Positions 1-64,000 of a stretch of 64,000 nt of DNA are shown here, one piece after another. Position 1 is the first letter of the stretch. Each line of letters begins with the position of its first letter. Under the pieces are notes generated by a model. It saw only the letters and a list, made by a program, of their open reading frames with translations. It did not search any database and was not told where the DNA came from. Origin of the DNA: Chitinophaga pinensis (GTDB lineage Bacteria > Bacteroidota > Bacteroidia > B-17B0 > Aurantibacillaceae); the NCBI GenBank assembly GCA_945860225.1, contig CAMAPT010000017.1, forward strand, positions 1-64,000. The letters are read 5' to 3'. The translations under genes were made by a program, and so were the position numbers.

Positions 1-98
1 TTCTACTTAAAAGTTTTCCAAACTATTCTGTAAAATATAATCTAAAATAAAGCTTTAATTCAATTTAGTTATACACCAATGCAAGTAAAATAAAACAA

Positions 99-136
99 AA
101 AACCGAAACTATTGATTATCAATTAGTTTCGGTTTT
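99..136 (-). terminator. Rho-independent terminator of tRNA-Ser
   Basis: A 12-bp perfect outer stem (99-110 with 125-136) encloses a second 6-bp stem (111-116 with 118-123). Read on the minus strand it is followed by a T-rich tract (98 down to 81). It lies directly behind the 3' end of the tRNA gene. Confidence 0.85.
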
Positions 137-139
137 AAG

Positions 140-227
140 TGGCGGAGAAATAGGGATTCGAACCCCAGGAACCTTTCGGTTCAACAGTTTTCAAGACTGC
201 CGCAATCGACCACTCTGCCATTTCTCC
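140..227 (-). tRNA. tRNA-Ser (anticodon TGA)
   Basis: The minus strand folds into a class II tRNA of 85 nt plus an encoded CCA end (140-142). The acceptor stem GGAGAAA pairs with TTTCTCC and the discriminator base is G, as expected for serine. The anticodon loop CTTGAAA gives anticodon TGA, closed by a five-pair stem. A long variable arm (GTTGAACCGAAAGGTTC region) and the T-arm GGTTCGAATCC are present. A canonical promoter lies just upstream and a terminator just downstream, so it is a single-gene unit. Confidence 0.95.
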
Positions 228-236
228 TTTCGACAG

Positions 237-266
237 CAAAAATACATTTTCTTTTTTATTCTGCAA
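237..266 (-). promoter_or_regulatory. Bacteroidota-type promoter for tRNA-Ser
   Basis: On the minus strand, TTG (266-264) is followed by exactly 19 bp and then TATTTTTG (244-237). This matches the Bacteroidota sigma-A consensus TTG-N(17-23)-TAnnTTTG. Transcription would begin about 3-7 nt before the mature tRNA 5' end at 227. Confidence 0.75.
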
Positions 267-332
267 GTGATTTTTATAAAATATTTTTAATGATTATTTT
301 TATACAATTTACCTACATTGATAATCAACAAC

Positions 333-1817
333 ATGAATTCTATTCGTTTATTTTTAACCTTCATTTTATCTCTGTTATTTTATAACATTTTCCCAAATCT
401 CACAGTTTACTTTAACTATGGCACATTTAGCACCAGTAATTCTAAACCATATCTAGAAACTTACCTCACTATTTCCGGTAATAGTGTCAAATTTGCCCCC
501 ATCACCAATGGCTTTCAAGCTTCGGTAAATGTTTCGTGGAAGATTATGAAAGATACATCTATTATTAAGAGTGCTAATTATAATCTCAAGAGTCCTGTTA
601 TTTCAGATACCTTACAAACTCCCTCTTTTATTGACAACCAACGCTTTTCGCTCGACAATGGCATTTATAACCTAGTGTTAATTGTAACCGATAATGCAAA
701 TCCTTCAAAAACTACCAAACATTCCGAAAAAATAACTATTCTATTCAACAGAGATAAAAAAATCTACACTTCTGATATTCAAATATTAGAGTCTTATGCA
801 AAAACAAACGTGCCATCAATACTAACAAAGAGCGGCTACAATCTCATACCTTACAACATCAATTATTTCCCTAAAAAACAAACAGCCATTAAATTTTACA
901 TGGAAACCTACAATCTGGACACTCTCATAGGAAATGGCAGTAAATTCATGTTTAATTATTATATAGAAAACAAAGAGACTTTGCGCAGATTAGATGAATT
1001 TTCAGGATTTAAAAAACAAACATCCAACAAGGTAAATCCTCTCCTCGCTCAATTTGATATAACGGCTCTATCGTCGGGAAATTACAATTTAGTGATTGAA
1101 GTACGAGATTCGTTAAACCAAATGCTTTCTCAAAAAAAATGGTTTTTTCAACGTCAAAATGATATCGAATCATTATCAGGTTACGAAAATGGAAATTTCA
1201 GATCTTTAGAAACTTTTTTCAATTCGGTGCAAGATGCAGATTCACTAAAACAGATGGTTGAATGCTTATGGCCAATTTCAAGCTATAAAGAAAGAGAATG
1301 GCAACAAACTCAAGCTACAAAAAAAGATCCGGCATTAATGCGCAGCTATTTGACTGATTATTGGAAAAAAGAAGCGGCTGACACGGCTAATCCGTTAAAA
1401 TTATGGTTTGATTATTACAAATTAGTGTTAGAAACAAATGCGTTATTAAAATGCGGCAAACAAAAAGGTTATTATACAGACAGAGGTAGAGTTTACTTAC
1501 AATACGGTAAACCAGATCAACGTAACCAGGTGAACAGCGAACCAGAGACTTATCCATATGAGATATGGCAGTATTATCGAATTTATGATAAAGCTACCAA
1601 ACGATTTTTTACAAATAAAAAATTTGTTTTTGCAAACTTCATGATTTCTGATGATTGCTATAAATTAATTCATAGCGAAGTGCGAGGAGAGGTATATGAC
1701 GAAAGGTGGCAACTCCGATTGGTAGATCGTTCTCAGCAAAAACTTGATTTTGATCAAACTAAACCTGAAAAATATTACGGAAACAATATTGACGAAAATT
1801 TTTCTAATCCTCGCTAA
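333..1817 (+). CDS. GWxTD domain-containing protein
   Basis: About 494 residues with an N-terminal hydrophobic signal or anchor (residues 4-24), so it is probably exported. The middle is beta-rich with two Ig-like stretches. The C-terminal third carries the GWxTD-type signature, here GYYTDRGRVYLQYGKPDQR near residue 379, followed by the family's IWxY-type strand and an FxFANFM-like end. The family is common in Bacteroidota; its molecular role is poorly defined. I chose ATG 333 over an in-frame TTG at 318 because the signal-peptide n-region then has normal length. The stop codon overlaps the next gene's ATG by one base (TAATG), so the two are probably co-translated. Confidence 0.8.
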   Translation: MNSIRLFLTFILSLLFYNIFPNLTVYFNYGTFSTSNSKPYLETYLTISGNSVKFAPITNGFQASVNVSWKIMKDTSIIKSANYNLKSPVISDTLQTPSFIDNQRFSLDNGIYNLVLIVTDNANPSKTTKHSEKITILFNRDKKIYTSDIQILESYAKTNVPSILTKSGYNLIPYNINYFPKKQTAIKFYMETYNLDTLIGNGSKFMFNYYIENKETLRRLDEFSGFKKQTSNKVNPLLAQFDITALSSGNYNLVIEVRDSLNQMLSQKKWFFQRQNDIESLSGYENGNFRSLETFFNSVQDADSLKQMVECLWPISSYKEREWQQTQATKKDPALMRSYLTDYWKKEAADTANPLKLWFDYYKLVLETNALLKCGKQKGYYTDRGRVYLQYGKPDQRNQVNSEPETYPYEIWQYYRIYDKATKRFFTNKKFVFANFMISDDCYKLIHSEVRGEVYDERWQLRLVDRSQQKLDFDQTKPEKYYGNNIDENFSNPR

Positions 1818-2842
1818 TGATATTTGATAAAAAAATAGCTGTTGTTATTCTCAACTGGAATGGCGTGCACTTTTTAGAAAAATTTTTGCCAAATGTTTTA
1901 CAACATTCATCAATAGCTGAAGTTATTGTTGCTGACAATCAATCAACCGACAATAGTGTTAATTACTTAAAACAACACTTTACGAATGTTAAAATAATTA
2001 TTAATTCGTCTAACGAAGGATTTGCCAAAGGTTACAACCGAGCGCTTGAACACGTAAAGGCTGATTATTATGTGTTGTTAAATTCTGATGTGGAGGTGTC
2101 GGCAAATTGGATTGAACCTATTATTGATTTAATGGAAAAAAATCCGCAAATAGCCGCTTGTCAACCAAAAATACTTGACTTTAACCATAAAACAAGATTT
2201 GAATATGCAGGAGCAGCGGGTGGTATGATTGACAAATTAGGCTACCCATTTTGCAGAGGCAGACTTTTTAATGTATTAGAAGAAGATAAAGGTCAGTACA
2301 ACAACCAGATGGAAGTGTTTTGGGCCACGGGCGCTTGTTTATTTGTAAAAGCTGATGCGTTTTGGAAAGTTGGCGGATTTGACGAAGATTATTTTGCGCA
2401 CATGGAAGAAATCGATTTATGTTGGCGAATGAAAAATATTGGTTATCAAATTCATGTAGAGCCGGCATCAGTTGTATACCATGTTGGCGGCGGAACACTT
2501 AATAAATTAAGTCCAAAAAAAACTTTCTTAAACTTTAGAAATAACCTGATTACACTGACCAAAAACGCGAGCTTCAAAGGATTAATGTTTAAAATTATTT
2601 ACCGAATGGTGCTAGATGGTATTGCGGCATTCAAATTTTTACTAGATGGGAATCCTTCTCATTTTTGGGCTGTTATAAAAGCGCATATTTCATTTTATAA
2701 TTTTTTGCCTTCTACACTTCAAAAAAGAAAATCATTACATAAAATGAATGGTTTTAAGTACTCAACAACGGGTGTTTTTGAAAAAAACGTTGTATTTGAA
2801 CATTTTATGCATAAGAAGAACACCTATAAAGAATTACTATAA
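1817..2842 (+). CDS. Glycosyltransferase family 2 (rhamnosyltransferase-like)
   Basis: 341 residues. The N-terminal GT-A fold starts with VVILNWNG and a nucleotide-sugar binding loop VADNQSTDNS; the metal-binding site is NSD at 89-91. A later HMEEIDLCWR motif is typical of the WcaE/rhamnosyltransferase branch of GT2. The C-terminal part has a hydrophobic segment that probably associates with the membrane. It transfers a sugar to a cell-surface glycan; donor and acceptor cannot be told from sequence. It overlaps the preceding GWxTD gene by one base and ends in a strong terminator, so the two form a transcription unit. Confidence 0.85.
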   Translation: MIFDKKIAVVILNWNGVHFLEKFLPNVLQHSSIAEVIVADNQSTDNSVNYLKQHFTNVKIIINSSNEGFAKGYNRALEHVKADYYVLLNSDVEVSANWIEPIIDLMEKNPQIAACQPKILDFNHKTRFEYAGAAGGMIDKLGYPFCRGRLFNVLEEDKGQYNNQMEVFWATGACLFVKADAFWKVGGFDEDYFAHMEEIDLCWRMKNIGYQIHVEPASVVYHVGGGTLNKLSPKKTFLNFRNNLITLTKNASFKGLMFKIIYRMVLDGIAAFKFLLDGNPSHFWAVIKAHISFYNFLPSTLQKRKSLHKMNGFKYSTTGVFEKNVVFEHFMHKKNTYKELL

Positions 2843-2894
2843 CTATCTCTTTTGTATAAAAAATAGCCTACCTAAAACCAATTTATATAAAACA

Positions 2895-2921
2895 AAACCC
2901 CCGGCAGTTGCCGAGGGTTTT
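2895..2921. terminator. Bidirectional terminator between GT2 and phaB
   Basis: A 13-bp stem with one mismatch (left arm 2895-2907, right arm 2909-2921) has an A-tract on the left and a T-tract on the right, so it can stop transcription of the converging genes on both strands. Confidence 0.85.
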
Positions 2922-2942
2922 ATGTTAAAGAACAATATCATA

Positions 2943-3695
2943 TTAATAAACATGCTGTCCACCATTAATGCTATAATTAGCTCCGGTAACAAAACTTGTT
3001 TCTTCACTTGCTAAAAAAGACACCAAATGAGCCACCTCATGGGTACCACCCAAACGGCCCATTGGGACCTGTGCAACAATTTGTGCTAATACTTTTTCAG
3101 GAACAGCCATAACCATGTCTGTACCAATATAACCAGGAGAAATCGTGTTAACCGTTACGCCATATTTTGCAACTTCCATAGCCAAAGATTTGGTAAACCC
3201 ATGCATACCTGCTTTAGCAGCTGAATAATTTGTTTGTCCAAACTGTCCTCGCTGACCATTTACAGATGAAATGTTGATGATTCGTCCAAATTTACGATCT
3301 ATCATCCCTTGAATAACATGTTTTGTGCAATTAAATACACTATTTAAGTTTGTATTAATAACTGCATGCCAATCATCCACACTCATATTCACCAATCGGC
3401 CATCGCGAGTAATACCGGCGTTATTAACTAGTGTGTCTATATGACCATACTTAGCCTCAATATCAGTAATCATTTTCCCCGCACTTTCAAAATTACTAAC
3501 GTCTCCATAAAACAATTCGATGGAAAAACCTTCATTTTTCATCTGTTCCATCCATTTATCCGCCTTTTCCTTTGTGTGATAATTACCTACCACCCTATAT
3601 CCATCCTTATATAACTCCTTACACATTGCAGTTCCTAAACCACCTGTTGCCCCTGTAACCAGTACAGTTCTCTTGCTAACATTTTCCATAATCAT
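2943..3695 (-). CDS. phaB: Acetoacetyl-CoA reductase (SDR family)
   Basis: 250 residues; a classical short-chain dehydrogenase. The NADP(H)-binding motif TGATGGLG is at 14-21, the NNAG motif at 91-94 and the catalytic residues are Ser143/144, Tyr157 and Lys161 (YSAAK). ISPGYIGTDMV and the PMGRLG stretch are typical of PhaB/FabG-like reductases. In the PHA pathway it reduces acetoacetyl-CoA to (R)-3-hydroxybutyryl-CoA in the cytoplasm. PhaB and FabG are hard to separate by sequence alone; the neighbouring phaJ, phaE and phaC favour PhaB. A second in-frame ATG lies two codons in (3689). It follows the phaJ-like gene on the same strand with a 95-nt gap. Confidence 0.8.
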   Translation of the reverse strand: MIMENVSKRTVLVTGATGGLGTAMCKELYKDGYRVVGNYHTKEKADKWMEQMKNEGFSIELFYGDVSNFESAGKMITDIEAKYGHIDTLVNNAGITRDGRLVNMSVDDWHAVINTNLNSVFNCTKHVIQGMIDRKFGRIINISSVNGQRGQFGQTNYSAAKAGMHGFTKSLAMEVAKYGVTVNTISPGYIGTDMVMAVPEKVLAQIVAQVPMGRLGGTHEVAHLVSFLASEETSFVTGANYSINGGQHVY

Positions 3696-3794
3696 TTAGT
3701 TTAATTGGGTTTATAAAAATTTAATTATCAAAAAATAGGTAAAACGAATCTAAAATAACAATTGTCAATTAACCATTTTGTATTGCACAGTCAA

Positions 3795-4199
3795 CTAAAT
3801 TTTTTCAATATTCATAACTGTAGCTTCTCCGGTAGTACAAATATTTCCGGTAGCTTTATCTTTAATTAATGTTTCGATTACAGCCCTATGCTTATCTTTT
3901 ATCACCTCTTTTACGGTAAAAACAGCCTCATATTCAACTTCTACATACATTGGTTTCATAAAACTCAATGACTGTTTCAAATAAATGGTTCCTTCGCCAG
4001 GAAACAAAACACCAAAAACCTTACTAAATAAGGCTGCCCCCAGCATACCATGCATAATGGGTTTTTTGAAAATGGTTTTAGCAGCAAAATCTGCATCTGT
4101 ATGAACTGGGTTTTTATCTCCTGTTACTTCAGCGAAACGATTCACCTCGTCTTGGGTAAATTTAAAATCGTGTAAATAAGTTTGTCCAACTTCAATCAT
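3795..4199 (-). CDS. phaJ: MaoC-like (R)-specific enoyl-CoA hydratase
   Basis: 134 residues, the usual length of a single hot-dog MaoC hydratase. The hydratase motif is visible: FAEVTGDKNPVHTD gives the catalytic Asp and His (D-x-N-P-x-H), followed by IMHGML. PhaJ-type enzymes hydrate crotonyl-CoA and other enoyl-CoAs to (R)-3-hydroxyacyl-CoA, so they link fatty-acid oxidation to PHA synthesis. Its place upstream of phaB and opposite phaE supports this role. A general MaoC hydratase function is the alternative. Confidence 0.8.
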   Translation of the reverse strand: MIEVGQTYLHDFKFTQDEVNRFAEVTGDKNPVHTDADFAAKTIFKKPIMHGMLGAALFSKVFGVLFPGEGTIYLKQSLSFMKPMYVEVEYEAVFTVKEVIKDKHRAVIETLIKDKATGNICTTGEATVMNIEKI

Positions 4200-4241
4200 A
4201 AACTAATATTTTACAGTAATTTTCAAAAAAAAAAATGATAA

Positions 4242-4332
4242 TGTCAAGTGATTTTAATTATTTTTTAGATAATACGTATTTATCTGATTTTATCTTGCTT
4301 TTAACATAAAATTAATATGATTTTACTTGACA
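4242..4332. promoter_or_regulatory. Divergent phaJ/phaE regulatory region with an 8-bp inverted repeat
   Basis: TGTCAAGT (4242-4249) and its exact reverse complement ACTTGACA (4325-4332) flank an AT-rich 75-bp interval between the two divergent PHA genes. Each copy contains TTGA(C), so it may supply or overlap a -33 element reading outward. A poor-consensus promoter for phaE may consist of TTG (4327-4329), 21 bp and GACATTTG (4351-4358). Confidence 0.4.
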
Positions 4333-4454
4333 CGTATATAAAAAAATGACGACATTTGTAATAGCATCGAAAAAATTATAATAAAAATCATTGGTTTTTT
4401 TGATCTTTAAAAAAATTACTAACAATTTAAAAAACAAAAAACGACAGATAAAAA

Positions 4455-5837
4455 ATGAAAACAAACAATCCTATCATCGACAACATTATGGAGGTTCAAT
4501 CCAATACTATGAACACTTGGATCGATTCTGCAAAGAAATTTCAAACTGCATTTACAACTGGTAATTTAGTAGCTGAAAGCCAATCTATCTACAAAGATTT
4601 ATTGGATAAACAAACTGCTATTTTTGGTTCTTTAAATACAACTGCAGCAAATCCTTTCGGAACGAATCCATTTATGACTACTACTTCAAAGCCTGAAGAG
4701 TTTTTAAAAAACTGGTACAACCAACAAATGAATGGTTTAAAACAAATGACAGATTTTAACCAAAGCATTTACAATTCAGTAGTTAATTATGGTAAAAACG
4801 CTAACGATTACAATAACAGTTTTGCAACCATGAACAATGCTTGGACAAATATTTACAATAGCTGGATGAACACGTTGAATACATCTTACGATACCTATTC
4901 AAACAACATCAAAAATCCATTTAATGCAGATATGTTCAAAAAAATGTATGAAGGTGGACAAACTTATTTAAAAGTTCAAGAGGTTTTTCAACCAATGTTG
5001 ACTGCAATTAAAAATTCTGATTATAGCGTTGATACTTGGAAAACTATTTATTCAACTGAGAATTACAAAAAAATGACTGAACAATTGTTCGGTTCTGTTT
5101 TCACAAACAACAACTTAAAAGATGTTTTTGATAATGGTACTAAACAATTACAACATTTCTTTATCAACCAAAATGATTTAGGTAAAGAATATTATGAGCA
5201 GTTAAAAACTATGTCTTCTCATTTCCCTGAATTATTTTCTGGAAACTCTGAGCAAATGAAAGATTTGTATGCTAAAATCAACAATGTATTCGGAAAAACT
5301 TTCGAGCCTTTATTGAAATTAGCTAATCCTGGAAAAGAAAAAGAAAATGTTGAAGCTACTATTCAGTTGTTAGACAAAGTTACTGAGTATACCATTAAGC
5401 AAGCTGAGTTACAGTCTCACTTATACAAAACAATGCAAGCTTCAATGGAAACATTAACTAAAGACACTCAAGAAAAATACAAAAATTTGCAAGCTGGAAA
5501 TTACACGTTACCTACAGCAAATGAATTGTATAACGAATGGGTAAAAACAAACGAAAAGTTGTTTTCTGAATTATTTGCAACTGAAGAATTTAGCAAAGTA
5601 AAAGCTGAAGCTTTAAACTTAAGCATGGATGTAAAAAAACACTTCGAAAAACAATTTGAAAATGTATTCCAAACATATCCGGTTGCATTCAAAAGTGAAT
5701 TAGAAGAAGTTTATCAAACTATGTATGAGCTTAAAAAAACAATAAAAGACTTACAAACTAAATTAGCGATGCAAAATGCGGCTACAGTTGAGTTGTTTGA
5801 AGAAGATGATAAAACTGCTAAGGCTAAAAGAAAGTAA
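4455..5837 (+). CDS. phaE: Class III PHA synthase subunit PhaE-like / phasin-like
   Basis: 460 residues, almost wholly alpha-helical and amphipathic, rich in Asn, Gln, Lys and aromatic residues, with no signal peptide. The first half has repeats of Trp and Tyr in helical context (FLKNWYNQQMNGLKQMTDF), the last 60 residues are a coiled-coil-like segment, and the end is a basic tail (KTAKAKRK). This matches PhaE, the non-catalytic partner of class III PhaC; it is longer than the roughly 360 residues of the Allochromatium protein. The catalytic subunit phaC follows after a terminator. A phasin role on PHA granules is also possible and compatible. Confidence 0.75.
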   Translation: MKTNNPIIDNIMEVQSNTMNTWIDSAKKFQTAFTTGNLVAESQSIYKDLLDKQTAIFGSLNTTAANPFGTNPFMTTTSKPEEFLKNWYNQQMNGLKQMTDFNQSIYNSVVNYGKNANDYNNSFATMNNAWTNIYNSWMNTLNTSYDTYSNNIKNPFNADMFKKMYEGGQTYLKVQEVFQPMLTAIKNSDYSVDTWKTIYSTENYKKMTEQLFGSVFTNNNLKDVFDNGTKQLQHFFINQNDLGKEYYEQLKTMSSHFPELFSGNSEQMKDLYAKINNVFGKTFEPLLKLANPGKEKENVEATIQLLDKVTEYTIKQAELQSHLYKTMQASMETLTKDTQEKYKNLQAGNYTLPTANELYNEWVKTNEKLFSELFATEEFSKVKAEALNLSMDVKKHFEKQFENVFQTYPVAFKSELEEVYQTMYELKKTIKDLQTKLAMQNAATVELFEEDDKTAKAKRK

Positions 5838-5845
5838 TAACCATT

Positions 5846-5905
5846 ATTTGCGTTAGTCGCAAATTAATAAAGGCTGCCGATATGTTTTTTGGCAGCCTTT
5901 TTTTT
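5846..5905 (+). terminator. Terminator between phaE and phaC
   Basis: A 10-bp perfect GC-rich stem (AAAGGCTGCC, 5869-5878, with 5891-5900) is followed by a run of T. A second small perfect 7-bp hairpin (5846-5852 with 5858-5864) precedes it. The structure lies between two genes expected to act together and would make phaE transcripts outnumber read-through into phaC. Confidence 0.85.
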
Positions 5906-5969
5906 GCCATAAATCCTCTTATTGTAAAACTAAATTTTTGTAATTTAACAGCATCATAAATCAAAAAAA

Positions 5970-7016
5970 ATGGAACAAAAAATATTAGAAGAAATGAATC
6001 AATTAAGCACTAAATTATTAAAAGGCTACGAAACATTTAATCAAATCAAAGAAGTTCAAATTGCCCAATCACCTAAAACAGCTATTTATAAAGAAGATAA
6101 ATTAACGCTTTATAAATATGATAGAGAAACCGAACCTACTTACAAAACCCCAGTTTTGATTGTATATGCTTTGGTAAATACCTATAAAATGCTTGATATA
6201 CAGCCAGATAGAAGCTATATTCAAAATTTGTTAGGAGCTGGTTTGGATGTGTATTTAATTGATTGGGGAAATCCAACAAAAGTGGATAAATTTTTAAGTA
6301 TTGATGATTATGTGAATGGATACATCAATAATTGTGTAGATTTTATTCGCAAAAAAAATAGAGTTGAAAAAATCAATATATTAAGTATTTGCCAAGGAGG
6401 TACATTAAGTGTTATTTACAGTTCATTATATCCTAATAAAGTAAAAAATTTAGTAACACATGTAACTCCTATCGATTTTAGTACTAACGATGGTTTATTG
6501 TTCCGTTGGAGCAAGGATATGGACTTTGACAAACTAGTAGATGGATTTAATGGATTAATTCCGGGTGAATTTTTAAATCAAGGGTTTGATATGCTAAAAC
6601 CAATGATGAAAGTTCAAAAGCAACAAACGCTCACCAACTCCTTAGATGATAAGGATAAATTGATGAATTTTTTACGTATGGAAAAATGGATTGCTGAAAG
6701 TCCTGACCAAGCGGGACAATGCTTCAAAGAATTCATGCAAGATTTATATCAAAAAAACAAATTAATTAAAGGCGAATTGGAAGTTGGAGGAAAAAAAGTA
6801 AACTTAAAAAATCTCACTTCTAATTTATTAAATATTTATGCCACTGAAGATCATTTAGTACCTCCTTCAGCTACTATTCCTTTAAACGATGTTGTAGGAA
6901 GTACAGATAAGGAATTATATAGTTTTAAAGGCGGACATATAGGTGTATTTGTAGGCAGTAAATCTCAAAAAGAATTGGCTCCGGCTGTAACTCAATGGCT
7001 TAAAAAAAGAGACTAG
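5970..7016 (+). CDS. phaC: Class III poly(3-hydroxyalkanoate) synthase catalytic subunit
   Basis: 348 residues, the length of class III PhaC (about 355) and far shorter than class I/II enzymes. An alpha/beta-hydrolase fold with the nucleophile in the lipase-like box at 139-144, ending in the usual ICQGG. Cys141, Asp294 (ATEDHLVPP) and His323 (GGHIG) form the catalytic triad; all three are offset by the same 8 residues from the Allochromatium C149/D302/H331 triad. It polymerises (R)-3-hydroxyacyl-CoA and needs PhaE, encoded just upstream. Odd point: the first residue of the G-x-C-x-G-G box is Ser139 instead of Gly. The gene has its own 132-nt upstream gap after the phaE terminator. Confidence 0.9.
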   Translation: MEQKILEEMNQLSTKLLKGYETFNQIKEVQIAQSPKTAIYKEDKLTLYKYDRETEPTYKTPVLIVYALVNTYKMLDIQPDRSYIQNLLGAGLDVYLIDWGNPTKVDKFLSIDDYVNGYINNCVDFIRKKNRVEKINILSICQGGTLSVIYSSLYPNKVKNLVTHVTPIDFSTNDGLLFRWSKDMDFDKLVDGFNGLIPGEFLNQGFDMLKPMMKVQKQQTLTNSLDDKDKLMNFLRMEKWIAESPDQAGQCFKEFMQDLYQKNKLIKGELEVGGKKVNLKNLTSNLLNIYATEDHLVPPSATIPLNDVVGSTDKELYSFKGGHIGVFVGSKSQKELAPAVTQWLKKRD

Positions 7017-7038
7017 TTTTTTTTAAAAAAATAATAAA

Positions 7039-7070
7039 AAAACCCGCTTATCTTTTTGATAGCGGGTTTT
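7039..7070. terminator. Bidirectional terminator between phaC and rhodanese gene
   Basis: AAAACCCGCT(T)ATC (7039-7052) pairs with GATAGCGGGTTTT (7058-7070), with one bulged T. A-rich and T-rich flanks let it serve the converging genes on both strands. Confidence 0.85.
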
Positions 7071-7077
7071 TGTTTTA

Positions 7078-7464
7078 TTACTTTTTAAATTCGATGGCAA
7101 ATCCCTTTTTTTTCCAATCATCGAAACCTTTTTCAAGATTTATAACATGCTTAAATTGCAATTTTTCCATCAATTCAGCACACTCTCCACTCCTACCTCC
7201 ACCTGCGCAATAAATTAAATACGTTTTCTTTTTGTCTAATTTAGCAATCTTGTCTTCCGCATCCTTTTTCAGATAATCTATTTGAATAGCTCCTTTTATA
7301 AATCCCTTATTTTTGAGTTCATCATCGGTTCTTAGATCTATCAAACAGGCTTTTTTTCCATCAATCCATTTTTTAAAGGTTGTCGCATCTACATGCTCCA
7401 TTTTAGTTTGGGAAACGCCAACTATAGTCGTTAAAAACACCAGTAAAGTAATGACATATTTCAT
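7078..7464 (-). CDS. Secreted single-domain rhodanese-like protein
   Basis: 128 residues: a cleavable signal peptide (about 1-19, ending VGVSQ) followed by one rhodanese fold. The active-site loop is CAGGGRSG with nucleophile Cys86 and Arg91; the ridge LIDLRTDDE at 41-49 is the usual CDC25/rhodanese N-terminal motif. It should act in the periplasm, moving sulfane sulfur or binding thiol substrates; the substrate is unknown. It is transcribed alone, opposite phaC, with the shared terminator between them. Confidence 0.85.
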   Translation of the reverse strand: MKYVITLLVFLTTIVGVSQTKMEHVDATTFKKWIDGKKACLIDLRTDDELKNKGFIKGAIQIDYLKKDAEDKIAKLDKKKTYLIYCAGGGRSGECAELMEKLQFKHVINLEKGFDDWKKKGFAIEFKK

Positions 7465-7648
7465 TTAAGTCTTATTCAAAAAAATTATTAAAAAATCAAT
7501 CCTATCGGTTCTTTTAATTTCATTATGCAATGTAGTTATTCCATGCAAAAGCCCATGCGTAACAAATATATAACATACATAACAATTAGAATATCAGCTT
7601 TTGCATTCTATCTAGTAATTATTTTTAACATAATAACGAACAAATATA

Positions 7649-8860
7649 TTATGCTGTTCGTTTTATCAAAGCCATATAAAAACCATCAAACCCTTCACTT
7701 GGTAAAATCGTTTTATCTTTTAATAACTCAAAATTTTTATGGTTTGCTAAAAAAATATCCACTTGTCCCCTATTTTCACTTGGCAAAATACTGCATGTTG
7801 AATACACTAATTGTCCGCCAATTTTAGTCATTACCGAATATTCATCTAAAATTTTTTGTTGTATAGCTTTTGTTTTTTCAATAAAGTCCTTATTAAGTTT
7901 CCACTTAGCATCAGGGTTTCTTTTAATGACACCAATACCACTGCAAGGCACATCTAATAATAATCGATCAGCCGTCCCTTCCAAACGTTTAATAGTTTTA
8001 CTTCCTTCAATCAAACGAGGTTCAATATTACTGGCTGATGCTCTTCTGGCGCGCTTTTTTAACTCATCTAACTTCCATTGTGTTACATCCATAGCAATAA
8101 TACGACCTTTATTTTGCATCAATGCGGCAAGATGTAATGTTTTACCCCCACCTCCGGCGCAGGCATCTATGACACGCATCCCAGGCTGAACATCCAAAAA
8201 TTTTGAAATAAATTGAGAACCGGCATCTTGTATTTCGAATAATCCAAGTTTAAATAACGTATTAGAAAATAAATTTTGACGCTTCGATAACCGCAAGGCA
8301 TCATCATACCCGTCCAACCCCTCTACCTCTATTTCTTGTTCAGCTAAATGCTTCTTCAAAATATCTTTTTTGGTTTTCAAAGTATTTACTCGCAGGATAA
8401 CTTCAGCCTGCTCATTCATGGCCTTAGCTTCGTTTTTCCATAATTCATCTCCTAATTCAAACTCACATAACTCCCATAACCAATCGGGATACGACTGAAG
8501 AATAGGCTCTTCTTTAATCGTTTTATATTGTTGTAAAATAGTTTTTTCATCCAAATTTTTAAAATCACGTTCATCAGGTAAAGGAAAATGCCTAATGATA
8601 AAATACGCACCCAACATTTCCCAAAAACCGTCCTTAGAATTTACCAATGTACTTAGCAAGCGGTAATTTCGAACCATCTCATATATCGTTTCTGCTACAA
8701 AACGCCTATCTCTTCCTCCAAATTTCGGGTTTTCTTTCAATGTTTTTTCAATCACTTTATCAGCATACTTATTGTCTGTAAAAATGGTATTCAACGCATT
8801 TACAATTGCCTGAAGCAATATGCGGTGTGGCTTAGCTTGTTTAGTTATTTTATGACCCAT
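7649..8860 (-). CDS. RsmB/NOP2-family rRNA (cytosine-C5) methyltransferase
   Basis: 403 residues. An N-terminal NusB-like helical domain (about 1-140) precedes a SAM methyltransferase. SAM motif I is DACAGGGGKT (232-241). Motif IV DVPCSG has Cys306 and motif VI STCS has Cys356, the two cysteines used by m5C RNA methyltransferases (one nucleophile, one for release). The family methylates 16S rRNA, as E. coli RsmB does at C967. The target here is inferred from the family only. It diverges from the amidohydrolase-like gene with a 104-nt gap. Confidence 0.85.
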   Translation of the reverse strand: MGHKITKQAKPHRILLQAIVNALNTIFTDNKYADKVIEKTLKENPKFGGRDRRFVAETIYEMVRNYRLLSTLVNSKDGFWEMLGAYFIIRHFPLPDERDFKNLDEKTILQQYKTIKEEPILQSYPDWLWELCEFELGDELWKNEAKAMNEQAEVILRVNTLKTKKDILKKHLAEQEIEVEGLDGYDDALRLSKRQNLFSNTLFKLGLFEIQDAGSQFISKFLDVQPGMRVIDACAGGGGKTLHLAALMQNKGRIIAMDVTQWKLDELKKRARRASASNIEPRLIEGSKTIKRLEGTADRLLLDVPCSGIGVIKRNPDAKWKLNKDFIEKTKAIQQKILDEYSVMTKIGGQLVYSTCSILPSENRGQVDIFLANHKNFELLKDKTILPSEGFDGFYMALIKRTA

Positions 8861-8964
8861 TAATTCGAAAGATTAGGAGGCGAAGGTAATTTATTTTTTT
8901 TATTATATTTACCTAAAGGCTTTTGTTTAAGTGGCCACTTTTTTAACCTAATTAAATTACTATC

Positions 8965-10257
8965 ATGAATCCCTTCGGTTATATCATCATTTTTGTTTCA
9001 TTACTAACTGTAAATATCAAAGCACAAACTAAACAACGGTTATTACTCAAAAATGCAACCGCCCATATCGGTAATGGAAAAGTTATTGAAAATAGCCTCA
9101 TCGCAATCCATCATCACACCATTGAGTTGGTTGCTGATGCCAAGTTAACGAGAATTAATCTTTCAAATTACGACACCGTTATTGATTTAGAAGGTAAACA
9201 TATCTATCCTGGTATTATTGCACCCAATTGTATTTTAGGATTACAAGAATCCGAATCGGTTAGAGCCACGAGCGATTTTGCTGAAGTAGGCGATTTTAAT
9301 CCGCATATCAGAAGTTTAATTGCCTATAATGCAGAAAGTAAAATTTTAGAAACCGTTAAAGCAAATGGTATTTTATATACCCAATCTACACCTCGAGAAG
9401 GATTCATCAGCGGCACATCCTCCATATTAGCGACAGAAGCTTGGAATTGGGAAGACGCTGTACTCAAGGAAGATGATGGAATTCATATCAATTTCCCAAA
9501 AATGATTCAAAAACGCGGGTGGTGGGCAGAACCTCAGCCAAGTGAAAAAAATGGCAAATACAACGAACAACTAAGTTCTTTAATTACATTTTTTGAAAAT
9601 GCTTTGGCATACGTGCATACATCCAACATTACAGAGAAAAATTTACGTTTTGAAGCCATGAGAGGCATATTTAACGGCACTAAAAATTTATACATTCATG
9701 CGGACTATGTACGAGACATTGTCAGTGCGATTGATTTTACAAAAAAATTTGGTATTCAAAAAGTAGTCATTGTGGGTGGAAAAGACAGTTACAAAGTGAC
9801 CAAATTACTTAAAGAGAATCATATTATGGTGATGTTGAATCGCCTGCATGATTTACCCGATTTGCCGGAAGCTGAAATAGACATCCTATTTAAATTACCT
9901 TATTTATTACACCAAGATTCCATCTTGTTCTGCCTACAAAATCAAGGCGATATGGAAGCCATGAATGCCCGAAATATTCCTTTTTTAGCTGGTACGGCTG
10001 CTTGTAACGGACTAACCAAAGAGCAGGCCCTTGAAACCATTACACTTAATAGTGCTAAAATTATGGGCGTTGATCATTTAATTGGAAGTTTGGAAGCCGG
10101 AAAACGAGCTTCTCTTCTTGTATCTGATGGTGATATATTAGACATGAAGACAAACCATATTATACTTGCTTACCTTAATGGTAAACCAATTCATTTGTCA
10201 AATTTCCAAACAGAATTGTATCAAAAATATTCTAAAAAATTAGGGGTAACTGATTGA
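8965..10257 (+). CDS. Secreted amidohydrolase-superfamily protein lacking the HxH metal motif
   Basis: 430 residues with a signal peptide (about 1-20, ending NIKAQ). The beta-sandwich start and the conserved lead-in YPGIIAP of the amidohydrolase superfamily are present. Where active members have DxHxH, this one has APNCILGL (around residues 80-87), so the usual two histidine ligands are missing. Later it keeps superfamily features: ALETITLNSAKIMGVDHLIGSLEAGKRASLLVSDGD-like closing strands. In my knowledge a Bacteroidota subgroup shares this APN-LGL form, so the loss is probably ancestral and not a recent defect. It may bind or act on its substrate in a metal-independent way. Confidence 0.75.
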   Translation: MNPFGYIIIFVSLLTVNIKAQTKQRLLLKNATAHIGNGKVIENSLIAIHHHTIELVADAKLTRINLSNYDTVIDLEGKHIYPGIIAPNCILGLQESESVRATSDFAEVGDFNPHIRSLIAYNAESKILETVKANGILYTQSTPREGFISGTSSILATEAWNWEDAVLKEDDGIHINFPKMIQKRGWWAEPQPSEKNGKYNEQLSSLITFFENALAYVHTSNITEKNLRFEAMRGIFNGTKNLYIHADYVRDIVSAIDFTKKFGIQKVVIVGGKDSYKVTKLLKENHIMVMLNRLHDLPDLPEAEIDILFKLPYLLHQDSILFCLQNQGDMEAMNARNIPFLAGTAACNGLTKEQALETITLNSAKIMGVDHLIGSLEAGKRASLLVSDGDILDMKTNHIILAYLNGKPIHLSNFQTELYQKYSKKLGVTD

Positions 10258-10260
10258 AAA

Positions 10261-10290
10261 AAATAAAGCCGCTTTAAAGCGGCTTTATTT
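10261..10290. terminator. Bidirectional terminator
   Basis: A perfect palindrome with the core AAAGCCGCTTTAAAGCGGC and T/A flanks lies between the converging amidohydrolase and WG-repeat genes, two bases from the stop codon of the latter. Confidence 0.9.
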
Positions 10291-10291
10291 T

Positions 10292-11416
10292 TTATGGCAT
10301 AACTGCTGTTTGTATGCTATCGTTCACCTGAACGGATGAGTTTAATGAAAAGTCAACAAATCCAACATCAGATCCTAAAAAACCCGGGGCAGAATCAAAT
10401 TGACTAGCGCAAAATAATTGTCCATTCTTAGTTAACAAACTAATACGATTATCTTTGCACACATAAGCATAACCGTTTCGAAAATAAGAAGCAGATTGAA
10501 AATCCGGTTTCACTTTAATGGTTCCTGTCGTATCAATAAACCCAACCGTATTTACCCCTAAAGAAACCATAGCCAAAGAGTTATTAAAATTTCCAATAAG
10601 TGCATAAGAAGGTTCTAAAATAATCTTTCCGCTTTTATTAATTAATCCCCATGAACCATCTTTTTTGAACGCCGCAAACCCCTCTGCAAAAGACTGACAA
10701 TCCTCAAAATCTTTTCCGAAACTATTTTTACCCGTTTTATCAATCCAATATGATTTACCGGCTTGTTTAACGGCTGCTAATCCCTTATTAAAATTGAGTG
10801 CTACTTCAAAAGATCCTTTTAAAGTTGTTTTACCGGTTTTATCAATATAAAACCACTCTGAATAAGAAGAATCTGCTTGCTGCTTTGTAAAAGCTACTGC
10901 ACATAAACCTTCAGAAAACGATAAAACATCATCAAACTGACAAGGAATTACTATTTTTCCGGCCTTATCAATGAATCCATATTTATCATTTTGCTTCACT
11001 GCGGCCAAGCCTTCACGAAACACTTTAGCTTCTTGAATTTGTGGTAAAGAGAATTTTACTTTTGCATTGATATCGACACATTGAATCGTATTCGCGTTAT
11101 TTAAAACAAAAGCCAACGAATCGCTAAAGTCTGTCACTTTCAAAAACTGAAATGAACCAACTAATTTTCCAAAATCGTCAATAAAAGATGCTTTTCCACC
11201 TTTCATAACTAAAGCACGGTTATTATGAAATTCACCTGCTGCTTCGTATACAGGTTCTAGTTTAAACGAACAGGTACTATCAATATATCCCCAGTTATTG
11301 CCTGCTTTTACAGGAACTAAGACCGATTTGGTTTCTTTCACTTCTTCTTTACCACACGAGGTTAATAAAGCTAAAGTGATATTGAGTATGGTGAAGGTTC
11401 TTAAAATTTTCATCAT
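10292..11416 (-). CDS. WG-repeat lipoprotein
   Basis: 374 residues. A lipoprotein signal ends in the lipobox LTSC with Cys21, so it is membrane anchored. The rest is made of about seven WG (KWG) beta-repeats, recognisable by NWGYIDS, KYGFIDKAGKIVIPCQFDDV, SWGLINKSGKIILEPSY and VGFIDTTGTIKVKPDFQ-type units, each about 45 residues. WG-repeat proteins are common in Bacteroidota and have no settled function; the repeats probably form a ligand- or partner-binding platform. A second ATG is the next codon (11413). Its neighbour upstream on the same strand is the multi-FKBP protein, 61 nt away. Confidence 0.85.
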   Translation of the reverse strand: MMKILRTFTILNITLALLTSCGKEEVKETKSVLVPVKAGNNWGYIDSTCSFKLEPVYEAAGEFHNNRALVMKGGKASFIDDFGKLVGSFQFLKVTDFSDSLAFVLNNANTIQCVDINAKVKFSLPQIQEAKVFREGLAAVKQNDKYGFIDKAGKIVIPCQFDDVLSFSEGLCAVAFTKQQADSSYSEWFYIDKTGKTTLKGSFEVALNFNKGLAAVKQAGKSYWIDKTGKNSFGKDFEDCQSFAEGFAAFKKDGSWGLINKSGKIILEPSYALIGNFNNSLAMVSLGVNTVGFIDTTGTIKVKPDFQSASYFRNGYAYVCKDNRISLLTKNGQLFCASQFDSAPGFLGSDVGFVDFSLNSSVQVNDSIQTAVMP

Positions 11417-11477
11417 CTGTATAATTTAAAATGTTGATATATAATTAATGTTTTTAATTTGTTAAAAGGCAAAATAA

Positions 11478-13028
11478 TTAATTCAATATTTCCATAAATT
11501 CAATATCAAAAATCAAGTTGGTTTTAGCAGGCACACCTTTCTCTGGCAATCCACTCTCCCCATAACCCAATGCCGGTGGAATAATTAATCTTTTTTTACT
11601 TCCGGTCTTCATTCCCAACAATCCCTCCTCTACTCCAACAATGTTTTGTCCGTCACCAACGATCATTTCTAAAGGTTTACCGCTATCTCTGCTCCCATCC
11701 AAAATATGTCTCATACCTTTAGAATCATAAAAATATACACAATAGGCAATTTTAACTTTAGTGCCTTTTACCACTTCTTTACCCGAACCGACATCATCAT
11801 ACAAGTACTTTAATCCGGACGATAATGACACCGTATCACGAGCTGATAATTTCATAAACGGATATTTAAACACATTTTCTATATAAATATCATAGTACGC
11901 AGCATTGTTATTTTTCAAAAACGGATTCTTTTTTCTTGAATTAGCCAATTTAAAAGGCACAATGACTGTTGCTTTTTCACCATTTTTTAAATACGTAAAT
12001 ACCTCTTCCACACCGGGGAAACCTCTGCCATATCCCGGACGTTGGGTTAATGGCTTATTTCTTTCAAAACTATTATCACTAATAATCGGATTCCCATCCT
12101 CATTTTTATAGTAGGCTTTGTAATGAAATGTTACGACATCTTCCTCAGAGATTAAATCACCATTTTTTTTGTCAAAAATGCTCAATAGCATGCTATCTTT
12201 CAATAATTGCGTTGCTTGATTTTCTGATTTTAAAAATGGCCAATTACAACTAACCAATTCTACATCATAATACAAGGTCGTGTTTGGTAAAATTTTACCG
12301 GCTTGTTTATTTCCAAAACCTAATTTTGGAGGAACAATAAACGTAGCCTTTTCTCCTATTTTCATGGTAGCGATACCTTCATCCAATCCTTTAATCATCC
12401 TTCCGGCACCTAACTGAAATACTGCTTCTGCACTATTCGTTTTTGAGGATTCAAATATTTGTCGATACCCTTTTGTACTGTATACATAACCGGTAAATCG
12501 CATACGAACTTCAGAGAACGGTACAACCTTTTCTCCTTCGCTCGATTTTACAAGTATCTTTTTTAATCCGGTATCAAATTTCAAAGTATCGTTAGTGACA
12601 TGAGGAAAAAATGCCTCGTCTATTTTTTGCAATTTAGCTTGTAAATATAGAGTCGATTGAGGAGGGATTTTCCCTACTTTCTTATCTTCATATGCCAAAT
12701 GAGGCGGGATTTTAAATAATACACTATCTCCTTCTTTGAGCAGCATAAATCCTTCGTCCCAACCTTTCAACACTTCTTCCTGCCCAATAATAAAATCCTT
12801 AGTTCCATTCATCATAACGGTTTTAACACTGCCTGTATCCGTTTTATAAAACAGGTTATAATTTACATATAAGCGATCTAGTTTAGATACCTTCTTACCT
12901 TTTCCTTTCTTAAAATATTTATATCCTAGTCCCGAATCCGTTTTTTTATATCGGTACTTTATTTTTGGTTGAGCTTGTGTCAAAAAACCAAAAAACACTA
13001 AATTTATAAAAATGATGATCGCCTTCAT
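11478..13028 (-). CDS. Secreted protein with four FKBP-type peptidyl-prolyl isomerase domains
   Basis: 516 residues with a signal peptide (about 1-19, ending TQAQ). Four FKBP units follow at about 35-135, 150-265, 285-385 and 405-516. The FKBP signature VLKGWDEG/MIKGLDEG/GVEEVF/IVGVEEG and the following IPPxLAY, VPPKLGFG, VPFKLA and IPPALGYGES blocks mark them. The third lacks most of the family's active-site strand, so it is probably structural; in the fourth the usual active-site Trp is Val. Expected role: folding helper or periplasmic chaperone in the periplasm. It is divergently transcribed from the TPR membrane protein gene. Confidence 0.85.
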   Translation of the reverse strand: MKAIIIFINLVFFGFLTQAQPKIKYRYKKTDSGLGYKYFKKGKGKKVSKLDRLYVNYNLFYKTDTGSVKTVMMNGTKDFIIGQEEVLKGWDEGFMLLKEGDSVLFKIPPHLAYEDKKVGKIPPQSTLYLQAKLQKIDEAFFPHVTNDTLKFDTGLKKILVKSSEGEKVVPFSEVRMRFTGYVYSTKGYRQIFESSKTNSAEAVFQLGAGRMIKGLDEGIATMKIGEKATFIVPPKLGFGNKQAGKILPNTTLYYDVELVSCNWPFLKSENQATQLLKDSMLLSIFDKKNGDLISEEDVVTFHYKAYYKNEDGNPIISDNSFERNKPLTQRPGYGRGFPGVEEVFTYLKNGEKATVIVPFKLANSRKKNPFLKNNNAAYYDIYIENVFKYPFMKLSARDTVSLSSGLKYLYDDVGSGKEVVKGTKVKIAYCVYFYDSKGMRHILDGSRDSGKPLEMIVGDGQNIVGVEEGLLGMKTGSKKRLIIPPALGYGESGLPEKGVPAKTNLIFDIEFMEILN

Positions 13029-13161
13029 GTTTTTAAAATCAATTAAAATCTAAAATTACTTTTTGCAATTCACAAAACTACAAAAAAAGATGACATTTTA
13101 TTTGATTCATTTCAATTTGTCAATGTTACTTACTAGTCTTAACGAGGTATAACTATTTGAT

Positions 13162-13192
13162 TTTGCAATTAATCAAAATAAAGGTATTTTTG
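13162..13192 (+). promoter_or_regulatory. Bacteroidota-type promoter for the 13.2-17.3 kb operon
   Basis: TTTG (13162-13165) is followed by exactly 19 bp and TATTTTTG (13185-13192), a full match to the Bacteroidota consensus. The gene's ATG is 16 nt further, so the leader is only about ten bases. Confidence 0.7.
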
Positions 13193-13207
13193 AAAGATTA
13201 ATTAATC

Positions 13208-14050
13208 ATGGAAAATCCCATTATCCCTCAATCTGAAAACCAACCTAACGAAACTATTCATCAAGAAAATTTGAATCGTATAAATGATGTTGAATTTTCT
13301 GACAAAGTAGCTTTAAATGATGAAACAGCCAGTTTTAGTGATTTACCCCTCGAAGATAAAATACGCTATTTTGGGCTACCTCTCATTGGATTTGTGGCGA
13401 TTTGTTTTATTTGGTTGGAATTATATAAACCTGTTGTGATTGATGAATGGAATAAAGGTAAATACCTCATTGATAAAGCGAGTGCTATTCCTGACCCAGC
13501 ATTAGCTCTTGAGCAAATCAATCAAGGTGGTGCTATTCTGAAAGAACAATTAAATAAACACCCTTATCATGCGCGCATTTGGCATTTATACGGACATTAT
13601 TTTTTAGTGAAAGAACAATGGGATTCTTGTATGTATATGGAAAAAAAAGCCATTGAGTTAGGTGCCGGAGGGGTTGTGAACCATGTGGAATTTATGGCAG
13701 CTGATAACCTCAATTTGGCCTTACAAATGAAATTAAATCAAACGCGTAACCTAGATAGTTCACTACAAATTATCAAATTTGCGACAATTCCTTCTTTCGA
13801 AAACTATGTCATTGATAAATTCAAAGGCCTAGTTTACTCTAAATTTAAACAACCTGATTCTTGTATTTCCAATTTAAAAATCTACTTAAAACATGTTCCC
13901 GAGGATGAAGATGCGCTTTATAAACTTTCTGAAAACTATATGCGAAAAGGAGATAAACAAAATGCCTTATTATATGCAAACAAAGCCAAACAATTTCTTG
14001 ATAAAACTCCATTAATGGATACGTTATTCAAAAAAATCAAGGCACTTTAA
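13208..14050 (+). CDS. Membrane-anchored TPR protein of unknown function
   Basis: 280 residues. The first 55 residues are polar and acidic, then one transmembrane helix (about 58-75: GLPLIGFVAICFIWLELY). The remainder is helical with two to three TPR-like units, the clearest being the A-x-IWHLYGHYFLVKEQWDSCMYMEKKAIELG unit and EDEDALYKLSENYMRKGDKQNALLYANKA near the end. No enzymatic motif. It starts a four-gene plus-strand operon with a DUF2142 protein and two glycosyltransferases, so a scaffold role in glycan synthesis is possible but not shown. Confidence 0.7.
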   Translation: MENPIIPQSENQPNETIHQENLNRINDVEFSDKVALNDETASFSDLPLEDKIRYFGLPLIGFVAICFIWLELYKPVVIDEWNKGKYLIDKASAIPDPALALEQINQGGAILKEQLNKHPYHARIWHLYGHYFLVKEQWDSCMYMEKKAIELGAGGVVNHVEFMAADNLNLALQMKLNQTRNLDSSLQIIKFATIPSFENYVIDKFKGLVYSKFKQPDSCISNLKIYLKHVPEDEDALYKLSENYMRKGDKQNALLYANKAKQFLDKTPLMDTLFKKIKAL

Positions 14051-14088
14051 TTGTTCAGTTTCAATTTTTGGTCATAAATACACTTTAA

Positions 14089-15501
14089 ATGAAAGACTCT
14101 TTATCACTCCTTTCTAAAAACCCGCTCACCATGATTCATAAATACTGGCAATACCACTATTTATTTTTAGTCATTGGTTTGATTTTTGGCTTAATGCTTG
14201 TTTTTTCGAACCCACCTTGGCATACAAATGATGAAGACCGACATTTTTATAATGCTTATGCGCTTTCTCAGGGCAACATTAGTCCACAAGTAAAAGATGG
14301 GAAAATGGGACATCCTATGCCTGCCAATTTAATCAAAGCCGTTCAGATTCACCAGGGTTTAGCTTTTAATCAGGGTCAATTGATCTCTAAGGCAAAATTA
14401 AAAGAATTAGAATCCCAGCCTCTTGATGCTAACAAAATAGCGTTTTGTGAAAATGTAAATGCAGTACAACTTCCTTTCCCTTATATCCCTTCTTCTATCA
14501 TGATAAAAATAGGAATGCTATTCAATGACAATCCTATTTGGATAGGTTGGTGGGGACGCATTGGAGCCTTGCTCAGTTATTTAATTATTATTTTTTGGGC
14601 CATCAAAATTATCCCTTATTTTAAACCTTTACTCACCTTAATAGCATTAAGCCCCATGGCATTATACCAAGGAGCAAGTGTGACATATGATACGCTCAAC
14701 TTGGCTTTTCTTTTCCTTTTATTTGCCTTAGTGATTAAATTTTATTATCAAAAAACTGTCATTACGCTTAAACAGATTTTGTTATTTTGTTTGATTGCAT
14801 TTTTACACAGATGTTCCAAAGATGGTTATTTCATCCTTTACTTCAGTATTTTCGCTATCAGTTATGAAAAATTTGAAAATAAAAAATTATACGTATCCAC
14901 CTTTATACTTCTTCTAGCAGCCAATTTTCTTCCTGCTTTCCTATGGAATCACTATTTAGCGTCTTTCATACTTCCCTCTGCACCATTACAAACCGATTTT
15001 TCTTTTAATAGCGATTTAAATTTATCTTTTCATACAGAACATCCTTTTCATACATTTTGGGTGGGTATTGAAAATATACTGTACCAAGGTAAAGTCTGGT
15101 TGGGTGGTTGCATAGGTCGTTTTGGATACAGCTATACCCTTTTGCCCGATTGGCTAGTATTCCTTCAACTATTAGCCTATGTGTTTGTGGTTATGAACGA
15201 AAAGCCTGATATTCCATTATCTAATCGTTTCAAATACACCTTGTTAGGATTCGGATTATTAAATATTTTGGGTATAATTTTTGGATTTTTAATTATGGCT
15301 TCACCCGTTGGTGCTAATTTGATTTATGGTTTACAAGGCCGTTATTTTATTCCCATGCTGCCGTTTTTATTCTTAGGCTTGTTTTACGTACCAATATTTA
15401 AAGGTAAAGAGTTATTTATGTCTTGGTGCATACCTATTTATATCATTCTAATATTAACCTATACTGTATATTTTATCCATTCAGAGTTTTACATTTCATA
15501 A
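14089..15501 (+). CDS. DUF2142-like polytopic membrane protein
   Basis: 470 residues with about 11-12 transmembrane helices. After the first helix there is a conserved extracytoplasmic start (SNPPWHTNDEDRHFYNAYALSQG) with an acidic DE pair, the pattern of DUF2142 and of GT-C type glycosyltransferases. DUF2142 proteins often sit beside GT2 enzymes that make polyprenyl-phosphate sugars, as here. Best guess: a GT-C fold transferase using a lipid-linked sugar on the periplasmic face. It is followed by a DPM1-like GT2 after 13 nt. Confidence 0.65.
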   Translation: MKDSLSLLSKNPLTMIHKYWQYHYLFLVIGLIFGLMLVFSNPPWHTNDEDRHFYNAYALSQGNISPQVKDGKMGHPMPANLIKAVQIHQGLAFNQGQLISKAKLKELESQPLDANKIAFCENVNAVQLPFPYIPSSIMIKIGMLFNDNPIWIGWWGRIGALLSYLIIIFWAIKIIPYFKPLLTLIALSPMALYQGASVTYDTLNLAFLFLLFALVIKFYYQKTVITLKQILLFCLIAFLHRCSKDGYFILYFSIFAISYEKFENKKLYVSTFILLLAANFLPAFLWNHYLASFILPSAPLQTDFSFNSDLNLSFHTEHPFHTFWVGIENILYQGKVWLGGCIGRFGYSYTLLPDWLVFLQLLAYVFVVMNEKPDIPLSNRFKYTLLGFGLLNILGIIFGFLIMASPVGANLIYGLQGRYFIPMLPFLFLGLFYVPIFKGKELFMSWCIPIYIILILTYTVYFIHSEFYIS

Positions 15502-15514
15502 CCATCATTTCATT

Positions 15515-16465
15515 TTGAAATCCAATCATGCCCATATTGCTGTTGTTATTCCTTGTTATAAGGTAGAAAATCACATTGAAGAAGTGGTGACTTCTATTCC
15601 GGAATTTATTGAACACATCATTTTGGTCAATGATTGCTCTCCCGATTCTACTCCTACTTTATTGGATACATTAGCCTCTAAAAATCCTAAAATTAAAGTG
15701 GTGCATCATACCAAAAATAAAGGCGTGGGAGGCGCTATGATTTCAGGTTTTCAAAAAGCACTTGAATTACAAGCCGATATTGCCGTTAAATTAGACGGTG
15801 ATGGCCAAATGGATGCTCATTACTTACCTACTTTACTTCATCCTATATTAAAAGAAAAAGCTGACTTTGCAAAAGGCAATCGTTTCAAAGACCATCTTGC
15901 CATCCGTCAAATGCCTCTAATCAGACGCATCGGAAATATCGGCTTGAGCTTTTTAATCAAAGCAGCATCTGGTTACTGGAACGTATTTGACCCTACAAAC
16001 GGTTACATTGCCATCAATAAAGAAACTCTGCAGGCGCTAGATTGGAATCGCATCCACCAACGCTACTTTTTTGAGTCCTCATTGCTTATTGAACTGTATC
16101 ATGTCAATGCCGTAATTGAAGATGTGCCTATGAAAGCCAAATATGGCAATGAAGTTTCTAATCTTTCAGTCACCAAAACGTTATTCGAATTTCCGCCAAA
16201 ATTATTGAAGGCATTCATTCGACGTATATTGCTTAAATATTTTCTTTATGAGTTTAATATCGCTTCCATATACCTTATAAGTGGGCTACCTCTTTTATTA
16301 TTTGGTATATATTATGGTTTTACCAACTTCATTTATTATGCCAGCCAACGTATAGAAGCGCCGACGGGAACAGTCATTATTCCTACTTTAATGATTACGC
16401 TTGGTTTTCAATTATTGCTATCTGCTATTAATTTTGATATTGGTAATTATCCCAAAAAACAATAA
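15515..16465 (+). CDS. Polyprenyl-phosphate glycosyltransferase-like GT2 (DPM1/GtrB type)
   Basis: 316 residues. GT-A domain with VVIPCYK at 10-16, LVNDCSPDST at 37-46 and DGDGQMD with Asp94/Asp96. The C-terminal 70 residues carry two transmembrane helices (about 245-270 and 285-305), the layout of enzymes that load a sugar onto undecaprenyl or dolichyl phosphate. The only possible start in place is TTG at 15515; no ATG occurs upstream in frame before the stop of the preceding gene. It would supply the lipid-linked donor for the DUF2142 protein encoded just upstream (inference). Confidence 0.75.
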   Translation: MKSNHAHIAVVIPCYKVENHIEEVVTSIPEFIEHIILVNDCSPDSTPTLLDTLASKNPKIKVVHHTKNKGVGGAMISGFQKALELQADIAVKLDGDGQMDAHYLPTLLHPILKEKADFAKGNRFKDHLAIRQMPLIRRIGNIGLSFLIKAASGYWNVFDPTNGYIAINKETLQALDWNRIHQRYFFESSLLIELYHVNAVIEDVPMKAKYGNEVSNLSVTKTLFEFPPKLLKAFIRRILLKYFLYEFNIASIYLISGLPLLLFGIYYGFTNFIYYASQRIEAPTGTVIIPTLMITLGFQLLLSAINFDIGNYPKKQ

Positions 16466-17254
16466 ATGACTCTTCATTCTTTTGCCATACTTGCTTACAA
16501 ACATTCGCCATACCTTGAAGAGTGCATCGTCTCGCTGAAAAATCAAACAATACAAAGTGAAATTTATATTGCAACATCTACACCATCTGACTTTTTAACA
16601 AAACTAGCGGAAAAATATGCTTTAAACATTATTGTTACAGAATCGGGAAAAGGGATTGCTCATGATTGGAATTTTAGTTTACAACAAGCCCAAACAAAAT
16701 ACCTCACACTAGCCCATCAAGACGATATTTACTTATCTGATTATACCGAAAAGTGTTTAAAAGCTGCTGAAGATTTTGAAGATACCATAATTTGCTTTAC
16801 AGATTACCTCGAAATGATGGATGGAAAAGATAGGGATAACACATTATTATTAAAAATCAAACGATTGATGTTTCGTTTTTTTATGCCCTTAAAGAGTAAC
16901 CTAAAAAGTGTTTTTTGGAAAAAACGTCTCCTATCATTCGGCTGTCCGATTGCTGCACCTAGCGTGATGTACAATTTAAAAAAATTAGAAGCTTTTAATT
17001 TTAATGACGATTTTTCAATTAATATGGATTGGGATGCATGGTATAGACTGGCCAATAAAACGGGGAGATTTGTTTTTATGAACCAGAAACTTTTGAAACA
17101 CCGCATTCACAATGAATCGGCAACCACACTCGGTTTAAAAACCAACCAAAGACAAGAAGAGGATTTAATTATGTTTAAGCGCTTATGGCCAACGCCTATT
17201 GCTCAATTAATATCCGTTTTGTATGCTAAAAGTTATTCATCAAATGAAAAATAA
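16466..17254 (+). CDS. Glycosyltransferase family 2
   Basis: 262 residues. A short GT-A domain: FAILAYKHSPYLEECIVSL at the start, then HQDDIYL with the acidic pair at 86-87, then WDAWYRLA near residue 190 as acceptor-side helix. No membrane segment. It begins directly at the base after the previous stop codon, so the two are tightly coupled. Last gene of the plus-strand operon; it converges with a minus-strand GT2 only 8 nt away. Confidence 0.8.
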   Translation: MTLHSFAILAYKHSPYLEECIVSLKNQTIQSEIYIATSTPSDFLTKLAEKYALNIIVTESGKGIAHDWNFSLQQAQTKYLTLAHQDDIYLSDYTEKCLKAAEDFEDTIICFTDYLEMMDGKDRDNTLLLKIKRLMFRFFMPLKSNLKSVFWKKRLLSFGCPIAAPSVMYNLKKLEAFNFNDDFSINMDWDAWYRLANKTGRFVFMNQKLLKHRIHNESATTLGLKTNQRQEEDLIMFKRLWPTPIAQLISVLYAKSYSSNEK

Positions 17255-17262
17255 CAAAATTG

Positions 17263-17991
17263 CTATTTTTTCACAACAGTTAATCGGCACTTTAATACAT
17301 GATACATCATGTATAACCGGTAACTAATTTGGTAACTTACCGGTAAATGTGTTTTTTTGAATGATGCCATTGTATTACTGCCATGGCGTTTATAATATAC
17401 TAATGGTTGATTGATAAAAGAGCACTTACCGATTAATGATGCATTTAAACCTATCCAGCTATCGTGCATGGCTATTTTTTCAGGAAATGGCAATACATAC
17501 TCCAAAATATTTCGGTTAAATGCCATACAACAACCAATAAACGAATTATTTACCCAATTACGTATTAAACCTTTGCCTGAAAAATTCTGTTTAAAAAAAG
17601 AGGGGTATAAAACAGTTCCTTTGCCATCAACCACAATTGCATCACTCAAAACAAGATCGCAGGAATTAAGTGCCTCCACTTGAATTTTTATTTTATCTGG
17701 AAACCACACATCATCTTGATCAGCTAAAAATATCACATCTCCACTTGCTTGTTTTAAAGCATTTTCAAAATTGCCTACAGGACCTTTTTTACCTGAGTTG
17801 TTAAATAGTTTTATTCGAATATCCTTAAATGCTTTTATTTTTTGAAGGGTAGCATCAGTGGAATGATCATCCGAAATAATGATTTCATCTCGCTCGTCTA
17901 GTTGATCTAATATAGACACTAATTGCTCCTCGATATACAGTTCACCGTTATAAGTGGCCATGCAAACGGAAATTTTTTTAGTAGTCATCAT
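17263..17991 (-). CDS. Glycosyltransferase family 2
   Basis: 242 residues; GT-A fold with VCMATYNGELYIEEQL, ISDDHSTDAT and the metal site ADQDDVW (Asp91, Asp93, Asp94). The HDSWIGLNA and YKRHGSNTM motifs place it in the rhamnosyl/galactosyltransferase-like group of GT2. It is the last gene of the long minus-strand surface-glycan locus and starts at the base next to the previous gene's stop codon. Confidence 0.85.
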   Translation of the reverse strand: MMTTKKISVCMATYNGELYIEEQLVSILDQLDERDEIIISDDHSTDATLQKIKAFKDIRIKLFNNSGKKGPVGNFENALKQASGDVIFLADQDDVWFPDKIKIQVEALNSCDLVLSDAIVVDGKGTVLYPSFFKQNFSGKGLIRNWVNNSFIGCCMAFNRNILEYVLPFPEKIAMHDSWIGLNASLIGKCSFINQPLVYYKRHGSNTMASFKKTHLPVSYQISYRLYMMYHVLKCRLTVVKK

Positions 17992-18717
17992 TTATTTTGA
18001 TATTAAGTCAGATAGGATGTAATAAACTCTGTATAAAATTTTAAATCTAATTTTTTTTCCGGTTAGCTGAAAGTATTTTTCTTCTTTATCTATTTCAAAA
18101 GTAAGGTCTTTTCTTTTATCGCTAAAACCTCCATCGGCATAATTGGCAACAGGAATGTTTATGAATTTTTTTTTAATGGCGGGGTTCAAAAACCATTTAA
18201 AGTTATGATCCCAATCTGCCCAAACCTTATATTTTAAATCAAATAATCCTGTAATAGAAAAAACATTCTTCCTGAAAAAAATTCCCTGATGCGCAATGTT
18301 TCTGAAATAGATTTTTTTTGGGCTGAACTCACTTCCGTAATTACCTCCTAAACTTTTACTATTTACCTTTGCGTAAACCACATCGTTTTCACTTAATGCA
18401 GAACTTATAGTTGCTAATACATTTCCATCAAAAAACGCATCATCACTTCCCATAAAATAAAGCCATTGGCCCTGAGCCATGCTTATCCCTTTATTCATGG
18501 CATCATATATACCATTATCCTTTTCGGATCTAATTTTTAGACTAGGTAGTTTGTTACTATACGTTTCTATTAATTGTAAGGTACCATCATTAGATAAGCC
18601 ATCCAAAATAATAACTTCATAGTTATTAAATGTTTGTTTACATATACTATTTAAACACCTATCAATGAATGCGGATGAATTGTAGGTTGGGATTATGATT
18701 GAATAATAAGGGTTCAT
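17992..18717 (-). CDS. Glycosyltransferase family 2 (WcaA/PGL-type)
   Basis: 241 residues. IIIPTYNSSAFIDRCL at the start, LDGLSNDGT loop at 38-46, and MGSDDAFF with the acid pair 92-93. The IAHQGIFFRK and KVWADWDHNFKW stretch is typical of GT2 enzymes that act late in O-antigen assembly. The donor sugar is not predictable. It immediately precedes the last GT2 gene of the locus. Confidence 0.85.
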   Translation of the reverse strand: MNPYYSIIIPTYNSSAFIDRCLNSICKQTFNNYEVIILDGLSNDGTLQLIETYSNKLPSLKIRSEKDNGIYDAMNKGISMAQGQWLYFMGSDDAFFDGNVLATISSALSENDVVYAKVNSKSLGGNYGSEFSPKKIYFRNIAHQGIFFRKNVFSITGLFDLKYKVWADWDHNFKWFLNPAIKKKFINIPVANYADGGFSDKRKDLTFEIDKEEKYFQLTGKKIRFKILYRVYYILSDLISK

Positions 18718-18751
18718 CTAATTTTTATCTGAGAGAAATTTAAGCAACTAA

Positions 18752-18949
18752 TCAATGGTAAGTATTGGAACTAAAAACAGAATCATTTGAGGGTATAAAA
18801 AATACATCGCACTGCCAGAATACATTATCTTTTTCTCTAAGCGTATTGTCTACAAATTCAAGTAACCTAAATCCTTTCTTTTCCATGTATTGACAAATTT
18901 CCCAAAAGAGTAAATAATTTGTAATAATACGCATACCATCGTATACCAT
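18752..18949 (-). pseudogene. Remnant of an FkbM-family methyltransferase C-terminus
   Basis: A 65-residue open frame. Its second half (KKGFRLLEFVDNTLREKDNVFWQCDVFFI) looks like the last strands of FkbM-family SAM methyltransferases, where a GF-x-L-x-D-hydrophobic stretch is followed by R-x-x-D-x-x-LWQ-x-D-x-x-FV. The SAM-binding part is absent, and the 165 nt upstream have no continuation in any frame that I could read. I therefore read it as a deletion remnant inside the glycan locus. It could also be a chance open frame. Confidence 0.5.
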
Positions 18950-19115
18950 AAATTCAACTATTAAAAACGTAGCTTTACTTAAAGTTTTTTCAGGTTAATT
19001 ATTACTTATCTTTTAGATTGTGGTAACTATTAAAGTTTTTTGTAAATATAGTGGCATTATTGTATTTAATTACAATTACAATAGCGGATATTTGTCTTAA
19101 ATTCATTTTCATAAT

Positions 19116-20336
19116 TTAGAATATTTTATCAAAGTTTCCCCAACAACGACGAATTGGTATTACATCTTCAAAACATGTTGCTAAGTTATTTACAGCATTT
19201 TGAATATTAAATTGACTTTGGAAATTTATATTTAGTTTATCTTTTAAAATCATATTTTCAATACAGGATGCTATATTTTCAGGATTAGCTGGGTTAAAAT
19301 AAAAAGCATAATCTCCCAACTGCTCTCTATGTCCAGGCATATCTGTACACGCAACTTTACAATTTAAGTAAGCAGCTTCTAAAAGTGGCATGTTTGTTGG
19401 CCCAAGGAATGTTGGCATTACTAAACCTTGTGAATTTAAATACAACCACTTTAATTCATTATTGCTGATAAATCCTAAATAGATTACATTTTGTTCTAAA
19501 TTCAATTCCTTAATTAACGAAAGTATATATTTTAAATTTCCTTTATCTGAACCTGATAAAATTAACTTTAAATGAGGGAATTTATTAATCAAAGTTTTGA
19601 TTGCCAGCAATAAATTATAGTGATTTTTATGCGCCCAAAACTGAGCAGGATAATGAATGAAAAAATCTGTTTCTTGAATTTGATTTGGTTTAACAGGATT
19701 TATTGATGATTCAACGATTGTGGATGGAAAAATAGGTATGATTCTTATTTTTTCCTCGTTTAAATTGAATTTCTCAATCAATTGCTTTTTACCATATTTA
19801 GATTCAGTACATACAAAAATTGCTTTATTCAATATAGAAATATGATCATTATGCCTATTTTCAAAAACTCCATTCATACTTAACTCAGGAAAAGGATAAG
19901 TTGATAAATGACCCAAATCCCATAAAGTATAAATAAATGGGAAGTTAAAAAGCTGATCGTAAGGCAATGGAATTGGATAATAAATAATGTCAATTACTGA
20001 CTTTAATTGTTTACTAATTTGCTTGTCAACATAAGAAAAATTATTTTTAAGCGATAATCCTGTAACTTTAAAAATATGCTTGAAAAAAAGAGTTAAAATA
20101 AAATTTAATCCAAATGAGAATAATAAAAAAGGTTTTTTTCTATTAATGGTGTATGTTATATTGTTTTTAAAATATGATTTATCAATTTTATATGAAATAA
20201 ATATTAATTCAAATTTATCATGCTTGATTAATTTTAATTCATTAATTATTTTTTCGTAGTATCCAAAACCACCACCAATAATTGGTTTATAGTTATTGGT
20301 TAGCCATACTCCTATTCTTAATTTTTTGTCAGACAT
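19116..20336 (-). CDS. Glycosyltransferase family 4
   Basis: 406 residues, GT-B fold. The N-terminal domain begins RIGVWLTNNYKPIIGGGFGYYEKI; the glycine-rich loop is typical of GT4. The C-terminal donor domain contains HYPAQFWAHKNHYNLLLAI (about 235-253), the VIYLGFISNNELKWLY segment and GPTNMPLLEAAYLNCKVACTD, which holds the E-x7-E-like nucleotide-sugar motif. It transfers a sugar from an NDP-donor in the cytoplasm. Its ATG overlaps the upstream DegT gene by 8 bases. Confidence 0.85.
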   Translation of the reverse strand: MSDKKLRIGVWLTNNYKPIIGGGFGYYEKIINELKLIKHDKFELIFISYKIDKSYFKNNITYTINRKKPFLLFSFGLNFILTLFFKHIFKVTGLSLKNNFSYVDKQISKQLKSVIDIIYYPIPLPYDQLFNFPFIYTLWDLGHLSTYPFPELSMNGVFENRHNDHISILNKAIFVCTESKYGKKQLIEKFNLNEEKIRIIPIFPSTIVESSINPVKPNQIQETDFFIHYPAQFWAHKNHYNLLLAIKTLINKFPHLKLILSGSDKGNLKYILSLIKELNLEQNVIYLGFISNNELKWLYLNSQGLVMPTFLGPTNMPLLEAAYLNCKVACTDMPGHREQLGDYAFYFNPANPENIASCIENMILKDKLNINFQSQFNIQNAVNNLATCFEDVIPIRRCWGNFDKIF

Positions 20337-21426
20337 TAAAATATGCTATCACTTGTTTTAACGATTCATTATCTAAACCTAAGCCACTTGGCAAGTAAAA
20401 TCCATTCCGTGCTAATTTTTCAGCTACCGGGTAGCTTTCTCCTTTAAATAATCCCATGTTTTGAAAAACAGGCTGTTCGTGCATACACCAGAAAAAAGGT
20501 CGTGTGCCAATTTTAAGTTCTGCTAATTTTGCTACCGTACTGTCGCATAACTCCTGATTTTCTGCTACTAAACCAAACACCCAATAAATATTTTCAGCAT
20601 AATCAGTTTTAGGCAAAGGAAGTTGAAATCCTGCAAGGTTTTTTAATCCTTCTTGATAAGCCAAACCTATTTGGCGTTTTTTAATGATATGTTCTTCAAT
20701 TCTTTCTAATTGTGCTAAACCTAATGCAGCCTGCATGTTTGTCATTCTGTAATTCCAACCAATTTCGTAATGTACAAATCGCCTGGCTTTGGGCTCAAAA
20801 GCTAAATTTCTTAATTTCTTGCACCTTTCGGTTAATTCATCATTATCTGTCATAATCATACCGCCCTCTCCGGTAGTTATGTGTTTATTAGGATAGAAAC
20901 TAAAAATGCTAATGTCGCCAAAACTACCACATTTTTTGCCTTTATAGGTTTGTCCGTGCATTTCAGCTGCATCTTCTATTAAAAAAAGCTTGTATTTTTT
21001 GCATAGGTCTAAAATCGGATCCATATCCACTGGCAACCCATAAATATGCACTACTAAAATGGCTTTTGTTTTAGCTGTTATTTTTTCTTCAATTTTTATC
21101 ACATCCATGTTCCAGGTTAACGGATCGGAATCTACCAATACGGGTATCCCCCCTGCAGTTACTACCGATTGAGCCGGACAAATGATAGTAAAAGTAGGCA
21201 TTATCACTTCGTCGCCAACACCAATTCCTAATGCTTTTACAGCAATATCAAGTGCTGCTGAGCCATTTGAAACAGCAATGCCATGTTTGCGATTTATGTA
21301 GTTCGAAAATTTCTGTTCAAATTCAGCAATAAAAGGACCTTCAGAAGAAATCCATCCGGTTTTGATGCACTGCGATAAATAGTTTAATTCGTTACCATTT
21401 AATAATGGCGTGTTAACTGGTATCAT
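20329..21426 (-). CDS. DegT/DnrJ/EryC1/StrS sugar aminotransferase
   Basis: 365 residues. PLP-dependent fold type I: SNGSAALDIAV (53-63) binds the cofactor phosphate, EDAAEMHG (151-158) holds the acidic residue that contacts the pyridine ring, and Lys181 in FYPNKHITTGEGG is the Schiff-base lysine. The sequence resembles perosamine/4-amino-4,6-dideoxyhexose synthases more than the LegC gene of the same locus. It would therefore make a second amino sugar (such as a GDP- or dTDP-4-amino-4,6-dideoxy sugar), with the matching 4,6-dehydratase not in the near neighbourhood. Confidence 0.85.
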   Translation of the reverse strand: MIPVNTPLLNGNELNYLSQCIKTGWISSEGPFIAEFEQKFSNYINRKHGIAVSNGSAALDIAVKALGIGVGDEVIMPTFTIICPAQSVVTAGGIPVLVDSDPLTWNMDVIKIEEKITAKTKAILVVHIYGLPVDMDPILDLCKKYKLFLIEDAAEMHGQTYKGKKCGSFGDISIFSFYPNKHITTGEGGMIMTDNDELTERCKKLRNLAFEPKARRFVHYEIGWNYRMTNMQAALGLAQLERIEEHIIKKRQIGLAYQEGLKNLAGFQLPLPKTDYAENIYWVFGLVAENQELCDSTVAKLAELKIGTRPFFWCMHEQPVFQNMGLFKGESYPVAEKLARNGFYLPSGLGLDNESLKQVIAYFNV

Positions 21427-21434
21427 TGTTTGGT

Positions 21435-22187
21435 TTAATTTATTTTTTTAAGAATAAAGCATACCCCCCAGGTATTTTCTGATGGTGTATTTCCTGACAT
21501 AAATTCTTCGGCATGTAAAAGTTTAAATCCTGTTTGTAATGCTAATAAATCTATTTCGGGAACACTAAAACAACGCATGGGGTGATGCTCGGTTATTGTA
21601 ATCTCTGAATTATTTGCTTTATCAATTACTCGAGTGGTAAAATGAACATCTACAATATTTTTTTCTGCAAATACTTTTGATTCCGCTTGGCGGTATATTT
21701 TTATGTATTCATCTTCTAATTCTTTTGTTCTGTTTTCCGGTTTTAGCCAATAAACAGAGGGTGCAAACCATACATCGAAAATAAAAATGCCATCTGTTAC
21801 TAAAGATTCATTTACGCTTTTAAAACAATTTATAAGGTCTTTGTTTGAATTGAGGTAACTAACAACATGGAATAAGGAAATTGCAACATCAAACTTTTGT
21901 TGCAATTTATATTCTGAAATATCAGCCAATACGGGAGTAAAATTTTGAATATTTTTTTGAACGGCTTCATTCAACATTTCTTCACTTCGTTCAATACCGG
22001 TAATATGATATCCTATTTTTGATAAATGTTGAGCATGGTTACCGCTACCGCAACCTAACTCCAATAATAACTTACTGCCAATTGAATATTTATTTATAAG
22101 TGCATGCACATAATCTGACTCTGCTTTATAGTTTTTATCTTTATAAAGCAAGTCATAATATTTACTATATGCTTTAAAATTACTCAT
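21435..22187 (-). CDS. Class I SAM-dependent methyltransferase
   Basis: 250 residues. SAM motif I LLELGCGSGNHAQHL at about 40-54, acidic motif ITGIERSEEML and motif VAISLFHVVSYL. It is cytoplasmic and soluble. Among known families the pattern is closest to small-molecule or sugar methyltransferases of antibiotic and O-antigen clusters. Downstream of a cupin gene with 8 bases of overlap, so it probably methylates an NDP-sugar or amino-sugar in this locus. Confidence 0.75.
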   Translation of the reverse strand: MSNFKAYSKYYDLLYKDKNYKAESDYVHALINKYSIGSKLLLELGCGSGNHAQHLSKIGYHITGIERSEEMLNEAVQKNIQNFTPVLADISEYKLQQKFDVAISLFHVVSYLNSNKDLINCFKSVNESLVTDGIFIFDVWFAPSVYWLKPENRTKELEDEYIKIYRQAESKVFAEKNIVDVHFTTRVIDKANNSEITITEHHPMRCFSVPEIDLLALQTGFKLLHAEEFMSGNTPSENTWGVCFILKKIN

Positions 22188-22614
22188 TATTGTATATTAC
22201 ATTTTCTTCGCTAATGGGTTCAAAACGTACTTTATCCTGCTCACCACAATAAGGCCCTTGTTTTACTTCAATGATTTCGCTTTGTTCCAACATCTTAAAT
22301 CCATGGCCACCATCTGCTAAAAGAATAACATCACCCGCAAACAAAATACTACTTTTAATGTATTGTTGATCATTATCAAAAAAATCAACCCTTACTTTAC
22401 CAGATTTAATGAATAAAACTTCTTGTGTAAGATGTACATCTCTTTTAACCAAATTATGACGATGAGGAGGTATAACATAATCTTTGGGACGATTCATGTA
22501 TCCCAATTGCTGGGAAGAATTATCATCTGTGAAAAATTCAATTCCGTTTTTATTAAAGTCATTACGTATTATAACAGATAATAATATGTTATCTAAGTAA
22601 ATTTTATCAATCAT
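22180..22614 (-). CDS. Cupin-domain protein
   Basis: 144 residues with one cupin barrel. Candidate metal ligands are His51 and His53 (PPHRH), Glu65 (TQEVLFIKSG) and His104 (GGHGF), the usual HxH-x(n)-E...H pattern. No signal peptide. Comparable WbuC/WxcM-like cupins occur in O-antigen clusters. The role is not assignable; sugar-binding or isomerase activity are possibilities. It begins just after the kinase-like gene (7-nt gap). Confidence 0.7.
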   Translation of the reverse strand: MIDKIYLDNILLSVIIRNDFNKNGIEFFTDDNSSQQLGYMNRPKDYVIPPHRHNLVKRDVHLTQEVLFIKSGKVRVDFFDNDQQYIKSSILFAGDVILLADGGHGFKMLEQSEIIEVKQGPYCGEQDKVRFEPISEENVIYNNE

Positions 22615-22621
22615 AATTGTT

Positions 22622-23545
22622 TTAAACGGTTTTTTGTCTTAATAAAATAGTAACAATTTCATTAACTACTTTTTCGTTAATAGTTATATTTTCATTTAAA
22701 TATTCTTGCCCAACTCTGTCCAAAAAATATAAAAGTAATAAAGTTGGATCAATTTTTAGTTCAAAAATACTAGTTATTTTTTTTTCATTTTTTGCGGATA
22801 AAATAAACTCAAAAAAATCTGCAACTGTTGTTTGCCAATTATTCTCATAAAAATCCCAATAATAATCATGAAGGAAATATAAACAATCTATTTCTTGAAT
22901 GCCATTAATACGAATACAATCATAATCGATATATTTAAAATTCCCATTTAAATCCGCCATAATATTTCGTTTATGAAAGTCTCCATGGCAAAAACCAACA
23001 GTAAAATTGCATGTTTCAAGGTGTTTTTTAATTAAATTTTCAATTTTGTTAAAAAAATCTTTCTTGATTTTTTTTTCAATAATTTCTAATCCACAAGTTA
23101 TTTCAGGAAGATCTGAAATTTTAAGAACAATGTTGTTTTTACCTTTAACCATTTTATATAAAAATTTAGCTGCATTTAATATATTATCTGGACTTATTGG
23201 ATAAAGTGTTTCTGATTTAAGATATTTGACTGAATAAATATTTTTAAATTCAATTCTATTGAAAATATATTGAAATTGATTATATTCTGCTAGGATTAAA
23301 TTTATTTTTTTTAATTCATCGTGAATTTTTGTTTTTCTGTATAATGCTATTTTGAAAGTGTGCGAATTACCGACAATAATAAATACATTATGACCATCTT
23401 TTGAAGTATAATTAGATTTAATATTTTCATTTTTTAAGATAATAAACTGAAATATTTTCTTCGCTACCGAGACGTATAAGTTACTTAAATTTGATGAAAA
23501 ATAAAATATTTTTATTTTGAATAAATCAAAAAGTTTATCAATCAT
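22622..23545 (-). CDS. APH/choline-kinase-like phosphotransferase
   Basis: 307 residues. The catalytic loop CHGDFHKRN (186-194) has the Brenner motif HGDxxxxN with Asp189 and Asn194. IDYD at 206-209 holds the metal-binding Asp. The N-terminal 130 residues are less typical of a kinase lobe. Kdo and LPS core kinases belong to this fold, so phosphorylation of a glycan or of a precursor sugar is plausible. It is very AT-rich (many Ile, Lys, Asn, Phe) and overlaps the KpsC/S-like gene by 8 bases. Confidence 0.7.
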   Translation of the reverse strand: MIDKLFDLFKIKIFYFSSNLSNLYVSVAKKIFQFIILKNENIKSNYTSKDGHNVFIIVGNSHTFKIALYRKTKIHDELKKINLILAEYNQFQYIFNRIEFKNIYSVKYLKSETLYPISPDNILNAAKFLYKMVKGKNNIVLKISDLPEITCGLEIIEKKIKKDFFNKIENLIKKHLETCNFTVGFCHGDFHKRNIMADLNGNFKYIDYDCIRINGIQEIDCLYFLHDYYWDFYENNWQTTVADFFEFILSAKNEKKITSIFELKIDPTLLLLYFLDRVGQEYLNENITINEKVVNEIVTILLRQKTV

Positions 23546-25178
23546 TACTTATATAATACTTTGTTAATTCCCACATTTTTAAATCACGAGGATTATTATT
23601 CTTAATATTATCTGTAACAATCTCATATGCTTTATATGGATCAGGCTCTTTGTCGCTCCCCCAAACATTAGATAAAACTTCTGTAGTTATTATTGGGTTA
23701 TACCAATCGAATTGCTTATTCCATATTGTTAAAATTTGAAGCGCAGACTCTACACTTTCTATTGGTAGTTTAGGAACATATTTAAGCCTTTTAAGTTCTT
23801 CAATATATTCACTTTCAGAATTAGGTTCAATTGTAAAATTATAACCAGAGTAAAAAGGTCTACCTGTTATTATAACCGGCACGCCGAAACAAGCAAACTC
23901 TAAACCAGCAGTACCATGTACAGTAACAATTGCACTAGCACAATTAACCAAACTTCTAGTGTTTAAATCGTTAGGACATAAAACAACATTTGATGCGTTT
24001 AGTTCTTTAATTAGTTCTTCTACAACACCATCTTCTTTATACAAAGCACTTGCAGGATGAGGTTTTACTACCCAATTTATATCTTTAATTTGGCTACAAA
24101 TTTTTAGAGTTTCAACCAGCCATACATAATAATCATTATAAAGCATCCATGAACTAGTATGGGGCGAGTCTATGAAAATGTGAGTTAGAATAAAAATAAT
24201 TTTTTTTTCTTTATCAAAATCGAATCGATGTGCTAATTCTTCTTTATGGTATTCTTTACCCTTATAAGCTCTCTTGATATCAATCTGATCGATTTTAGAG
24301 TTCATTCTATCGCTTAATTTTTGATAAGCATCATCAATTTCACTTTTGGTAATCCTATTAGTGCAATTAAATTCTTTATGTATTAAGTTTTTTATTCCTT
24401 GATGATATGTTGGCAACTCTTGATCATTTATAGTAGAATAATAATTAGTTTGAATATCGGTTGTTTCAATAACCTTGATGTTTTTCTTCAATGCAACCCT
24501 AATCAATAATCCATATTCAGAATAAGCAGAATGAGTTGACACGTAGTATTTGAAATTATGTTTAGAAAAAAAATAATTATATTGTAGATAATAATAATAA
24601 CTCCATGCTACCGAATTAATAATACTATTATCAATTTTTTCAATGGACTTTAAATCTTTTAACTTGATGATATCATCATATATTAAATCACCAACAACAA
24701 TATCTTTAAACTTTAATTTGATTATGTCTTCAGGCTTTTTAATTTTTTTCTTAAAATAAAAAAAATGCAATTTTGATAGAATTATAAAATAAATGTTAAT
24801 AAGTGGGTAGTTTCCAAGAAAATAAGATGCTGTAATGTTAAATGATTTATATGTTTTTTGAGCTAAAATCCATTTATGAGAAAGACTTGGATATACAACA
24901 GCTATGTTATATTTCATTTTTTCTTGAATTGCTAAGGCACAAGTTGCTGTTCTAAATAAATAATTTATTCCATAATTAGATAAATGTCCTTCTATTAAAA
25001 TTTTTTGAGGATATTCAGTACTAATAGGTGACCAATAAGTGTTATTTATTTTGTTAAAATTTTCGATTGCTTCATCGTAATCTTTTTCAAATGCAGGTAA
25101 CCATAATTTAAGTTTAAATAATATTTCTAAAATATATAATCTAATATAAATTATGAGAAATTTAGTCAACTTTATCAT
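23538..25178 (-). CDS. Capsule-polysaccharide (KpsC/KpsS, PF05159)-like glycosyltransferase
   Basis: 546 residues. The N-terminal 25 residues are hydrophobic and probably touch the membrane. The C-terminal half has a GT-B-like domain with WVVKPHPASALY (about 390), ATVHGTAGLEFA-type loop (VTVHGTAGLEF) and GVPVIITGRPFYSGYNFT. The last part matches the G-x-PFY-x-G-x-x-x-T motif of KpsC/KpsS capsule synthesis proteins, which transfer Kdo. As Kdo is an ulosonic acid, this is a good candidate for the nonulosonate transferase of this locus (inference). Its start overlaps the acetyltransferase gene by 4 bases. Confidence 0.65.
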   Translation of the reverse strand: MIKLTKFLIIYIRLYILEILFKLKLWLPAFEKDYDEAIENFNKINNTYWSPISTEYPQKILIEGHLSNYGINYLFRTATCALAIQEKMKYNIAVVYPSLSHKWILAQKTYKSFNITASYFLGNYPLINIYFIILSKLHFFYFKKKIKKPEDIIKLKFKDIVVGDLIYDDIIKLKDLKSIEKIDNSIINSVAWSYYYYLQYNYFFSKHNFKYYVSTHSAYSEYGLLIRVALKKNIKVIETTDIQTNYYSTINDQELPTYHQGIKNLIHKEFNCTNRITKSEIDDAYQKLSDRMNSKIDQIDIKRAYKGKEYHKEELAHRFDFDKEKKIIFILTHIFIDSPHTSSWMLYNDYYVWLVETLKICSQIKDINWVVKPHPASALYKEDGVVEELIKELNASNVVLCPNDLNTRSLVNCASAIVTVHGTAGLEFACFGVPVIITGRPFYSGYNFTIEPNSESEYIEELKRLKYVPKLPIESVESALQILTIWNKQFDWYNPIITTEVLSNVWGSDKEPDPYKAYEIVTDNIKNNNPRDLKMWELTKYYISND

Positions 25179-25738
25179 TTTCTGAAATCATTTAATTCGT
25201 TTTTAAAACAGCCAAAAAGTAACTGATCAAAGTATTTATTTTCAAAATAGATTTTTTCTCTTAAAAATGCCTCTCTTTTGTAACCAATACTTTCAAACGC
25301 TTTTATTACTGGTATATTGGGAGCTAAAGCGCCTGCAGTTAATTTCCTGAGTTTTAGTTCATCAAAACAATATTTACTAACTGTGTATAAAATATCCTTA
25401 GCTAATCCTTTTCCCCAACTTCCACGATCGCCAATCATTATACCAATATCTGCAGTTTTTGTTTTAACACCGGTTTCATTTATGTAATTAATTTTGGCTG
25501 TGCCAATAAAGCGATTGATATCTTTTTCATGAACAGCAAAGAACAAATTGTATTTATCATTCCATAAATTCTGAACATATTCTTTAACCTCTACAAAGGA
25601 TATTGGCGTCAAATATTCCTCGCGCCCAATATATTTCATTACTTCAAAATCTCTAAGCCAACTAAGATAATCGGGATCATGAAGGTGTGTTACATTAAAT
25701 TTTTCTAAATAAATATTATTACCAACTATGCTCATCAA
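25175..25738 (-). CDS. GNAT-family N-acetyltransferase (RimJ/RimL-like)
   Basis: 187 residues. A typical GNAT fold: IGIMIGDRGSWGKGLAKDIL (about 118-138) contains the acetyl-CoA pyrophosphate loop (Q/R-x-x-G-x-G/A form as RGSWGKG), and NIPVIKAFESIGYKREAFLRE near the end is the usual last helix and strand. The family acetylates protein N-termini or amino sugars; PseH-type enzymes in nonulosonate pathways are members. Here it may provide an acetylated amino sugar, as no hexapeptide LegH is present. Confidence 0.7.
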   Translation of the reverse strand: MMSIVGNNIYLEKFNVTHLHDPDYLSWLRDFEVMKYIGREEYLTPISFVEVKEYVQNLWNDKYNLFFAVHEKDINRFIGTAKINYINETGVKTKTADIGIMIGDRGSWGKGLAKDILYTVSKYCFDELKLRKLTAGALAPNIPVIKAFESIGYKREAFLREKIYFENKYFDQLLFGCFKNELNDFRK

Positions 25739-25764
25739 ACGATTTTAAATTTTAAATTTCAAAA

Positions 25765-26550
25765 CTAAACAACACTAAAATCCCATTTACTTAAATTTAC
25801 CCCTTCTTCTATCATAGTATCTCTTGCATCTTTTAATCCATCGCAAATAAAATTAAACAAATGCGAAGTTGAAACAGCCGTAACTAATCCGGAGTTCAAA
25901 CCTTCTATTAACTTGTCATAAGTATCTGCCCCACCTGAGGCTATTATTGGTAAATTACAATCATCATAAGCTTTTTTTAAAGCTTCTAAATCATATCCAA
26001 ATCCGGTTCCATCATTAACAATTGATGTTATATACAATTCACCTGCGCCTAAATTGCTAACTAGATTTACAGCCTCTTCAATTGTTAAACCTGTTTCCTT
26101 AGTTCCATTTTCGATATATGTAAAATGCTCACCATCGTTGTTTTTTTTAAAATCGATAGAGGCAACAACAGCCTGAGATCCATATTGTTTTACAATCTCT
26201 TTAATTAAGGATTGGTTATTGTAAAACGGCGTATTTAACACCACCTTATCAGCTCCTTTACTAAATAATTTATTAACCTGACTGATATCTCTAATATTTC
26301 CACCAACAGCTAATGGCATAAAACAATATTTACCTATTGCCTCTACATGGTTACAAAATTCATCGAAATCGCTATCTGTTCGGTTTACGTTTAATATTAC
26401 CAACTCATCAATTGATCTGGCTATTGATTCAAACTCATAATTTTTAGTTAGCCATTCATTATCTCCAACATTTTGAAGCTTAAAATTTCTACTTAAATTA
26501 AATGCTCTATCGGCATACAATAATGTAAAAATTAATCTTGGTTTCAGCAT
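25765..26550 (-). CDS. hisF2: HisF-like ammonia-channel partner of a nonulosonate amidotransferase
   Basis: 261 residues; a (beta/alpha)8 barrel clearly homologous to imidazole glycerol phosphate synthase HisF. Residue 11, the catalytic acid in CLD of true HisF, is leucine here (IFTLLYAD). The equivalent of D130 (SIDFKK, Asp133) is kept. Such copies occur next to hisH and wbpG/pseA genes in O-antigen clusters and are thought to channel ammonia, not to make histidine. It follows hisH with a single base between the genes. Confidence 0.8.
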   Translation of the reverse strand: MLKPRLIFTLLYADRAFNLSRNFKLQNVGDNEWLTKNYEFESIARSIDELVILNVNRTDSDFDEFCNHVEAIGKYCFMPLAVGGNIRDISQVNKLFSKGADKVVLNTPFYNNQSLIKEIVKQYGSQAVVASIDFKKNNDGEHFTYIENGTKETGLTIEEAVNLVSNLGAGELYITSIVNDGTGFGYDLEALKKAYDDCNLPIIASGGADTYDKLIEGLNSGLVTAVSTSHLFNFICDGLKDARDTMIEEGVNLSKWDFSVV

Positions 26551-26551
26551 A

Positions 26552-27181
26552 TTACAACTTAGATGAAATTTTAATAAAGTTCTTTAATAAAATAAGTCCG
26601 TTACTCTGGCTCTTTTCGGGATGAAATTGACATCCAAAGATATTATCTTTTTGAATGGAAGATGAAAATTTTTCTCCATAATTTGTAGAACCTAATATAT
26701 TTAAACTATTGTTACAAACAAATTTATAGGAATGTACAAAATAAAAATCAGAATTATTTTTTATATCGTTATACAATCCTTTAGTATCATTGACCACCTC
26801 TACTTCATTAAAACCAATATGTGGTAAGCGTAAATTATTATTGTTAATTTTAATTACGTTGCCTTCAATTAAATCTAGTCCTTCGTTATCACCATCTTCT
26901 TCACCAAACGAAGCTAATAATTGCATACCTAAACAAATTCCTAAAAAAGGAATCGCTCTATTTAATCCGGCTTCTCTAATTGCATCCTTTAAGTCGTATT
27001 TATTTATATTATGAATGGCCTGGCCAAAGGACCCTACGCCAGGAAGAATTAAAACTTCTGCATTTTTAATTTCATGGGGATTTGAACTAACTTTAGTTTT
27101 TGCTCCAATTTGGCTAAATGCATTTTGAAGTGAATGCAAATTTCCCATTCCATAATCAACAATGGTTATTAGTTTTTGCAT
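26552..27181 (-). CDS. hisH2: HisH-like glutamine amidotransferase for sugar amidine formation
   Basis: 209 residues, class I glutaminase. GICLGMQ carries the nucleophile Cys83; QFHPEKS carries His187 and Glu189. The preceding PGVGSFG oxyanion loop is also present. Normally HisH releases ammonia for HisF in histidine synthesis; no other his genes are present here. Next to the WbpG-type gene (28.7 kb) it should feed ammonia into the amidotransferase that makes an amidino group on an amino sugar. Confidence 0.85.
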   Translation of the reverse strand: MQKLITIVDYGMGNLHSLQNAFSQIGAKTKVSSNPHEIKNAEVLILPGVGSFGQAIHNINKYDLKDAIREAGLNRAIPFLGICLGMQLLASFGEEDGDNEGLDLIEGNVIKINNNNLRLPHIGFNEVEVVNDTKGLYNDIKNNSDFYFVHSYKFVCNNSLNILGSTNYGEKFSSSIQKDNIFGCQFHPEKSQSNGLILLKNFIKISSKL

Positions 27182-27188
27182 TTATTTT

Positions 27189-28697
27189 TTAATTTATTTT
27201 TTTAAGAATCATAATAACTTCTGTCCCTATACCACAATTTGTTAGTTTTTTACTTAACGACTTATCTGAGTCGTTTTCAAATATTTTCTTTAACAAAGTA
27301 TACGTTCCTCGTATTGCTTCGTTTGCACTAGTTTTCTCTGCATAAGCATACCAATTTACAGAATCATCTAAAAAATCGGAACAATGTTTAGTATCCGTTA
27401 TTTCAAACAAATTTGAATTTTTAAAATAGTTGGTTAACCATTTTTCACCTAATACGGTATAATGGAATGGTAATCCCATTGAATAAAAATCTAGACTTCT
27501 GCACAATGGTGAATCAAAATCGGGGGTACTAAACACGAAATATCCACCTGGCTTAAGTGCTTTCCAAATGTTTTCAATTACAAAAGAAAATTTATGAAAA
27601 GGTATATGTTCTATAACTTCCCATGCAGTAATTAAATTGTATTCTTGATGACCAATTTGGTTATTGGTAAAATCTAAAGTTCTGCATTTAAAATTACCAC
27701 TTATTTGAGATTTAATAGCAAAATCAGAATGAGTTACATCCCACTTAGGATATTGGCTTGATAAATATTTGCTAAAATTACCTACTCCACCACCAATATC
27801 TAACGAATTGCAATTTTCAGGTAAATGAATTACTATTTTTGAAAAATCGCATCGAATAGAATCATTTGTATAAGGATTATTAGTTGACACCACAAAATCC
27901 TGTTTATCCCACTTGTCATAAACTTTATAAATATCTTCGTCATGAATAAAAGGAGAAGGAACTACTAAACCACATTTATCGCACTCTCTATAGTGAGGTC
28001 TTTTGCTTGAAACATATCCACAAATTGGTTGAGAGGAGGTGTTATATAAAGGTTGCAATTGACTTTTACAATGAGGACAATTTTCATAATGCAACAACCT
28101 AACTTCTTCACCAAAGCCAATCATTAAATTGTAAATCTCATCAGTATTTAACAAATTCATTATCTCATCAACAGAATATTGGTATAAATACTGAACCTTA
28201 TTAATTAGCAATAAAAATAATTTTAAACGTTTATACTTATATAAGTTTAATTGATTATTATGTTCAATTTGAGTTGTTGCATGAAAAACATATTGGCTTA
28301 AATTGTTTATTTCAAGCTTACTTTTTACAGTTGAAAATGTTTTTTTTATTGAATTTAAATTTAACAAAAACTTTACTTCAGTCCCCGGAACAGCGCCTCT
28401 TATTACGTAGTTATCAAAATGATTATTACTAGCAATTTCCAATACCGAGTTAAGGATTTCGAAATCTACTATTGGTGCCATTATATCAACTATAACTGCA
28501 AATTGATAATTAGAATTAAACAATGTAGGCACATAAATCTCGAGCTCATCTATAGAATCTAAAAACTTAACATTTTCTACCTTATAATGATTTAACCTTT
28601 TTAATACAAAAGATTCAACAGCAACTGAAGAGTTTTCAAATTCGAGTCGTTTATTTTTAATTATAATAAAACAACTATCTGTATAATTTGCTTTCAA
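27189..28697 (-). CDS. Large SAM methyltransferase with zinc-ribbon, candidate amidine N-methyltransferase
   Basis: 502 residues. An N-terminal region of unknown fold (about 1-200) is followed by a zinc ribbon (CPHC ... CDKC, about 205-245). The SAM domain is at about 285-400: LDIGGGVGNFSKYL motif I, then the WEVIEHIPFHKF and LKPGGYFVFSTPDF motifs of methyltransferase type 11/12. It lies between the WbpG/PtmG-like gene and hisH. In Campylobacter a methyltransferase next to the ptmG gene methylates the acetamidino group of legionaminic acid. By analogy this enzyme may do the same, but the similarity was not computed. Confidence 0.75.
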   Translation of the reverse strand: MKANYTDSCFIIIKNKRLEFENSSVAVESFVLKRLNHYKVENVKFLDSIDELEIYVPTLFNSNYQFAVIVDIMAPIVDFEILNSVLEIASNNHFDNYVIRGAVPGTEVKFLLNLNSIKKTFSTVKSKLEINNLSQYVFHATTQIEHNNQLNLYKYKRLKLFLLLINKVQYLYQYSVDEIMNLLNTDEIYNLMIGFGEEVRLLHYENCPHCKSQLQPLYNTSSQPICGYVSSKRPHYRECDKCGLVVPSPFIHDEDIYKVYDKWDKQDFVVSTNNPYTNDSIRCDFSKIVIHLPENCNSLDIGGGVGNFSKYLSSQYPKWDVTHSDFAIKSQISGNFKCRTLDFTNNQIGHQEYNLITAWEVIEHIPFHKFSFVIENIWKALKPGGYFVFSTPDFDSPLCRSLDFYSMGLPFHYTVLGEKWLTNYFKNSNLFEITDTKHCSDFLDDSVNWYAYAEKTSANEAIRGTYTLLKKIFENDSDKSLSKKLTNCGIGTEVIMILKKIN

Positions 28698-28709
28698 TGT
28701 TATTATTTT

Positions 28710-29825
28710 TTAATGAACTTCAAAAATTGGCTCCCATCTTCCATTTCTTTTTTCAAACAAATCTTTATTTGCCCATTTATCTATAACTGCATCAAATTCC
28801 TCTTGGGTCATGGTATAATACTCTAAATATTTTTGTATATAAGGTTCGGGATATGCATTATCAAATTTTTTAACCAGGTTAACAGCTTGCTTTCTTGTCA
28901 TTGCACCTCTTCTTATTTCTGTAGCCACTACATTTGTTGCTCTACCAAAACCAAATTTTAAATACATTAAATAAAAATATAACCAAATAATTTCGGTATC
29001 GGTCGTTGAATAATTATCAAAACTTCCAAAATTTCGAGTTTGTCTTTCCTGAAAACCAAGATGTTCTTTAGCTACCAGATAATGCTTATAATTAACAAAT
29101 TCCTGATAGTACGACCAATGAGAAATCCGAGAACCCGTTTTTATAAGCTCTTCTTCTTTAGGATGCAAAAACCAGTAAAGATCTTTTTCAGCATAATCAT
29201 TTAAATATTTTTTAGGATCTACTCCACTTAGATAAAACTTAATGCTATCTTCAATACTATATGTGCTTGAATTTTGAAGTTTAGATGATCCACCCATTTC
29301 TGATTCACCTTCTTCGGCAAACATAACTAAGGGAATATCAAAAATAACCGATGATTTCATAATTGCAGCTTGCACCGCAATCATAAACGCATGCATTGGA
29401 ATACCTTTATTAATAAAATTTTCTTTATCAATAGCCCTTTCAACAGTTCTATTAGGTGTTATCATAATGTGTTGATATCCCCTATCGATAAAATTCATAA
29501 TATTTTGCACTCCAATTGGGTCTTCCATAGGAGGACGAATTGTAATGCAAAGCGGAGTCATTCCTAATTTTTCTTTAAGAGTATAAGCGATATATGCACC
29601 ATCTTTTCCTCCACTATAAGGAACAATAACATCAGGTTTACCTTTAATATTAGAACGATACATATCGCACAATTGTACGAGCTCGTTCCAGCGATCATCC
29701 CAATTTATTATTTCTTTTTTACCTTGATTACTACATGCATTACAAACACCCTCTTCATTAAACGTAATACGCGGTCTGGTGTGAGGATTTAAACATTTTG
29801 TACAATAAATTAATTTTCCTTTCAT
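28710..29825 (-). CDS. N-acetyl-sugar amidotransferase (WbpG/PseA/PtmG type)
   Basis: 371 residues. A four-cysteine zinc site (Cys8, Cys11, Cys28, Cys31) precedes the ATP PP-loop SGGKD (71-75). The family converts an acetamido (N-acetyl) group on an amino sugar to an acetamidino group, with ammonia from HisH/HisF; PseA, PtmG and WbpG are members. Here it is followed directly by the methyltransferase, hisH and hisF, a complete set. The substrate is probably the nonulosonic acid made by the legB-neuC genes upstream. If the N-formyl group is the target, a formamidino (formimidoyl) product would result (inference). Confidence 0.9.
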   Translation of the reverse strand: MKGKLIYCTKCLNPHTRPRITFNEEGVCNACSNQGKKEIINWDDRWNELVQLCDMYRSNIKGKPDVIVPYSGGKDGAYIAYTLKEKLGMTPLCITIRPPMEDPIGVQNIMNFIDRGYQHIMITPNRTVERAIDKENFINKGIPMHAFMIAVQAAIMKSSVIFDIPLVMFAEEGESEMGGSSKLQNSSTYSIEDSIKFYLSGVDPKKYLNDYAEKDLYWFLHPKEEELIKTGSRISHWSYYQEFVNYKHYLVAKEHLGFQERQTRNFGSFDNYSTTDTEIIWLYFYLMYLKFGFGRATNVVATEIRRGAMTRKQAVNLVKKFDNAYPEPYIQKYLEYYTMTQEEFDAVIDKWANKDLFEKRNGRWEPIFEVH

Positions 29826-29845
29826 ATTTTTTAGTTTTTAAAGAT

Positions 29846-30673
29846 TTACCATGCGCTAAGTCCACCATCAATTATCATATTTTGTCCTGTAACATAACTA
29901 GATGAGTCAGATGCTAAATATAAAACAGCACCAACCATTTCGTGTGCATGAGCCATCCGGTTCAATGGAATTCGGTTAGAATATTTTTGATTAAACACTT
30001 CGTTTTGACCACTTTCGATACCTCCCGGACTTATACAATTAACTCTAATATTTTGGTTAGACCAATAAGTTGCTAAAAATTTTGTTAAGCCTATAATTGC
30101 GGCTTTTGAAGCAGCGTAAACCGCCGGAGAATTTATTTTAGTACCCAAATAGAATGAACCTTCATAAATTCTATGATCGGGACTTAGTACACCATAAATT
30201 GAAGCGGTTTGAATAATACTCCCTCCTTTTTGCTGCAAAACCATTTGTTTACCTACGGCTTGAGCAACAAGAAAAATACCATCAATATTAACCGACATAA
30301 TTTCGCGCCATTGATCAAGTTTATAATCTTCAAATGGTGCAAAAAAATCGGTTAAGTTGTTTGATTTCCCAGCGGCATTATTTAATAAAATATTTATTTC
30401 TCCAAAATTCTCCACAACACTTTTAACCATTTCGCTCACAGAATCCTGATTTGCCACATTGCAATAAAAGCCTTTACATTTTACTTGATAATTTTCTTCT
30501 ATTTCTTTAGCCAATTTTTCTGCTGCTTCTATGTTTATATCTACAACGGCAACATTTGCTCCATTTTCGGCAAGTCCTTTACAAAAATGATTTCCAATTA
30601 TTCCAGCGCCGCCAGTAACTAATGCTGTTTTATTTAACAAATTAAATTGACCTTTATATGAAAATGCCGACAT
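29846..30673 (-). CDS. Short-chain dehydrogenase (PtmA-like position)
   Basis: 275 residues, classical SDR. TGGAGIIG (20-27) binds the nucleotide, NNAAG (98-102), Ser158, Tyr186 and Lys190 (YAASK) form the active site, and the sequence ends YVTGQNMIIDGGLSAW. It has an insert after the catalytic Ser that is rich in Pro and Tyr. A related SDR (PtmA) lies in the Campylobacter legionaminic locus beside the same neighbours. The substrate is unknown; a hydroxyl on an amino sugar is likely, given the class III aminotransferase encoded 7 nt upstream, which could use the resulting ketone. Confidence 0.8.
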   Translation of the reverse strand: MSAFSYKGQFNLLNKTALVTGGAGIIGNHFCKGLAENGANVAVVDINIEAAEKLAKEIEENYQVKCKGFYCNVANQDSVSEMVKSVVENFGEINILLNNAAGKSNNLTDFFAPFEDYKLDQWREIMSVNIDGIFLVAQAVGKQMVLQQKGGSIIQTASIYGVLSPDHRIYEGSFYLGTKINSPAVYAASKAAIIGLTKFLATYWSNQNIRVNCISPGGIESGQNEVFNQKYSNRIPLNRMAHAHEMVGAVLYLASDSSSYVTGQNMIIDGGLSAW

Positions 30674-30679
30674 AAAAAA

Positions 30680-32044
30680 TTAATTAAATTTTCTGAATAC
30701 TGGTTTTACTGCATCACCAATTAAGAACTTATCAACTCCACTATTTAAAGCATCGGCATATACTGTAAGTGCATTTTTTGCAGCTGTTAATGTTTGATCC
30801 AGCTCTAACTCGCCATGCATAAGACTAGGAGAAACCCAAGGCATTAAAACTTTATTTTTAATCATTTCCTGACTAAACAATGTTCTAAATGCAGTAGAAA
30901 TTTCACCTTTTGCATCTTTTGTAACATAGTTCATTAATACAGATGAACCATCAAAATAAAAACGTTCAGAAATACCAAGTTCTTTAGTAATATTATTAAT
31001 TCCATTTTTTAATTGCTCTCCGTACTTCCATAAATGTGCACATACATTTTTTTCTTTATAAACCTTAACCGTTTCAATAAATGCTCTTAATCCGGCCATT
31101 TCGCCACCATGAGTTGTTGAAAGTAAAAATGTTCTTTCGGCTCCAATTTTTCTGATGGAACCTACTTCCATAATTTCTTTTTTACCAACTAGCGCTGCAA
31201 CAGCATAACCATTTGCCATACCCTTACCAAAGGTGCTAATATCCGGCGTAACTCCAAAATAAGTTTGTGCCCCCTGTAAATGAAATCTAAAGCCTGTAAT
31301 CATTTCATCCAAAATAAATAATGCTCCATTTATATTACACAATTTTTGAACCTGATGTAAAAAATTAACTTTATTATTAGGACAAGCGTTACAAGGTTTA
31401 TCATATGTAAGCTCTTCTTTACAACCATTATCACAAGGTAATAATGTTGTGGCAGGCTCCATTAAAACTCCTGCAATTTGGTCAGGGTACTGTAAAAATA
31501 ATTTTTCAAGAGATTCAATATCGCCATAATCAAACACCAAAGTTGTATTATAATGCGCATCGGGAATTCCTTTATTTACTTGAGTAGTACCAATAAACCA
31601 GTCATCAAATGAGAAAAATGGTTGTTGCCTTGGAACACAAATATATTTTCTACCGGTATATGACCTAGCAATTTTTGCGGCTCCGGTTGTTACGTTTGAA
31701 CCATTTTTCGCAAACTTTACCATTTCGGCACCGGGAATTAAATCAACTATTAATTCGGCTGCTTCTAACTCAGTTAATGAAGCACGCGTTAAATTATTTC
31801 CTTTTTGTATTTCTTCAATTACTGCCTGATTAATTGAGGGATATGAATAACCTAAAGTTACTGCCCTTAAAGCCATACCATAATCCAAAAACTTATTATC
31901 ATAAGCATCCCAAACATAAGCTCCTAATCCATTTTTTAAAATTTCAGGTGCATTTTGAGGGAATTGATCATCACCCCTTGAATAAGTGTGAGCGCCACCA
32001 GGTATAACCCTATGTAATCTTTCTTTATAATTTCCTTTTTCCAT
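30680..32044 (-). CDS. Class III aminotransferase (glutamate-1-semialdehyde aminomutase-like) with a cysteine-rich insert
   Basis: 454 residues. The fold is that of GSA aminotransferases: PGGAHTYSRG near the start, NGSNVTTGAAKIAR (114-127) for the PLP phosphate, DEMITGFR (246-253) with the cofactor Asp, and Lys274 (FGKGMANGY) as the PLP lysine. Between the strand ending MEPATT (195-200) and the D-E-M-I motif lies an insert with Cys204, Cys208, Cys218 and Cys221 (Cx3Cx9Cx2C), not found in ordinary GSA enzymes. It pairs with the SpsF-like and SDR genes; it does not lie near haem genes. A sugar aminotransferase or aminomutase is likely. Confidence 0.8.
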   Translation of the reverse strand: MEKGNYKERLHRVIPGGAHTYSRGDDQFPQNAPEILKNGLGAYVWDAYDNKFLDYGMALRAVTLGYSYPSINQAVIEEIQKGNNLTRASLTELEAAELIVDLIPGAEMVKFAKNGSNVTTGAAKIARSYTGRKYICVPRQQPFFSFDDWFIGTTQVNKGIPDAHYNTTLVFDYGDIESLEKLFLQYPDQIAGVLMEPATTLLPCDNGCKEELTYDKPCNACPNNKVNFLHQVQKLCNINGALFILDEMITGFRFHLQGAQTYFGVTPDISTFGKGMANGYAVAALVGKKEIMEVGSIRKIGAERTFLLSTTHGGEMAGLRAFIETVKVYKEKNVCAHLWKYGEQLKNGINNITKELGISERFYFDGSSVLMNYVTKDAKGEISTAFRTLFSQEMIKNKVLMPWVSPSLMHGELELDQTLTAAKNALTVYADALNSGVDKFLIGDAVKPVFRKFN

Positions 32045-32799
32045 TATATTTCGTTTTGTTTAGATCTATTAAAATTTTCCCAATATATTTCAGAAACGCT
32101 CGAATTAATTTGGAAGATTAAATTATCTACTACATACTTAATTAAATCCGAGTCGCTTAATGCAATAATTTTATTATCAAAATGATTAATGATATTTGTG
32201 AAAAAATCAGCATCAACTTGATAATCTAACGTAAATCTTAACTGTTCATTTAGGTTATAATTTCCAATATTTATTGATTGTAAATTTTCATCAAAAATTC
32301 TACCCCAACCCGTTTCAAATTTAGAATCCTGTGTATGGTTGTTAACACACATATTTAAATATTTAGTTTTATACCCAATTACATTCATGCCTAATGGCAA
32401 GCCCTCGGTTTTAATTGCAGAAACACCACTGTACAATTTATTATAAACTATAGATGCAGCTTCTGTTGAGCACAAAATATCATCGCCATCAATTGATATT
32501 ATTTGATCTAAATTGTATTGTTTTGCACATTCTAATTGTCGTAATGGAATATTGGTATTAGAACCATAGAACACTTCAACAAGGGAATTTTTAAATATTT
32601 CTTCAAATTTTTTATTCTCTTCTAAAACTGAAGTTGCAATAATTATTTTTACGTTGTTAGCCTTAACTTCATTATTAAATTTAGATAGATATCTTAGTGC
32701 AAGCCATTCAATAAATGTTTTACCTTTAACTTCAATTAAATGTTTTTGCGATAATCTGGTTGAACCCAAACGAGCGATAATTAAAATACCGGTAATCAT
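32044..32799 (-). CDS. SpsF-like cytidylyltransferase-family protein
   Basis: 251 residues. The start IIARLGSTRLSQKHL matches the SpsF/CMP-sugar transferase motif I-x-A-R-x-x-S-T-R-L-P-x-K, and SIDGDDILC gives the D-G-D metal site. Unlike NeuA it lacks the RGGSKGIP form. No standard CMP-nonulosonate synthetase is present in the window, so this protein may activate the sugar with CMP. Another role is also possible, since SpsF proteins are often paired with class III aminotransferases, as here (one-base overlap, TAATG). Confidence 0.65.
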   Translation of the reverse strand: MITGILIIARLGSTRLSQKHLIEVKGKTFIEWLALRYLSKFNNEVKANNVKIIIATSVLEENKKFEEIFKNSLVEVFYGSNTNIPLRQLECAKQYNLDQIISIDGDDILCSTEAASIVYNKLYSGVSAIKTEGLPLGMNVIGYKTKYLNMCVNNHTQDSKFETGWGRIFDENLQSINIGNYNLNEQLRFTLDYQVDADFFTNIINHFDNKIIALSDSDLIKYVVDNLIFQINSSVSEIYWENFNRSKQNEI

Positions 32800-32800
32800 A

Positions 32801-33814
32801 TTAATTTTTTTGTATTTGATTAGTTTGAGCTGAAATTTCGGCAGCGTACAATAGTTTTAAAACTTTATAATCTTCTACCAACGAATTTTCAAAAACATCA
32901 TTATTAAATGCTGCATTTAAAAAACAATTAATTTCATCAATATACATTTGCTCTGTTATGTTTTTATTATAACCTTGTTGTGCAGGGCTTGTATCATAAT
33001 CTAATTTTATCCAAGTACCCTTATCGGCATTGTATAATTTAACAACTTTTTCATCCCAATCCCATTGAATTTGACCTAATTCGCCATTAACTAACAATTT
33101 GCGGGTTGCGTGGCGAGAAACCACATCAACAGATAGATTTAAAATACTCTTATCATACTCTAAAAGGATGTTATAGGTGTCTTCAATTTTTTCTGCACCG
33201 GGTATGTTTATTGTTTTTTTATAAAATCCGCAAACTCTATTTGGGAAACCAAATATTTTGGTTAACCAGGTTAATTCAAATGGCACAATTTCTCTTGCAC
33301 CGCCAGTTTCCTGTTTAGAAACGTAAAAATCTTCTACCTTTTCGTAAGTATGCCAATCTGGTAAATACTGTCCTGAGTGATATAAAATATTGGTTACGTT
33401 ACCAATTTGATTTGATTTAATAATTTGATTAATAAGTTTAATGGCGGGATGAAAAAACAGTGTGCTCGATGGCGCTAATAATACATTGTTTTTTAGAGAA
33501 TCCGCTATAAGCATTTCGAAATCAGTATCTACAACACTTGCTTCAATAAATGCCGGCACTTTGCTATCAACTGCTTCTTTCATATAAATATGATGTGTAT
33601 CGGGTGAGGTTGATATAATCCAAGCTTTACAACCTTTATTTTTAGCCTCTTCAAAAGTTTCAACTACATTAATATTATATAAAATTTGAGCCTCGTTTCT
33701 TCTATCGTCTCGCAAATCAAAACCATATATATTTTTAAACCCCAGGGCTATTAAATTTCGCACCCTTCTTTTACCCATTGAACCAAGACCGATTACTAAT
33801 AAATTTGTATCCAT
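32801..33814 (-). CDS. Gfo/Idh/MocA-family oxidoreductase
   Basis: 337 residues. The Rossmann start VIGLGSMGKRRVRNL binds NAD(P). The domain two strands are present, ending ISAQTNQIQKN. In most family members a conserved EKP follows the VhVxxE strand; here it is FIEASV (Glu91-Ala-Ser), so the usual lysine is missing. It lies between the PtmE-like and SpsF-like genes, 9 and 1 nt away. The family oxidises or reduces sugar hydroxyls; substrate unknown. Confidence 0.75.
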   Translation of the reverse strand: MDTNLLVIGLGSMGKRRVRNLIALGFKNIYGFDLRDDRRNEAQILYNINVVETFEEAKNKGCKAWIISTSPDTHHIYMKEAVDSKVPAFIEASVVDTDFEMLIADSLKNNVLLAPSSTLFFHPAIKLINQIIKSNQIGNVTNILYHSGQYLPDWHTYEKVEDFYVSKQETGGAREIVPFELTWLTKIFGFPNRVCGFYKKTINIPGAEKIEDTYNILLEYDKSILNLSVDVVSRHATRKLLVNGELGQIQWDWDEKVVKLYNADKGTWIKLDYDTSPAQQGYNKNITEQMYIDEINCFLNAAFNNDVFENSLVEDYKVLKLLYAAEISAQTNQIQKN

Positions 33815-33823
33815 TAAAAATAA

Positions 33824-34870
33824 CTATAGTTTATTAAATTTTAAATATTCGTTAGCCTTATTATAATCATCATGGTTTCCTATATCTAACCAAAACGAGT
33901 GGATAGGGAAATTTATAACCTTTTTATTTGCCGCAATTAAATCTTCTATTAAATCAGTTGCATCATATTGCTTATTTAGAGGAATAAGATTTAAATGTTC
34001 TTTTTTAATTAAATAAATTCCTGCGTTAGAATAATATGTGTACTTAGGTTTTTCTTTTAACGATTTAACATTTAAACCATCAACTTCTAAAACCGCATAA
34101 GGCACATTTACATAATAAGGAATACAAGCAACTATAAGATCAGCTCCAGTATCAATAAACTGATTATAAAGATCTTCAAAATTTATATTTGTTAATATAT
34201 CGGCATTCATTAATAACACAGCATCGTGATGTATATGCTTAATTAAAGAAACCGATCCTGCTGTACCCAATTTTTCATTTTCTTTTACATAAGATATATT
34301 AACATCTTTAGATTCGCCATTTTTAAAATAATCAATAATCTGTTCGCCAAGATAATTTACACTTATATTAATATTATTAATTCCAAAATGAATTATTCTA
34401 TCAACTACATGTTCAATTATAGGTTTATCTCCAACTTTTAAAAGTGATTTTGGTGTTTCTTCAGTTAAAGGCCTTAAACGCTGTCCTTCTCCTCCAGCCA
34501 TTATAATTGCTGTAATGGGCAAAATATTTTCTTGCTCGCTAAGGTTTATTATTTTAATAATTTGCTTATTACTATTAAGAATTGGAAGTAAAAATATACC
34601 TCTCATCTTATAGTCATTTATTTGCTTAACTGAGAACTCGTTTTCGGTTAAAAATTTAAAATCTGTATTCATAAAAAATGAAACAGGCTCATTCACTTTT
34701 ATACCTTTAATTAATCCTCTTCTAATATCGCCATCGGTTAGCGTTCCAATCAATTTTTTATTTTCCTCAACAACAAATAAAGTTAAATCCTTTCCTAAAG
34801 AACTTAACTTTTCTAAGGCAAAAGAAATAGGTAATGTTTCTAAAACAATATGTTCTTCAAGTATCCTCAT
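33824..34870 (-). CDS. ptmE: PtmE-like CBS-domain sugar nucleotidyltransferase
   Basis: 348 residues: two CBS repeats (about 1-115, with TLTDGDIRRGL) fused to a nucleotidyltransferase. The pyrophosphorylase signature AGGEGQRLRPLT...PKSLL is at 125-144. This fusion is characteristic of PtmE, the GlcN-1-phosphate guanylyltransferase of the Campylobacter legionaminic acid pathway, which runs on GDP-linked precursors. The CBS repeats may sense nucleotides. It overlaps the PIG-L gene by one base. Confidence 0.8.
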   Translation of the reverse strand: MRILEEHIVLETLPISFALEKLSSLGKDLTLFVVEENKKLIGTLTDGDIRRGLIKGIKVNEPVSFFMNTDFKFLTENEFSVKQINDYKMRGIFLLPILNSNKQIIKIINLSEQENILPITAIIMAGGEGQRLRPLTEETPKSLLKVGDKPIIEHVVDRIIHFGINNINISVNYLGEQIIDYFKNGESKDVNISYVKENEKLGTAGSVSLIKHIHHDAVLLMNADILTNINFEDLYNQFIDTGADLIVACIPYYVNVPYAVLEVDGLNVKSLKEKPKYTYYSNAGIYLIKKEHLNLIPLNKQYDATDLIEDLIAANKKVINFPIHSFWLDIGNHDDYNKANEYLKFNKL

Positions 34871-35538
34871 TATTCAATGCATTTTAATAATTGAAAAGCT
34901 TCTGCATATTTTACCCCCACACTTGCACCTCTAAAATGGGCCAATGCTTTAATGTTTTCTAAAGATCTTGGAAATGGATGATTTCCCATTTCAGATTCAA
35001 ATATTTCCATAATTTTTAATTTTTCATCTATAAAATCGGAAACATCAACAAAATAATTTGGTAAGAAAACTTTTTCAAATAAAGCTGGTGCAAATTCAGT
35101 TTCCGAAATACACTCGTACATTAATACTTTTTTAATAAAAGGATAGCGAAATGACTTAGTACATGCCATAACCGCATCAAAAATTACACGATGATCGGAA
35201 TGTGCATCAGAACGATTTAATGTATATATTACATCTGGTTTAAAATTTAAAAAAACCTTAGAAATATCGGGTATTAGCGTAAATAAAGAACTAGAACTTA
35301 ATGTCATCGTTGGATAATTTAAATTTACAACTTCATTAAAATTAAATTTGCTTGCTACTTTTTCAATTTCTATTGCTCTAGACTCTATTTTTTCTTTTGT
35401 AAATCCTTGGTTTTCGAAAATTCCGGTAATAATTAACCAAAAAATTTGATCGCCATTAGCTTTATGTTTTAACAGAGTACCTCCTACACCTAAAGTTTCA
35501 TCATCCGGATGAGCTGATACAACTAATACTTTTTTCAT
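34870..35538 (-). CDS. PIG-L-family N-acetylglucosaminyl deacetylase
   Basis: 222 residues. The zinc motif AHPDDE is at 9-14 and HSDHR, the third ligand set, is in SDAHSDHRVIFDA. Members remove N-acetyl groups from GlcNAc-type sugars. It follows the formyltransferase gene (9 nt). An amine freed by it would be a substrate for formylation, or would give a free amine for the ATP-grasp ligase. The order suggests N-acetyl removal and N-formyl addition on one sugar (inference). Confidence 0.85.
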   Translation of the reverse strand: MKKVLVVSAHPDDETLGVGGTLLKHKANGDQIFWLIITGIFENQGFTKEKIESRAIEIEKVASKFNFNEVVNLNYPTMTLSSSSLFTLIPDISKVFLNFKPDVIYTLNRSDAHSDHRVIFDAVMACTKSFRYPFIKKVLMYECISETEFAPALFEKVFLPNYFVDVSDFIDEKLKIMEIFESEMGNHPFPRSLENIKALAHFRGASVGVKYAEAFQLLKCIE

Positions 35539-35547
35539 ATAGTTATT

Positions 35548-36429
35548 TTAAAATAAATAAGACCCTGCATTGGGAATTTTATCGAAATTATGTTCTACAA
35601 ATAGAATACTTGAGTCGCCTGTTTTTACTTCAATTTTATTATTGAGAACACTAATAACTTTACCTGGCTCAATATTTTCACAATTAAATGTTCCCGGCAC
35701 GGCTTTCCAAATAATAATTTCCTGATTCTCAAAAAAACAATGTGCGCCAGGATAAGGCCTTGTTAAACCTCTAATTAAATTAATTATTGATTTTGTTGTC
35801 ATTCTAAAATCAATTTTACCATCGTCTTTATTTCTTTTTCTCCAAATATTTCCTTCTCCTTGTTGAGGTGTTTTTTGATGTGTTTTAGAAATTAGCTTTG
35901 GCAAAAATTCTTTAATTTGTATTATACTAATGTCATTTATTTTATTGTAAATATCCATTGCGTCATCTTCAAACATGATTGACACTTCCGCTTGACTTAA
36001 AATTTCTCCTGCATCAGCTTTCTCATTCATAAAGAAAAACGTAGAACCTGTTTTTTCTAAGCCTAAAACTTTAGCCCAAATTATTGGATGTCTTCCTTTA
36101 TTAAACGGCAATAAACTTGGATGATATCCTATTACACCCATAGGTGCGAAGTTTAGTAATTGCTTTTTTAAAAGATTTGACCAACCGAAACAAAAAATAA
36201 TGTCTGGATTTAAATTTTCTATCCAACTAATATTATTAGCATGATTAATGTCGTTAACATATTTACAAGGAATGTTATGCTTTAAAGCAATTTCATTTAA
36301 ATTAACAAAATCAGAATTAAAATTTGATTCTTCTTTTGTTATAATACCTACAATATTGACATTTAAACTCAATAGAGTTTTTAAAGTAATCTCTGAAAAC
36401 ACAACACTACCTATAAAAACAATTCTCAT
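35548..36429 (-). CDS. Sugar N-formyltransferase
   Basis: 293 residues. A formyl-tetrahydrofolate transferase fold: HPSLLPFNKGRHPIIWA (103-119) with His103, and Asp139 in EKADAGEIL. The C-terminal OB-like domain (TRPYPGAHCFF) is present as in methionyl-tRNA formyltransferase. In the usual N-x-H catalytic motif the Asn is replaced: here it is Gly101-Tyr102-His103. The enzyme probably formylates a free amine on the nonulosonate or on its UDP/GDP-sugar precursor. Its start overlaps neuC by 4 bases. Confidence 0.8.
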   Translation of the reverse strand: MRIVFIGSVVFSEITLKTLLSLNVNIVGIITKEESNFNSDFVNLNEIALKHNIPCKYVNDINHANNISWIENLNPDIIFCFGWSNLLKKQLLNFAPMGVIGYHPSLLPFNKGRHPIIWAKVLGLEKTGSTFFFMNEKADAGEILSQAEVSIMFEDDAMDIYNKINDISIIQIKEFLPKLISKTHQKTPQQGEGNIWRKRNKDDGKIDFRMTTKSIINLIRGLTRPYPGAHCFFENQEIIIWKAVPGTFNCENIEPGKVISVLNNKIEVKTGDSSILFVEHNFDKIPNAGSYLF

Positions 36430-37589
36430 TTTATATTTATATTATAAAATTCCTTTTTAATAATGTTTTTTAAATTAATTTTCTTTAAAACCTCAATAAT
36501 TTTAGTAGATGAATTACCATCGCCATGTGGATTAATTGTGTTTTTTAAATTAGCTTTAAACATAGGTGAAAGAGCTTTATTAAATGCGTTTGAAATAGAC
36601 AATTCAGTATTATCGCAATTAATTACGCTAGTTGCACATATCCTACCCTTTTGTCTATCGCCAATATTTACAGTAGCAATTTTAAATGAAGGTACTTCTA
36701 CTAAACCACTCGAAGAATTTCCAATTACCAAATCAACATGTTTTAAAGCAGACAAGTATCTTAATTGACCTAATGAAATAAATGAAACTGCATTTTTATT
36801 ATTTTCATTTACAAAATCATCTATCATTTTAATTATAACTCGTCCTCCAGTATCTGCATTTGGTTTTGTAAAAATGAAATGTGTATTTCTGTGTTTTTTT
36901 AAAACATTTAACAAAACTTTAAATTGATCTTCGGCCGAATTATTATCTAATGTTACCGGGTGAAATGTTATTAAAAAATTAATATCAGACAATTTAAAAT
37001 TTATTGATTTTTCAAATTCTCTTTTTGAAAGTAGTTTTAATTTATTTATATTTTCTATACCAAGTGCACCAACATTATAAACATTGTATGGCACTTCGCC
37101 CAATTGTATAACTCTATTTTTATACTCTTCAGTAGATGTAAAGTGTATATGCGACATTTTTGTTATTGAATGTCGAATTGGTTCATCAATTAACCCTTCG
37201 GTAGCTTCACCACCATGACAATGAGCAACAGGTATTTTAGCTATCATTGCTGCTGTAACTGATGCAAATATCTCGAACCTATCTCCTAGCACTAAAATAA
37301 TATCTGGTTTTAAACGATCATAAACTTCTGCAAATCCAATAATACCTAGTCCAATACTTTTAGAAATACCTACGCTAGTATCAGAAGATAGTAACATTTC
37401 TATTTTTTCATCAATTTTAAAGCCATCTGACTCAATTTGTTTATAAGTTAATCCAAATTCTGGCGATAAATGCATACCAGTTACACATAGCTGAAGTTTT
37501 AACGATTTATCAGAAGATATACCCTTAATTACCCAATATAGTACACCATACTCTGCTCTAGTACCAGTAATTACACAGATTTTTCTCAT
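36426..37589 (-). CDS. legG: NDP-N-acetylhexosamine 2-epimerase (hydrolysing), NeuC/LegG family
   Basis: 387 residues, GT-B fold epimerase. TGTRAEYG at 8-15, GDRFE around 102, CHGGEATEGLIDEPIRHSITKMSH and the GNSSSGLVEVPSFKIATVNIGDRQKGR stretch are all typical of NeuC/LegG. It removes the nucleotide and epimerises C2 of the sugar, here presumably the 4-amino-dideoxy product of LegB-LegC, giving the free mannose-type sugar for LegI. It overlaps neuB and the formyltransferase by 4 bases each. Confidence 0.9.
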   Translation of the reverse strand: MRKICVITGTRAEYGVLYWVIKGISSDKSLKLQLCVTGMHLSPEFGLTYKQIESDGFKIDEKIEMLLSSDTSVGISKSIGLGIIGFAEVYDRLKPDIILVLGDRFEIFASVTAAMIAKIPVAHCHGGEATEGLIDEPIRHSITKMSHIHFTSTEEYKNRVIQLGEVPYNVYNVGALGIENINKLKLLSKREFEKSINFKLSDINFLITFHPVTLDNNSAEDQFKVLLNVLKKHRNTHFIFTKPNADTGGRVIIKMIDDFVNENNKNAVSFISLGQLRYLSALKHVDLVIGNSSSGLVEVPSFKIATVNIGDRQKGRICATSVINCDNTELSISNAFNKALSPMFKANLKNTINPHGDGNSSTKIIEVLKKINLKNIIKKEFYNINIK

Positions 37590-38611
37590 ATCAATTCACT
37601 ATAATTTATAAGTTGATTAGAAAAAACATTGCTTTTTAATTCTTTACCAATTACTTTATCAATTTCCATAGGTGAAATTCCATTACCTGGCCTAACAATT
37701 AATATATCATCAAATGAAATAACATGTCCTTTAGGAAAACTATCCCTATAATGTAAACTTTTTCTAACTATTGAAATATTCTTCATTTCAGAAACACTCG
37801 GCTCTTTAACTCCTGAGCCAGAAATTGCTTTTTCAATATTTCTAATAGAAGAAACTAGATTTTTTAATTCCTCTGGATTCAATGATGCCACATGATCCGG
37901 GCCTTCCATTTGTTTATCTAATGTAAAATGTTTCTCGATTACTTTTGCACCAAGAGCTACGGCTGCCATAGAAACTTCAATTCCTTCGGTATGATCGGAG
38001 TAACCTATTTCTACGCCTAACTCGTTTTTAATATTATGCATTGCTAATAAATTTACATCGCTCATTGGAGTAGGATATTCTGTATTGCAATGTAAAATGG
38101 TAATGTTTGATAATGGTGTACCAGAATCAATAAGTACCTTTACTGCCTCTTTAATTTCTTGCAAATTGGCCATTCCTGTTGATAATATTACATCTAAATT
38201 AAAACTACCAATTAATTTTAAGTAAGGTAAGTTTGTTATTTCACCTGATGGAATCTTAAATATTTTAACCCCTAATTCTTTTAAAAAAATGGCACTTTCT
38301 AAATCGAAAGGTGTAGACAAAAACTGAATATTATGCAACTCTGAATGTTTTTTTAAAGCTCTAAAATCATCAAATTTTAATTCTAGCTTTTTTACCATTT
38401 GAAGTTGTGATTCTTCGCTATCTGTATTTGTAACTTGATAACTCGCTTTTTTTGCACTAATTGAAATTACCTTCTCGGCAATAAAGGTTTGAAATTTCAC
38501 ATAATCAGCCTTTGCTTCTGAAGCTTTTTCAATTAATTTTTTAGCCAATTCAACATCACCATTATGGTTAACTCCTGCTTCAGCTATAATTATAACTTTA
38601 CTTTTGTTCAT
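37586..38611 (-). CDS. legI: N-acetylneuraminate-family nonulosonate synthase (LegI type)
   Basis: 341 residues. NeuB TIM barrel: AEAGVNHNGDVELAKKLIE, FQTF, LSTPFDLESA, IPSGEITNLPYL, STGMA, LHCNTEYPTP, GYSDHTEGIEVSMAAVALGAKVIEKHFTLDK, the standard motif order. The C-terminal 55 residues form the antifreeze-like SAF domain. It condenses the C6 hexosamine-type sugar with phosphoenolpyruvate to make the C9 acid. LegI is favoured over sialate synthase by the LegB/LegC/PtmE neighbours. Confidence 0.9.
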   Translation of the reverse strand: MNKSKVIIIAEAGVNHNGDVELAKKLIEKASEAKADYVKFQTFIAEKVISISAKKASYQVTNTDSEESQLQMVKKLELKFDDFRALKKHSELHNIQFLSTPFDLESAIFLKELGVKIFKIPSGEITNLPYLKLIGSFNLDVILSTGMANLQEIKEAVKVLIDSGTPLSNITILHCNTEYPTPMSDVNLLAMHNIKNELGVEIGYSDHTEGIEVSMAAVALGAKVIEKHFTLDKQMEGPDHVASLNPEELKNLVSSIRNIEKAISGSGVKEPSVSEMKNISIVRKSLHYRDSFPKGHVISFDDILIVRPGNGISPMEIDKVIGKELKSNVFSNQLINYSELI

Positions 38612-39449
38612 TGTTTAATAATTTATCAATTTTAGAACAATTAATATAAACTTTTGATTTTACTCCTTTATCTATTAAAACAATTTTAGAATTTTCATTT
38701 CCGTGCTCATTAATTATCATCTTTGCAAGATCTAAATAACTAATATTTTTCTGTCCTAAATTTAAAGTTCCACTAAAATTATTTTGCTTTAATAATAAAT
38801 CTACTTTCTCTATTAAATAGTTTATAGAAATAAAATTACTCACCCTCTCTCCATTACCCCAAACACATATTTCATTTTTATTTTTTAATTCCGCTAAATA
38901 GTTAGAATACATTCTATCAGCTCTCATTCCGTCGCCATAAGTTTGCGAAAGTCTTAAATTTACAACCTCTATATTTTTTAAATAAAATTTAAATAGTTCT
39001 TCGCTACAAAATTTCGACAAAGAATATAAACATTCTGCATTTGCGCTTGGATTTATTTCGGAAACTTCGGTGTATGAACCGTCTTTATTAGGATACACAC
39101 CTATAGTAGAAAAATTTAAAAGCTTTTTAGGTTTAAAATGCAAAGCTAATGTAATTACAGATTCCGTAATTTTATTATTATCGTTAAATAACGAGATAGA
39201 ATTTATATTATTTTCATCAGCTAATAATGCCGCACAGTGTATAATTACATCTATATTAATTTGATTAAAAGTCTCATTCTTTAAAACATTATTTACGGCA
39301 TCAAGTTTAGTTAAATCTATGTTAAACACATTTTTATCACCAATACTATCAGGTTTTCGTTGTATACAAAATACATTATGATTTAAACTAAAATAATTTT
39401 TTAGTTTATTTCCAATAAAACCACTTGAACCGGTAATTAAAATATTCAT
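38598..39449 (-). CDS. NAD-dependent epimerase/dehydratase
   Basis: 283 residues. Extended SDR: GSSGFIG (7-13), catalytic Ser114, Tyr142 and Lys146 (YSLSK). Sequence length and the absence of a longer C-terminal domain point to NDP-sugar or acyl-sugar reduction or epimerisation. Between the ATP-grasp and NeuB genes it does not correspond to a known step of the legionaminic pathway. Overlap with NeuB is 14 bases and with the ATP-grasp gene one base. Confidence 0.8.
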   Translation of the reverse strand: MNILITGSSGFIGNKLKNYFSLNHNVFCIQRKPDSIGDKNVFNIDLTKLDAVNNVLKNETFNQINIDVIIHCAALLADENNINSISLFNDNNKITESVITLALHFKPKKLLNFSTIGVYPNKDGSYTEVSEINPSANAECLYSLSKFCSEELFKFYLKNIEVVNLRLSQTYGDGMRADRMYSNYLAELKNKNEICVWGNGERVSNFISINYLIEKVDLLLKQNNFSGTLNLGQKNISYLDLAKMIINEHGNENSKIVLIDKGVKSKVYINCSKIDKLLNNEQK

Positions 39450-40441
39450 TAACTATTACTTTTGGGAATAAAAAATTCATCGTAATACCTTACAACGGTA
39501 CCTTCTTTTAGATTAAATTTAATTTCTTTGTTAAACAGTATATAATTAATGATATACTCTACTTCATTATATCCAAATAAAGATCTAATATATGTAGTAC
39601 CGGAGTGACGAGAGTTTATTTCAAAAATTTTCGGCAATCCATTTTCATCTATTCTTAATTGAAAATTACATGCTCCAAAAGGTTTAAGAATAGCACAAAC
39701 ATCCTTTAAATAATTATAAATTAAATCAGGAAAAGACTTTTCAAAATATGAGATATAAGTATTTCCTTGTTTTAAATATCTTTTAAGAGGAATTATATGT
39801 TTTAATTCATTATCTAGAAAAATAGTACCGCAAGTATATTCACTTTCCATAGACCCTAAATGTTCCTGAATTACTGGTTCTTTAACCGTCTCCACAGCTT
39901 TTTGAAGTTCATCTGAGTCCTTTACTAAATTAACCCCTACACTACGTGCACCCTTTCTTGGCTTTACAATTAGTGGGAATTTAAACTCAGAAGAATTATA
40001 CTCTTGAGGCAAACATGATTGAGGATAATTTAAATGATTATCCTTTAAAAATTGATAAGTTAAATATTTATCGTTTGCAATTTCAATTACAGAAGAAGAA
40101 CTAACCATTACTTTACAAGATGATTTCTGTTCTATTTGTTCTTTATATTTTGCGAAAATTGGCAATTCGAAATCAACTCCTATAAAAAGTAATTTTATAT
40201 CATGTATAATAATAATTTCCAAAATATAATTAACTAAATCCTTCTCGGTTACTTCGTTTTTTAAAATATCCGGAAGAATAAAATTACTAGAACACCAAAA
40301 CGAACCTACGGTTTTATCAAAATAATCAAAACCAATTAGATTTAACTTTTCATTTACATTGGAACGCAAAATAGATTTAATAACAGCTTGTCCTATTAAA
40401 CTTCCAGTTCCTGTAATACCTATGTTAATTTTATTTTCCAA
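39449..40441 (-). CDS. ATP-grasp ligase (carbamoyl-phosphate synthase-like)
   Basis: 330 residues. The N-terminal NAD-like domain (GITGTGSLIGQAVIKSIL) is followed by an ATP-grasp fold: PLIVKPRKGARSVGV binds ATP, VIQEHLGSMESEYTCG is the large loop and FEINSRHSGTT holds the metal-binding acid and Asn. Such ligases join an amine and a carboxylate by acyl phosphate. In surface-sugar loci they attach an amino acid to an amino sugar or acid. The donor is unknown. Confidence 0.8.
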   Translation of the reverse strand: MENKINIGITGTGSLIGQAVIKSILRSNVNEKLNLIGFDYFDKTVGSFWCSSNFILPDILKNEVTEKDLVNYILEIIIIHDIKLLFIGVDFELPIFAKYKEQIEQKSSCKVMVSSSSVIEIANDKYLTYQFLKDNHLNYPQSCLPQEYNSSEFKFPLIVKPRKGARSVGVNLVKDSDELQKAVETVKEPVIQEHLGSMESEYTCGTIFLDNELKHIIPLKRYLKQGNTYISYFEKSFPDLIYNYLKDVCAILKPFGACNFQLRIDENGLPKIFEINSRHSGTTYIRSLFGYNEVEYIINYILFNKEIKFNLKEGTVVRYYDEFFIPKSNS

Positions 40442-40442
40442 T

Positions 40443-41075
40443 TTATTTTTGTTTACTACGGATATAATCGATGCAGATTTGCGGGTATTTTAAACTCATC
40501 ATCTCATTAATAAGAATATCTGAATTATAAATTAATGATTTAAGATTAATATCATTTTCAATAGGATTCCAAACAACATAATTAATTTCATTTGCATTAA
40601 TTCTGTTTTGTCCAACACTTCCAACATTTATTAAATTTTTGGAGCCTATTTCTTTTTTAAACATTCTATGAGAATGACCTATAAAACAATTATTTTCTAA
40701 TTGAATTTCCGAATCGGGATATATATATTCATTATTCAACGTATGTGTTAATTGATAATTATAGCAGTTGTATTCACTTATATATTTCTCAATAGCAGTT
40801 AAATTCTCAAACTGAGGGTAACAATGGTTAAAAAAGCATTTTGCAATTTCGTTAGTTCCCTGATACACTCCCTTTATAAAAGCTTCTTCATGATTTCCTT
40901 TAATTAATTTTCCATTCGGAATAGTTGAAAGCAATTGCACACATTGGTTACTCCAAGGCCCATAATTTACAACATCGCCTAACGAAACCATTTGATCAAA
41001 ATCTTTTTCAGCTTTAAGAACTAACTCTAAAGCAGCTAAGTTTCCGTGAATATCACTAACAATTAAAATTTTCAT
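40443..41075 (-). CDS. Calcineurin-like metallophosphoesterase
   Basis: 210 residues. The motifs SDIHGNLAAL (D-x-H), LGDVVNYGP (GD), GNHEEA (GNHE), and GHSHRM (G-H-x-H) are in the right order. It resembles YfcE/small phosphodiesterases. In this locus it may remove phosphate from the phosphorylated nonulosonate or from the kinase product, but the substrate is unknown. It overlaps legC by 4 bases. Confidence 0.8.
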   Translation of the reverse strand: MKILIVSDIHGNLAALELVLKAEKDFDQMVSLGDVVNYGPWSNQCVQLLSTIPNGKLIKGNHEEAFIKGVYQGTNEIAKCFFNHCYPQFENLTAIEKYISEYNCYNYQLTHTLNNEYIYPDSEIQLENNCFIGHSHRMFKKEIGSKNLINVGSVGQNRINANEINYVVWNPIENDINLKSLIYNSDILINEMMSLKYPQICIDYIRSKQK

Positions 41076-42220
41076 TTTATTCTTACACTACTCGGTATAT
41101 TAACACTTCTTTGTTCTAAATAAATTGCGTTTTTCTGTTCGTCTCTTATACAATTTTCATACATAGGCAATTTAAACATGAGTTGCCAAATTGGCCGCGT
41201 CATAACCTTTTGATCATTTGTTTCTTTCAAAAATAAATCTCTTTCTTTTTTATCATTTAACTCAACACACATTAGCCAATAATTGGCTTTAGTATGTTCT
41301 TGTTCTGTGCGGAAATTAATTCCAATTGCATTAAAAAAAGATTTATATGCTAAAGCCAATTCGCGTTTATTATTCAAAAAAGATGTTAATTGCTCTAACT
41401 GAGCGCATGCTAATGCCGCATTAATATTGGGCATTCTGAAATTGTATCCCAATTCATCATGAACGTATTCATAAGGATGCGGTACTTTTGCAGTGTTTGT
41501 TACATGCTTTGCTCTGTTTCCAAGATCTATATTGTTTGTAACTAGTGCACCACCTCCGCCACTCGTAACAATTTTATTGCCGTTGAATGAAAAAACAGAA
41601 ATTTCTCCATGAGTTCCAACATGTTTATTTTTATAATAACTTCCCAGCGCTTCTGCGGCATCTTCAATTAAGGGGATGTTCCACTTATCGCATACTTTTT
41701 TTAATTCATCTAAATGAACCGGAAAGCCAAAGGTATGCATGGCTATGCAAGCACTTATTTTGTTACCTGTTTTTTTATTATAGCAACCATTCTCGCGCAG
41801 TTCTGCATTTTCCAGTAAAAATTGTTCAACTGCTTGTGGTGATAAACCCATAGTATCTAAATCTACATCAATGAATACCGGGTTTGCACCATTGTATTTA
41901 ATAGCATTTGTTGTAGCTACAAAAGTGAGTGCCTGGGTTATTACTTCATCGCCATGTTTAACTCCAACTAATTTTAATGCAACCTGTATTCCTGCAGTAC
42001 CATTTACGACAGCCACTGCTTTTTTTGTTGAGGTTAACGAAGCCATGTGGTTTTCAAAACGATCTACGAAAGGACCAACCGATGAAACAAATGTAGAATC
42101 AATGGTTTCCAATAAATATTTTTTTTCGTTACCTCCAAAATGAGGGGCATGTAATGGAATTAAGTCTTTTGTTTTATATACTTCCTGAATAAACTTTATG
42201 GTATCTTTAATTTCTTGCAT
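41072..42220 (-). CDS. legC: LegC-family UDP-4-keto-sugar aminotransferase
   Basis: 382 residues. DegT-fold PLP enzyme: PLHAPHFGGNEKKYLLETIDSTFVSSVGP is the LegC start; VVNGTAG (71-77) binds PLP phosphate; EDAAEALGS (187-195) and Lys216 in FNGNKIVTSGGGG hold the cofactor. It adds the 4-amino group to the product of LegB. I chose the ATG at 42220 because the family starts with a short helix before PLH; an in-frame ATG at 42235 would overlap legB by 14 bases. The chosen ATG lies one base after the legB stop. Confidence 0.85.
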   Translation of the reverse strand: MQEIKDTIKFIQEVYKTKDLIPLHAPHFGGNEKKYLLETIDSTFVSSVGPFVDRFENHMASLTSTKKAVAVVNGTAGIQVALKLVGVKHGDEVITQALTFVATTNAIKYNGANPVFIDVDLDTMGLSPQAVEQFLLENAELRENGCYNKKTGNKISACIAMHTFGFPVHLDELKKVCDKWNIPLIEDAAEALGSYYKNKHVGTHGEISVFSFNGNKIVTSGGGGALVTNNIDLGNRAKHVTNTAKVPHPYEYVHDELGYNFRMPNINAALACAQLEQLTSFLNNKRELALAYKSFFNAIGINFRTEQEHTKANYWLMCVELNDKKERDLFLKETNDQKVMTRPIWQLMFKLPMYENCIRDEQKNAIYLEQRSVNIPSSVRIK

Positions 42221-42221
42221 A

Positions 42222-43403
42222 TTACATTTTAGCATCTAAAAATTTACCGGTTTCTAAGTGGGTAAACTCAGGCAGTATTTTAATAAACAAGGTAATAATT
42301 TGTTCCTTTGTCCAATTTTTATTTTCTTTTAATCTTGTTACTTCATATTTAAATAATTCAGTTTTTTCATCAGCATCTGCAAATATATTTTTTAAGACAC
42401 CAATACTTTCGTATTTGTTATATTCAACATTATCATTAAACGAATAAAATTCTTCAATATGTTTTTCACCAGACGTATTACTCTTACTGATAAAAATAGG
42501 CCATTTGTTTTCAGTTAAAAGTTTCTCTGTTAAATTTCTTCCCTCCTCTTCTGAATCACAGTAAAATGGCTCGTATCCATTTTTAATTATAAAATTTTTA
42601 GCAATTTCTGAAAATGTAAATAGATGGTTTTCATTATCTATTTTTGGAAAAAAAATATCGTTTTTTTCTCCAAATAAACAGGATAATAAACATAACTCAC
42701 CAGCTTCTTGAGGCGTAATAAAATATCTTTTAATATCGTCGGGTGCGGCTAAAGGTTGTTTTTTTAACATTCTATTTTTAAATCCACATAAGAGTGATCC
42801 ATCAGAAAAAGCTACATTAGCAAATCTAGCAGTTGAAATTGAAATCTGTTCACTGTATTTAACTAAAAACATTTCCATAATACGCTTTGATGCCCCCATC
42901 ATATTCACTGGGTTTGTTGCCTTATCTGTTGAAACGCAAAAGTATTTCTTTACACCATTTTGAATAGATTGTTTTATTGTTTTTTCTGTGTTTAGAATAT
43001 TTACATTAATCATTCGCATCAAAGTGAATGGGTCTTTCTCACTACGCACATGTTTTATAGCTGATAAATTAAAGACGAAATCATAATCTCCATCTGTTTC
43101 TATGAAATAATCATATTCAATTGAATCAATATCTATTGCAAATGTTTGGAAATCGCCATCTATGTATCCTATAGAACTTCTTAAATCTCTAACTAATTCA
43201 ACAAGGTTGTTTTCACTTAAATCAACAACATGCAGTTTTTTTGGATTTCTTTTAAAAAGTTCCTTAGTTACAGATTGACCTATTGAACCAGCTCCACCTA
43301 TTACAAGAAATTTACTTTTTGAAATAATTTCTTTTAATTCCATTTCATGGTTTAAAATGTCTTTGTTTAAAAGACTTAATCTATCTTCAATAAAATAAGG
43401 CAT
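42222..43403 (-). CDS. legB: LegB-type UDP/GDP-HexNAc 4,6-dehydratase
   Basis: 393 residues. VIGGAGSIG (34-42) binds NAD; the active site CVSTDKATNPVNMMGASKR has T159, D160, K161 and Met169-xxx-Lys173, as in the PglF/FlaA1 group where Met replaces the SDR Tyr. The C-terminal SGEKHIEEFYSFND stretch is typical of LegB, which retains C5 configuration. It removes water from the NDP-GlcNAc type sugar, the first committed step to legionaminic acid. First gene of the pathway block after wzt. Confidence 0.85.
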   Translation of the reverse strand: MPYFIEDRLSLLNKDILNHEMELKEIISKSKFLVIGGAGSIGQSVTKELFKRNPKKLHVVDLSENNLVELVRDLRSSIGYIDGDFQTFAIDIDSIEYDYFIETDGDYDFVFNLSAIKHVRSEKDPFTLMRMINVNILNTEKTIKQSIQNGVKKYFCVSTDKATNPVNMMGASKRIMEMFLVKYSEQISISTARFANVAFSDGSLLCGFKNRMLKKQPLAAPDDIKRYFITPQEAGELCLLSCLFGEKNDIFFPKIDNENHLFTFSEIAKNFIIKNGYEPFYCDSEEEGRNLTEKLLTENKWPIFISKSNTSGEKHIEEFYSFNDNVEYNKYESIGVLKNIFADADEKTELFKYEVTRLKENKNWTKEQIITLFIKILPEFTHLETGKFLDAKM

Positions 43404-43507
43404 AACAGATATTTTAAATTAAACTTCTTGATGAAATTTATAATTTTAGTGTATTAAGATTTATATTATACGAATTTATAGTAATTGTTGGTTTAATTAA
43501 ATTTAAC

Positions 43508-44725
43508 TTATTCATTAACCAAAGTACTTTTTAATTTAATCATCGCACCAGAATTAATTGGATCAAAGCCTAGCTCTTCGAAAGTTTTATCTGAAAATAT
43601 TTGAAGATAAAAAACATCATCTAGCAAATCGTAACTATATCCAACTTCATCAAATAAATTAATGTAAGTGAAAAATGTTCCCGTGCACAAAGTTTTTGAT
43701 GGTATCTGGAATTTAAAACTTACATTATTTTTTCCATCAAAATCAATTTTATATTTATCCGATATTGTAATAATTTCATTATTATGTTCAGATTTAATAG
43801 CAAAATAAAAATAAACATGTTCTAAGGAGTCATTTATTTTTTTAATATTGAAAGAAAGTTCTATAGGTTCTTCAAAATTATATTTTTTATCAAAACCATA
43901 AATACTATCAAATAAAGCATCACCATTTCCGCGGCGAAATTTGTAATCCTTGTTAATCTTAATTTGATTAAAGTCAAATTTATTTAAATTAAGCATGTAA
44001 GAATTAATAATTGAATTTGGATCCCCATCATCAATTATTTTACCACTTCCTAAATGAATGACCCTATTACATAGTGTTTTTATTGTTCCTAAATTATGGC
44101 TCACAAATAATACCGTCCTCCCTTGGTTATTACTCACTTCCTGCATCTTTCCCAAGCATTTTTTTTGAAACTCTGCATCACCTACGGCCAGCACTTCATC
44201 AATAATTAAAATTTCGTTTTCTAAAAAGGCGGCTACGGCAAAGGCCAAACGCAACTGCATGCCGCTGCTGTAATGCTTAAGGGGGGTATCAATAAATTTT
44301 TCTACTCCGGCAAAATCTACAATCGCATCAAAGTTTTTTAAAATTTCGTGTCGGCGCATCCCCAAAATAGAGCCATTTAAAAATACGTTTTCGCGCCCTG
44401 TCAACTCCGGATGAAAGCCCGTGCCAACTTCTAGTAAACTGGCTATGCGCCCTCGGGTAATAATTTTGCCACTGCTAGGCGGGGTAATGCTTGAGAGTAT
44501 TTTTAACAACGTAGATTTACCTGCTCCGTTGCGGCCAATTATACCGATGCTTTCGCCTGGGTTTACTGTAAAACTAACATCTTTTAAGGCATAAAACTCT
44601 TCGGAGGTAGTTGTTTTTTTCTTAAACACAGAAGTCAACGAATCGCGCAAGCTTAAATACGGCTGGTTTTCGTGCTGTATCCTAAATTTTTTGGAGATGT
44701 TTTGTATTTCGAGGATGGGTTTCAA
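43508..44725 (-). CDS. wzt: Polysaccharide ABC exporter ATPase with carbohydrate-recognition tail (Wzt)
   Basis: 405 residues. ABC core with Walker A GRNGAGKS (64-71), signature YSSGMQLRLA, Walker B ILIIDEVLAVGD, and switch His. The last 155 residues form a beta-sandwich as in Wzt-C domains, which bind the finished glycan and give export specificity. It pairs with the permease (Wzm) at 46.2 kb, which is three small genes away. Together they move the lipid-linked polysaccharide across the inner membrane. Confidence 0.9.
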   Translation of the reverse strand: MKPILEIQNISKKFRIQHENQPYLSLRDSLTSVFKKKTTTSEEFYALKDVSFTVNPGESIGIIGRNGAGKSTLLKILSSITPPSSGKIITRGRIASLLEVGTGFHPELTGRENVFLNGSILGMRRHEILKNFDAIVDFAGVEKFIDTPLKHYSSGMQLRLAFAVAAFLENEILIIDEVLAVGDAEFQKKCLGKMQEVSNNQGRTVLFVSHNLGTIKTLCNRVIHLGSGKIIDDGDPNSIINSYMLNLNKFDFNQIKINKDYKFRRGNGDALFDSIYGFDKKYNFEEPIELSFNIKKINDSLEHVYFYFAIKSEHNNEIITISDKYKIDFDGKNNVSFKFQIPSKTLCTGTFFTYINLFDEVGYSYDLLDDVFYLQIFSDKTFEELGFDPINSGAMIKLKSTLVNE

Positions 44726-44810
44726 TGCTGGTTATGAATTATTAGTTATGAGATTTGAGTTATAGGGTATAAAGTTAGTTGGTTGGTTTTGAAAGTTTTA
44801 GTTTTTAAAA

Positions 44811-45209
44811 TTATTTTGTCCAATCTTCCAATTTAATATTTTTAATTCTTTCAAAATGTGATGTGTTGTTTGTTACCATAATTAATTTATAACAAACTGC
44901 AGTTGCTCCAATTAATAAATCAAAGTCGTCAACAGTTTTGCCTGCTTTTTTTAGTCTTGCTTTCTCTTTGGCATAAATATCCAAAGATTCGTAGATAGGT
45001 AAAATTTGAATCGCACTTAAAAATTTTTCAAGGACTTTTTGATTCTTATCTTTGTTCTGGCTATTTTCAACACCATATTTAAGTTCAGCTAGTGATATTT
45101 CGGAGATAAAACAATTTTCCACTCCAACATTTTCGAATTTTTGGTTTAATTCAAAAAGCCCCTTCATATAAAAAATACAGATATTTGTATCGAGAATATA
45201 TTTTTTCAC
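44811..45209 (-). CDS. VapC-like PIN-domain toxin
   Basis: 132 residues. PIN fold with the acidic set Asp7 (ILDTN), Glu42 (SLAELKYG), Asp95/Asp97 (VDDFD) and the T-N-N at 113-115. Members are RNases that cut tRNA or other RNA. The partner antitoxin gene lies upstream on the same strand (77-nt gap). The module lies between wzm and wzt. Confidence 0.85.
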   Translation of the reverse strand: MKKYILDTNICIFYMKGLFELNQKFENVGVENCFISEISLAELKYGVENSQNKDKNQKVLEKFLSAIQILPIYESLDIYAKEKARLKKAGKTVDDFDLLIGATAVCYKLIMVTNNTSHFERIKNIKLEDWTK

Positions 45210-45286
45210 ACTCAGTTATTAATTATTGGCAGTTGTAATTTAGTTTCGCACTTTATTTTAAAATGATATTTGGTAAATACGGTTAA

Positions 45287-45532
45287 TTATAAATTTGAAA
45301 TTCTCCTATTAAAACGTCTGCTTTCGCGTATTGAGTTTGCAAGCTTTTCACCACTTTCATTGCTATCCCATGCACCAAAAGCGTCACCAAAAGAATTGGT
45401 TTTTTTATCAAAACCATTTTTAAGTGATTGCGAAAGTTTAGCAATCAGATCAAGTTTTGCGGTAGCATTAAGATTCTTTAATAAATTTATGTAACTATCT
45501 ATTAATTTACTATTTAAGTCTATTGCTTTCAT
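45287..45532 (-). CDS. Antitoxin paired with the PIN toxin
   Basis: 81 residues, small, charged and helical. The KLDLIAKLSQSLKN segment is a helix common in Bacteroidota type II antitoxins, and the end FGAWDSNESGEKLANSIRESRRFNRRISNL matches the tail that binds PIN toxins. No DNA-binding motif is clear. It would neutralise the toxin encoded 77 nt downstream. Confidence 0.7.
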   Translation of the reverse strand: MKAIDLNSKLIDSYINLLKNLNATAKLDLIAKLSQSLKNGFDKKTNSFGDAFGAWDSNESGEKLANSIRESRRFNRRISNL

Positions 45533-45709
45533 TTTTTATCACTTTGTTTTTTTATTAAAGTACGTTTTTATTAATCATCAAATATTGTATTTTTTGCTTG
45601 AAAGCGCCTTATTCTTATCCTTAAAGTTAAGCCATTAATTTTTAAAAGGCAAGAGTTATTTTGGGCGTTAAATAGGATAATTTACTATTTGCAGATCTAC
45701 GATTTATTA

Positions 45710-46000
45710 TTACATTTCAATTGAAATTTTAACTTTGCCTCCAAGTCCTTTTTCTACAATGTCAAACAATGTTTTTAAAGTTAAATTGCTTCCATTGTTT
45801 TCTATTCGCGATATAAAAGTCGTTTTTTTGTCAAGAAGGTCTGCAAGCTGGTCTTGAGTTAGGTGTTTGTCTTCACGTGCTTTGCGCAATAACAAACCAA
45901 TTTTAAAACTTTCAAACTCTCTGTCAAGTTCATCACGTCTGGCAGTACCTTTTTTTCCGTATACAGTGTCTTTTATTTTTTTCCAGTTTTTAGTTTCCAT
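45710..46000 (-). CDS. XRE-family HTH protein (HigA-like), no adjacent toxin
   Basis: 96 residues from the ATG at 46000. The HTH is at about 40-90: LLRKAREDKHLTQDQLADLLDKKTTFISRIENNGSNLTLKTLFDIVEKGL. The architecture matches HigA antitoxins, but no HigB toxin is next to it. An in-frame ATG 23 codons upstream gives a cysteine/aromatic leader that does not fit the family, so I reject it. It may regulate the PIN module or be a solo regulator. Confidence 0.75.
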   Translation of the reverse strand: METKNWKKIKDTVYGKKGTARRDELDREFESFKIGLLLRKAREDKHLTQDQLADLLDKKTTFISRIENNGSNLTLKTLFDIVEKGLGGKVKISIEM

Positions 46001-46177
46001 CTTATTTGTTTTTTGGATTTTTTCCCGCTTGCCTATAACATTTAGATAAAAGCAATAACACAAATTCATCTAACTAATTATCGATAAGTATGCAATATTT
46101 TTTGCAGATTTTATTATTCATAAATTATCATTCAAAAAATCTTAATTCTAAAATCTTAAATCTTATTTATCCAGTAA

Positions 46178-46996
46178 CTAAGCCAAATCAGCAAAATAAG
46201 CTTCAGTTTTTCTGAAATAATAAATTCCGATGATAAAGAAAAAAGAAGCGGAACATATACTAACTGTTAAGAGCTTTACATCAATGGCCTTATCAATGAT
46301 ACCACTTCTAAATAATTCAATAGCCCCATACATGGGGTTAATAGCCATCACATACTTCATCCACAAAGCAGGTAGTATAGAAACTGGATAAATAACAGGG
46401 GTCATAAACAGTAATACCTGTATCATAAAAGGAATAACGTATTGAAAGTCGCGGTATTTAATATTTAAAGCGGCTAATAAAGTACCTACACCAAAAGACG
46501 TAAATGTAGCAATGATTAAACCCAAAGGCATAAATAGGAAAAGTTTTAAAGGTTGAATGGGGGTTTGGAACCAAATTAACATGCCTATAAAAACAATCAA
46601 TGCCATTAAAAAATCGAATAAAGAGACCAAAATAGATGAAATGGGAATAATTAAACGAGGAAAATAGATTTTCTTGATAATATTAGCATTAGTCACCATG
46701 CTATTGGCAGCACTGCTTAATCCTGAGGAAAATACATTCCAAAGTAACAAACCGGAATATACAAAAATAGGATAAGGAATTTCATCAGAAGGTACTTTAA
46801 GTGCTTTTCCGAAAAATAAAGTAAAAATAACCATCATAAATAAAGGTTGTAAAATAGCCCAAGCAAAGCCTAAAGTAGCTTGCTTGTACTTTACTTTAAT
46901 ATCGCGCCAAGTGAAGAAAAAAAACAATTCACGATATTGCCATAACTCGTTTAATCCTAAACTTAGTTTTTCTTTGGGACCAATTATTTTTTCCAT
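46178..46996 (-). CDS. wzm: Polysaccharide ABC exporter permease (Wzm)
   Basis: 272 residues with six transmembrane helices. The FTWRDIKVKYKQATLGFAWAILQPL start and the following LFFGKALKVPSDEIPYPIFVYSGLLLW loop are typical of the Wzm/TagG/KpsM group. It forms the inner-membrane pore for a lipid-linked glycan and needs the ATPase at 43.5 kb. First gene of the long glycan locus. Confidence 0.9.
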   Translation of the reverse strand: MEKIIGPKEKLSLGLNELWQYRELFFFFTWRDIKVKYKQATLGFAWAILQPLFMMVIFTLFFGKALKVPSDEIPYPIFVYSGLLLWNVFSSGLSSAANSMVTNANIIKKIYFPRLIIPISSILVSLFDFLMALIVFIGMLIWFQTPIQPLKLFLFMPLGLIIATFTSFGVGTLLAALNIKYRDFQYVIPFMIQVLLFMTPVIYPVSILPALWMKYVMAINPMYGAIELFRSGIIDKAIDVKLLTVSICSASFFFIIGIYYFRKTEAYFADLA

Positions 46997-47253
46997 TTTG
47001 TTTTACTATTAAATTTTTATTCAAGGGCAAGCCCGCTCAGTCACAAAAACCTGTAACCTAAAACGCAGTAAGCTTCAAAAAACATTGAGCATTGATACAA
47101 TGATACGGATTTTATTGCATTAATAAAAGTTGGAAAACAACCCATAAAATTTGTTTTGCCGCGATTTTTCATTTACTCTCTATTTTATAAAAAGATTAAC
47201 AATTAATAAGTTGTAGCATTCCCAAATCATCCTCAATTGCTTAACTTTGTTTT

Positions 47254-48933
47254 ATGAAGAAGAACATTCCAATTGGTTATCATGATTTTGAGGAGGTAAT
47301 ACATCGCGGATTATATTACATAGATAAAACAGATTTGATTAAAGAAATTTACTCAATTGATAAAAAAGTATTCCTTTTTCCAAGACCGCGCCGTTTTGGC
47401 AAGACGCTAAACATGATGATGCTAAGAAGGTATTTTGAGTTTTCGAAACCTAACAAGGCACATTTATTTGATGGCTTAAACATTAGCAAGTGGGAACACT
47501 TTAACACCTATCAAGGAAAATATCCAGTTATTTGGTTGTCATTCAAGGACGTGAAACAAACCAATTGGAAAGATTCTTTTGAAAAAATAACGACTGAACT
47601 GGTTAATGAATATGAACGCCATACTTATTTATTAAAATCTGATAAATTAAGCGAAAATCAACGTCAATATTTTCAAAATATACTTAACCGAACAGCTAGT
47701 GTTCCAGAATTACAAGACAGTATTTTAAAACTTTCTGAATTTTTGTTTCTCCACCACGGTGTTAAACCAATTATATTGATTGACGAATACGATACCCCAA
47801 TTAACAATTCGTACAGCCAACAATTTTATGATGACTGTGTGAACTTTTTGCGTTTACTATATTCTAACTGTTTAAAAGACAATAACTTTATAGAACGTGC
47901 GGTGTTGACAGGCATTTACCGAGTAGCCAAAGAAAGTATTTTTTCGGGTTTAAATAACTTAAAAGTTTCCACTTTATTGGATGAAGATTTTTGTGATCAA
48001 TTTGGGTTTACTCCTGAAGAGGTGCATCAAATTCTGTTGGATTTTAATTCTTTAGACAAAGAAGAGGATGTAACAAAATGGTATAATGGGTATTTATTCG
48101 GTAGCCAACAAGTCATTTATAACCCTTGGTCTATTTTAAATTATGTCGACAATCCACAAAGAGAACTCAAACCGTATTGGGTAAATACAAGCAGTAATGA
48201 TATTATCAAGAACCTCATTGTTAATGGTTCGGCTGATGTGAAGTTGGAAATTGAAACCTTGCTACAAGGCGGCACTTTAAAAAAATCCATTACCGAAGAT
48301 GTCGTATTTGGGAATATTCAACAATCACCGGATGCTTTATGGAATTTCTTCTTGTTTTCAGGTTATTTGAAAGTGATTGAAAAACAAACGATTCACAACA
48401 AACAATATGGTTTATTTACCATACCGAATATTGAAATAAAAACGATCTTTGAGGATTCCATTCTTTTTTGGTTTGTTCAATCCGATACCTACGACCGGTT
48501 TAATACAGTTTTAAACAACCTCAAAAAAGGTTTTTTACAAGATTTTGAAGATTATTTTGAAGAATTTATTACCCGTGTTTGCAGTTATTACGACTTTGCA
48601 GATCATGAACCAGAAAGGGTTTACCATGCCTTAATCTTAGGAATGATGGTTCAATTGCAAAGTGATTATAAAATTACTTCTAATAGAGAAAGTGGATTTG
48701 GTAGATATGATATCATGCTTCATCCTTTAAAATCAGATTTACCGGCTTATATTTTTGAATTTAAAAAATTTAATGCTAAAAGAGAAAATTCAATTGATGA
48801 AACTCTTAAGAAAGCGATGGAGCAAATGAAAGCGAAAAATTACGCCACTACTTTGCAACAAGAAGGTTTCACCAACATTCACCATATTGCGATTGCTTTT
48901 AAAGGCAAGGAAGTGAAAATAAGGTATGAATAG
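47254..48933 (+). CDS. AAA-ATPase-like protein with PD-(D/E)XK nuclease domain
   Basis: 559 residues. The N-terminal ATPase_like domain (PF09820 type) begins IPIGYHDFEEVIHRGLYYIDKT and has a degenerate P-loop PRRFGKT with Lys50; ILIDEYDTP is Walker B. The C-terminal DUF1703 nuclease has GRYDIMLHP (about 482-490) and FEFKKF (E-x-K, about 503). The family is abundant in Bacteroidota and Clostridia; function unknown. A possible -7 box TAACTTTG (47242-47249) lies directly before the start. A transferred gene is possible because it reads opposite its neighbours. Confidence 0.85.
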   Translation: MKKNIPIGYHDFEEVIHRGLYYIDKTDLIKEIYSIDKKVFLFPRPRRFGKTLNMMMLRRYFEFSKPNKAHLFDGLNISKWEHFNTYQGKYPVIWLSFKDVKQTNWKDSFEKITTELVNEYERHTYLLKSDKLSENQRQYFQNILNRTASVPELQDSILKLSEFLFLHHGVKPIILIDEYDTPINNSYSQQFYDDCVNFLRLLYSNCLKDNNFIERAVLTGIYRVAKESIFSGLNNLKVSTLLDEDFCDQFGFTPEEVHQILLDFNSLDKEEDVTKWYNGYLFGSQQVIYNPWSILNYVDNPQRELKPYWVNTSSNDIIKNLIVNGSADVKLEIETLLQGGTLKKSITEDVVFGNIQQSPDALWNFFLFSGYLKVIEKQTIHNKQYGLFTIPNIEIKTIFEDSILFWFVQSDTYDRFNTVLNNLKKGFLQDFEDYFEEFITRVCSYYDFADHEPERVYHALILGMMVQLQSDYKITSNRESGFGRYDIMLHPLKSDLPAYIFEFKKFNAKRENSIDETLKKAMEQMKAKNYATTLQQEGFTNIHHIAIAFKGKEVKIRYE

Positions 48934-48935
48934 AT

Positions 48936-48985
48936 ATAAGTTAAAAGTTAAAAGACAAAAGTTAAAAGTTAACAAAGTTAAAGTT
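48936..48985. repeat. Short heptamer-like direct repeats (AAGTTAA)
   Basis: Between the convergent ATPase and TMTC-like genes the sequence contains about five imperfect copies of AAAAGTTAAA-type units. They look like simple intergenic repeats. No hairpin is formed. Confidence 0.5.
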
Positions 48986-48992
48986 AAAGGCT

Positions 48993-51023
48993 TTAATCTT
49001 GGCTTTTGAGTTTATCGAGGGCTGATTTAAATTCTGGTTTAGCCTCAATAAGCATAGCCTTATGAAGTAGTTCGATAGCTTGTAATGTATCTCCTTGCTG
49101 TTTTAATACCACAGATTTATTATAATACGCATCAGCATTTCTAGGATTAGTTTGTAAAGCTTTATCAAAACATATCAAGGCGGAATCTTTTTGATCTAGT
49201 TTATAATGTTTTAATCCGTCAAAAATATATTCTCGAGATATGGATTCAATAATACTGTTTAAAATTTCATCTTGTATTTCATACGTTAAGCCTGTTCGAG
49301 CTATCGTCTCAGAACTATCATACTGTTTAATTAAATAATGATTTAAAGATAAGGTTTGATAAAAAGGAACGTAACCTTTATCTAAACGAAAGCCTTTGCG
49401 AATTAGAGCATTACTTTTCTCCACTAACTGACGTTGTTCTTTTTTGTTTTTAAGATTCGTTGCTTTTTCATAATAGGTATTCGCTACACCACTCAAAAGC
49501 CTCACATTATCCGGTGCCTTCGGTAAATCGGCGAACATCAAACTTTGATTAGTTTCAAAATCACGGTTACGGACAAAACTCGTTAAGAAAGCACCTATTG
49601 CTATTAATAAAATAAAAGCTCGTATTGCAAATAAACGAGACTTTGTAATTGGATGATCAACTGATAGAAATATATTTAAAGGCCAAGCTAATAAAAAGCA
49701 AAAACCAAGTGAGGCATGAAATATAGTTCTTTCAGACATTAAAGAGCTTGATTGATTAAATAAATTAGACTCAGGTAATAACCATACCAATAATAGCATC
49801 AATGGAAACGCTATTGGTTTTCTTTTCCATAACAAGTATATTGTTACGGATAAAAATAAAGATAAGACAACTAAGAACATCAAGGTTTCAACATAAGCAA
49901 AGTCATGAAAAGCCATCGAATGGAATGAATAATCAGAAATTAATGGAAATGGTAGAAACATTAATTTGATATAATTCAATAAAATTACACACTTAGTGGT
50001 CCATTGCTGTGCATCTGTTGACATAAAAAATGGATTGGTTATGCTATTCATTTGCTCTGCAACACTTTGCTGAATTGACGACACCATAGTCCATCTTTCA
50101 TACAAATAAACAGACAGCGACACAAGAGCTCCAATTATGAAATAAAACCATGTTTTAACAGTTGCATCCACTGCATAGACAGGTCTATATAGATAGATAA
50201 ATAAAGGGAAAATTAAGAAAAGTGTGAGTGCATACTCCTTACTAAATAAAGCCAACAAAAAGCTAATTGAAAAAGCTACTAAATCTATTTTTCGAGAACT
50301 ACCAAGATAACGACAAGCGAATATAATAGTAAATAGTAAGAAACTTAATGAAAATAATTGATCGCGACCACTAATGGTAGATATTACTTCAGTGTGAATG
50401 GGATGAAGGGCAAATAACAAACAAGCTGTAAATACAATATCGGGATTAATTGAAGGGGTATATTTAGAAAAAAAGACATAAATCAGTCCAACACACAAGG
50501 CGAAAATTATAATATTATTAAAATGCCTCAAACCAATACCTCTAGCAAAAAAATCATCCTGGCTAAATATATGATCTTGATTGGTATCCTCATCAGGATC
50601 CACTTGTCCATTTTGATTCACATCCCAAGCAAATTGAACCGGTACATTTTCGGGTTTAGTTCCTGCAAACTGCTGTTCAATGGCAAAAGATATTACAGAT
50701 AAAGGTCTGTAACTACAATCAAATAAATGCTGAGAGGATGAAACGTGTTTATTGAAACTATGGTACGTCTCATGCGTCAAAATATCCGGAATACCAGAAA
50801 ACCCTTTTAAAACAAGATCATTTTCCTGAATTACCATTTGGTCATCATCAGACATTTGATGACCCAAAGTATTTAAAAAAACCAAAATAGAAGATAAAGT
50901 TAAGACCAGAAAAGCCAGGTATTTTTTTTTAAATGGGAATAATACTAAACCACTTGATTCATTTAAAAAATGAATAAAACTAGAACGAAGATTTCGAAAA
51001 TAAGCAATGAGCTTAAAAATCAT
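48993..51023 (-). CDS. TMTC-like membrane protein with TPRs and a paired EF-hand loop
   Basis: 676 residues. About 11 transmembrane helices (from 35 to 480) are followed by TPR units (about 520-676), with ADAYYNKSVVLKQQGDTLQAIELL as the clearest. The DD pair in HQMSDDDQM is typical of TMTC/GT-C glycosyltransferase-like proteins. In the loop between residues 130 and 160 lie two consecutive EF-hand loops, DVNQNGQVDPDE (134-145) and DTNQDHIFSQDD (146-157). Substrate unknown. It follows its paralogue with an 8-nt gap. Confidence 0.75.
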   Translation of the reverse strand: MIFKLIAYFRNLRSSFIHFLNESSGLVLFPFKKKYLAFLVLTLSSILVFLNTLGHQMSDDDQMVIQENDLVLKGFSGIPDILTHETYHSFNKHVSSSQHLFDCSYRPLSVISFAIEQQFAGTKPENVPVQFAWDVNQNGQVDPDEDTNQDHIFSQDDFFARGIGLRHFNNIIIFALCVGLIYVFFSKYTPSINPDIVFTACLLFALHPIHTEVISTISGRDQLFSLSFLLFTIIFACRYLGSSRKIDLVAFSISFLLALFSKEYALTLFLIFPLFIYLYRPVYAVDATVKTWFYFIIGALVSLSVYLYERWTMVSSIQQSVAEQMNSITNPFFMSTDAQQWTTKCVILLNYIKLMFLPFPLISDYSFHSMAFHDFAYVETLMFLVVLSLFLSVTIYLLWKRKPIAFPLMLLLVWLLPESNLFNQSSSLMSERTIFHASLGFCFLLAWPLNIFLSVDHPITKSRLFAIRAFILLIAIGAFLTSFVRNRDFETNQSLMFADLPKAPDNVRLLSGVANTYYEKATNLKNKKEQRQLVEKSNALIRKGFRLDKGYVPFYQTLSLNHYLIKQYDSSETIARTGLTYEIQDEILNSIIESISREYIFDGLKHYKLDQKDSALICFDKALQTNPRNADAYYNKSVVLKQQGDTLQAIELLHKAMLIEAKPEFKSALDKLKSQD

Positions 51024-51031
51024 AAATTTAT

Positions 51032-53176
51032 CTATTGTTTTACTTCAGACTGAATTTTTACGATAGCTGCTTTTGACACCTCGTTTCTAGGATTAATTTT
51101 TAACGCCGATTGAAAGCAAACTAATGCCTTATCTTTTGCACCTGCATCATACAATGCCTTCCCTAAATTGTTCCATGCTTTATCATTTGCTTTATTGGCT
51201 GAAACTGATTTTAAAAGATATTGCATTCCTTGCTTATGATCACCTTTTTGAAAAAATTCTACACCCTTCAACATCCATTTGTCACTTACTTTGCTTCTCA
51301 TTATGTTCATAGCAGGAAAAGCACGGGAACGTTTTAACACTTTATCGGACTCTATTAAACAACTATCAAATAGTTCTAACCCATAAAATGAAATGGCCTT
51401 GTTATAATTGAATTGAATATGATTTGAATATATCTTTAATCCTTGATTACAAAGATTTATTGAATTTTGTAAATAAGTTATTCTTTGCGCTTTATTTTTA
51501 GGCATTACTGATAAATCATACCATGCGGAAGAAGCCCCTACCAACATATTAATATTATTGGGAGCTTTAGGTGAATCGGCAATGAATAATGCATGATTAT
51601 TTTTCCAATCAGGATTTCGTTTAATGGTTAAAAAAGCATATATACTGTTTTGAAATATAATCATCAAACCAACAAAAAGTACTACTGATTTTTGTGTGGA
51701 TTTAAATCGAGTTATCATTGAAAAAAAGAATAAGGATACGAGAATACAAACTCCCAAAGAAGAATGAAAAAATAAGCGTTCGCCCATAGTAGCTCCAATA
51801 TCAACAAAAATATTGGCCACAGGAACAAAAAAACCAATTAATAACATAAAGCCAAATGACCATGAACTTCGTTTAAAAAATGTATAGATGGACAAAATAA
51901 TTAATACACTATATATAAGAATACTTAACCACACTTTAATAGACTGAAAATCGGAATAAGCAATAGTTGAAAATGAATAATCCATAATTAAACCATTAGG
52001 AATGAAAAAAAGCTCTAAATATTTTAGCCAAACAGCTATTTTACTAGCCAATAGTTGCTCTGTAGTTGCATAAAGGTAAGGATTTGCTATAATATCACCG
52101 CTGAAAGATGCTAAAGATACCTGATGTATAGTCGCTGAAAAACGTAGGGATAAATAAAATACCAAAGCTGAACCTAAGGCAAAAATCAAACGAGTAGAAG
52201 CTTTACGAGAACGTTTTGAAAAATAATAACCTCCATATAAAAACAAGATAGGCGTGGCCACCAAAGTACCGGCATTAAAAAATTTCACTAATGCTAAAGA
52301 GGCTAATAAAACTAATAATGCCAGTATCCAAAAACCAGATTCTTTTAAATCTAAATTATCTCTGTAAAATACAAACAAAATAGCCGGAATCATCACAAAT
52401 AATAACAAGGCATATTCCTTACTCAATAGGGCCAATAACATATAAACGGAAGTCCAAACTAAATCTTTGCGATGGAAATTCTTAATGTATTTTAACGCAA
52501 AAGATAAAGTCAAAAAAATAAACAAGAGTGATAAAATCTCATCTCTACTTTTAATATTAGCCACAACTTCGGTATGGAGTGGGTGCACCGCAAACAACAA
52601 AACGGCACAAAAAACCATATCTTTCATGGTGGGGAAAATATAGGTGATTAAAACACGGTAAATTAAACCTATTAATAAGGCATACAGTAACACATTAACC
52701 ACATGCCTAAAACCGGCACCTTTAACCCAAAAATCATAATCTGTGTATAATCCATCTTTATTCGTATCTTCTTTCGGATCTTTTAAGCGATTATGATTGG
52801 TATCCCAACTATTTGGACCAACAATACCATCTGGAATAATGCCAATAAATTGCTGTTCAATAGCAAATGTTATAAGAGATAGTGGACGATAACGACCACC
52901 CGGCAAACTACTTTCTGATTGAAGTTGTTTATAATAACTGTAATAACTATCATGGGTTAATAAACTGGGGATACCCTTGAACCCTTTCATTACAAATTCA
53001 TTTTTATGTAATACAACCTCATCGTCAAATGCCACTTCGTGTTTGAAAGTATTAAGATACAGACTAATTGAAATCAATAGTAAAAAAGCATAAGGTTGTA
53101 ATGCATTTTTAAAAGGAATATATTGATAGCCTGAAGAAGAATTAATGAGATGCTTTGTGCGCGCAGTGATAGACAT
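51032..53176 (-). CDS. TMTC-like membrane protein with TPRs, paralogue of the downstream gene
   Basis: 714 residues, same layout as the downstream gene: DD pair (51-52), YRPLSLITFAIEQQF, HPLHTEVVANIKSRDEIL, a row of transmembrane helices and C-terminal TPRs (AWNNLGKALYDAGAKDKALVCFQSALKINPRN). The EF-hand loops are at 125-136 (DTNHNRLKDPKE) and 137-148 (DTNKDGLYTDYD). The TPR part is probably extracytoplasmic. Family members in eukaryotes transfer O-mannose; in bacteria the substrate is unknown. A -7 box (TATATTTG, 53225-53218) lies upstream. Confidence 0.75.
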   Translation of the reverse strand: MSITARTKHLINSSSGYQYIPFKNALQPYAFLLLISISLYLNTFKHEVAFDDEVVLHKNEFVMKGFKGIPSLLTHDSYYSYYKQLQSESSLPGGRYRPLSLITFAIEQQFIGIIPDGIVGPNSWDTNHNRLKDPKEDTNKDGLYTDYDFWVKGAGFRHVVNVLLYALLIGLIYRVLITYIFPTMKDMVFCAVLLFAVHPLHTEVVANIKSRDEILSLLFIFLTLSFALKYIKNFHRKDLVWTSVYMLLALLSKEYALLLFVMIPAILFVFYRDNLDLKESGFWILALLVLLASLALVKFFNAGTLVATPILFLYGGYYFSKRSRKASTRLIFALGSALVFYLSLRFSATIHQVSLASFSGDIIANPYLYATTEQLLASKIAVWLKYLELFFIPNGLIMDYSFSTIAYSDFQSIKVWLSILIYSVLIILSIYTFFKRSSWSFGFMLLIGFFVPVANIFVDIGATMGERLFFHSSLGVCILVSLFFFSMITRFKSTQKSVVLFVGLMIIFQNSIYAFLTIKRNPDWKNNHALFIADSPKAPNNINMLVGASSAWYDLSVMPKNKAQRITYLQNSINLCNQGLKIYSNHIQFNYNKAISFYGLELFDSCLIESDKVLKRSRAFPAMNIMRSKVSDKWMLKGVEFFQKGDHKQGMQYLLKSVSANKANDKAWNNLGKALYDAGAKDKALVCFQSALKINPRNEVSKAAIVKIQSEVKQ

Positions 53177-53484
53177 TTAAAGGGAATCTAATTATTTGTT
53201 TTTATTTAATTAACTCTCAAATATATCAAAAAAGAACTATTATAGATGAATATTTAATTATTCTTAAATAAACAAACAGTTTAAGATAACTATATTATAG
53301 TTATTATAATTATTATTTATAAATACAGACCTCAGTAACAAAATTTTATAATTGAATAAACAGTTAACAACAAAAACCAAAAGCAATATAATAAAATTAA
53401 CGTAATGTAACCTTTTAAAAAAAATCAGATCACTATAATTATTATTGAAAGTTTAATTAATTAAATTTACAATAACCCCAAAAA
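53177..53484. other. Gene-free 308-bp AT-rich interval
   Basis: No RNA gene, terminator or open frame was recognised. It holds a possible -7 element TATATTTG on the minus strand (53225-53218) without a matching -33 TTG, and a small AACTAT/ATAGTT inverted repeat near 53288. The rest is low-complexity A/T. Confidence 0.4.
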
Positions 53485-56400
53485 CTAATTACCCTTTTTT
53501 ACTGAAGCTTTTTTAACAACTCGTGCTTTTTTGAAACCTGAAGTTTGATAATCACGACAGAATTTTTCAGCATCAGACACGTTTCGGTAATCTCCAGATG
53601 TATACACTTTATTACCATTAGGTAATTTCGTTTCAGTAACTTTATTTAAACGAACTAACTGTAGTAATAAACCCGTTGGAGATTTTGATTTAGGGAGTTC
53701 ATCCACTTTAATGGTGAAACTCGCATTTAATTCATCAATTAAATCTTGCATTTCTTGTTTTACAATAGTCCTCACTTCTATACGAGTAGCCGCACGTAAA
53801 ATTAATTGATTTAACACATTTATTAAAGAATCCAGCTTGTCCATTTTGGCATCAATCGATATGGACTGCATACCATCTTTTCCGTCACGTGCTTCTTTAC
53901 CTTTACTATTAGCTAAGTCGTCTTTCTGAGAAGACTTGTCTTTATCTTGACCATCAGCATCTATTCCCTGCTTATCTTTATCAGATTTTTTAGAACCTGC
54001 TTCTTCTTCTACATAAGTAATCTTACCATCAGGACCAAAAATCTTACGTTTTACTTTGCGCTTACGTTCAATAATCATAAAATTATGATAATAACTTTCA
54101 ATACCAGTACTTAAATCTAAATCAATATCATTTTCAGCCAAATAAAATTGATTACCTAACGCTTTTTCGTCAAAACGTAATTTATATTTGGCGTAAGGTA
54201 CATAAAAATTAAAATTACCTCGATTATCAGTGATAGCTGTATTGACTTTACCAGCGGTATCAATTAAATAAATTTTAAACCGAGACACATCCAATTTTTC
54301 AAACAATTCTCCGGTAAAGGCTTCGCGATCCAATTCAACGCCTCCTGTAACTTGTACGCCTTTACTAAATGGAAGATACATCAAATCTGGGCCGCAGACA
54401 TCCACACTATCGTCCACATTTGGAAACCAAGAACCCATATCAATTAAAGGGAAAACTTGTACTTTATAGCGCTGAAAACTCATATTTAAGAAGCTAGCCA
54501 TTCCTTTATCGTCAGTTATAACTTCAAAATCATTCATTCGTAACACCACATTTTCAACAGGCACTTCACCTTCATCCATTATTTTATTTCCATTAACATC
54601 TAAGAAAACCACGAACTTAGCATCACATGATTTAAGTTTACGAAAACGTTTAGGAAGTGGGATAGAAAAATCTTTTTTAACTGAAACACCAAAAACAACA
54701 TTTTTAGAAACCAAACGTTCATCTGATTGAATAGCACGTATTTGATTTGGACCTGCGTAGTTATATTTGTATGAATAACCAGAAGTCACATTAAGACTTG
54801 TATTAAATGCAAAACGATAACCACTGTTGGTAAAATAATATATTTGAGAAAAAATACTTAAACTATGCCTTTTAAGCGCTGTTAAATAGGTGTAAGTAGG
54901 ATTATTTTCTAATATCAATTTCAAATTTTTGAACTGATATTGATGTCCAACTGATAATCTGGCCATTTGGGAGTAAGATTTGCTATTTTGTAAATTATTA
55001 ACCATTTCTCCTATACCTAATCCGCCATAATTATATGTAGCCATAGCATTCCACACTTTATACCTAGCAAAAAAATTGACAGTTGAAGTAAAGAAAATAC
55101 CTAATTGTTTATTATCAAGTAATTCATTATAAGCAAACCTAAAATTTGAGCCATAATAGAAATTAGATTCAAGATTAGAACGACTAACGTTGAACTGACA
55201 ACCACCAGAAAGTATGGTATCCATATTAACTTTACTATAATTCACGAAAAATAGAGGAGACCAATTAAGTTTACCGTATCTAGATTTTAAATTTATTTGT
55301 AAATTATTATTAAAAGTTAAAAACTCACTTGATTCTATATTCGGAATATCTGTTTTGTAATTAAACATAGATAAAGAGGTATTTAAATTAAAACTTTTTC
55401 CTCTTTTTGATGTATATATATTGTTCCAATTAAGATTAAAAATTTTATTTGCAACTGTGTCAGAAGTATTAGAAAATTTCTGAAAAGAATTATTGGCATT
55501 TAAATTTGTACTATAACGTTTAATACTAGTTCCTATACCGAATCCAGCATTATACATTCTACTAGACACCTCATTATTAATAATATTATCAACAAAACCT
55601 CCATTAAATCCAAAAAATGTAGCGCCAAAAGGTCGAAGAGTTATCGAAGCATTAATTCCCTTTGATGAATTTCTACCATAACTAAATGCAGTTGTAGCAT
55701 TTACAGAGGAACTGAAATATTTATGAGAAAAACCATATAATATACTGTAAAAATCATTGTTTGATTTCTTTAAAATAGACTCTCTACTATGCGTAGCAAA
55801 AATATTAGAATGTTTACCAATATTATACCCTAACATAAACATCTTGATATTACCTCCGACCGCAAAACCCAAAAAATACCTTTTATTTGTATAACCGAAA
55901 TTGACTGACAAGCGTTGTGTCAGAAATGCATTTGAATATTTAAAATATGAAAAACCAGTTTGAATTTGATAATTCAAACTTGATGTTTTACCTGTTCGCG
56001 TGTTTCCTTGAAAATTATATGTTAAAATAGGTTGTTCACCAAGAATATTCGTTAGATTCATAAACATGGTCAAAGGAATTGACCCAACAGAATTTCCAGC
56101 TTTAGCAAAACTATTTAATTTCACGAAATCAATACTATTGGCTAGTTTCACAAAATCGGCTTTTTTACCTTTGCTACCACCACCCTTATTATCGAAACGA
56201 ATTTCAGAACCTCTTATAAATAACCCATAACGTTTTTCTGTAACAGCCGCTGAAGGACTATATCCCCAAACATCAACTCTAGTTTGATTACGTTCTTGCG
56301 TAAGAATTTTTATTTTATATGAAATTGTGGTGTCAGAATAAGGAGACAAAGTAGTTTCGAAATAGGATTTTTTATTGATATTACCAGCCGAATCTAAAAC

Positions 56401-57009
56401 TAAAAAACCCTTACCAATTTTATTCATACTCACCAAAATTTCTTGATCTTCATCACCATCATTGGATAAATTTACCTGAAAATTAGCTTCATTTTCACCA
56501 TTTAATAAATAGATACGAGGACGAGGCAAAATTCGCATTTGCCAATTGGTTATTTTGGGTCTACCAGCCACAAAACGAGCAAAAGATATTTGTTTACCTT
56601 CGTTAGTATTCACATAAGCTGCAATACTATACTTAGTTCCACCTTTTGCTTTTTTGTCGGTAGCCAAAACCCTAACAGGAACAAACACAGAATCGTTAGG
56701 CTTTAAAGTATATTCCCTTTCTTGATTATTTAAAGTTTTCCAACCTGGCGGTAAACTGAGCGATACATTAAACGTATAATTTTTACCGTTATTATTTTTA
56801 ATTTTTAATACATTGGACATTACTGCCACTTCCTTAAATTCAACTTCATTGAATAAGAAACTTGCAGTAATAGATTTTTTATTTTGTGGTTTACTTTGCG
56901 AAAATAAATTCGAACTTGTAAAACACAAAAACACAAGGAATAATGCAATCCTTGATTGAATATTTTTAAATATGTTTAAATAGTATATAATCACTTTTCT
57001 ACCAAACAA
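53485..57009 (-). CDS. Large outer-membrane beta-barrel protein with SPOR-like tail (candidate usher-like assembly protein)
   Basis: 1174 residues. Signal peptide ends near 38. Residues 45-270 form two Ig-like/NEW3 domains. Residues 300-790 alternate hydrophobic and polar residues with many Tyr, Phe, Asn and Gly, as a large outer-membrane beta-barrel does. Residues 798-880 are a CarboxypepD_reg/SdrD-B-like fold with the calcium-type loop DVNGNKIMDEGE (804-815), followed by a second beta-sandwich (885-975). A charged linker (1000-1050), a helix and a SPOR-like end (VYTSGDYRNVSDAEKF, 1135-1150) follow; SPOR domains bind peptidoglycan. The start overlaps the preceding subunit gene by 19 bases. 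Neighbours (chaperone, two subunits) suggest an usher or secretion pore; this is inference. Confidence 0.7.
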   Translation of the reverse strand: MFGRKVIIYYLNIFKNIQSRIALFLVFLCFTSSNLFSQSKPQNKKSITASFLFNEVEFKEVAVMSNVLKIKNNNGKNYTFNVSLSLPPGWKTLNNQEREYTLKPNDSVFVPVRVLATDKKAKGGTKYSIAAYVNTNEGKQISFARFVAGRPKITNWQMRILPRPRIYLLNGENEANFQVNLSNDGDEDQEILVSMNKIGKGFLVLDSAGNINKKSYFETTLSPYSDTTISYKIKILTQERNQTRVDVWGYSPSAAVTEKRYGLFIRGSEIRFDNKGGGSKGKKADFVKLANSIDFVKLNSFAKAGNSVGSIPLTMFMNLTNILGEQPILTYNFQGNTRTGKTSSLNYQIQTGFSYFKYSNAFLTQRLSVNFGYTNKRYFLGFAVGGNIKMFMLGYNIGKHSNIFATHSRESILKKSNNDFYSILYGFSHKYFSSSVNATTAFSYGRNSSKGINASITLRPFGATFFGFNGGFVDNIINNEVSSRMYNAGFGIGTSIKRYSTNLNANNSFQKFSNTSDTVANKIFNLNWNNIYTSKRGKSFNLNTSLSMFNYKTDIPNIESSEFLTFNNNLQINLKSRYGKLNWSPLFFVNYSKVNMDTILSGGCQFNVSRSNLESNFYYGSNFRFAYNELLDNKQLGIFFTSTVNFFARYKVWNAMATYNYGGLGIGEMVNNLQNSKSYSQMARLSVGHQYQFKNLKLILENNPTYTYLTALKRHSLSIFSQIYYFTNSGYRFAFNTSLNVTSGYSYKYNYAGPNQIRAIQSDERLVSKNVVFGVSVKKDFSIPLPKRFRKLKSCDAKFVVFLDVNGNKIMDEGEVPVENVVLRMNDFEVITDDKGMASFLNMSFQRYKVQVFPLIDMGSWFPNVDDSVDVCGPDLMYLPFSKGVQVTGGVELDREAFTGELFEKLDVSRFKIYLIDTAGKVNTAITDNRGNFNFYVPYAKYKLRFDEKALGNQFYLAENDIDLDLSTGIESYYHNFMIIERKRKVKRKIFGPDGKITYVEEEAGSKKSDKDKQGIDADGQDKDKSSQKDDLANSKGKEARDGKDGMQSISIDAKMDKLDSLINVLNQLILRAATRIEVRTIVKQEMQDLIDELNASFTIKVDELPKSKSPTGLLLQLVRLNKVTETKLPNGNKVYTSGDYRNVSDAEKFCRDYQTSGFKKARVVKKASVKKGN

Positions 57010-57740
57010 AAATGCACTCTTAATTTATATATGCCAGGTATATATTGATATCCAGGTCTAATTCGATAATCGATGTTGAACGTAAACTCAGAATAATCTA
57101 CTCCCATATAAGTACCTGGACCATTAACTTGTTGACCCACAGCTGGAGTTGAGGTACAAGTAATGGCATTATCTGGATTAGTATCAATAGTAGAATTAAC
57201 AATATCGATGCAATCATGATCGGCGGCATAAGTTTCCCATGAACCGTTGGTAATTGGATCTTGACATCCATTAGTCACTCTAACCATCAACTGATCAATA
57301 GGCGGTTTATTAGATCCTGTACCAGTTCCATAGGTATCAATTGTTTCCCATTCAGTTTCACTTAAAGCATAATCCATGTTATCTATACACATCACTAATT
57401 TCCAACGACATGTAGAAGCAGATGTTGATGAAGTTTTAACTGTCAATTTTAAAATAGTGGAACCACCCATTGTGATACCTCGGGTATATTTTGAAAAACT
57501 ATTGAATTCAAAATCTTTATTCAAAATCCCATCATCCACATCTAAATAGGATACAGAAGCCAAACGTTCACAAAAATTATTGCCTGTTGTTGATACTATA
57601 GTTGGATCAGAACAAATTTGGGAAAAAGAATCAAAAACATTAAATATTAATAAAAAGATTAAAAACTTTTTATAATTTGATTTTAATACATCGTCATTTA
57701 AGATGGAAACAAAAATATATCTATAAATAAACGAAACCAC
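56991..57740 (-). CDS. Secreted beta-sandwich protein, second subunit of the chaperone-linked cluster
   Basis: 249 residues. N-terminal hydrophobic signal (about 20-41, ending DSFSQ), preceded by a long n-region. The mature part has several Cys (CSDP, CRW, MCID, NGCQ, DHDCID, TCTS), probably disulfides. It shares with the upstream subunit the order F-x-F...Y-x-x-GIT-x-x-G-x-T-x-L-x-V...W-x-L, then NIDYRIRPG and PGIYKLRVHFCLVEK at the end. It is not similar to any named family I recognise. The last 19 bases overlap the beta-barrel gene. Confidence 0.65.
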   Translation of the reverse strand: MVSFIYRYIFVSILNDDVLKSNYKKFLIFLLIFNVFDSFSQICSDPTIVSTTGNNFCERLASVSYLDVDDGILNKDFEFNSFSKYTRGITMGGSTILKLTVKTSSTSASTCRWKLVMCIDNMDYALSETEWETIDTYGTGTGSNKPPIDQLMVRVTNGCQDPITNGSWETYAADHDCIDIVNSTIDTNPDNAITCTSTPAVGQQVNGPGTYMGVDYSEFTFNIDYRIRPGYQYIPGIYKLRVHFCLVEK

Positions 57741-57770
57741 TTAATTTTCTAAAATATAATTTTTAATAAA

Positions 57771-57806
57771 CTAAAAAAGGCAAGATTAGAACTCTAATCT
57801 TGCCTG
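57771..57806 (-). terminator. Terminator behind the abundant-type subunit gene
   Basis: A perfect 13-bp stem (AGGCAAGATTAGA, 57778-57790, with 57793-57805) and 2-nt loop, followed on the minus strand by a T-tract. It stands 14 nt after the stop codon of the 57.8-58.6 kb gene and before the second subunit gene, so it would limit transcription of the downstream two genes. Confidence 0.85.
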
Positions 57807-57819
57807 TAAAGAGAAATGA

Positions 57820-58641
57820 TTAGTTTTCAACTAATACATATTTCACGTTCATTGTGTAAACACCCGGACGAGCATATTTACCAGTACCTTGGTTTGTTAA
57901 AGGAGCTAAAGTTTGATTATTACCACCTTGAGCTGCAGCATTTGTAGCACGAGGGAAAGTAGCAGGTAAACCTGGAACAATACGGTAATCGATTGAATAG
58001 TAATAGTTACTATTCGCACCTACTGAAGCAGTACCAGCAGTATTTTCAACTAAATAAGTACCACCAACTACAGCTTCTGAGCTAGCAAATCCACCAGCAA
58101 TGTATTTTGCATCAGCAGCAGGTCTAACGTAAGGAGTTGGAGTTGCATATACGTTATTTAAACCTGCATTAGCAGTTCCTGAAGGGAAAGCAGTAAAATA
58201 ATCAGCATCAGCAAAGTTTGCACCAGCAGCAGTACCTACAGCATCAGGATTTGCTTTATCTTGATGCAATTCTAATAAAGTGATAGGTAAAGAAGTTGTT
58301 GCGTTAGCATCATTTCCATCACCGTAAGATACTTGGTTATCCCAAATTAAAGTTGAAGAACCAGCAGATGCAGCAGAAGAGAAACCTGCAGCATATAAAT
58401 CCCAAGATACAGTAGAAGATACTGTTAAGTTTGTAGCACCGTATTGAGTGATACCCCCAACGTATTCAGAAATTTGGTCGAACACGAAATCAACGTTTTG
58501 AGATCCTGTCATACCCAATTGCAAAATTGGTTGTAAGTCCATTGTTACGGTAACATTTTGCTCATCAATTAATTGAGCGTTAGTAGTTTTAGCTGACAAT
58601 AAAGCAGCAACTACAGCAACTGATAAAATAACTTTTTTCAT
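57820..58641 (-). CDS. Secreted beta-sandwich subunit, likely the major product of the cluster
   Basis: 273 residues with a clear signal peptide (1-22, ending TTNA). The mature part is rich in Ala, Ser, Thr, Gly and Asn and has no Cys, as structural surface subunits often do. Core motifs: VDFVFDQISEYVGGITQYGATNLTV (about 49-73), SWDLYA, YSIDYRIVPG and the end PGVYTMNVKYVLVEN; the same positions are conserved in the gene downstream. The codon choice is tidy and unlike its AT-rich neighbours, suggesting high expression. A 385-nt leader lies upstream and a strong terminator downstream. WxL-like and pilin-like folds are the closest comparisons; neither is proven. Confidence 0.75.
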   Translation of the reverse strand: MKKVILSVAVVAALLSAKTTNAQLIDEQNVTVTMDLQPILQLGMTGSQNVDFVFDQISEYVGGITQYGATNLTVSSTVSWDLYAAGFSSAASAGSSTLIWDNQVSYGDGNDANATTSLPITLLELHQDKANPDAVGTAAGANFADADYFTAFPSGTANAGLNNVYATPTPYVRPAADAKYIAGGFASSEAVVGGTYLVENTAGTASVGANSNYYYSIDYRIVPGLPATFPRATNAAAQGGNNQTLAPLTNQGTGKYARPGVYTMNVKYVLVEN

Positions 58642-59027
58642 GTTGTTTGTTTTTTAGAGGTTAATTATTGATTTGATTTTTGTTTTTTATTTATCTTTAA
58701 ACATATTGAGGCTTGTTTAGTATGCCTTCTAAATAATATTCGATTGAATACCAAATAAAACGTTAAATATATGATTTATTTATTGACAACTATAGATTTC
58801 ACTAGGCTATATAGGGTTAACTGATGAGATAAAAATTATAAATAAAATTCAAGAATAATTAGTAAATTATGTGGTTAAAAGTTATGTAGTGGTTAAATTA
58901 ATTGTTTTGAACAAATTGGTTTTAAAACTTAAAAAAAATTAAAATTTACATTAATTAACTTTTACAAAACTAATGATTTTTTTGGATAGATTCATAGAAA
59001 ATATTGAATTAAATTGTTAAATGATTG
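58642..59027. other. 386-bp gene-free leader of the subunit gene
   Basis: AT-rich, no open frame of note. A weak -7 element TTTATTTG lies about 110 nt upstream of the subunit start on the minus strand without a well-spaced TTG, and TATGTTTA (58704 area) is another partial match. A long untranslated leader is possible. No terminator for the preceding chaperone gene was found. Confidence 0.4.
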
Positions 59028-59963
59028 TTATTCAATAGTAAATTCTAATTCAGCGGTTTGCAATTCTTCTTTATTTCCAAAATCTAATACTGACATTGCA
59101 GAATAAGGGCCTTTTTCTATATCAGAAGGTAATTCAACCTCCATCTCTTTTTCGTAACCAGGAAAAACTGCAAATTGTTTCACTTTTAATTTCTCTTGTT
59201 TTCCTGTTACGACATTAGTCAATTCAATGTAATTTAAGCAGTAAGCAATACCTGTACCTAAATTTTTTGCTTTTAAATATATGGAACTATTTTTTTTGTC
59301 TGTTTTTTTATTAAAATTCATAGCCATAATTTCCACATTATTAACGGTAACATTTGGGGGATTTTGAAATATATTCACACCAAAACCAAAGGTATTTTGA
59401 ACCCCCATACCAATTGCCTTCCCACTTTTAGGTATGTCTAATTTTTCTCTATCAAGCACCTGATCTATGGTCAAAATAGTCCACATACTCACAGCCATGG
59501 AATCGCCTGCAGGAATATCAACCGTTATTGTAACCTGCTTGGATTCACGAGGTTTAAGTTCAATAAAAGTTGGAGAAACAACAATATATTTACTTAGGGC
59601 ATACATCGAATATTTATCTACTGGAACATCGGTTTTACCATCGGAACCAGCACCAAAATCTTGAAATCCAATTTGAAAATTAAACGGCTTTTTAGTATCG
59701 TTGGATACTCTTAAAGTTTTAGATTGTAAAGTTCCAGGCTTCACGTTAAACCTCATGGTTGAAGGAGATACAGACACTCCCACGTCTGGCATCGTATCTA
59801 TCACCGCTTTTTTAATAGGAGCAACTGTTGGCGTTTTAGTTGCTTCGGGTAAAGTCTTTTTTACAGTAGTTGTATCTCCTAATCCACGACGAATTTGCTG
59901 TGCAAAAGACACGTTAGTTAATAAGACACAAAAAAAGGATAAAATAACAAAGATATTCCTCAT
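59028..59963 (-). CDS. Periplasmic PapD/DUF916-like chaperone
   Basis: 311 residues. Signal peptide (1-21, ending SFAQ), a Thr/Pro/Lys linker (25-58), then two Ig-like domains. The first starts VGVSVSPSTMRFNVKPG and continues SKTLRVSNDTKKPFNFQIGFQDFG; the ending IVVSPTFIELKPRESKQVTITVDIP is the PapD G1-like strand rule of hydrophobic residues followed by proline-rich strand. DUF916 proteins, which bind WxL subunits in Gram-positives, have the same layout. It precedes the two subunit genes and the barrel on one strand. It follows the T9SS gene after 43 nt. Confidence 0.7.
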   Translation of the reverse strand: MRNIFVILSFFCVLLTNVSFAQQIRRGLGDTTTVKKTLPEATKTPTVAPIKKAVIDTMPDVGVSVSPSTMRFNVKPGTLQSKTLRVSNDTKKPFNFQIGFQDFGAGSDGKTDVPVDKYSMYALSKYIVVSPTFIELKPRESKQVTITVDIPAGDSMAVSMWTILTIDQVLDREKLDIPKSGKAIGMGVQNTFGFGVNIFQNPPNVTVNNVEIMAMNFNKKTDKKNSSIYLKAKNLGTGIAYCLNYIELTNVVTGKQEKLKVKQFAVFPGYEKEMEVELPSDIEKGPYSAMSVLDFGNKEELQTAELEFTIE

Positions 59964-60006
59964 AGGTATAGTGTTATTGATAAAATTTAACTTAGCGAAA
60001 ATACAA

Positions 60007-63000
60007 TTAATTTTTAAATAGTTTGTATAAAAATGGTGGATTTTCAGAATTTATGATTTTTAAAAGGTAAACGCCTGAAGGAAAATTGGCCACATTGATG
60101 ATTAAAGATGACTCGTCAACTTGTATTTTGTAAATTAATTTACCGGCCATATCGTAGATATATACATAAGCCTTTTCAGAAATACCTTGTATGTACAAAT
60201 TGTCGGTTGCAGGATTTGGGTAAATAATCAAATTGGGTTCGTGGTATGAATTGATTTCTGTACAATTTTCTACCAAAATCGAATCCCTTGCTTCATTAGA
60301 ACAACCATTGTTATTTGTATATTGATAGGTTAAAACATGGTAGCCATCGCCTGCTAAATTGGGGTTGAATTGATTACCATTTTCTAAACCGAAGCCTGAA
60401 AATAGGCCACCTGAGGGCAAGCCCTCTTGTAATGCAAAAGCTTGTGCTTGCAAACACACCACTTTATGTTGTAACGATAAACTAACGGTTGGTGATGGTA
60501 ATACCTCAATGCTTATTGAATCTTTGGAAGAGCAATGATACACATTGGTATATTGGTAATGAATAAAATGCGAGCCCACACCGGCTATTTTTGGAAGGAA
60601 GGTTGCGTCGGATTGCACGCCAATTCCAGATAATAGACCACCTAGAGGGCTGACGGAAAAACTAAATGGCGCGTCTAAAAAGCAAATTGTGTCTGAACCA
60701 GCTGAGATAGATACTACGGGGTATGGACTAATCGAAATACGAACAGAATCCATATCACTACAATGATTACCATCTGTAACCGTTACTGAATAGGTACCTG
60801 CCTGATTAACCATTAAGGTTGGTGTTGAGTTTCCTGTATTCCATAAATAGGAAGAAGCTCCTGAACTGGCATTCAATACAATGGAATTCCCTTCGCAAAT
60901 GGTGGTATCGTTAACTAATGAAATCAATGGTGCATTTACCTGCACCGAATTGGAAGCAATTGCCTGACAACCATTAGCATCAGTTATCAATAAAGAAAAG
61001 TTGGTGCTTGATAAAGGAGAAACCTTTGCGGTGTATTCATGTGATGGTTTAACCAAATGACTTGGTAGCCACTGATAAGATAAGATAGTGTTTGTATCTT
61101 TAAATACTAAACTCCAACGATGTAATTGACCGACATCCCCTTGCGATATATCTTTTATTTGCAATTTCCAGATTCCGTTAGAAGTTCCACTCAACTGGGA
61201 TAAAGATTGCTTTGGCAGAAAAAAACCGGTGAATGGCGGCAACCCATCATTAATAGAAGTAGTTGCCTGATTAGTAAATGCCGTTCGTATAAAATTAGCT
61301 CCCGTAATACCATTATTGACTGCCAAATTAACAGAGGAACCATTGGGAGCTATTAAACTAATCACCAAATCTCCATCAAACGGATGTATCAATGAATCTA
61401 TTCTAACTTCAGCTAATTGAAATGCCTCTCCTTTAACTCCCTGAACCTGAATGGATGAATACATTCCTTGTTGGTTATTATCAGGAATTGACAAAGGCCC
61501 ATCTGTGCTAAAAAATCGAGGTAAATCATTTATTCCCAAACCATTAACAGCCACTGAAGGTTCTAATAAAATACTATCACGCTTACATATAGAGTGTAAC
61601 GTCTCGGCAAATGAAACTTTAGGATTTTGCGAATAGAAGGTTTGACGGAGCGTATCATTTGTTGGGTTAATATCTCCAGAAGGAACATTAGAAAAAATAA
61701 CAAACCGGTACGTTCCCGCTTTTTGTAACTGATCGCATGTCGTAATGGTATAAGTCGCTTGTTCATTCGAATTTAACTGTCCCTGATCTAAAGACAAAGA
61801 ATACGTATTACTTGCGTTTCCATTACTAATGGTCGCTATTAATTGAATTGGTTCTAATTCCATATTCATCGATAAAGGACCTGTGTTTTTTACAGACACC
61901 GCAAGAGGCTCGGTGGATGTGTAGCAGTTCTTTTGAATAGGAGAAACTACATTCATCAGTGAAACATCATAACTTGCTACTTTTGAGCATGCTATATCGT
62001 CCAAGTGTAAATCACAATTGCCATCAGCTAATAAGCCATCAGTGGCTAAAAAAGCCGGAATAATTTCCTGTCCGGCATAGTTTTTTAACATGACATAAAA
62101 CTGACTAAACACATTCGTTAACCCAGAACTTGCTGTTACAGAATCTACTTTCTGAAAGCTAAGCCCACAATCAGTTGATATCAAGACATATAATTTGTCA
62201 TCGGCACCCATCGAACCAACCGCAGAACTTCCTGCCGACGTAACAGCTGCCTTGTATGATAATATGGCATTAGAAGTAGGTATAATTTTGGGGCCAATTA
62301 TCCACTCGTGTTTATTGTTACTACTTAGATTAAATTTTGCATTTGTATTAACCAATGAAGCTGAAATCCAAGCAGAAACTGTACCTGAAGGAATAGCTCC
62401 CGATGCCTCGTACCAACCCGAAAAAAGCGAAGATAGATTCGTACTGTTGTAGTTGGTAAAATCTACCTGAAAAGGAATGACTCCGGGCGCTGTATTAGTA
62501 ACCACAACTTTAGCCAAAGTATCATTCGATTCGAGCTGGTCTCCAGATAATTTAGTGAAACAAGATAAACTATAAGTACCATAAAAAGATAAATCCATAT
62601 CTCCAACGGGAATTTGAAGAGATGAAAAGGCAGCAATAGGCTGATTATTGTTAACTGAATTATCTGATAAAACAACTGTAACAGACTGGCTAGATGCACC
62701 TGATAACGAAACAGAAACCGTTAAAGAATGAACTGATAAATCAAGTGGAACACCTGTATTGTTAATCAACTCTACACTAATTGGCTGATTGGCTGAATAA
62801 CAACCTGAAATACTAGAAGCGGCAAAAGCTAATGGTTTCACGTCAATAGTCAACGGTATAAATTCATCAGCACCGATATCTCCGGGATTAGTGCGCGAAT
62901 CTCCTTCAATATCCTTGGTTATATAAGGCACCAACGCTTGATTAGATGCCGCAGCGTTTAATGAAGGATTGGATACATGTAAATTGGAAGAAGATACAAA

Positions 63001-64000
63001 GAAAGGGTTTACATGAATTGAATGGGCATCTTGGGTAAAATTAGATTGCCAATTGGCCAATGTGGCAAAGTCCGTAGAACTTCCGTTTCCGATAAAACCA
63101 TTGGTAGCATGATGGATGTACAAATCATTGTAATCAGATACAGAACCCACATTGCCAATGGATGTTGAAGAACTGCTTTTCCAGCAAAAATGTTTGGCAG
63201 AACCTGCTTGTGCAGAAGTGAAATTAGCCAAAACATTATTCAAAATTTTAAAAACTGGACCTGAAACCGTAGCAGTTTCTAAACAAGCCGAGGAGGCATT
63301 TACAGCGGAACTGCCATCTATATTGACAGAATTATACGCCACCTCCATCACCGAAGAGGCATGCCCTCCTCCACCCTGTTGTAAATTGATTCCTCTTAAA
63401 ATTCTTGCAGAACTTGAGCCTCCAGCATAAGCGCTAGAAATTTCGGATACAAAATTATTATAAATACGAATCGTATGAACACCAAAAGTTGAAGCTGGTA
63501 AATTTGCTCTGATACCACTCACAATTCCCGTAGAGCTTGGACTATTATTTCTAATAGAACGAATACGATTATTGAAAACCTCAGTGATTCCGTATCCATT
63601 CTCAATAAAAATACCTTGCAGTGAAGTTTGCGTAGCTATGTTTTGAATTTGATTATATGCAACAATAGCATTTTTTTGATTTCTGATCCATATTCCGGCA
63701 CACGATACTGTAGAACTTCCACCACCAATATCATAAGGTTGACTACTTCCTATTACACAATTCGTCACCAGGCAAGTATCATCTGGAAATGTAGGATTTC
63801 CGTACAATACAATACCCGAAAAACAATTTTGAATCATTACCGAATCAAACGTATTCATTTTATTAATACCAGTTATTCCTGATAATACACCTGAGGAATT
63901 TTGGAAAATTCCTATAGAATTGCCATTCGTTCTATCCAGGGCTACTGAACAATTTTTTATCGTATTATATTGAGCACCATTATTATCTGATGCGTTTAAT
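60007..64000 (-). CDS. T9SS-exported multi-domain beta-helix protein (N-terminus outside window)
   Basis: The open frame reads on without stop from the apparent ATG at 63858 to the window edge (47 more codons), so the gene is partial. From the 63858 ATG: a parallel beta-helix (about 1-330, many NGYG/IRNN turns), DUF/CARDB-like Ig repeats (about 335-760), a P-domain (about 800-925, FDGDLVISLIAPNG), then PKD/Ig repeats (930-1200) and the T9SS type A sorting domain (about 1206-1283: IIYPNPATDNLYIQG ... GVYLLKI). It should be secreted and fixed to the cell surface. Function probably adhesion or extracellular binding. The secretion genes are not in the window. Confidence 0.85.
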   Translation of the reverse strand, partial: LNASDNNGAQYNTIKNCSVALDRTNGNSIGIFQNSSGVLSGITGINKMNTFDSVMIQNCFSGIVLYGNPTFPDDTCLVTNCVIGSSQPYDIGGGSSTVSCAGIWIRNQKNAIVAYNQIQNIATQTSLQGIFIENGYGITEVFNNRIRSIRNNSPSSTGIVSGIRANLPASTFGVHTIRIYNNFVSEISSAYAGGSSSARILRGINLQQGGGGHASSVMEVAYNSVNIDGSSAVNASSACLETATVSGPVFKILNNVLANFTSAQAGSAKHFCWKSSSSTSIGNVGSVSDYNDLYIHHATNGFIGNGSSTDFATLANWQSNFTQDAHSIHVNPFFVSSSNLHVSNPSLNAAASNQALVPYITKDIEGDSRTNPGDIGADEFIPLTIDVKPLAFAASSISGCYSANQPISVELINNTGVPLDLSVHSLTVSVSLSGASSQSVTVVLSDNSVNNNQPIAAFSSLQIPVGDMDLSFYGTYSLSCFTKLSGDQLESNDTLAKVVVTNTAPGVIPFQVDFTNYNSTNLSSLFSGWYEASGAIPSGTVSAWISASLVNTNAKFNLSSNNKHEWIIGPKIIPTSNAILSYKAAVTSAGSSAVGSMGADDKLYVLISTDCGLSFQKVDSVTASSGLTNVFSQFYVMLKNYAGQEIIPAFLATDGLLADGNCDLHLDDIACSKVASYDVSLMNVVSPIQKNCYTSTEPLAVSVKNTGPLSMNMELEPIQLIATISNGNASNTYSLSLDQGQLNSNEQATYTITTCDQLQKAGTYRFVIFSNVPSGDINPTNDTLRQTFYSQNPKVSFAETLHSICKRDSILLEPSVAVNGLGINDLPRFFSTDGPLSIPDNNQQGMYSSIQVQGVKGEAFQLAEVRIDSLIHPFDGDLVISLIAPNGSSVNLAVNNGITGANFIRTAFTNQATTSINDGLPPFTGFFLPKQSLSQLSGTSNGIWKLQIKDISQGDVGQLHRWSLVFKDTNTILSYQWLPSHLVKPSHEYTAKVSPLSSTNFSLLITDANGCQAIASNSVQVNAPLISLVNDTTICEGNSIVLNASSGASSYLWNTGNSTPTLMVNQAGTYSVTVTDGNHCSDMDSVRISISPYPVVSISAGSDTICFLDAPFSFSVSPLGGLLSGIGVQSDATFLPKIAGVGSHFIHYQYTNVYHCSSKDSISIEVLPSPTVSLSLQHKVVCLQAQAFALQEGLPSGGLFSGFGLENGNQFNPNLAGDGYHVLTYQYTNNNGCSNEARDSILVENCTEINSYHEPNLIIYPNPATDNLYIQGISEKAYVYIYDMAGKLIYKIQVDESSLIINVANFPSGVYLLKIINSENPPFLYKLFKN

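Follow-up and report, generated by a model that had tools for sequence, protein, structure and literature searches.

The window analysed here, a stretch of 64,000 nucleotides, carries four open reading frames on the minus strand, at the positions and in the order given in a preliminary description of this DNA. The transcription order is chaperone, Cys-free subunit, hairpin, Cys-rich subunit and barrel, and the four-gene module is present as a single copy in the 2.9-Mb genome (Table 1). The hairpin that had been described between the two subunit genes is real and carries a T-run. The barrel reading frame also extends as described (1174 aa), but its start is probably the GTG at 56994, which gives a protein of 1169 aa. 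This start overlaps the stop codon of the second subunit as GTGA, and through the overlap the barrel is likely to be translationally coupled to that subunit. The start of the second subunit itself, GTG 57740, is uncertain, because most of its near relatives are 200-225 aa long. The domains previously assigned to the chaperone and to the two ends of the barrel hold at the level of sub-threshold Pfam matches. NCBIfam contained no model for any of the four proteins, and a literature search, with most subscription papers outside its reach, found no description of the operon.

Table 1. Coordinates of the module and of accessory and neighbouring genes in the window
Feature	Coordinates	Strand	Basis
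WG-repeat-like lipoprotein	10292..11416	-	45% identity to G002 gene after FKBP gene
Four-repeat FKBP-type peptidyl-prolyl isomerase	11478..13028	-	53% identity to G002 operon copy
Second multi-TM + TPR paralogue	48993..51023	-	39% identity to G002 neighbour L022_8
Multi-TM + TPR protein, TMTC/GT-C-like	51032..53176	-	51% identity to G002 neighbour
Candidate outer-membrane barrel/assembly platform (probable start GTG 56994)	53485..57009	-	AlphaFold2, Foldseek, hhalign
Minor Cys-rich homologous subunit, without donor segment, probable tip, 249 aa	56991..57740	-	hhalign, alignment
Hairpin + T-run 3' of major pilin, probable partial terminator	57778..57805	-	12-bp stem; conserved
Major pilin, TLP-1/TLP-2-type fibre subunit, Ala/Ser/Gly-rich, Cys-free, 273 aa	57820..58641	-	55% identity to 9IKJ
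AT-rich spacer between chaperone and major pilin, 386 nt	58642..59027	-	sequence
Periplasmic two-Ig-domain chaperone, WxLIP (DUF916/DUF3324)/PapD-like, 311 aa	59028..59963	-	Pfam, AlphaFold2, Foldseek

Major pilin and second subunit

The two subunits were compared with proteins of known structure. A profile of both matched the PDB entries 9IKK (TLP-2; E 2e-50) and 9IKJ (TLP-1; E 2e-48), each of which is a 16-chain assembly. The major pilin alone matched the TLP-1/TLP-2 chain with a phmmer E of 1.6e-75, and its identity to 9IKJ was 55% over 249 aa, the whole mature length, which was the highest among the pilins of the collected loci. The alignment with the TLP chain starts at the mature N-terminus, and the N-terminal segment LxxEQNVTVTMDLQPxLQLGM is common to the major pilin and the TLP-1/TLP-2 protein. 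The N-terminal donor segment of the major pilin is QLIDEQNVTVTMDLQPILQLGM, and comparison with the solved TLP protomer showed that the donor strand is conserved (LIDEQNVTVTMDLQPILQLGM in the major pilin, LISEQNVTVTMDLQPVLQLGM in the protomer). Near homologues of the major pilin begin with QLxDExxVTxTMDLQPxLQLxM, and the alignment showed that the donor segment is kept there. Its sequence thus places the major pilin in the TLP fibre family.

The fibres deposited as 9IKJ and 9IKK (TLP-1/TLP-2) are, we assume, the CryoSeek fibrils. In the CryoSeek study, TLP-1 fibres reportedly came from pond water and were hollow and about 8 nm wide, and their protomers are said to be joined by donor-strand exchange, with protomer n+4 supplying the N-terminal strand that completes protomer n. 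We know of no producer or assembly genes for the TLP-1/TLP-2 fibre, which was solved alone, by cryo-EM, from environmental water.

Neither subunit had a Pfam match. Assignment of the subunits to the FimA-type pilins was also tried and was rejected, the hhalign Prob against E. coli pilins being 0.3-0.6 after removal of the signal peptides.

By hhalign (Prob 99.7), the second subunit and the major pilin are homologues. In the alignment, its core strand N-x-x-F-x-F-D appeared almost at the start, after a short Cys-containing lead, and the donor motif of the near major-pilin homologues was absent from it and from its homologues. A subunit that keeps the groove and has lost the donor strand fits, by geometry, the tip end of a donor-strand fibre, and the second subunit is probably the tip, that is, the first subunit. 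A role as base terminator, anchor or assembly regulator is a less probable alternative that deserves some weight, as the gene adjoins the barrel gene and is translationally coupled with it; it would leave the rest of our explanation unchanged. However, the base terminators of donor-strand-exchange pili (FimI/PapH) keep the donor strand and have no open groove, and the second subunit, with its core kept and its donor strand lost, is the opposite of these.

Chaperone and outer-membrane barrel

The chaperone is predicted to be soluble and to carry a signal peptide. The AlphaFold2 model (mean pLDDT 78.6) comprises two beta-sandwich domains and a disordered N-terminal linker, ends in a beta strand and contains no C-terminal TM helix. 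When this model was searched against the PDB with Foldseek, the top match was the WxLIP of Enterococcus faecium bound to WxL (9i25), which was full-length (E 3.8e-13), followed by the chaperones CsuC, CfaA, FimC, Caf1M, DraB and PapD, plus one serine peptidase fibril. The WxLIP_PGBD (DUF916) match of the window chaperone was below the Pfam cut-off; among 13 aligned homologues (E < 0.1), WxLIP_PGBD was present in 13 and WxLIP_HBD in 3, and PapD_N was found in none of the 13 among the Pfam families listed. In hhalign, the chaperone aligned end to end with nine E. coli K-12 pilus chaperones with a score of 43, the maximum of 40 column shuffles being 22, and it contains a candidate G1-like segment, KAIGMGVQNTFGFGVNIFQNP. 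Given matches of both kinds, we place it between the WxLIP proteins and the PapD-type chaperones. Of the families proposed beforehand for the gene set, DUF916 was thus recovered in the chaperone, in the window copy at sub-threshold level, but there was no PapD_N, usher or WxL match in Pfam. Neither the chaperone profile nor the barrel profile found a useful match among PDB sequences, and only the fold search was informative; a search of genome contigs with the chaperone led to two MAG contigs only.

The same matches could indicate a Gram-negative WxL/WxLIP system, in which the DUF916-like protein would be a long-lived envelope partner that anchors two surface proteins and not a transient chaperone. 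WxLIP proteins are its best structural matches, one of them bound to WxL, and the WxLIP Pfam families recur in its homologues. A conserved W-x-L together with a C-terminal [YF]-x-L motif raised the question whether the subunits are related to the WxL domain; W-x-L was present in 37/43 and 36/41 subunits, though such a short motif alone is weak evidence. We regard this system as very unlikely, since WxLIP has a C-terminal TM helix whereas the chaperone model has none, 24 subunits compared with the WxL family of Pfam showed no hit at E < 0.1, the gene set includes an outer-membrane barrel, and the structure of a homologue that forms fibres is known.

The AlphaFold2 model of the barrel is of moderate confidence (mean pLDDT 70.9, pTM 0.48). 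Residues 46-268 form beta-sandwiches, residues 285-783 hold about 26 long strands, two further beta-sandwiches lie at 793-1002, and a coiled coil and a SPOR-like tail come last; at this confidence, no insert of the size of the usher plug is predicted in the barrel. Below the Pfam threshold, the N-terminus matched the Ig-like FixG_C and the C-terminus SdrD_B, SpaA and CarboxypepD_reg, and matches to SdrD_B and CarboxypepD_reg were found in 12/12 aligned barrels. The usher family PF00577, which was detected in the E. coli control, had no match in the barrel or in any of 60 relatives, and the TonB plug and barrel families had no match in the barrel either. By hhalign profile, the NTD and CTDs of FimD were likewise without a match in it.

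Among barrel structures, the best Foldseek match was FimD (3rfz, E 3.5e-12), followed by PapC (1e-8) and by TonB receptors and LptD (about 2.5e-8), and the TM-scores against FimD were low (0.24/0.32). The hhalign Prob was 7.5-13 against seven K-12 ushers, little above the 2-3 obtained against five E. coli TonB receptors, and hhalign against ushers, TonB receptors and LptD pointed to no clear ancestor of the barrel. The protein is therefore not demonstrably an usher by sequence, and among barrels its predicted fold comes nearest to FimD and PapC. The preliminary description had named an ordinary TonB-dependent or porin-type barrel as a finding that would speak against it; FimD and PapC do rank above the TonB receptors, but the match is weak. 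The N-terminal Ig pair of the barrel resembled the chaperone (hhalign Prob 92.6, score 51 against a shuffled maximum of 22, signal peptides removed), and a reasonable reading of this similarity is that the pair may derive from a chaperone and have been joined to the platform for docking or gating.

With no usher homology in its sequence and a weak similarity in fold, the barrel might also be an ordinary transporter or porin lying beside a self-assembling fibre that leaves the cell by a different pathway, for example type IX secretion, and this genome does contain a SprA homologue. Such an arrangement is hardly likely. The subunits have no type IX sorting domain (Por_Secre_tail), whereas the product of the neighbouring gene at 60007-63858 has one; moreover, the subunits accompany the barrel across many families, and the barrel is translationally coupled to the probable tip subunit through GTGA.

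Conservation of the locus and pilin dosage

The neighbourhood survey, set beforehand as a possible refutation, showed that the four genes do co-occur in other genomes. Among the 32 close loci, defined by a barrel score >540 bits, 26 have the four genes on one strand, across many families, and the gene order of the window is the commonest among the loci. Four of the other six loci (L011, L030, L092 and L101) are truncated where the contig stops; in L021 the remainder of the contig lacks a chaperone gene, and in L031 the chaperone gene lies on the opposite strand. In more distant loci, the one-strand adjacency breaks and the chaperone is often divergently transcribed. The barrel was found in 16/87 genomes of the family, a few of these being tail-only matches, and in 53/396 genomes and 36/198 genera sampled of the class; in a phylum-wide sample it was found in 9/393 genomes, all within the same class. 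Some 800-aa proteins matched weakly through the SPOR-like repeat of the barrel tail; as the match was confined to the tail, they were discarded.

A strong hairpin with a T-run lies within 60 nt of the pilin stop codon in 25/43 loci, compared with none in shuffled sequence. The same scan gave 0/42 after the chaperone, 0/48 after the barrel and 1/41 after the second subunit. The hairpin sequences differ among the loci, so that it is the structure that is kept. From this conservation, the hairpin is probably a partial terminator of the attenuator type, setting an excess of pilin over tip and platform. Codon adaptation of the major pilin (0.76) was the highest of the 49 ORFs in the window, the ribosomal mean being 0.68, and that of the chaperone, the barrel and the second subunit was 0.56, 0.59 and 0.63, respectively. 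Both hairpin and codon adaptation are consistent with one abundant structural protein among scarce assembly parts. The spacer upstream of the pilin gene is likely to hold a candidate pilin promoter and 5' UTR, and it contains a single weak Bacteroidota -7-like element, TAGTTTTG.

That four unrelated envelope genes came to lie side by side by chance has practically no probability. This explanation is refuted by the gene set and strand conserved in the close loci, and the pilin-specific hairpin is likewise conserved although its sequence differs among them.

An FKBP gene lies 3' of the barrel in ten related loci, as the next gene in nine of them and with one gene between in L092; in the window it is displaced by about 40 kb from the module. 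The copy in the related genome G002 matched PF00254 with E 5.4e-60. A gene for a WG-repeat lipoprotein accompanies the FKBP gene both in G002 and in the window, and these gene arrangements suggest that both proteins belong with the four-gene set.

Proposed assembly and comparison with known systems

As known here from genes and models, the module very probably encodes a donor-strand-exchange pilus of the TLP-1/TLP-2 type together with its assembly line. On the best reading, the system would work like the chaperone-usher pili but differ from them in its WxLIP-like chaperone and in its outer-membrane platform. The subunits would be exported by Sec, and the chaperone would take the newly exported subunits in the periplasm and supply, from its first domain, the strand that their open Ig fold lacks. 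The Cys-rich subunit would enter the barrel first, be secreted and form the tip. Many copies of the major pilin would come next, and the N-terminal strand of each would occupy the groove of a subunit nearer the tip, to give a hollow helical fibre with the geometry of the 55%-identical protein in 9IKJ/9IKK. The barrel would serve as the outer-membrane platform; docking or gating would probably take place at its N-terminal chaperone-like Ig pair, and hand-over at its C-terminal domains. The hairpin, judged by its conservation, would keep the pilin above the tip and the platform in amount, and the FKBP protein, judged by its operon position in relatives, may aid the folding of the subunits.

The module resembles the TLP-1/TLP-2 fibre in the shared N-terminal segment and in the identity of the pilin over the mature chain; TLP-1/TLP-2 is known as the fibre alone, whereas here the pilin occurs with a chaperone, a probable tip, a barrel and accessory genes. 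With the classical, alternative and archaic chaperone-usher pili, it would share a periplasmic chaperone of two-Ig fold, donor-strand subunits, a probable tip subunit and an outer-membrane barrel that is predicted to carry beta-sandwich domains at both ends, FimD being the top barrel match. However, PapD_N and Usher had no Pfam match here, and the pilins are unrelated by profile to those of E. coli. The chaperone-usher barrel has 24 strands with a plug between strands 6 and 7, whereas about 26 strands and no plug are predicted here by AlphaFold2, and the layout of the terminal domains is similar to that of the usher but drawn from other families (the chaperone-like Ig pair; SdrD_B/SpaA). Since the usher and pilin features looked for were not found, the module cannot be filed as a chaperone-usher pilus.

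The Gram-positive WxL/WxLIP clusters (DUF916-DUF3324) also have one two-Ig WxLIP-like protein, the closest in fold, and two homologous partners; unlike these clusters, the module has no TM helix and no detected WxL domain, and it has in addition an outer-membrane barrel and a putative fibre-forming subunit. The type V (FimA/Mfa1) fimbriae share with it the phylum Bacteroidota and the donor-strand polymerisation proposed here, but type V pilins are lipoproteins matured by the Rgp protease without chaperone or usher, and a search of this genome gave no Mfa_like_1 pilin. Given this result and the absence of PF00577 from the 60 relatives, no known pilus assembler of those two kinds was found that could replace the module.

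The earlier proposal of an independent chaperone-usher-like or WxL/DUF916-like assembly system is therefore supported by the co-occurrence of the four genes, in the same order, in many genera. We see about an even chance that the module represents a separate class of outer-membrane pilus machine, widespread within a single class of the Bacteroidota, with a chaperone of WxLIP lineage, TLP pilins and a plug-less barrel bearing its own chaperone-like pair. If so, donor-strand pili of diderms arose with a platform not descended from the usher. With a 55%-identical pilin beside chaperone, tip and pore-like genes, the TLP fibre gains a likely owner and a testable assembly machine. The operon ties a solved environmental fibre to a Bacteroidota lineage and to a chaperone, a probable tip, a candidate platform and the gene order of many genera, and the question of assembly becomes directly testable in a culturable relative. 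One protein resembling both would also link the Gram-positive WxLIP proteins with the Gram-negative pilus chaperones, families that have so far been separate.

Two genes for TPR membrane proteins follow the barrel both in the window and in G002, in which all eight genes stand in one row. One of the two G002 copies, that of the paralogue of the protein at 51032-53176, had a weak match to the TMTC O-mannosyltransferases (TMTC_DUF1736, E 0.009), and the protein at 51032-53176 is a candidate pilin O-glycosyltransferase.

Genes around the module

The giant secreted protein gene directly upstream of the module runs on past the window, to about position 65016 of the contig, and its product carries a P-domain, a type IX sorting domain and weakly matched PKD/Ig-like domains. 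Comparable giant secreted proteins were found near the module at two loci from related genomes (L021 and L025), and adjoining the chaperone at L036/L037.

A pair of multi-TM + TPR paralogues followed the module both in the window and in G002, a relative with all eight genes in one row. A relative gave a weak match to TMTC_DUF1736, and the paralogues may be O-mannosyltransferases with the pilin as substrate. The FKBP isomerase and WG-repeat lipoprotein genes were located inside the pilus gene row of G002; in this genome they lie about 40 kb from the module.

Features in and around the module
Feature	Coordinates	Placement
WG-repeat lipoprotein	10292-11416	
FKBP isomerase	11478-13028	
AAA-ATPase_like / PDDEXK_9 gene	47254-48933	adjoins module
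Multi-TM + TPR paralogues (two)	48993-53176	after module
SPOR-like tail	53485-53960	barrel C-terminus
Giant secreted protein gene	60007-63858	directly upstream of module

Variant subunits, barrels and distant loci

The SPOR-like tail was shared with repeats of unrelated 800-aa proteins (L032, L034), and many barrels had none. In one relative, ORF L101_7 (446 aa) started like the second subunit and ended like the major pilin; tip and pilin may be naturally fused there, or the ORF may reflect a frame or assembly artefact. Very distant barrel and chaperone pairs, without recognisable pilins, were present at L118 and L119 and may represent another branch of this machine. Secreted proteins of 178-181 aa were encoded near both pairs, and at L119 four of them stood in tandem upstream of the pair.
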